NCBI GenBank assembly: GCA_016550415.1
Contig: JABXGU010000049.1
Location: 1-21,433 of the forward strand
DNA length: 21,433 bases
Source: an archaeon
GTDB lineage: Archaea > Asgardarchaeota > Hermodarchaeia > Hermodarchaeales > Hermodarchaeaceae
Direction of reading: 5' to 3'
Position 1 is the first letter of the stretch. Each line of letters opens with the position of its first letter. Below the pieces are notes generated by a model. That model was not told where the DNA came from, did no database searches, and saw only the letters and a program-made list of their open reading frames with translations. Shown piece after piece: positions 1-21,433 of the stretch. The position numbers were made by a program, and so were the translations under genes.

Positions 1-1
1 A

Positions 2-82
2 AAAATTGACAGAAACCAGATGCGTAGCATCTTAAGGAAGGAAATTGAATCATTTCTTTCAACAGAAAAGCTGTCCTGCTAA
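2..82 (+). CDS. C-terminal end of an upstream gene (partial, uncertain)
   Basis: An open frame runs in from the left edge and stops with TAA at 80-82, giving about 26 residues ending in ESFLSTEKLSC. The composition (charged, helix-like) is compatible with the end of a protein whose body lies outside the window. The other two forward frames stop earlier, at 7-9 and 33-35. The next gene follows after 42 bases with its own ribosome binding site. Too short to name, and it could be chance open frame. Confidence 0.35.
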   Translation, partial: KIDRNQMRSILRKEIESFLSTEKLSC

Positions 83-124
83 GATCCAAATATCTCAATA
101 ATCCACTGATGTAGGTGAAACTAG

Positions 125-1225
125 TTGGAACCTCAACTGGGCATAGGTGTCATTGGAGTTGGTTTCATTGGTCGAGACCACATCTATGCTCTAAACACTC
201 TAGCCAGTAAGGGTGCTATTCCAGTTCGAATAGCCGCCATTTGTGATACTGATAAGGCAAAACTTGGTGCAGCTCAGCAGGAATTAGGAATCGATACAAC
301 CTATGAGAATTACAAGGAATTGATTGATGATTCTAATGTTGATGTCCTCTACATTTGCACACCGACCTACTGGCATCCTGAAATAATTCAAAGCACTATT
401 GCCGCTGGGAAACCATTTTTCTGCGAGAAGCCACTTGCCACAGATTTTCTGAAAGTCAAACAAGTATGCAACATGGTCAAGAAATCAAAGCTTCCTGCCC
501 AAGTTGGTCTGGTCCTTCGCTTTACCCCACACTTCCTCTATCTTCGTCATTTACTTCGAGAAAATGATTATGGAAAATTAATCGGTATCAATTTTCGAGA
601 CGACCAGCAATTTCCTGTTGGCGATTATTACAGAAGTGATTGGCGTGCCGATCCTAATATTGCAGGTGCAGGTGTTCTCCTAGAACATAGCATACATGAT
701 GTTGACCTTATTCGCTGGATTTTTGGTGATATTAGTAGGGTATATGCAGACATTACAACTGTGGGAGAATACAAAGTAGAAGATCAAGCAACCGTAATTC
801 TTCATTTACAGAATAGTGCTGTTTGCACCCTCACAACTCTTTGGCATCGTGTCTTCCGTCCCTCAGACCGTTTTATACAGATTTTCTATGAAGATGCATA
901 CATTGAACTTGCCCATGAGACGTTTAATCAGCATCTCAGAATACAAATAGGTGAAAAACCACCCAAAGTCGTCACTGATAAAGAACTCTACAGTGCAACC
1001 ATAGAAGACCTAAATCTCGGGGGTAACATTACCCAAGAAGAAACACGAGCCTTGGTGGGCATGGGCAAGTCTGGCCAAATCGTCCAAGCTTGGCGTTTTA
1101 TCCAAAATCTACTTGAAGGATCGCCTTGTTCCCCAGATTTCCAAGAGGGGTACTTTGCCCATGAGCTAATCGAAGCAGCATACATCTCCAGTCAACGATG
1201 CGCGCCAATTAGCCTTCCTTTATGA
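125..1225 (+). CDS. Gfo/Idh/MocA family NAD(P)-dependent oxidoreductase
   Basis: A cytosolic sugar or inositol dehydrogenase-type enzyme of about the usual family length (366 residues). The N-terminal Rossmann fold shows GVGFIG at residues 11-16 and the family motif EKP at 101-103, where the lysine normally takes part in catalysis. The C-terminal alpha/beta half carries the substrate-side histidine and aspartate in HSIHDVDL (H191, D194). The start is TTG, supported by AGGTGA six bases upstream (113-118). Substrate cannot be read from sequence; members oxidise or reduce sugars, sugar acids, inositols or related compounds. A glycosidase-like gene (1773) and a sugar-type transporter (5524) nearby suggest carbohydrate use, which is inference. 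Confidence 0.9.
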   Translation: MEPQLGIGVIGVGFIGRDHIYALNTLASKGAIPVRIAAICDTDKAKLGAAQQELGIDTTYENYKELIDDSNVDVLYICTPTYWHPEIIQSTIAAGKPFFCEKPLATDFLKVKQVCNMVKKSKLPAQVGLVLRFTPHFLYLRHLLRENDYGKLIGINFRDDQQFPVGDYYRSDWRADPNIAGAGVLLEHSIHDVDLIRWIFGDISRVYADITTVGEYKVEDQATVILHLQNSAVCTLTTLWHRVFRPSDRFIQIFYEDAYIELAHETFNQHLRIQIGEKPPKVVTDKELYSATIEDLNLGGNITQEETRALVGMGKSGQIVQAWRFIQNLLEGSPCSPDFQEGYFAHELIEAAYISSQRCAPISLPL

Positions 1226-1266
1226 AAACAATGTATGGTTGTAGCAAGGTAGGTCGCGGAATAGTT

Positions 1267-1653
1267 CTAGGAAGTTGGGTCCTCGTCGCCTCCGCCGAAG
1301 GCTTCAAACATCACTGATATTAGTTTCTCCATGAGTTCTTTAAGGCTGTCACCAAAGAACAAGCCATCAAGGAATTTATGCATTTTTTTGAGTGACTCAT
1401 CATCTTCGAAATGCAGGAGCATGCCCCTTTCTTCTTCAAGTACCTCTGATGTGAAGGAGATCTCTTCTCCCATTAGCATGGTTGTCATCCGCTTAAGACC
1501 AGCATCATCCTTGACCATATCCTTGATTGGTGTCCCCTCAGAAATCTCACCTTTTACAAGGATCTTAAGAGTACGACCAGGTTCATCAACTATTAGTTCA
1601 ATGTTTTCACGCATCTTTTGTTGAATTTCGTCCCAGGGAAGATCGAATTCCAA
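1267..1653 (-). CDS. Small acidic protein of unknown function
   Basis: I do not recognise this family. The protein is about 128 residues and acidic, with a predicted mix of strands (TLKILVKGEI, EISFTSEVLEEE) followed by amphipathic helices and a glycine/aspartate-rich tail GGGDEDPTS. No signal peptide or membrane segment is visible, so it is probably cytosolic. A longer version can be read from TTG at 1668, but that codon is directly followed by AGGTG, which is the likely ribosome binding site for the TTG at 1651-1653 (seven-base spacing). I therefore chose the shorter form. It converges with the oxidoreductase and diverges from the glycosidase-like gene; no partner is implied. Confidence 0.7.
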   Translation of the reverse strand: MEFDLPWDEIQQKMRENIELIVDEPGRTLKILVKGEISEGTPIKDMVKDDAGLKRMTTMLMGEEISFTSEVLEEERGMLLHFEDDESLKKMHKFLDGLFFGDSLKELMEKLISVMFEAFGGGDEDPTS

Positions 1654-1772
1654 ATGTTTACACCTCAAAATAGGATAACTATTCTTGTAGGTAACACACT
1701 TTGAGGAGGCTTCACCTAATAAACATTGACCAACATCTTATTTACAGTCAGATTCAAGGGAGGCAAAAGTCA

Positions 1773-2777
1773 TTGGTGGAACGAATAGGTGTTAGCTATT
1801 ATCATGCAAAAACACCTGAACATGCAGCTAAAGACTTCAAGGCAATTGCGAAGTCAGGACTCAACACAATTGTGCTTGCTGTATCAGAGGATGATTGTTA
1901 CCATTGGTTTCCAAATATGATTCGCATTGTTGAAGAAGCAAAGAAAGCAGGACTCTTCGTCTACTGGAATTTTTGGGGCTGGGGACACATTTTCGGTGGT
2001 GAACCTTCAAGCCGATTTCTTGACCAATACACTTCGCATAGACAAGTGGCAGCTCCATCAAATATGCAGGTAAGTGCAGCTTGCTTCAATGACCCAGCTT
2101 TTGCCGAGTATTTTCTAGGGTGGGTGAAACGAGTGACTAGTGAAGCTCCAATAGATGGTGTTTTCGTTGATGAGCCACACTATTGGTACAGTTTCTCTGA
2201 TTCTAGCTGGACCTGCCACTGCCCCTACTGCCAAGCTATCTTCAAGGAAAAGAAAGGAAAAAATTTGCCAACAACTCTAATAGCTGAAGTTCGTGATTTC
2301 CGTGAAGCACAGTTGTTAGAATTCACTAAGACAATTTTAGAAACTGTAAAAGAAACGGATAGTTCTAAGCAAACAGCAGTTGTTTTGCTACCATTCGATG
2401 AGGATACACCCATTGCCAACCAGTCAGGGGCATTAAGGGATTGGGATGCTTTGGTTCGATTGCCCGCCCTTGACGTATTTGGTACAGATCCCTACTGTCA
2501 TATTTTTCATAGACCACTTTCCTGGGCTGAAGAGATAGCGACAAAGACAGTGAGGATTGCTCGAAAATACAATAAGAAGAGTCAGCTTTGGGTGCAACTC
2601 TTTGCCCTGCCAGATGGTAAGGAGGAAGAAGTTGCCAAACTAATCAAGCATTTTGCAGACATTGGCGTAGATGAAATACTTGCTTGGACATTTATGGCTG
2701 CCAAGGGAACAACGATAGAATGTGCTCGTCCAGAAAACACTTGGAAAACCGTGCTAAAAATGCTTCAAAAATTATGA
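1773..2777 (+). CDS. TIM-barrel glycosidase-like protein
   Basis: A likely (beta/alpha)8-barrel protein of about 335 residues related to glycoside-hydrolase-type families of unclear specificity. Barrel-like strands recur (IGVSYYHA, LNTIVLAVSE, GLFVYWNFWGWG, IDGVFVDEPHYW, AVVLLPF, LWVQLFALP, DEILAWTF). The VDEPHYW segment puts an Asp-Glu pair at the end of a strand, as in retaining-type active sites, and is followed by a cysteine cluster CHCPYCQ that could bind metal; similar pairs occur in uncharacterised glycosidase-like barrels. No signal peptide is seen, so it is probably intracellular. Start choice is uncertain: the frame is open from TTG 1701, but that codon overlaps GAGGAGG, while TTG 1773 has GGGAGG nine bases upstream and begins just before the first barrel strand. 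Confidence 0.65.
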   Translation: MVERIGVSYYHAKTPEHAAKDFKAIAKSGLNTIVLAVSEDDCYHWFPNMIRIVEEAKKAGLFVYWNFWGWGHIFGGEPSSRFLDQYTSHRQVAAPSNMQVSAACFNDPAFAEYFLGWVKRVTSEAPIDGVFVDEPHYWYSFSDSSWTCHCPYCQAIFKEKKGKNLPTTLIAEVRDFREAQLLEFTKTILETVKETDSSKQTAVVLLPFDEDTPIANQSGALRDWDALVRLPALDVFGTDPYCHIFHRPLSWAEEIATKTVRIARKYNKKSQLWVQLFALPDGKEEEVAKLIKHFADIGVDEILAWTFMAAKGTTIECARPENTWKTVLKMLQKL

Positions 2778-2859
2778 ACACTATAATCTCGTGTTCTGAT
2801 ATTGATCCAACTAATAGTGCTTAGATTGCATTTCTTTCCGGACAGGATTCTTGTTAAAA

Positions 2860-2886
2860 ATTTTTACATCAGAATCATTCTTTTTT
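2860..2886 (+). terminator. T-rich candidate terminator after the glycosidase-like gene
   Basis: Two T-rich stretches (around 2860-2866 and TTCTTTTTTAC at 2877-2887) lie about 80-110 bases downstream of the stop codon on the plus strand, in the gap between two convergent genes. Archaeal termination commonly uses oligo-T tracts without a strong hairpin. Support is only compositional. Confidence 0.3.
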
Positions 2887-2887
2887 A

Positions 2888-4090
2888 CTAGAAGAAAAAT
2901 GCATTAAATATTGGGAGTGACGGAAACCATTGTTGCAGAGTTTTTCCTGTTTCTTCATCTGATAGTTCAAGCCAGCCCTTGAATTTTAGTTCCTCCACTG
3001 GAAGTGTTCCATATACTAGCGAAGAGATACCTTCGATGGTCATTTTAGCATCGGGAGTACCAGAACCTTCACGAACCTTGAGATGACCATCCTTTGATTG
3101 GATGGTGAAAAGTCCATTATTCCAGCTACAATGGGGATCTGAGACTTGAATGGTGATTTCAGCATTTCCAGAGCTAGGAAGATTAGATACTGCATCTTTC
3201 ACATCGATGACACGAACCATCCACGGAAGATACATAGAAACCTCATATTTGGTCATGGAATCGGTAAACCACTGTTGAAAGTTGGCTCCATAGGGTAACA
3301 GCATTATTATGTGTTCAATTTGATTTGTATGCCTTGCCAGGAATGTAAAAAGAGCGTTGCGTGCTGCAAGATTACGCCAATACATTTCGAGAACTATTAA
3401 TTCGCTTGGTTGAGAACCCCATATGTAATTCTTTGTTCGATATCGTGCTAACGCTTCTACAGAATTGTTATGCTTTACAAGAATCATGAGAGCATCCTTG
3501 TTTCGGCGCTTCCATATTTCATCGCTGATTTGAGGATCAAAAGCAAATCCGTGGTAACGTGGGGGAGCAAAACCCATCACAAATTCAAGAAAGGGGTTTT
3601 TTGTGTCTACTGGGCTTACCCTTTCAACCTCCCACTCTCCGCTAATCTCATTATCGAGAGCGTTCCTAAGAGCAACAAATGGAACTTTAACAACCATATG
3701 ACTGTTAGCCCTAACATATCCGAATTGGGCATAGAAGCTTTCCTTGAAGGGGGCAAGCATGCTAACAGGCATGTCTTTTTTCTTCATTTCTACGAAGATA
3801 GCACGGAATAGTTCGCCAACATAGCCTTTCCGTCTTGCTTCAGGATATGTTGCTACGCCTCCGATTCCGCCCATATTCTTGATGATGCCGCGTATTGATT
3901 GCTTCAGAGATAGAAGTTCAAGGGTAGAGACGAGCTTTCCTCCATCAAAGAGGCCTAAGTTATCATCAGGAATTATTGTTGCAATATCTTCATCTTTCAT
4001 CTCTTCATCGGTCCAAGAGCTAAAGGCATATTTACGCAGATTTCCAACAGCACGACGTTCTTGTTTTGTTATTTTTCGAATTTCCACCAT
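2888..4090 (-). CDS. Eis-like GNAT N-acetyltransferase with SCP2-like C-terminal domain
   Basis: A 400-residue protein with the three-part layout of the Eis family: an N-terminal GNAT domain, a second GNAT-like domain and a C-terminal sterol-carrier-like domain. The acetyl-CoA loop is seen as GVATYPEARRKGYVGEL (about 78-94). The FYAQFGY segment (119-125) supplies the tyrosine region that serves as general acid in characterised members, and the chain ends in aromatic residues (FNAFFF), where the C-terminal carboxylate acts as base in mycobacterial Eis. The C-terminal part (YGTLPVEELKFKGWLEL) matches the SCP2-like domain pattern. Eis proteins acetylate amines on aminoglycosides, peptides or proteins; the substrate here is unknown. 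ATG start with GAGGT five bases upstream. Confidence 0.85.
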   Translation of the reverse strand: MVEIRKITKQERRAVGNLRKYAFSSWTDEEMKDEDIATIIPDDNLGLFDGGKLVSTLELLSLKQSIRGIIKNMGGIGGVATYPEARRKGYVGELFRAIFVEMKKKDMPVSMLAPFKESFYAQFGYVRANSHMVVKVPFVALRNALDNEISGEWEVERVSPVDTKNPFLEFVMGFAPPRYHGFAFDPQISDEIWKRRNKDALMILVKHNNSVEALARYRTKNYIWGSQPSELIVLEMYWRNLAARNALFTFLARHTNQIEHIIMLLPYGANFQQWFTDSMTKYEVSMYLPWMVRVIDVKDAVSNLPSSGNAEITIQVSDPHCSWNNGLFTIQSKDGHLKVREGSGTPDAKMTIEGISSLVYGTLPVEELKFKGWLELSDEETGKTLQQWFPSLPIFNAFFF

Positions 4091-4138
4091 ACTAAGACCT
4101 CATACAATCAATGGAATCTAAATCTGTTAAGATGAGTG

Positions 4139-5524
4139 TTATTTGATACGCTTAATTTTCTCAGCATGCATCTTTGCGAGAATTTTTTCATTTTCAGCAA
4201 GACGGGTACCATGGAGAGGATATACCATCAAGCAAAGAATCCCTATTGTCAAGGCAATTATTGGAAATACTGTCATAAGCAAGCGTAGTCCAAAGATAGT
4301 GTTTACACCCGGGATTGGAGTGTAGTCTGTCCAACCAGTTCCAGAAAAGACTAGTCCAATGGCAATGAACTCGAAGATTATTGACAGGCGGATGAAGAGA
4401 GCATTAGTTCCAAAGTAGGCACCTTCTCGACGAACTCCAGTATGGATCTCGTCATCATCAATGACTTGGGAAATGAGGATGTTGATGAAGAAGATTGGTC
4501 CAGAGAGACCAAAACCCATGAAGAACATCGTCACCATGCCAGAGGTGAAATCCCCTATGAAGAAGAAGGGGATTAGGGTGATAATCCAAACAATCATTGA
4601 AGCTGCAAATGCATTACGAATGCCAATCCTGTCGCCTACTATCTTCCATAAGAAAGTAGCAACGCCACCAACCACGAAGGCGACAAGGAGTAGAAGCCCA
4701 ACTCCAATGCCAACCACGTTTAACACATGCTCACAATAGAGTAGTATGACAGTGGGTATTATGCCAAATACGAACCAGCAGCAGAATGCAGCACCCAAAT
4801 AAGGCCAAAAAGTTCGATTGCTTAATGTGTGCTTTAATGCTTGGAAGGCAGGTGGCATCTCTTCAGCATCATGACGAAATTCTGCTTTTTCGTAGAGCCC
4901 CCATTTGATGCAAATTATTGCGAAGGCAAGGCAAAGAATTGCAATGAGAAGGCCTGTAGTCTGATAGCCACTGATAACTGCAGGGTCAGTGATGAGAATT
5001 GTGGAGCCAACGAAGGCCACTATTAGTCCAAGGATTGTGAATATGCTTCTAACACGGGATGAACTGGCACGTTCTTCTTCCGTTACGAACATTTCTGGGA
5101 AGATTGAGGTGTGATTGAGTGCCCAGATAGTATAGAGACCATCAAAGAGAATTATTATCACTAAGAAGTAAATGAAATTCAGTGTCGGGTCTAATAGAGG
5201 AGGAGTGAATAATAGGTATATGGTTATGCAGAGAGGAATGGTTGTTGCCCAAATCCATGGTAGGCGACGCCCCCATCGTGTACGAGTCCTGTCAGAGATG
5301 TAGCCAGCTATTGGATCATTAATTGCGTTCCAAATAGCCCAAATAATGAACCCGTACATCATGAGAATGACATTGATACCTACTACAGTGAAGTAGAATG
5401 TGAACACGAGCAAGGTGAATGTTTGATATAATGTATTGCTTGTCACATCACCAAGTGCATATGCCATCATAGTACCTTTGCCTGCAACACGAGTGGTTGG
5501 CGATTCTTTTGACAAATTTATCAT
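4139..5524 (-). CDS. GPH (glycoside-pentoside-hexuronide) family MFS cation symporter
   Basis: An integral membrane transporter of 461 residues with about twelve hydrophobic segments. The MelB-type signature is clear after the second helix: NAINDPIAGYISDRTRTRWG (about 67-85, with D70 and D78), the conserved loop of the glycoside-pentoside-hexuronide:cation symporter family. Members take up sugars or glycosides with Na+ or H+; the substrate is not readable. It is encoded just downstream of, and transcribed away from, the secreted nuclease/phosphatase gene, and precedes the Eis-like gene with a 48-base gap, so the two may share a transcript. The ATG at 5524 has AAGGG directly abutting it; the TTG three codons in (5515) would have better spacing, so the exact start is open. 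Confidence 0.9.
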   Translation of the reverse strand: MINLSKESPTTRVAGKGTMMAYALGDVTSNTLYQTFTLLVFTFYFTVVGINVILMMYGFIIWAIWNAINDPIAGYISDRTRTRWGRRLPWIWATTIPLCITIYLLFTPPLLDPTLNFIYFLVIIILFDGLYTIWALNHTSIFPEMFVTEEERASSSRVRSIFTILGLIVAFVGSTILITDPAVISGYQTTGLLIAILCLAFAIICIKWGLYEKAEFRHDAEEMPPAFQALKHTLSNRTFWPYLGAAFCCWFVFGIIPTVILLYCEHVLNVVGIGVGLLLLVAFVVGGVATFLWKIVGDRIGIRNAFAASMIVWIITLIPFFFIGDFTSGMVTMFFMGFGLSGPIFFINILISQVIDDDEIHTGVRREGAYFGTNALFIRLSIIFEFIAIGLVFSGTGWTDYTPIPGVNTIFGLRLLMTVFPIIALTIGILCLMVYPLHGTRLAENEKILAKMHAEKIKRIK

Positions 5525-5562
5525 CCCTTATCTGATTACAAAATTGTAATTTGAAGGCTAGT

Positions 5563-5576
5563 ATCTATAAATAAAT
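5563..5576 (-). promoter_or_regulatory. TATA-box candidate for the GPH transporter gene
   Basis: Read on the minus strand this is ATTTATTTATAGAT, a good archaeal TATA-like element. It lies about 40-50 bases before the transporter start codon, which would put transcription start about 20 bases before translation. No other strong AT box was noticed in the gap 5525-5716. Confidence 0.35.
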
Positions 5577-5716
5577 TAACCGATTTGGATGGAATGAATG
5601 TTTTTTTCCGATTTTCTTAATATCTGGAACTTGTTTTTAGAGTCTATAGTCCAGCATAGTGTTCCAATAGCTGCTTATCAGTTCCAATCTTTAGACACTA
5701 TTACAAAGGGTGCTGC

Positions 5717-7702
5717 TCATAGGCAAATGCGCCTTATGAAAAACATGGACTTATAATCTAATATTGAGCAGGCGATGAAATTTATATTGGGGCTTGGTGG
5801 AGTTCCGTTGGAGGAGCCTGGTGTTGGTGAAGTAAAGGTTGTCCATGTGGGACTACCATCAGTTACACGACCATAACTCACATCATTCTGGCTTGAACTG
5901 TAACTGTGAGAGTCAATGACTGTTACACCGTCAGGGTCGATGTAATTAACTGTGTCACCAGCGTTATTCAAAGCAATCCCAGTATTTGACTGGTAAAACA
6001 CCAAGAAACTATGGGCTAGGATAATTGTTCCTGAGGGGATCTCGTATGGGTTCGTGCCTCCTGAAGTAATATCATCTAGGATATAACCAGATAAATCCAC
6101 ATTCACATCAGAAGGATTATACAACTCAATCCATTCATCAGAGAAGAGTACATAGGGATCAGGCAAGAACTCGTTTATAACAACCATATCTGCGGGACCA
6201 CCTACTTCAGTGGTGCAATTGACAGGCGTAGATTTTGGTCCTTCATTCCAACTACTATCTACAGCGGATACCTCATAGGTGTATGTCGTGTTCTCAGTTA
6301 GGCCAGTGTTGTTGTAATAGTTTGTATAGCACTGGGCTATGAGCAATCCGTTACGATAGAGTCTATAATGAGAGAGATCTGGTTCTGTGTTAGCGTTCCA
6401 AGAGAGATTGATTTTTGAGATGCCAATAGCTATAGCGCTAAGACCAGTGACTTGGGCAGGAGGGTCAGTATCTAATTCTGCCAAAGTCCAGTTAAGAAAC
6501 AAATCAACACAATAATGATCAGAACCGCTGTAAGCAGTTGGCGTATCACCAACCGTAGAATTAATCATTCTTCCCACAAGATTTGAATTTATGATAATGT
6601 AGTCAATTCTAGACTCGTAGGAGGGGTCCTGATGACCATATGAGTAACCTGGATCTGTAGGGTTCAATATTCTGAAACAGTCTGTGAAATCATGTTGGGT
6701 AGACGAATATTGACCATAGACAGGATCACCTGGATAAAGAAGCATCGTGAGAGGACCATAGCCCAGATCGCCTTTTGGAGCTAATGCACCAGTATCATCG
6801 GGTGAGAACGAGTTGAGATCGCCCATATAAAGGATAGAGACATTGCCTAAAGCGTCCATGTAATTGATGATTCCCTCTGTTTCTCGTTCACGCCGCCATT
6901 CATTGATACTACCGGACATGGCCTTCAGATGTGCGCCAATGACATGGACAGAAGTACCAGTAATGTTTACGACGGCATGAATGAAATCGTGGGTAACATC
7001 GTAACCACTTCCATTATCGAGTGCAACATTTCCGATTTGGTTAAACGAGATTATGGGAAATCGGCTTAGAATAGCCTCGCCGCTTGTGCTAATAGAGATG
7101 CCCTGGGCAGTATAGCCAACATATGGATTCTCGTCAACAAAGTAAGCGTTGAATTCAGCTACGATGGCGTTGAGTTTCTGGTTGCTATTATCATCCCAGT
7201 TACCAGTTTCAACTGCAATTAGTATGTCAGGGTCTTCCTCTTTTACAACCTGTTTCCAATCTTCGTTTGCTCCACCTGCTTCCACATTATAGGTCATAAC
7301 CTTAATGCCATCAACACAGGTCAGACCACCATTATTATCAACTATAACGATGATGCTGGCTTCCCCCCAATTGCTAGCTGCATCCCTTGCCCTACAGAGA
7401 ATTGCATGACTGCCATCATTTTCATTCGTTGTATTCCAATTATACGAAGTGCTGGTTTCTCTTAGAACTGCATCAACGAGAATCTCATAATTTGTAATTG
7501 GGCTATTATCAGTAGCCTCAAATGTGATTGGGGCAACGCCTGAAAGATAAGAGCCGCCCGTAGGAGACTTGATAATGACATTAGGCGGAGTGGTGTCTTC
7601 AGCACCTGAAGAAATTTGAAGTGTAAATTGAAAAATGACAAAAAGAGAGCATATTAGCAGAAGAGACAAGGCAGATACAATAATGATTCCTTTTGTTTTC
7701 AA
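5717..7702 (-). CDS. Secreted endonuclease/exonuclease/phosphatase-fold protein with FN3 and lamin-tail domains
   Basis: A 661-residue extracellular protein. Residues 1-33 form a signal peptide or N-terminal anchor (MKTKGIIIVSALSLLLICSL). Next come an Ig-like or cadherin-like repeat (about 38-123), an EEP nuclease/phosphatase domain (about 130-405), a fibronectin type III domain (about 413-500) and a lamin-tail domain (about 503-620; INEFLPDP, EWIELYNPS). EEP active-site residues are all visible: MTYNV (N139), E165, GAHLKA (H258), GDLNS (D295, N297), SRIDYI (D367) and GSDHY (D395, H396), so it should be catalytically competent on nucleic acid or phosphoesters. The C-terminal tail is short and lacks a clear membrane segment, unlike many archaeal surface proteins. 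TTG start with AGAGGG nine bases upstream. Confidence 0.88.
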   Translation of the reverse strand: MKTKGIIIVSALSLLLICSLFVIFQFTLQISSGAEDTTPPNVIIKSPTGGSYLSGVAPITFEATDNSPITNYEILVDAVLRETSTSYNWNTTNENDGSHAILCRARDAASNWGEASIIVIVDNNGGLTCVDGIKVMTYNVEAGGANEDWKQVVKEEDPDILIAVETGNWDDNSNQKLNAIVAEFNAYFVDENPYVGYTAQGISISTSGEAILSRFPIISFNQIGNVALDNGSGYDVTHDFIHAVVNITGTSVHVIGAHLKAMSGSINEWRRERETEGIINYMDALGNVSILYMGDLNSFSPDDTGALAPKGDLGYGPLTMLLYPGDPVYGQYSSTQHDFTDCFRILNPTDPGYSYGHQDPSYESRIDYIIINSNLVGRMINSTVGDTPTAYSGSDHYCVDLFLNWTLAELDTDPPAQVTGLSAIAIGISKINLSWNANTEPDLSHYRLYRNGLLIAQCYTNYYNNTGLTENTTYTYEVSAVDSSWNEGPKSTPVNCTTEVGGPADMVVINEFLPDPYVLFSDEWIELYNPSDVNVDLSGYILDDITSGGTNPYEIPSGTIILAHSFLVFYQSNTGIALNNAGDTVNYIDPDGVTVIDSHSYSSSQNDVSYGRVTDGSPTWTTFTSPTPGSSNGTPPSPNINFIACSILDYKSMFFIRRICL

Positions 7703-7867
7703 TTGCTAATGCCCTCTCTGAAAAATTCATCCTAATTTTTTCGTCGCCAACTCTTACGATGCCGCTCTTAAATTCTTTCGGAAGCAGTGTTCCCTAATAA
7801 TATAAAATTGCATTCTGCTTACTTTCACTTAAAAAAGAGTGAGAATACTGCTTGACCCTTGCAAAGT

Positions 7868-7887
7868 CTTAAATAATTTCTATAAAG
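7868..7887 (+). promoter_or_regulatory. TATA-like box upstream of the NTF2-like gene
   Basis: The stretch contains TTAAATAA and TATAAAG-like sequences 40-60 bases before the ATG at 7927, at a distance compatible with archaeal initiation and a short leader carrying GAGGAA. Another AT-rich block, TATAAAAT near 7801, lies further upstream. Motif-based only. Confidence 0.3.
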
Positions 7888-7926
7888 AACTATGAGAAAC
7901 TTCCAAGAATAATCGAGGAAAAAATC

Positions 7927-8268
7927 ATGGCAAAAATTCCGAAAGGTGCAACACCACAGAAGATTGGAACGATTCATTATGATGCTGCAATGAAAGGAGA
8001 CCGGGAATTGTGGAAAGCAACCCTTACTAAACGCAATCAACAGAACTTAGAACACCGTGGGACAGCTTGGCACTATTGGGACACAGCATGTTCACGGGCT
8101 TCGATGGGCATTCGCTACAAGTTTGAACGAGAAGACAATGTTACTGTAGATCGAGCGAAGATATTCTTTAAACGATTCAACAAAGATGGGTCACAACGAG
8201 GACAACCAGTTCCCCTCACATTGATTAAAGAAGATGGTGAGTGGAGAGTCCATATAGCTAGTTACTAA
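7927..8268 (+). CDS. Small NTF2-like (cystatin-like fold) protein, function unknown
   Basis: A 113-residue soluble protein. The pattern fits the NTF2/SnoaL/DUF4878-type fold: an N-terminal helix pair (YDAAMKGDRELWKATLTKRN), a central strand region, and a final pair of strands ending in LIKEDGEWRVHIASY, the typical closing hairpin of these domains. No catalytic residues can be assigned with confidence; such proteins may bind small molecules or act as stand-alone folds. ATG start is well supported by GAGGAA six bases upstream (7915-7920). It diverges from the secreted EEP gene and precedes the deacetylase-fold gene in the same direction with a 96-base gap. Confidence 0.65.
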   Translation: MAKIPKGATPQKIGTIHYDAAMKGDRELWKATLTKRNQQNLEHRGTAWHYWDTACSRASMGIRYKFEREDNVTVDRAKIFFKRFNKDGSQRGQPVPLTLIKEDGEWRVHIASY

Positions 8269-8364
8269 CCCACACCCTCTGTACAATAGCAGAAACTATT
8301 CCATTTCCATAAAATCATCAGGGGATATAAGAAAGGAAGCTATAATTAGGATTGGTATTCGAAT

Positions 8365-9333
8365 ATGGGAAAACCTCCCACACTCATCCTATATCATCCG
8401 ATAATGGGACAAGAGGGTTATCCTGTTCTCGCAGGTCGTGTTCAACCTGCCTTCGATTATCTCAAAGAGACTGGAACCTTGAAGAGTGAAAAAGTGCGAG
8501 TAGAGGAAGCACAACCAATAGCAGATGAGCTACTACATCAAGTTCATTCTAAAAGTCATATTGCTCAAGTTGGTCGAACTAGCTTTGATAGAGCTTCGCG
8601 CATTTCAGCAGGTGCTGCAGTTCGTGCAGGTGAAGCAGTATGGCAAGGAGAAGCAAGAAACGCCTTCGCCTTTACTGGTTGTGCAGGTCATCATGCCAGT
8701 AGAGATTCAGCTTGGGGATTCTGTTACTATAATAACTCAGCACTCCTCATCCGTCATCTCCGAAACACTCACGGTGTGAAACGCTTCTTCATCGTGGACA
8801 CAGATCCACACTTTGGTGATGGAACCAGAAACATACTGGGAGATGATCCTGATGTCTGTCATCTAAATTTCTATGCTAGCTTTGGGGAAGGAGAGGTTTC
8901 AGAGTCAGACCGTAAAGTCGATGTTTCATTCCCTAGTGCGTGTGGCGACATTAGCTTTGTTGAGGCTTTAGAGCGGCTAGCCTTACCGTTAGCGCGACGG
9001 AGTCAAGCTGATATGCTTCTTTGGAATATGGGTCATGATGCCCATAGGGAGGATTATGGTGGGTTCAACCTCTCACTCCGTGCATTCCCTGAAATGGCTA
9101 AGATGCTTGGCAAGATTGCAGATGAGGTTTGTCAAGGACGCTGGGTTGTATTGTTATCTGGTGGTGCAGAAGTACTTGTTGCCCGTCATGCGATATCCAG
9201 TATAATCAGGAACCTAGCGGAATTATCTCCCCTTCCCCAAGATACTGAGGAGGAACCATCACTTGAATCTGCAGAGACAAAGCAATCTGCTCAAGAAATC
9301 GTTGAAAAAATAATAAAATCACTTGGACTATAG
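8365..9333 (+). CDS. Histone deacetylase-fold protein (arginase/deacetylase superfamily), atypical active site
   Basis: A 322-residue cytosolic protein of the HDAC/acetylpolyamine amidohydrolase family. Visible landmarks are the His pair GHHAS (H109, H110), GFCYYNN (118-124), the zinc site DTDPH (D145, D147, H149) and the third ligand in GHDAH (D225). The usual glycine-glycine-tyrosine motif near the end reads LLSGGAEVL (G266, G267, A268), so the transition-state tyrosine is replaced by alanine. The family removes acetyl groups from lysine, polyamines or other amides; with this change activity may be weak or directed at another substrate. The C-terminal tail (about 285-322) is acidic. No strong ribosome binding site precedes the ATG. 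It converges with the RING-like gene, 13 bases apart. Confidence 0.85.
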   Translation: MGKPPTLILYHPIMGQEGYPVLAGRVQPAFDYLKETGTLKSEKVRVEEAQPIADELLHQVHSKSHIAQVGRTSFDRASRISAGAAVRAGEAVWQGEARNAFAFTGCAGHHASRDSAWGFCYYNNSALLIRHLRNTHGVKRFFIVDTDPHFGDGTRNILGDDPDVCHLNFYASFGEGEVSESDRKVDVSFPSACGDISFVEALERLALPLARRSQADMLLWNMGHDAHREDYGGFNLSLRAFPEMAKMLGKIADEVCQGRWVVLLSGGAEVLVARHAISSIIRNLAELSPLPQDTEEEPSLESAETKQSAQEIVEKIIKSLGL

Positions 9334-9346
9334 AATTGAATGGTTC

Positions 9347-9802
9347 CTAGCTTTCGCCCACCTTCTCCCACGTTACCCACTTACCGTGTGAACGACGTAC
9401 GAGAACAAGCCCATATTGTCGCCAAATTTCTTCTCGAGTGAGTGATTCATCATCAAGTGGTAATGGTTGTAGTGGCTGTGTTGATACGGGCGCAGTTGGT
9501 TTGGTATAGAAGAGACTGTCAATGAGTGCTCCTACACGTCCTTGCTGATATTGGTCTTTGACGAAGATTAGTATTCGTTCTGAGGGAATATCTGCCGGCT
9601 GTATTTGATGGTGAGAGACACCTTGACTGAAGGAGGGACATGTTCCGCCCATTGTTGTTCTAACCATTTGGAGGCATCTGGGGTCAATGAAGAATTGGCA
9701 ACGAAGGCACTGCTGCCAGCCTGCATGTATTGCTTCCTCAAGGGTTGTCCTTGTTCCACAGGCAACACAGGAAATTCCAACTGTTGATAGATCGAGTTTC
9801 AC
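9347..9802 (-). CDS. RING-like zinc-binding protein of the SMC operon (candidate E3-type or Nse1-RING-like)
   Basis: A 151-residue protein, last gene of the four-gene SMC operon; its GTG start overlaps the previous stop by four bases (GTGA), with GGGGGTGA five bases upstream. The N-terminal half is a binuclear treble-clef or RING-like zinc domain with C12-x2-C15, C32-x2-C35, C43, C55 and histidines at 64-65; an aspartate (D40) sits where the paralogue encoded at 15770-16156 has a cysteine. The two proteins align over about 55 residues with nearly identical spacing. A segment RILIFVKD (76-83) recalls the hydrophobic-acidic motifs of the Ubl operon. The C-terminal part (about 110-151) is a separate small basic/aromatic region. 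RING-type proteins recruit charged E2; here an E3-like role or a structural role like Nse1's RING is inference. Confidence 0.7.
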   Translation of the reverse strand: MKLDLSTVGISCVACGTRTTLEEAIHAGWQQCLRCQFFIDPRCLQMVRTTMGGTCPSFSQGVSHHQIQPADIPSERILIFVKDQYQQGRVGALIDSLFYTKPTAPVSTQPLQPLPLDDESLTREEIWRQYGLVLVRRSHGKWVTWEKVGES

Positions 9803-10449
9803 TCTGTTTCACCCCCTTCAGATGTAGAAGTTGAGGTGCTGGCTAGGAAAATTGTTGCAGCATTGGCTATAGCTTGACGTCTTTCTTCATCGAATTCTAG
9901 TTCTGTGCGGGGACCATAGGAAATGCGGCTAGTGGCGCGAATGATGTAGCCAAGATGGCTAAGGCGATAGAGAATTTTATCAAGTTGGTAACGGGAAATC
10001 CGACCTCGGGCAACCAATACTGATTCTAAATCCTTAATGCGTATTTGCTGGAGTTTGCGTTGAGTTTGAGAAGCTTCAATAGTGGCAATAATTACACCGA
10101 GTACAGCATATTCCGGATCGGATAGTTCGCTAGGAACTCCGTAAAGAGTACGGATGCAATAACGAGCTTCTCTACCCAATCTGTACTCAACTAGTTCAAG
10201 TCCCAATGGTGTGATTTCTTGTCGAAGTAAATCGAGGATTCTATCCAATCCACTGCGTGTAGTGTGTAGTGATTCGATTAGAGCCTGCCTAGTAACTCCA
10301 ATGCAGAGACGCCCTTCTTCGTCTCGATATCGGGTTGTAAGAGCAGCGAATAGTTGTCCTAGCAGATGCCGCTGTTCCAATTCTTCGCCACTGTCAGACT
10401 CGGGAGAAGAGACTGGCCTTTCATTGGAATCAGGAGGCTTGGCAGCCAC
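9799..10449 (-). CDS. Tandem winged-helix protein resembling Nse3/MAGE and Nse1 (SMC complex subunit)
   Basis: A 216-residue protein with a disordered acidic N-terminus (1-25) and two winged-helix-like units. Unit A (about 28-105) ends in LGLELVEY and YCIRTLYG, recalling the end of MAGE winged helix A. Unit B (about 110-195) ends in ISYGPRTELEF, close to the GPR motif at the end of MAGE/Nse3 winged helix B. These subunits bind the kleisin of Smc5/6. ScpB and MukE also have tandem winged helices but lack this GPR signature as I know them. GTG start overlaps the kleisin-like stop (TAGTG), with GAGGTG upstream. Its place between a kleisin-like gene and a RING-like gene fits an Nse4-Nse3-Nse1 order. 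The homology is inferred from motifs, not from an alignment search. Confidence 0.6.
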   Translation of the reverse strand: MAAKPPDSNERPVSSPESDSGEELEQRHLLGQLFAALTTRYRDEEGRLCIGVTRQALIESLHTTRSGLDRILDLLRQEITPLGLELVEYRLGREARYCIRTLYGVPSELSDPEYAVLGVIIATIEASQTQRKLQQIRIKDLESVLVARGRISRYQLDKILYRLSHLGYIIRATSRISYGPRTELEFDEERRQAIANAATIFLASTSTSTSEGGETE

Positions 10450-11252
10450 TAACTTTGCACCTCCTCACGTTTTTCCACCTCTATTGCTACTGCAGCAAAC
10501 AGGAGATCCTCCATATCCTTGGTTTTAGGAGAACGGAAGATTATGGTGTTTTTTGAAACAAAGGCTGCTGGAAGCTCTTCATCTCTAATCATTTGGCTCA
10601 AAAGGTCCAGTTCCCAATTAGTGAGCAGGGAAGACAACTCCTGCAAAGTAAATCGCTTTCCCTGAAGCCGAGTTGCAAGCTGAGAGCGGCGTGTTTCCAA
10701 TTTATCGATGGGTAGTTGCCAATACTCGACCCTGTGTTTGGCAAGTGCGGAACGATCATCACGTGTGGGTGCATCATCACTCTCCAGAGGAGCATCCTCC
10801 TTTGGCAAATCTAAAGGAGGAGTGGTAGCTTCTCGGCTTACTAGGAAGACCAAGGGAGAAGCACGGCGCTTCACTTCAAAAGCAAATTGACCAATCCATT
10901 CCTCAGGAGTGATTTTGGGAGACGCAAAGTGAGCATCACGTCGGTGTTGCATTTGCGCTAGATCTAGGTAGAAACGACCATCCAAGACTCGCTCCCATGG
11001 TGTTTCAAGAAAGCGGTAGACATCAGCCACTTCTTCGCGGTCAATCTCAGATTCTTTTATTTCAACCACTTCATGCTCTTTGAGCGCCACATCATATTTC
11101 TTTGTCAAAGTCCAAAGCATAACCACTTCAGCCTTGGTCATTGGTGGAGTTCTCGAACGACGAGGATTCACACCTTTACTGGGACCTGAAGGGGATTGAG
11201 AGGCATCATCACCTTTTGTAATAGAGTTTCTTCGCCGTTTGCCATTTTTCAT
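10449..11252 (-). CDS. Kleisin-like subunit of the SMC complex (inferred)
   Basis: A 267-residue protein encoded directly after the SMC gene with a one-base stop/start overlap (TAATG). The first 35 residues are basic and disordered. A helical region follows (about 38-135) that could be the SMC-neck-binding part, then an acidic proline-rich linker (about 143-170). The C-terminal domain (about 178-240; LPIDKLETRRSQLATRLQGK, FTLQELSSLL) looks like a winged helix, the part of kleisins that binds the SMC head. This N-helical, linker, C-winged-helix layout and the operon position are what point to a kleisin (ScpA, MukF or Nse4 type). Sequence similarity to a named kleisin is not obvious by eye. Probably coupled translationally with both neighbours. 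Confidence 0.55.
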   Translation of the reverse strand: MKNGKRRRNSITKGDDASQSPSGPSKGVNPRRSRTPPMTKAEVVMLWTLTKKYDVALKEHEVVEIKESEIDREEVADVYRFLETPWERVLDGRFYLDLAQMQHRRDAHFASPKITPEEWIGQFAFEVKRRASPLVFLVSREATTPPLDLPKEDAPLESDDAPTRDDRSALAKHRVEYWQLPIDKLETRRSQLATRLQGKRFTLQELSSLLTNWELDLLSQMIRDEELPAAFVSKNTIIFRSPKTKDMEDLLFAAVAIEVEKREEVQS

Positions 11253-14152
11253 TAGCTTTCCACCTGTCCCTTAACTAGAACTATGTGGTGCATTGAGGAA
11301 GGTATCTGAAGACCGACTGTGGTGGGTGCCATTAGCAGAAATTGAGGATCTGTTGGCAGATTCTCACCACTAAGCTCGAGTGCACGCTGCACAACACTAA
11401 GTACAGCAGCTCGACTTGCTTCATCCAATCTCTGTGTAAATTCATCGATTACATGAAGTGGACTTTTTGCCAGGGTATGAAGTGCAAGGATGAAGGTTTG
11501 CGTACTTAATACTCGTTCGCCCCCTGACATGTTGTCATATGTTCGCCAAGCACCTTGACGATTAATGGCAATCTGTACATGAAGTTCAGCTCGGCTTGGT
11601 TCATCAGGATATCGTATGGTAAGCCGAACCTGTTTTAGAAAATGACTTAGCAACTGGTTCATACGATGATTCAGTGTCTCCATTGTTTTCTCAAGGTGTC
11701 GACGCCATTCAGTGAGCCGACGCTGTACATCCGTCATGAGATTCGCTAGATGACGACGACGTTCTTCCAAATAACTGCGAAGTTGGCTGACAAGTTTCTC
11801 TTGTTCCTCATAGGCCATCTGGTCCTGTTCCGTTGCAGGAATTGTTTCAATCATTGCCTCTACACGTAGTCGTTCATCCCTAACCTCATCAGGAGAACGG
11901 ACCTTGAAAGGACGTGGACCATGCTTGGAGGCAGTTTCTCGGTGACTCTTTAGCTGCTCAGTAAGACCTTGAAGTTCATCATCTCGTTCTTGAAGTTCTC
12001 GTGAAAGACGTTCGACTTCAGCCTCTCGACGAGAACAACGAAAGTCCAACCGTCTTATTTGTTCATCAACTTTCAGAAGACGTGAGGATATTGGTTCGAT
12101 ATCGGTATTGAGTTTCTGGAATTCCTGACTATAAGCATCTAATTCTTCATCGAGAACAGCGATTTGATTTTGAAGATCATCAGCCCGTCGCCTTAAGTTT
12201 GATAAGACTAGATTTCGATCCTCATCTGAAGCAGTGGCAGATTGTGTTTCCTGGAGAATTTGTAATTGGGAACGAATATCACTAATTTCAGAATTGAGTT
12301 GGACACGGTCACGGGTAATTTTTGCTTCTTCTACACGAAGTTCTTGCAGTTCACTGAGAATATCTCGTGGGTCTTGAGATAAACCAACCTCATGGAGAGG
12401 AATGCCAAGGGGTACTGTTACGGGCAAGGGGGGACGGGTGAAGGCACCAACACGCAAATAGTGGCTTGAACCATCGCTGGTGATAATATTGCCATTTAGT
12501 TCTTTAGCTGCATCAGCAAGAAGATTGGGATCTGCAGATGCCTCTGCAACAGCAGTATTTACAACACGGCTGAGGAATACTACGGCACCAGGGTCACCTT
12601 GGAGTAAATCAACAGCCCACCCACGTATTGGGGGTTTGACACGGGGACGAGAGCGAGGTTCCATTTCCTCAGAATCGAGGCGAGCTACAACCAAATTGGG
12701 TTTCTCATAGGACCAAAGTTTATCGAAGAGTTGCTTCGCCTCAGAGAAGGCTTCTCGATTTAATGCAAGGAATGCATAGGTGTAGCGTCCAAGAGCTAGT
12801 TTAACTGCAGTCTCAAAGCGTTCTTGTCCCCGTTTCATCCGGATAATTGTGAAAATTGGACCAACCACAGACCTGCCTGAACCTGTTTTATCAAGTTCTC
12901 TACGAAATTGAATACATGCTCTCAGAATTTGCTCTTCACGTCGGGGGAACCTTTGTGGTTCAGAGGCAAGTTCCTCCTCTGTGGCATCTATTCGAGTGCT
13001 TAGTTTTAGCAATCGGTCATCTAATCCATCACGTTGGAGCATGAAATCCCTTAATTCCTCGCGAAGAACCTCATCTTTAGCTGAGGAGGCTCTAGCACCT
13101 CTGGATTTTGATTTTCCATATTTGGCGATTTGCTCATTGGTATCTGTAAGGTCACGTTCAAGACCTTGGCGCAAACCACGGGCTTGCATCTGTTTATCTC
13201 GGATGGATTGTAGGGATTCTCTTGCAGCTGTTCTTTTTGCTTGAAGATCCTGTCTTCTTGCATCGAGTACAGTCCGTTGTTTATTCAGTTTATTGAGCTG
13301 AGTGCGCTCTGCTTCCAAATCATTTTGCAGTGCATCAGTCAAGGATTTCAACTGATCATGAAGCTGTTCACGGTATGCAATTTCTGCCCAAGCTGCTTCA
13401 ACTACGAGATTCTTTAGGGTTTCTTGGAGTTGCTGCTTTTTCTGGTAAGCATCAAAAGCGGCTTTAAGAACTTGAAGCCGTTGTTCCTCATGACGAATAC
13501 GGTGCTGAAGAGGAGTAACATTGGCCTGGGCTTGAATGACAAGCAAACGTGCTTCTTCCAGTTTCTCCATCCAATCCTTCAAACCAGTCTCGCTGAGAAG
13601 TGTTTCAAACTTCCGACGAGGAGATTGGGAGGCAAATCTGTCTAGAGTCTCAGCCTCTGTGACTGCAAGGGGCGTGTGTCCGAAAACTCCTGCAACTTGA
13701 AAGAGCTGCCTAATATCTTGTCGTGAGATAGGACGATTACCAACAGTTCGTCGTTCATTTACCCAATATGAGATAACATTACTTGGAAGAATACGAAGAC
13801 GAATGGAAACCCTATCATTGTCAAGTAACCGATTAACCTCATTGTCAGGACTTTGCAGAATACGCCGTCCATCAATTCGGAAATTGTTTAGCACCAAAAT
13901 AACTTCAGCATGTTTGCCAAAACGCCCAATGAAGGCAGAATTCCGCTGGCGCTGCGCCCGTCTAGAATCAAAGCCAATTGCCAGTAGTAGGGCATCTAAA
14001 ATGAGTGTTTTGCCACTACCGTTGCATCCTGTCACTAAAATAATTGGAGTACGGTCCAAAGGAATTGTTGTATCTCGATGGATGACGAAGTTGATTAAAC
14101 GTATACTATTGAATATCAGGTGCGATGTTGTAGAAGTTGTCACCCTTGTCAT
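11252..14152 (-). CDS. SMC-family ATPase with Smc5/6-like motifs
   Basis: A DNA-organising ATPase of about 966 residues. Numbering from the first possible start (TTG 14182), Walker A is GCNGSGKT (52-59). A coiled coil runs to about 420, an SMC hinge follows (about 430-590; GPIFTIIRMKRGQERFETAV), then a second coiled coil. The signature is MSGGERVLSTQTFILAL (885-901) and Walker B PLHVIDEFTQRLD (908-920). The SGGER-x2-ST-x2-FIL spacing, the DEF after Walker B and the Q three residues on resemble Smc6 and Smc5 rather than Smc1-4, whose Walker B reads LDEIDAALD. There is no CxxC hook, so it is not Rad50. ATG 14152 is preferred because TTG 14182 has no ribosome binding site; neither start is ideal. 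First gene of the minus operon. Confidence 0.85.
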   Translation of the reverse strand: MTRVTTSTTSHLIFNSIRLINFVIHRDTTIPLDRTPIILVTGCNGSGKTLILDALLLAIGFDSRRAQRQRNSAFIGRFGKHAEVILVLNNFRIDGRRILQSPDNEVNRLLDNDRVSIRLRILPSNVISYWVNERRTVGNRPISRQDIRQLFQVAGVFGHTPLAVTEAETLDRFASQSPRRKFETLLSETGLKDWMEKLEEARLLVIQAQANVTPLQHRIRHEEQRLQVLKAAFDAYQKKQQLQETLKNLVVEAAWAEIAYREQLHDQLKSLTDALQNDLEAERTQLNKLNKQRTVLDARRQDLQAKRTAARESLQSIRDKQMQARGLRQGLERDLTDTNEQIAKYGKSKSRGARASSAKDEVLREELRDFMLQRDGLDDRLLKLSTRIDATEEELASEPQRFPRREEQILRACIQFRRELDKTGSGRSVVGPIFTIIRMKRGQERFETAVKLALGRYTYAFLALNREAFSEAKQLFDKLWSYEKPNLVVARLDSEEMEPRSRPRVKPPIRGWAVDLLQGDPGAVVFLSRVVNTAVAEASADPNLLADAAKELNGNIITSDGSSHYLRVGAFTRPPLPVTVPLGIPLHEVGLSQDPRDILSELQELRVEEAKITRDRVQLNSEISDIRSQLQILQETQSATASDEDRNLVLSNLRRRADDLQNQIAVLDEELDAYSQEFQKLNTDIEPISSRLLKVDEQIRRLDFRCSRREAEVERLSRELQERDDELQGLTEQLKSHRETASKHGPRPFKVRSPDEVRDERLRVEAMIETIPATEQDQMAYEEQEKLVSQLRSYLEERRRHLANLMTDVQRRLTEWRRHLEKTMETLNHRMNQLLSHFLKQVRLTIRYPDEPSRAELHVQIAINRQGAWRTYDNMSGGERVLSTQTFILALHTLAKSPLHVIDEFTQRLDEASRAAVLSVVQRALELSGENLPTDPQFLLMAPTTVGLQIPSSMHHIVLVKGQVES

Positions 14153-14316
14153 TTTCTCGAATAAAACTCCCTGCGCACTCAATCAGATAAACAGGAATTA
14201 GTCTCACAAATAGTTCTGCTAGCTCCAATTATATTTGCCATATAAACTTTGGTGCTTCATTTTTATTAGTTAAGTTAAAGTGGATGTAGATGTATCAAAA
14301 AAATTAGGTGAACTGA
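14153..14316. promoter_or_regulatory. Divergent promoter region between the SMC operon and the Ubl operon
   Basis: This AT-rich gap separates two operons that start back to back. On the plus strand CATATAAAC (TATAAA at 14241-14246) is a TATA candidate about 70 bases before the Ubl start. On the minus strand the overlapping stretch reads AAATATAAT (about 14227-14235), about 75 bases before the SMC ATG. Overlapping promoter elements would allow joint control of both arms. AGGTGA at 14306-14311 is the Ubl ribosome binding site. No clear palindromic operator is visible in the gap itself. Confidence 0.45.
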
Positions 14317-14637
14317 TTGAGTAGTGAAAAAGGATTCTGGCGATCAATCATCGTTGATGTGGAACCCCGACAGAAGGAATTCCGTATAGGAATTGATGAA
14401 GAGACCCGTGTTGAAGAAGTGATTAGAACCCTAGTCACTCAGGCACGGGATGAAGGTGTTAACATCGACGAATGGGCTAAAACAAAAATCGGAGAGCAGC
14501 GCCCAGAGTTTGTTCTCATCCGAAAAGCACCAGAACCAACTCGGCTTAGCCCCACAGCATCTTTTGGTGAACTAGAGCCCAAGGTTGCTGATGATGAGAT
14601 GTTCCTCCTCGATGTTGTACCAGAAGTCGGTGACTAA
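14317..14637 (+). CDS. Ubiquitin-like beta-grasp modifier protein
   Basis: A 106-residue protein with the beta-grasp order: strand 1 (SIIVDVEP, 10-17), strand 2 (KEFRIGIDE, 20-28), a long helix (RVEEVIRTLVTQARDEG, 31-47), an insertion, strand 3 (EFVLIRKAP, 64-72), then LSPTASFGELEPKVADDEMF and a last strand LLDVVP (97-102). The LSPT-x-SFGEL and ADDE-MFLL pattern matches the end of ubiquitin, YukD and related Ubls. The tail is PEVGD: a single glycine (G105) followed by one aspartate, so a C-terminal cut would be needed to expose glycine. As first gene of an operon with E2-like and RING-like genes it is the likely conjugated modifier. TTG start with AGGTGA five bases upstream. Confidence 0.78.
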   Translation: MSSEKGFWRSIIVDVEPRQKEFRIGIDEETRVEEVIRTLVTQARDEGVNIDEWAKTKIGEQRPEFVLIRKAPEPTRLSPTASFGELEPKVADDEMFLLDVVPEVGD

Positions 14638-14642
14638 AAAAT

Positions 14643-14690
14643 AGCATTTGTCAAATGTAAATGCACTATGGCATGATACATAAAATATGC
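14643..14690 (+). promoter_or_regulatory. Inverted repeat and TATA-like box before the E2-like gene
   Basis: The gap between the Ubl and E2-like genes holds CATTTG-T-CAAATG (14645-14657), a perfect 6-base inverted repeat around one base, nested within GCATTT...AAATGC (14644-14664). About 20 bases on lies ACATAAAATATGC (14679-14690), a TATA-like box about 25 bases before the E2 ATG, which would give a nearly leaderless transcript. This could be a second promoter with an operator inside the operon. No T-run follows the repeat, so a terminator is less likely. Confidence 0.35.
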
Positions 14691-14709
14691 AATAAAGGCT
14701 GAGTGAGTA

Positions 14710-15492
14710 ATGAGGCGTCCAGTGTTTTCACCAGAACTTTTCAATGCACGAGTGGAAACGCAGATTCAATCATTCTTTGATGCAATGAATAACCTCTATG
14801 GTCGAAAGGGTTGGAACCCTGAACCTCCAAGACGCAATGATACAACTTGGAGTAACACCGATTTCACTGTGGAAATCACTGAGAGGTACCAAGATGGAGC
14901 ATATAAACGAATACAATTTACTATGCGTAACCTGCCCAGTTATTCCCAAAGACCCTCCAGCCCAACTAGCATAAGAGAAATCAGGTATGAACACATCTTT
15001 GTTTTCGATCTGCCCCGTGAATATCCTCAGCATATTGGTATGATTCGTCCCACTGCCTTGACCCCCCTCTACCATCCTCGATTATCTTCCAGAGGCACTG
15101 GACCTGCTTGCTATTCTGTGCGAGGAGAATTGGATCGCATTCTTGAAACTCTTCCATTCTTTGTATTATTGAAACCTGATCATGTTGAGCCGCCATCCAG
15201 GTTTGCTTCTGATCATGGACTCAACAGTGCAGCCATGGCTTGGTATGAACAGAACATTGAGGGCATTGTTAACACGCTTGACCGTCTTTGGGATGAACGT
15301 CACCAACAACTTACTCGTCATAGTCATGATAGAGCAAGAGATGAGCCACAAAGAGGGCGAGTAAAAATCCTCGATTCAACACCGTCTTCATCAACGACTG
15401 GTCAACGAAAACCACGTATTCTAGATACTGAATCAGAAGGAAAATCACACCGTGTAAGAATCATTGAGGATGAAGAAGCTGACAATGATTAA
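14710..15492 (+). CDS. E2-like (UBC-fold) conjugating enzyme with motif-bearing acidic tail
   Basis: A 260-residue protein. Residues about 10-185 read as a UBC fold: N-terminal helix, strands (DFTVEITERY, YKRIQFTMRN), the segment FDLPREYP (99-106), then YHP (121-123) and GPACYS with C134, in the same order as the YP, HPN and catalytic Cys of E2 enzymes. Helices follow (GELDRILETLPFFVLLKPDH, then a C-terminal helix). C134 is the only cysteine in the protein, which supports it as the thioester site. The HPN asparagine is replaced (HPR). The tail (about 195-260) is charged and disordered and holds three related motifs: RVKILDS (217-223), KPRILDTES (234-242) and RVRIIEDEE (248-256). No clear ribosome binding site. 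It should take Ubl from the E1-like protein. Confidence 0.75.
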   Translation: MRRPVFSPELFNARVETQIQSFFDAMNNLYGRKGWNPEPPRRNDTTWSNTDFTVEITERYQDGAYKRIQFTMRNLPSYSQRPSSPTSIREIRYEHIFVFDLPREYPQHIGMIRPTALTPLYHPRLSSRGTGPACYSVRGELDRILETLPFFVLLKPDHVEPPSRFASDHGLNSAAMAWYEQNIEGIVNTLDRLWDERHQQLTRHSHDRARDEPQRGRVKILDSTPSSSTTGQRKPRILDTESEGKSHRVRIIEDEEADND

Positions 15493-15509
15493 GAGGTGTC
15501 ACTTATTCG

Positions 15510-15773
15510 ATGTCTCAAGAACCTCCATCAAAAGACAAAGATGAAGAAGAATCAAGCCCGCCTCATACAAAAGAAAAACGAGACAAAACAGATATTCGTG
15601 AAGCAATTGAATCAGAGGAAGTTGAGCAGGCGGACAAGACGAGACGGATTATCGTATTGGAGGAAAGAGAGATTCCCTTTGTGGTGGAGAAACCCCCAAA
15701 CTTCTCCCCTAATTTCAGAATACGCATCCATCGGATACGTAACCAAGAAGAACTTGGGAAGGATAAGGAATGA
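15510..15773 (+). CDS. Short charged, probably disordered protein of the Ubl operon
   Basis: An 87-residue protein that I do not recognise. The first 45 residues are strongly charged (MSQEPPSKDKDEEESSPPHT) and likely disordered. The motif RRIIVLEERE (45-54) follows, similar in style to the hydrophobic-acidic motifs in the E2-like tail and the RING-like tail. The end is basic and strand-like (NFRIRIHRIRNQEELGKDKE). It lies 17 bases after the E2-like stop with AGAGGTG eleven bases before ATG, and its stop overlaps the next ATG (ATGA), so it is a real operon member. An adaptor or scaffold role between E2-like and RING-like proteins is speculation. Confidence 0.65.
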   Translation: MSQEPPSKDKDEEESSPPHTKEKRDKTDIREAIESEEVEQADKTRRIIVLEEREIPFVVEKPPNFSPNFRIRIHRIRNQEELGKDKE

Positions 15774-16156
15774 GTGTTCAAGCCACCCAAATGACATGTG
15801 CTATCTGTGATAAACAAGTTACTCTAGAGATAGCTCGACAAGACTGGTGGCTTTGCACAATTTGCGGCAGCTATGTTTGCCCACAATGTTATATAATATT
15901 CCGAGAAAGTGGACAAGATTTTTGTCCGGGAACTATTGTGCGTGGTGTTGAACAGCATTTACCTCATTTCACCCGATTTCTTGCTCCTCGCGCAAATGCA
16001 TCGCCAAATGCTGGAGAACAACCAACTGTCGCTATACTTGGAGATGTCCGCCGCCGTACACCCCTCCCTAGAGGAGGCAGAGTTATAATTCTAGGCGACG
16101 CTGACCCTGAAAGAAACAATGAGAGCCAAGCCACAGGAAACGACCATGACAGTTAA
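15770..16156 (+). CDS. RING-like zinc-binding protein of the Ubl operon (candidate E3)
   Basis: A 128-residue protein whose first 63 residues carry a full binuclear zinc pattern: C10-x2-C13, C29-x2-C32, C37-x2-C40, C52 and H63. The spacing and residues such as TLE, FCP and RGV-x2-H match the zinc protein at the end of the SMC operon, so the two are paralogues. The pattern resembles RING-type treble clefs, which recruit E2 enzymes. The tail is disordered and contains PTVAILGD (85-92) and GRVIILGDAD (103-112), related to the motifs in the E2-like tail. Start ATG overlaps the previous stop. Most likely the E3-like partner of the E2-like protein; ligase activity is inferred, not visible. Confidence 0.7.
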   Translation: MSVQATQMTCAICDKQVTLEIARQDWWLCTICGSYVCPQCYIIFRESGQDFCPGTIVRGVEQHLPHFTRFLAPRANASPNAGEQPTVAILGDVRRRTPLPRGGRVIILGDADPERNNESQATGNDHDS

Positions 16157-17723
16157 TCTTCCCATTCAAATGGCGATAGCGGCACCATCAAAATCCAATG
16201 ACCTACCAGCAGTAAATCCTGGAGAAGAGGTCAAAATCACACTCACCCGCACATTTGGTGGCCAAAGTGATCGATATGACGCCGGAGAATTGCTTGTTAC
16301 TGATCCTTTTGGTGTCTTAATCACAAAAATTCCCTTTAGCTTTGGAGAATATACTCGCGGTCAATTCAGGTTTCATCTTGGTAAACACAATTTATCTGGC
16401 ATCTATCAGGTCATCGTCAGCTTCAAAGGGAATAGAGGTACGAACACCCCCACCAAAACGACAATCTATGATGATACATCTATTGATGGAGAGATTTTTG
16501 GCTCCTTTTTACTAAAAGGAGGATACCCATCCATCGTAACACATCGTGTGACATATGAAGCAAAGATTACTAACAAATCCAGTAACCCGCTCAGACATAT
16601 TCAAATGTTCATTGCTGTCCCTCCTCCACTGCCACCCCGCCAAGAAGTTCTAGATTTACAAATCAGACCAGCTAGTGGCAGTCAGGCCAATGACTTATCA
16701 GGGAATAACTGGGTGCACTTTATCCATGATGAGCTTCCTCCACTATCGCATATCACATTTGGGTATACTGCTCTGATTCGGAGTCGCTCAGTCAGATATT
16801 CGTTGCCAGCAACAACAACGGATTTTCACATTCCTGAGAATATTAGGGATTATACCAAACCCGAACTGTTTATCGATTCTCATCACCACCTGATTAAGGA
16901 CCTAGCAAGGGAGATAGCCCGTACAAATCCCTTGCCAGTTCAATTCGTGTCAGCTGCAATGCGCAAAGTGTATAGGATTTTAAAGTATGAGGCACAAAAT
17001 GAGGAAAAAGGAGCAGCCTTTGCTATTGAGAATCGAAAAGGGGATTGCACCGAGTTTGCTGCTCTATTTACAGCCCTGTGCCGAGCGCATGGTCTTCCTG
17101 CTAGACTGCAAGCGGGCTTTGGCTTTGATGGAACCCGTTTCGAAAGACATGCATGGAGTGAGGTTTGGATTCGAGGTCTTTGGGTTCCCGTGGATCCTAC
17201 TTGGCATGGAGTAAGTGGGCTTCTAGGAATTACTAGTCGTCACATTCCTGTTATTATTGGAAATTGGATGTCGAATCGTATCCGTCAAGAATTGAGCTAT
17301 TCTTGGCGTGCCGTTAAAGGAACAGCATCACCGGATTTATCGATAAAATGGAAGGTTCAACAAGTTGCTAGGGTGAGTGCAGAGTCAGGTATGCCCCGGG
17401 ATGCAGCACCAGTTCAACTTCAAGCTAGTGTCCCCGATGCTATTCCTAGGGGAAATACTCTGCAAGTTAATGCCACTGTTACACCCATTCCAAAGGGAAG
17501 GATCCCACTGGAATATATGGCCTTGACAGCCACTATTTCAGATGGCGAAATGGATAATGTGGTAGCAATAGAACCTTTTCCAGCAAATCTTCAAACACCA
17601 ATAAATTTGAGACTAACTGTACCCATGCCAAATTCATTATCAAAGACCACTCTGAGCCTACGTCTGTGGGTTGACCGAAAACCAACTTCTACAGTCTGGC
17701 GAAAAACCATCGGGCTTTTATAG
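16146..17723 (+). CDS. Cytosolic transglutaminase-fold protein with flanking beta-sandwich domains
   Basis: Last gene of the Ubl operon, about 525 residues. It has an N-terminal Ig-like region (about 10-115), a second beta-rich region (about 125-230), a transglutaminase core (about 240-360) and a C-terminal beta-sandwich (about 385-525). The papain-like triad is intact: GDCTEF (C301), RHAWSEVW (H335), PVDPTW (D350). No signal peptide or membrane segment is present, so unlike many prokaryotic relatives it should act inside the cell. The fold makes or breaks amide bonds, so it could remove, process or cross-link the Ubl; that is inference. ATG 16146 is preferred because AGGAAA lies six bases upstream; the frame is also open from ATG 16119, overlapping the RING-like gene further. 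Confidence 0.82.
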   Translation: MTVNLPIQMAIAAPSKSNDLPAVNPGEEVKITLTRTFGGQSDRYDAGELLVTDPFGVLITKIPFSFGEYTRGQFRFHLGKHNLSGIYQVIVSFKGNRGTNTPTKTTIYDDTSIDGEIFGSFLLKGGYPSIVTHRVTYEAKITNKSSNPLRHIQMFIAVPPPLPPRQEVLDLQIRPASGSQANDLSGNNWVHFIHDELPPLSHITFGYTALIRSRSVRYSLPATTTDFHIPENIRDYTKPELFIDSHHHLIKDLAREIARTNPLPVQFVSAAMRKVYRILKYEAQNEEKGAAFAIENRKGDCTEFAALFTALCRAHGLPARLQAGFGFDGTRFERHAWSEVWIRGLWVPVDPTWHGVSGLLGITSRHIPVIIGNWMSNRIRQELSYSWRAVKGTASPDLSIKWKVQQVARVSAESGMPRDAAPVQLQASVPDAIPRGNTLQVNATVTPIPKGRIPLEYMALTATISDGEMDNVVAIEPFPANLQTPINLRLTVPMPNSLSKTTLSLRLWVDRKPTSTVWRKTIGLL

Positions 17724-18206
17724 TTGAATCCCACATGAGCATCTCCGTCAATTATAGCAGAATGGTTTCACCTAGCTTCCACTCCCCCCCAGCACTAAAT
17801 ACTTGAACAGACCCACATAATACCGGTGATGTCTTTGGCTGAAGAAAAACCACCACAAAAACGAAAACCATACCTAAACCCACGCCACTGGCGAATCAGA
17901 TATCAAGCAGGAAATGACGAAATAATTAATATTGAAGAATGAAAGCTACTTTGCCCTTTTCATGATTTGATCCATCAGAGTATACAAGTCATTGACCATG
18001 ATGCAGCTTCTAGAAATTTTGAGATAAAAGTCGAGATTTACGTATCTGCTGGCTTATAATCTGCAGCAATAATTTTTGGTGGAACTCAAAAGAATTTGTA
18101 TTTTGTATCTTACTTGTCTTGCCCTAACTACTCTGATACTATTTGCCTTTATCAGAAGAGTAATAACACCAAGCCCGATTGAAATCTCCTTCTATTGGTG
18201 CTAGCT
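17724..18206. other. Long intergenic stretch with one small candidate ORF
   Basis: About 480 bases separate the transglutaminase-fold gene from the Asp-box gene. I see a C-run (near 17785-17791), a small open frame (17829-17942, listed separately) and no convincing tRNA, hairpin terminator or repeat. The part from 17943 to 18194 is AT-rich and without a recognisable gene; it may contain the promoter of the surface-protein gene, but no strong TATA box stands out. Confidence 0.4.
17829..17942 (+). CDS. Possible 37-residue small protein
   Basis: A short frame from ATG to TGA encoding a basic proline-rich first half (EEKPPQKRKPYLNPRHW) and an ending DEIINIEE that loosely recalls the hydrophobic-acidic motifs of the Ubl operon. 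An AT box AAATACTT around 17800 lies about 25 bases upstream, which would suit a leaderless transcript, and GGTG abuts the ATG. It is too short for confidence and may be chance. Confidence 0.3.
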   Translation: MSLAEEKPPQKRKPYLNPRHWRIRYQAGNDEIINIEE

Positions 18207-19946
18207 ATGCACAGAAGACCATTCATCACAATCTTGCTATTCATAGCTCTCCTCGCAGCCCAGCCACTGCTAATTAGCCCCCAAGGCATAAGAACGGGAT
18301 TCCTGCCTCGCACCTCCTCACGCCCAATAATAGGACAGAGTCAGGTAGATAGTGATGATGTTCGGTTCGGTCACAATGTTCGAATTATAGATCATGCTGT
18401 ACCATATGCGTGGCAAGTGGAGCCTACACTAGCAGTATTGAGTGACGGGCAAATACTTGCTGGATTTAAAGAAGCAGAAAGCGATTCAGGTGGCGGGTTC
18501 CGCGTAGGGTTTTCTTATTCGACGGATAATGGAAAAACATGGAGTCCTAATATCCTTATGGATCCCACTATCCCTGGTAACCGACAATCGGATCCATGGT
18601 TGGTTGCAGATGCAGATGATAATGCATATTTCGTTTTTTTGGACTGGAATGATGTAGCCAGTGGTATTGGTGTTGCGAAGAGCATAGATGGTGGCGTAAC
18701 ATGGTTACCTACAGTTCAGGCAAGTGACACAACAGGCGGATTCGACGACAAAGAGACCGCCTGTATCGATGCTGAAGGTAACATATACATTGTCTGGGAT
18801 TTCTACGCTGATGTTGGTCCAACTGAAATGCGATTTACAAAATCCGTAGATGGAGGTACTACATTCCAGCCCACAACCCCAATACTCACGCCCTATATAC
18901 CCTACATTACTTGTTTTCCTAATGGTACTCTTTTTGTAGCGACAAATGAATGGCAGGGATTGGGTGGAACTCCATCTCAAGATGTGTGGATTAGCCGCTC
19001 TAATGATGGTGGTGTAACATGGTCACCCCAAATTCCTGTAACTCCTTTTGAAGTGGATGAAGTGGGTATTATCGATGTAGTCGATACAGATAGCCAGAAC
19101 AATATTTATGTGGCATATTCAGCGGGCACTTGGGATTTCATTGGGAATATTTCACCTTACGAAAATTACACGGAGATTTACGTTACCAAGTCAACGGATG
19201 GCGGTTTCACCTGGAGTAGTCCAATAATGATTAACAATGTGACAACTGGTGTTCAACGAATGGCGGAAATGCATATTGACGAAACTGATACTATTCATGT
19301 TGCTTGGCTTGATGGTCGTGATGGTGAGTGGAACATTTACTATAGCTATTCTGATGATGGGGGAACTTCATTCCACCCAAACGTTCGTGTAACTAGCGAA
19401 GGAACACCACTCGATTATTGGCGACCAGGCGACTACTTCACAATGCGCACGGGTCCAAACGGAGTCTGTCTTGTCTGGACAGATGGGCGAGGAGAAGATT
19501 TAGATATTTATTTTGCTGCCCAAGACTTTGCTGCTCCGACAGTCACTCATTTACCAGTCAGCCAATGGTGGGTAAATACTCCATTAACACTTACCGTTGA
19601 AGTTACTGACGATGACTATGTTGAAACAGTTTGGGTAGGCTATCGAACCTCTTCTGACAGTGATTTGCGTTATATTCAGTTCGCGAAAATAGCTAATAAC
19701 ACCTATCAAGCAACAATCCCCGCTACTGATATTGTTGGAATCAGCCTTGATTATTCCATTATTGTGTATGATTCAGCTGGGCGAGTTACCCGTCTTCCCA
19801 TTAGTGACGCTGAATGGTTCACAATCGCCCTATTCCCAATTTCCTTCAGTATGTTGCTCGTCATTGTCAGCTCTATAGCAGTGATTACTGTGGTAGTGAT
19901 TTTTTCAGTGTGGTTTCTCCGACGTACTCCTTCATCGCGACCTTAG
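18207..19946 (+). CDS. Membrane-anchored Asp-box (BNR, sialidase-like beta-propeller) surface protein
   Basis: A surface protein of about 579 residues. It begins with a basic N-terminus and signal peptide (RRPFITILLFIALLAAQPLL). A beta-propeller domain (about 50-440) follows with at least six Asp-box repeats: STDNGKTW, SIDGGVTW, SVDGGTTF, SNDGGVTW, STDGGFTW and SDDGGTSF. Next comes an Ig-like domain (about 450-530), and a C-terminal membrane helix (SMLLVIVSSIAVITVVVIF) with a basic end anchors it with the propeller outside. Asp boxes occur in sialidases and in non-enzymatic propellers; I did not identify the sialidase arginine triad, so the activity is open. ATG 18207 is preferred (TTGGTG six bases upstream); the frame is also open from TTG 18195. 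No evident link to the Ubl genes. Confidence 0.82.
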   Translation: MHRRPFITILLFIALLAAQPLLISPQGIRTGFLPRTSSRPIIGQSQVDSDDVRFGHNVRIIDHAVPYAWQVEPTLAVLSDGQILAGFKEAESDSGGGFRVGFSYSTDNGKTWSPNILMDPTIPGNRQSDPWLVADADDNAYFVFLDWNDVASGIGVAKSIDGGVTWLPTVQASDTTGGFDDKETACIDAEGNIYIVWDFYADVGPTEMRFTKSVDGGTTFQPTTPILTPYIPYITCFPNGTLFVATNEWQGLGGTPSQDVWISRSNDGGVTWSPQIPVTPFEVDEVGIIDVVDTDSQNNIYVAYSAGTWDFIGNISPYENYTEIYVTKSTDGGFTWSSPIMINNVTTGVQRMAEMHIDETDTIHVAWLDGRDGEWNIYYSYSDDGGTSFHPNVRVTSEGTPLDYWRPGDYFTMRTGPNGVCLVWTDGRGEDLDIYFAAQDFAAPTVTHLPVSQWWVNTPLTLTVEVTDDDYVETVWVGYRTSSDSDLRYIQFAKIANNTYQATIPATDIVGISLDYSIIVYDSAGRVTRLPISDAEWFTIALFPISFSMLLVIVSSIAVITVVVIFSVWFLRRTPSSRP

Positions 19947-20035
19947 CAATTTAGTTAACGTCAGTGCTGAACTATTCGAGTTATAGCCAACGGTTTCATG
20001 TTACCGCAAGAAGGCTAATGGAACGTTCAAAGGAG

Positions 20036-20932
20036 CTACAATGTTTCCCCCATTCTAGATTTAGATTGCATTTTCTTGTGCAGAGTCCTACAAAAAATCT
20101 CTGAACATGCCCGATTTGGCATAATTAATCCACTTTGAGATTTGTGTTGACGAAGATTATAATGGATGAAGCGTCCAATTGCTGGCTCAAGACCCTCCTG
20201 CCATTTGCCAGTTATACGCCACTGTTTTAAGCCCACTAAGACACGAGTCGCTTCCCAAGCCATTATTGCACCCACAACGGAGGTTACGTAGCTTATCATG
20301 GGAAATCGTGGAAGTGTGTCCACAAAGAAGGGGTCACAATGAGTACGAACCTGGTTTGCTAAGACATGGTCAACAAAATCCTGACTCCAAGAACAAACCA
20401 TACAGGCCGTATGGGGTGGTGCTAAAACTTCAACTGATACAAAGTCCATTCCCATAGCACCATTGACAATTAGACGAGGGGGCTGAAGGCTCAGATTTTT
20501 TGCATTGAGTAAGAATCGGGCATAATGGTTGTCCACACCAACAAGAACCAGATCAACGTTCCACACCTTGTCAGGAGCTTCCTGAATTGGTAAGGCATAG
20601 GGTTCAACAATAGTATCAGTAGCTAGTTTTGGCAAGCGTTCTGCAATTGCATCCACTTTGAACTTGCGTTCATGATCTTCTGGTCGGAAAAATACACATC
20701 GGTTCAAATTAGAAGCAGCCACTTTGTCAGGGTCAACTAGAATGATTTTACTCACACCTAGTAATCCGAGATTCTTGCAGACTTCATTTCCAACGGCACC
20801 AGCACCCACCATAAGAACTTTGGCAGCTTGAACTCGTTTCAGGTTATCAGAGCCAAGCCAACGACGTGTCCGGTCATGGCGGTCGCGTTCGAAGAAATCC
20901 AATTCCAAGGGAGTCGGTGTTTCCTTGGGCAT
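20036..20932 (-). CDS. E1-like (ThiF/UBA-type) Ubl-activating enzyme
   Basis: A compact 298-residue enzyme that should adenylate the Ubl C-terminus. Nucleotide-binding GAGAVG (43-48) is followed by LVDPD (D67) and NLNR (R78, the arginine used across E1/ThiF/MoeB), then K92 and GVDNHYAR (D134). Zinc cysteines appear as C177-x2-C180 with a possible second pair C276 and C281. C199 (RTHCDP), before the helix VTSVVGAIMAWEATRVL, is in the region of the catalytic cysteine of related enzymes. No ubiquitin-fold domain is present at the C-terminus, so E2 recruitment must differ from that of large eukaryotic E1s. It follows the JAMM gene after nine bases with GGGAAA before the ATG, forming a JAMM-E1 operon. 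Confidence 0.85.
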   Translation of the reverse strand: MPKETPTPLELDFFERDRHDRTRRWLGSDNLKRVQAAKVLMVGAGAVGNEVCKNLGLLGVSKIILVDPDKVAASNLNRCVFFRPEDHERKFKVDAIAERLPKLATDTIVEPYALPIQEAPDKVWNVDLVLVGVDNHYARFLLNAKNLSLQPPRLIVNGAMGMDFVSVEVLAPPHTACMVCSWSQDFVDHVLANQVRTHCDPFFVDTLPRFPMISYVTSVVGAIMAWEATRVLVGLKQWRITGKWQEGLEPAIGRFIHYNLRQHKSQSGLIMPNRACSEIFCRTLHKKMQSKSRMGETL

Positions 20933-20941
20933 ATTTTTTCC

Positions 20942-21433
20942 CTACATTTCTGTCTCTTCTGGTGGCTTGGGTACATCGGGACGATATACGCAGTAATCAA
21001 CACGTTCTAATTTCAAGGGTGCTTCAACCTCAAAACGCTGAAGCATGAACACCTTGAAGATTCGACTTATTGGATCGATGAGGAAAAAGACATTCCCTTC
21101 AGCGTAGAATGGGGTTTTGAAGAAGGTGCGCATATCGATGCCTGAAAATTCTGGATCTGTTCCGAAGGGATGAGAGTGCCAAAGCCCAACTACGCGTGGT
21201 GCTTGAGGGCTGGAACCATATCGGTCGTGAAGTGCTAGTCGATATTCCAATATTCCTTCAGGAGTAAAACGGGCATAAGCTGTGCTAGATTCAACCCGTC
21301 CTGTAGCCCAGTCAGTTACCCGTACATACTTTACATTGTTCCAAGAGCGACGGAATCCAAGAATTACACCAAGTGCTTCCCTTGGAGGTCTTTTTCTGGC
21401 TGCCCTCCGGCAAAAATGGAAGATATCCCAATA
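20942..21433 (-). CDS. JAMM/MPN+ metalloprotease (partial, N-terminus outside the window)
   Basis: The frame is open to the right edge, so the first residues are missing; 163 residues are visible. The JAMM elements are all present: the glutamate in EALGVILG (E19 of the visible part) and HSHPFGTDPEFSGID (H86, H88, S97, D100). The spacing between the second histidine and the serine is eight residues, one more than the usual seven, while SGID matches Rpn11 and CSN5. Such zinc isopeptidases cleave Ubls from targets or trim Ubl precursors. Here it could remove the terminal aspartate of the Ubl (tail GD) and recycle conjugates. It is encoded directly upstream of the E1-like gene. A TTG start at 21250 would split the motif and is rejected. 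Confidence 0.85.
   Translation of the reverse strand, partial: YWDIFHFCRRAARKRPPREALGVILGFRRSWNNVKYVRVTDWATGRVESSTAYARFTPEGILEYRLALHDRYGSSPQAPRVVGLWHSHPFGTDPEFSGIDMRTFFKTPFYAEGNVFFLIDPISRIFKVFMLQRFEVEAPLKLERVDYCVYRPDVPKPPEETEM

What the first reader, a model, noticed from the sequence alone, without database searches (positions are those of the whole stretch)
9347..21433. Ubiquitin-like conjugation cascade physically linked to an Smc5/6-like complex
Within 12 kb the sequence shows a Ubl, an E2-like protein, two RING-like proteins, an E1-like protein and a JAMM protease. Back to back with the Ubl operon is a four-gene operon for an SMC ATPase, a kleisin-like protein, a tandem winged-helix protein and a RING-like protein. 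In eukaryotes Smc5/6 is the SMC complex that carries SUMO (Nse2) and ubiquitin (Nse1) ligase subunits. A shared divergent promoter suggests the archaeal modifier works on, or is recruited by, the SMC complex. Eukaryote-like ubiquitin operons and archaeal SMC relatives are known separately; I cannot check whether this linkage has been described.
Basis: partly seen in the sequence, partly recalled or inferred. Interest (0 to 1): 0.95.

Follow-up and report, generated by a model that had tools for sequence, protein, structure and literature searches.

The report
Archaeal SMC complex with ubiquitin-like tagging

Summary
The window is Hermodarchaeota-like (Asgard). A 4-gene operon (SMC ATPase, kleisin candidate, winged-helix KITE candidate, RING-like zinc protein) is divergent from a Ubl operon (Ubl, E2, small acidic protein, RING, transglutaminase), with E1 and JAMM nearby. 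Models give a beta-grasp Ubl and an E2 with invariant Cys134. The broad SMC profile is closest to Smc6 (about 155 bits, next class 110); canonical Asgard SMCs show the opposite. Of 227 Asgard genomes, 19 carry this Ubl, the same 19 the E2, and all 19 the SMC. In 14 Ubl and SMC lie within 5 kb, in 3 contig ends cut the operon, in 2 they are apart. Hermodarchaeota are divergent; Heimdallarchaeota have one co-directional SMC-kleisin-KITE-RING-JAMM-E1-Ubl-E2 operon. Thirty other genomes match the SMC without the Ubl. The Ubl ends at Val-Gly followed by nothing, short varying tails or longer extensions, as in a processed precursor. SIM-like motifs recur in E2, small protein and RING. Best reading: an Smc5/6-like complex with its own modifier. 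The kleisin is unproven and no biochemistry exists. Two key SMC-evolution papers could not be read, so novelty is provisional.

The parts
11252..14182 (-). SMC ATPase, 976 aa, Smc6-like; Walker B DEFTQRLD, signature MSGGER
   Evidence: Pfam SMC_N 7.6e-19; PDB profile searches, best = Smc6; motifs
10449..11252 (-). kleisin candidate, 267 aa, second gene of the SMC operon
   Evidence: place, size and conservation; no profile hit to a known kleisin
9799..10449 (-). KITE candidate, winged-helix protein, 216 aa
   Evidence: 49 proteins at E<=0.001, itself included; winged-helix, MksE and Nse1 Pfam hits in some alignment members
9347..9802 (-). RING-like zinc protein (ZNF), fourth gene of the SMC operon; C11, W28, C31, C34, C42, C54, H64 invariant in 17 of 17
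   Evidence: alignment A9; weak RING hits
14183..14316 (.). 134-bp divergent intergenic region between SMC and Ubl
   Evidence: sequence; same divergent layout in L001, L002, L003, L005, L006, L007, G004 (L100) and G071 (L043)
14317..14637 (+). Ubl modifier, 106 aa, beta-grasp; C-terminus ...VVPEV-Gly105-Asp106
   Evidence: model m690e23e18bbc; V104 and G105 invariant in 12 of 12
14629..14634 (+). Gly105 (predicted mature C-terminus) and the one-residue tail Asp106
   Evidence: tail varies in homologues
14710..15492 (+). E2-like enzyme, 260 aa; HPR motif 122-124 and invariant Cys134
   Evidence: alignments A2, A4, A12; model mc4ace6c4b351 matches UBE2K and Ubc9
15109..15111 (+). codon of predicted catalytic Cys134 of the E2
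   Evidence: invariant in 24 of 24 aligned members
15361..15372 (+). SIM-like core 1 in the disordered E2 tail (VKIL)
   Evidence: 100 cores in 53 tails against 14.6 +- 3.5 in shuffles; tail pLDDT under 50
15412..15423 (+). degenerate SIM-like core 2 in the E2 tail (PRIL)
   Evidence: alignment A2; not counted by the pattern
15454..15465 (+). SIM-like core 3 in the E2 tail (VRII, then acidic)
15510..15773 (+). small acidic protein (SMALL), 87 aa, one SIM-like core IIVL plus PPNFSP block
   Evidence: found in 15 of 15 loci examined, by a pattern that includes the core
15770..16156 (+). RING-like protein, 128 aa, with two SIM-like cores (VAIL, VIIL) in its tail
   Evidence: zf-UDP RING 2.5e-5, below cut-off; alignment A16; tail cores 14 against 1.1 +- 1.0
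16119..17723 (+). transglutaminase-fold protein with Cys310, His344, Asp359 motifs
   Evidence: Transglut_core 8.6e-21; triad motifs; match in 18 of 19 Ubl genomes
20036..20932 (-). E1-like ThiF enzyme; candidate catalytic Cys199; cysteines 52, 79, 177, 180, 276, 281 also invariant in 8 of 8
   Evidence: ThiF 1.2e-34; alignment A14
20942..21433 (-). JAMM metalloprotease, 5' end beyond the window; E19, H86-S-H88, S97, D100 invariant in 8 of 8
   Evidence: Prok-JAB 1.7e-8; alignment A13

Best explanation
This Asgard archaeal locus holds an SMC ATPase most like eukaryotic Smc6, with three partner genes, next to a complete predicted ubiquitin-like conjugation pathway, and the two modules are likely one machine in which the SMC complex would direct the tagging of chromosome-bound proteins. 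Shown here: gene content, Smc6 affinity by profile, predicted Ubl and E2 folds, invariant residues at the expected active sites, and conserved co-occurrence and linkage. Inferred steps: (1) the JAMM (or the transglutaminase) trims the Ubl after Gly105; (2) the E1 activates the Ubl and holds it on a cysteine, probably Cys199; (3) the Ubl passes to E2 Cys134; (4) SIM-like motifs in the tails of the E2, the small protein and the RING protein hold the Ubl, much as SIMs hold SUMO; (5) the RING-like fourth subunit of the SMC operon, encoded beside the KITE candidate as the RING domain of Nse1 stands beside its winged helices, brings charged E2 to DNA-bound SMC rings, so that SMC subunits or nearby proteins are tagged; (6) the JAMM and transglutaminase reverse this.
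For: Of 227 Asgard genomes, 19 have this Ubl, the same 19 have this E2, and all 19 have the SMC. JAMM at E<=1e-10 in 18 of these 19, the 19th (G066) having a JAMM fragment at a contig end; specific E1 (E<=1e-90) in 18 of 19; transglutaminase in 18 of 19; RING at E<1e-20 in 16 of 19. The JAMM was in 0 and the specific E1 in 0 of the 3 Ubl-less SMC genomes tested. Ubl and SMC lie within 5 kb in 14 of 19; in 3 of the other 5 (G012, G069, G070) contigs end inside the operon. Layout is divergent in Hermodarchaeota and co-directional in Heimdallarchaeota. Smc6 affinity; canonical Asgard SMC gives the reverse; tree. Folds. Gly-ended Ubl with varying tails. Motifs.
Against: 30 genomes match the SMC without Ubl or E2, 25 of them in the G019-G045 range; in the nine such neighbourhoods that I read the four-gene operon is complete, so the SMC complex can do without this modifier. 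In G066 and G067 the Ubl-E2 genes are on other contigs beside unrelated genes, not explained by contig ends. Genomes are related MAGs, so the independent lineages are about three. No kleisin profile hit. The RING-like proteins score weakly as RINGs. With the narrower SMC profile the lead of Smc6 over a prokaryotic Smc head (5xei) is only 80 against 75 bits. With single sequences, human SMC6's C-terminal part does not separate this family from canonical SMC, and its N-terminal part scores the window's own SMC at -8.7 bits. The best VIA-align rows for the Ubl model are a monooxygenase subunit, not a modifier: the fold alone does not prove a modifier.
Confidence: 0.62

Rival explanations
1. The two modules are separate housekeeping units that are neighbours by inheritance and work on different targets.
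For: The SMC family lives without this Ubl in 30 genomes, with a complete operon in the nine read; split in G066 and G067; a histone deacetylase gene is an equally constant neighbour in Hermodarchaeota.
Against: Linkage survives a change from divergent to co-directional order at about 30% SMC identity; JAMM is next to ZNF even in G066, where the Ubl is elsewhere; the JAMM was in 0 of 3 Ubl-less genomes tested.
Confidence: 0.15
2. It is an antiviral or anti-plasmid defence system, an SMC sensor with a Ubl effector, akin to Lamassu or Wadjet combined with a Bil or CBASS-type Ubl cascade.
For: PADLOC hits: LmuB 3.3e-20, mad3 1.2e-19, JetC 1e-11, E1-E2 2.5e-15, JAB 2.6e-6.
Against: Those hits fall on the shared ATPase, ThiF and JAMM domains; none of the ten scanned proteins hits a nuclease or effector of those systems apart from JAB-carrying fusion models, though several have no hit at all; the Ubl is 81-88% identical between the window and six Hermodarchaeota loci, slow for a defence gene.
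Confidence: 0.13
3. The Ubl-E1 pair is a sulfur carrier or small-molecule system and the E2-like protein is not a conjugating enzyme.
For: ThiF is the best E1 family; the Ubl lacks Gly-Gly; its best VIA-align rows are toluene monooxygenase subunits.
Against: E2 fold with HPR and invariant Cys134, JAMM and RING-like genes present, sequence beyond the Gly varies freely.
Confidence: 0.05

Closest known systems
Eukaryotic Smc5/6 complex (Smc5, Smc6, Nse4 kleisin, Nse1 and Nse3 KITEs with RING on Nse1, Nse2 SUMO ligase)
   Same: SMC nearest to Smc6; winged-helix and RING-like partner genes; a Ubl pathway at hand; SIM-like motifs. Nse2 activity is raised by SIMs (PMC8636563, title and start of abstract).
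   Different: One SMC gene and one KITE candidate in each operon read, RING in a separate gene, own E1, E2 and Ubl beside it; no Nse2 noticed (not searched for).
Caldiarchaeum and Asgard ubiquitin operons (PMC5654768, PMC9192718; passages read)
   Same: Ubl, E1, E2, small RING and JAMM in one cluster; the Caldiarchaeum JAMM clips its pro-ubiquitin.
   Different: The Caldiarchaeum modifier ends in Gly-Gly; PMC9192718 links Asgard ubiquitin genes to ESCRT genes; the word SMC occurs 0 times in either main text. The one here ends in a single Gly and sits with an SMC operon.
[quoted passage not shown] original not held)
   Same: Probably the same SMC clade; not compared sequence by sequence.
   Different: PMC9389158 has 0 occurrences of kleisin and ubiquitin.
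UFM1 and ATG12 (single-glycine Ubls; from memory)
   Same: One C-terminal Gly; UFM1 is recalled to end in Val-Gly after trimming of two residues.
   Different: Not compared by sequence or structure here; the E2 here has an HP motif like canonical E2s.
Bacterial Ubl operons (Bil, BUB, CBASS-type; from memory and PADLOC)
   Same: E1, E2, JAMM and Ubl together.
   Different: I recall no SMC complex in them.

Membership tests
Smc5/6 complex | SMC ATPase of the Smc5/6 branch | tested here: met
   Profile bits Smc6 150-155, Smc4 110, prokaryotic Smc 5xei 103, Smc3 92, Smc5 80 (with the narrower profile Smc6 80, 5xei 75); canonical Asgard profile gives Smc2 440, Smc3 418, Smc4 408, Smc1 375, Smc5 86, Smc6 not in the 60 of 95 rows shown; tree SH-aLRT 97 with human SMC6, exact place unresolved, long branch
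Smc5/6 complex | two different SMC subunits, Smc5 and Smc6 | tested here: inconclusive
   each operon read has one SMC gene; 47 of 49 genomes have one match or pieces of one, G066 and G067 have weaker extra matches; at most three candidates per genome were scored and no Smc5 query was used
Smc5/6 complex | Nse4-type kleisin | tested here: inconclusive
   no hit to Nse4 or ScpA; kleisins diverge fast
Smc5/6 complex | KITE subunits Nse1 and Nse3 | tested here: inconclusive
   one winged-helix gene only; SMC_Nse1 0.0022 in 1 and MksE 0.003 in 3 of 20 members, none for the window's own protein
Smc5/6 complex | RING fused to a KITE (Nse1) | tested here: not met
   RING-like protein is a separate gene next to the KITE gene in the window and in the operons read
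Smc5/6 complex | Nse2 SP-RING ligase on the Smc5 arm | not tested
   no search for SP-RING was made beyond the locus
Ubiquitin-like conjugation cascade | beta-grasp modifier | tested here: met
Ubiquitin-like conjugation cascade | UBC-fold E2 with active-site Cys | tested here: met
Ubiquitin-like conjugation cascade | E1 with adenylation domain and Cys | tested here: met
   ThiF 1.2e-34; seven invariant Cys, among them Cys199; that Cys199 is the catalytic one is inferred
Ubiquitin-like conjugation cascade | covalent attachment to proteins | not testable with these tools
   needs biochemistry
Canonical ubiquitin or SUMO | C-terminal Gly-Gly | tested here: not met
   V104-G105 invariant in 12 of 12
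Lamassu or Wadjet defence SMC | partner nuclease or effector in the operon | tested here: not met
   no nuclease or JetD hit among the ten locus proteins scanned; proteins without any hit are not excluded

The most novel reading that the evidence does not exclude
The partnership of an SMC complex with its own SUMO-like modifier predates eukaryotes: this is the surviving archaeal form of the Smc5/6-SUMO axis, with a SIM-reading single-glycine Ubl, and eukaryotic Nse1 arose when the neighbouring KITE and RING genes of this operon fused.
Probability: 0.22. Interest if true: 0.97.

Novelty: new variant of a known kind. Interest (0 to 1): 0.88.

Why it matters
Why Smc5/6 alone among eukaryotic SMC complexes carries SUMO and RING ligase subunits has, to my knowledge, no known prokaryotic root. 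A locus that ties an Smc6-like motor to a full Ubl cascade in Asgard archaea would give that root and make it testable with about ten proteins expressed in E. coli.

Tried and rejected
Kleisin identity by PDB profile, hhalign against Asgard ScpA, and Pfam: nothing. KITE against ScpB by hhalign: E 0.057; an earlier run gave 0.0071 with partly wrong ScpA and ScpB frames and is discarded. Ubl by PDB sequence profile: no hit at E<=1. E2 by PDB profile: 0.031 at the HPN..C site, with acyl carrier proteins next, so the fold was tested by model. Human SMC6 as single queries: its N-terminal part scores most of this family above four of the five canonical SMCs, but the window's own SMC at -8.7 bits; its C-terminal part does not discriminate. 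Bacterial promoter and terminator scan: no more than in shuffles. SIM-like counts: three of 15 SMALL frames were wrong (window, L007, L080) and the L006 row was the RING frame; one search corrected this but selects SMALL by a pattern that contains the core, so its 15 of 15 is not independent. Related sequences are not independent in any shuffle test. A hypergeometric P of 2e-15 for Ubl within SMC genomes ignores kinship, and I do not lean on it. Longer sequence behind the Ubl Gly could in part be misread frames on short contigs. UFM1 and ATG12 were not in the 50 rows shown for the Ubl model, which excludes nothing.

Papers: the ten searches that ran listed none whose title or abstract start describes an SMC operon beside a Ubl cascade in archaea. 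Van Hooff 2025 (Cell Rep 44:115855; seen only as a reference in PMC13142630) and Yoshinaga and Inagaki 2021 are not held, so the link may be in print there. Passages of PMC12993045 did not bear on it.


Full report
What is there. The window carries four minus-strand genes in tight overlap, SMC (11252-14182), a kleisin candidate (10449-11252), a winged-helix KITE candidate (9799-10449) and a RING-like zinc protein, ZNF (9347-9802). Divergent from the SMC across 134 bp are Ubl (14317-14637), E2 (14710-15492), a small acidic protein (15510-15773), a RING-like protein (15770-16156) and a transglutaminase-fold protein (16119-17723). After an unrelated BNR-repeat gene come, on the minus strand, E1 (20036-20932) and JAMM (20942-21433, cut by the window edge). 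The nearest relatives in named records are Hermodarchaeota (tree).

SMC. With several Asgard groups in the profile (13 sequences), PDB scores are Smc6 150-155 bits, Smc4 110, prokaryotic Smc 5xei 103, Smc3 92, Smc5 80. With only Hermodarchaeota and Heimdallarchaeota in the profile Smc6 leads narrowly, 80 against 75 for 5xei. A profile of six canonical Asgard SMCs gives Smc2 440, Smc3 418, Smc4 408, Smc1 375, Smc5 86, and Smc6 not among the 60 of 95 rows shown, that is at most about 82 bits. In a 28-row quick tree, canonical SMCs form one clade (SH-aLRT 99) and human SMC6 falls with this family and two other Asgard sequences (97), though its exact place is unresolved and its branch is long. Some Hermodarchaeota genomes also have an ordinary smc-scpA-scpB cluster (for example G003 contig C18), so this is a second SMC complex there.

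Partners. KITE: winged-helix families, MksE 0.003 (3 of 20 members) and SMC_Nse1 0.0022 (1 of 20), none for the window's own protein. ZNF: conserved Cys/His pattern, weak RING, IBR and C1 scores, clearly paralogous to the Ubl-operon RING (4.6e-13). Kleisin: no sequence support beyond place, size and conservation.

Linkage. Among 227 genomes of the phylum, the SMC profile matches 49 at E<=1e-20, the E2 19 and the Ubl 19; the last two sets are identical and lie inside the first. Ubl and SMC are on one contig within 5 kb in 14 of 19 (G001-G011, G013, G068, G071). In G012 the contigs end between KITE and ZNF, in G069 and G070 between JAMM and E1, so the operon is cut rather than absent. In G066 the SMC contig runs SMC-kleisin-KITE-ZNF-JAMM and is then cut, with Ubl-E2-SMALL-transglutaminase on another contig beside a non-E1 gene; in G067 Ubl-E2-transglutaminase is also on another contig beside other genes. 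Hermodarchaeota have the divergent layout; Heimdallarchaeota (L008-L011, L013, and unnamed L074) have SMC-kleisin-KITE-ZNF-JAMM-E1-Ubl-E2-SMALL in one direction, with a RING-transglutaminase pair about 7-11 kb on in G010, G011, G013, G068 and G069, about 40 kb on in G008, and on other contigs in G009 and G012. RING is found at E<1e-20 in 16 of 19 (weaker rows are mostly the ZNF), transglutaminase in 18 of 19, JAMM in 18 of 19 with a cut copy in G066, specific E1 in 18 of 19. The other 30 SMC genomes lack Ubl and E2, 25 of them in the G019-G045 range; in the nine neighbourhoods that I read (L062-L069, L075) the four-gene SMC operon is complete (in L067 an extra frame lies between SMC and kleisin).

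SIM-like motifs. The E2 tail is disordered in the model and carries repeated cores of the kind [VILM]-x-[VIL]-[VIL], mostly followed by acidic residues: 100 cores in 53 tails against 14.6 +- 3.5 in 1000 shuffles, maximum 27. RING tails, pattern [VI]-x-[VIL]-[IL]: 14 in 8 against 1.1 +- 1.0; RING heads as control 1 against 1.2. The small protein has one such core in the 15 loci examined, though selected it by a pattern that includes the core; by position alone one search found cores in 12 of 15 rows, three being wrong frames and the L006 row being the RING frame. The G066 transglutaminase ends in a similar stretch (by eye). That these bind the Ubl is inference from the SUMO-SIM resemblance.

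Mechanism and verdict. The simplest reading is a Ubl pathway devoted to, or steered by, an Smc6-like SMC complex, with the RING-like fourth subunit as the bridge. What speaks for a functional tie is survival of the neighbourhood through a change of gene order between distant lineages, and JAMM staying with the SMC operon in G066 where the Ubl is elsewhere. What speaks against exclusivity is the Ubl-less SMC group: the SMC complex is the more general part, and the modifier an added or lost layer. In the tree most Ubl-less sequences group with Heimdallarchaeota, next to Hermodarchaeota, but those branches (93, 91) are unstarred; this fits an ancient link with loss, or repeated gain. The complex is predicted to work like Smc5/6 but is not filed as a member: a KITE-RING fusion was tested and not met, and a second SMC, the kleisin and a second KITE were not found.

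Novelty. Asgard ubiquitin operons and archaeal SMC5/6-related SMCs are each known (PMC5654768, PMC9192718, PMC9389158; passages read). I found no paper on the link in ten searches of an open-access library, but the two most relevant SMC-evolution papers were not readable. I rate it a new variant of a known kind.

Noticed in passing
window 8365-9333 (+): A histone deacetylase gene (Hist_deacetyl 5.6e-49) converges on ZNF and is in the same place in 7 of 7 Hermodarchaeota loci; tblastn found none in the six Heimdallarchaeota loci.
   Followed up: partly
window 18195-19946 (+): A BNR/Asp-box repeat protein gene sits between transglutaminase and E1; in L001 and L005 these two are adjacent, so this looks like an insertion here.
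   Followed up: no
window 5717-7702 (-): One protein joins an endonuclease/exonuclease/phosphatase domain, fn3, Big_7 and a lamin-tail domain.
   Followed up: no
genomes G021, G038, G042: No canonical SMC (TIGR02169) at E<=1e-20 although the SMC5/6-like operon is present, so it may be their main SMC.
   Followed up: partly
L072 (G177) 3818-4408 and 8916-12107: A distant SMC of this family (2e-78) with a KITE-like frame (1e-9) about 4.5 kb away and no Ubl match; four of five neighbours scanned have no Pfam family, the fifth is HSP70-like.
   Followed up: no
P0125, P0126, P0131, P0135, P0139, P0140, P0143: Ubl reading frames that continue past the Val-Gly junction into longer sequence, recalling eukaryotic ubiquitin fusions; P0135 and P0140 tails resemble each other, and short contigs make some doubtful.
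   Followed up: partly
L008, L009, L010, L011, L013 downstream flank: Frames that look like aromatic amino-acid ammonia-lyases follow the Heimdallarchaeota operon; name recalled, no family search made.
   Followed up: no
P0030, P0037, P0105: A few close homologues carry other organism labels in their sources (Thorarchaeota, Bathyarchaeota, Odinarchaeota), perhaps mislabelled MAGs.
   Followed up: no
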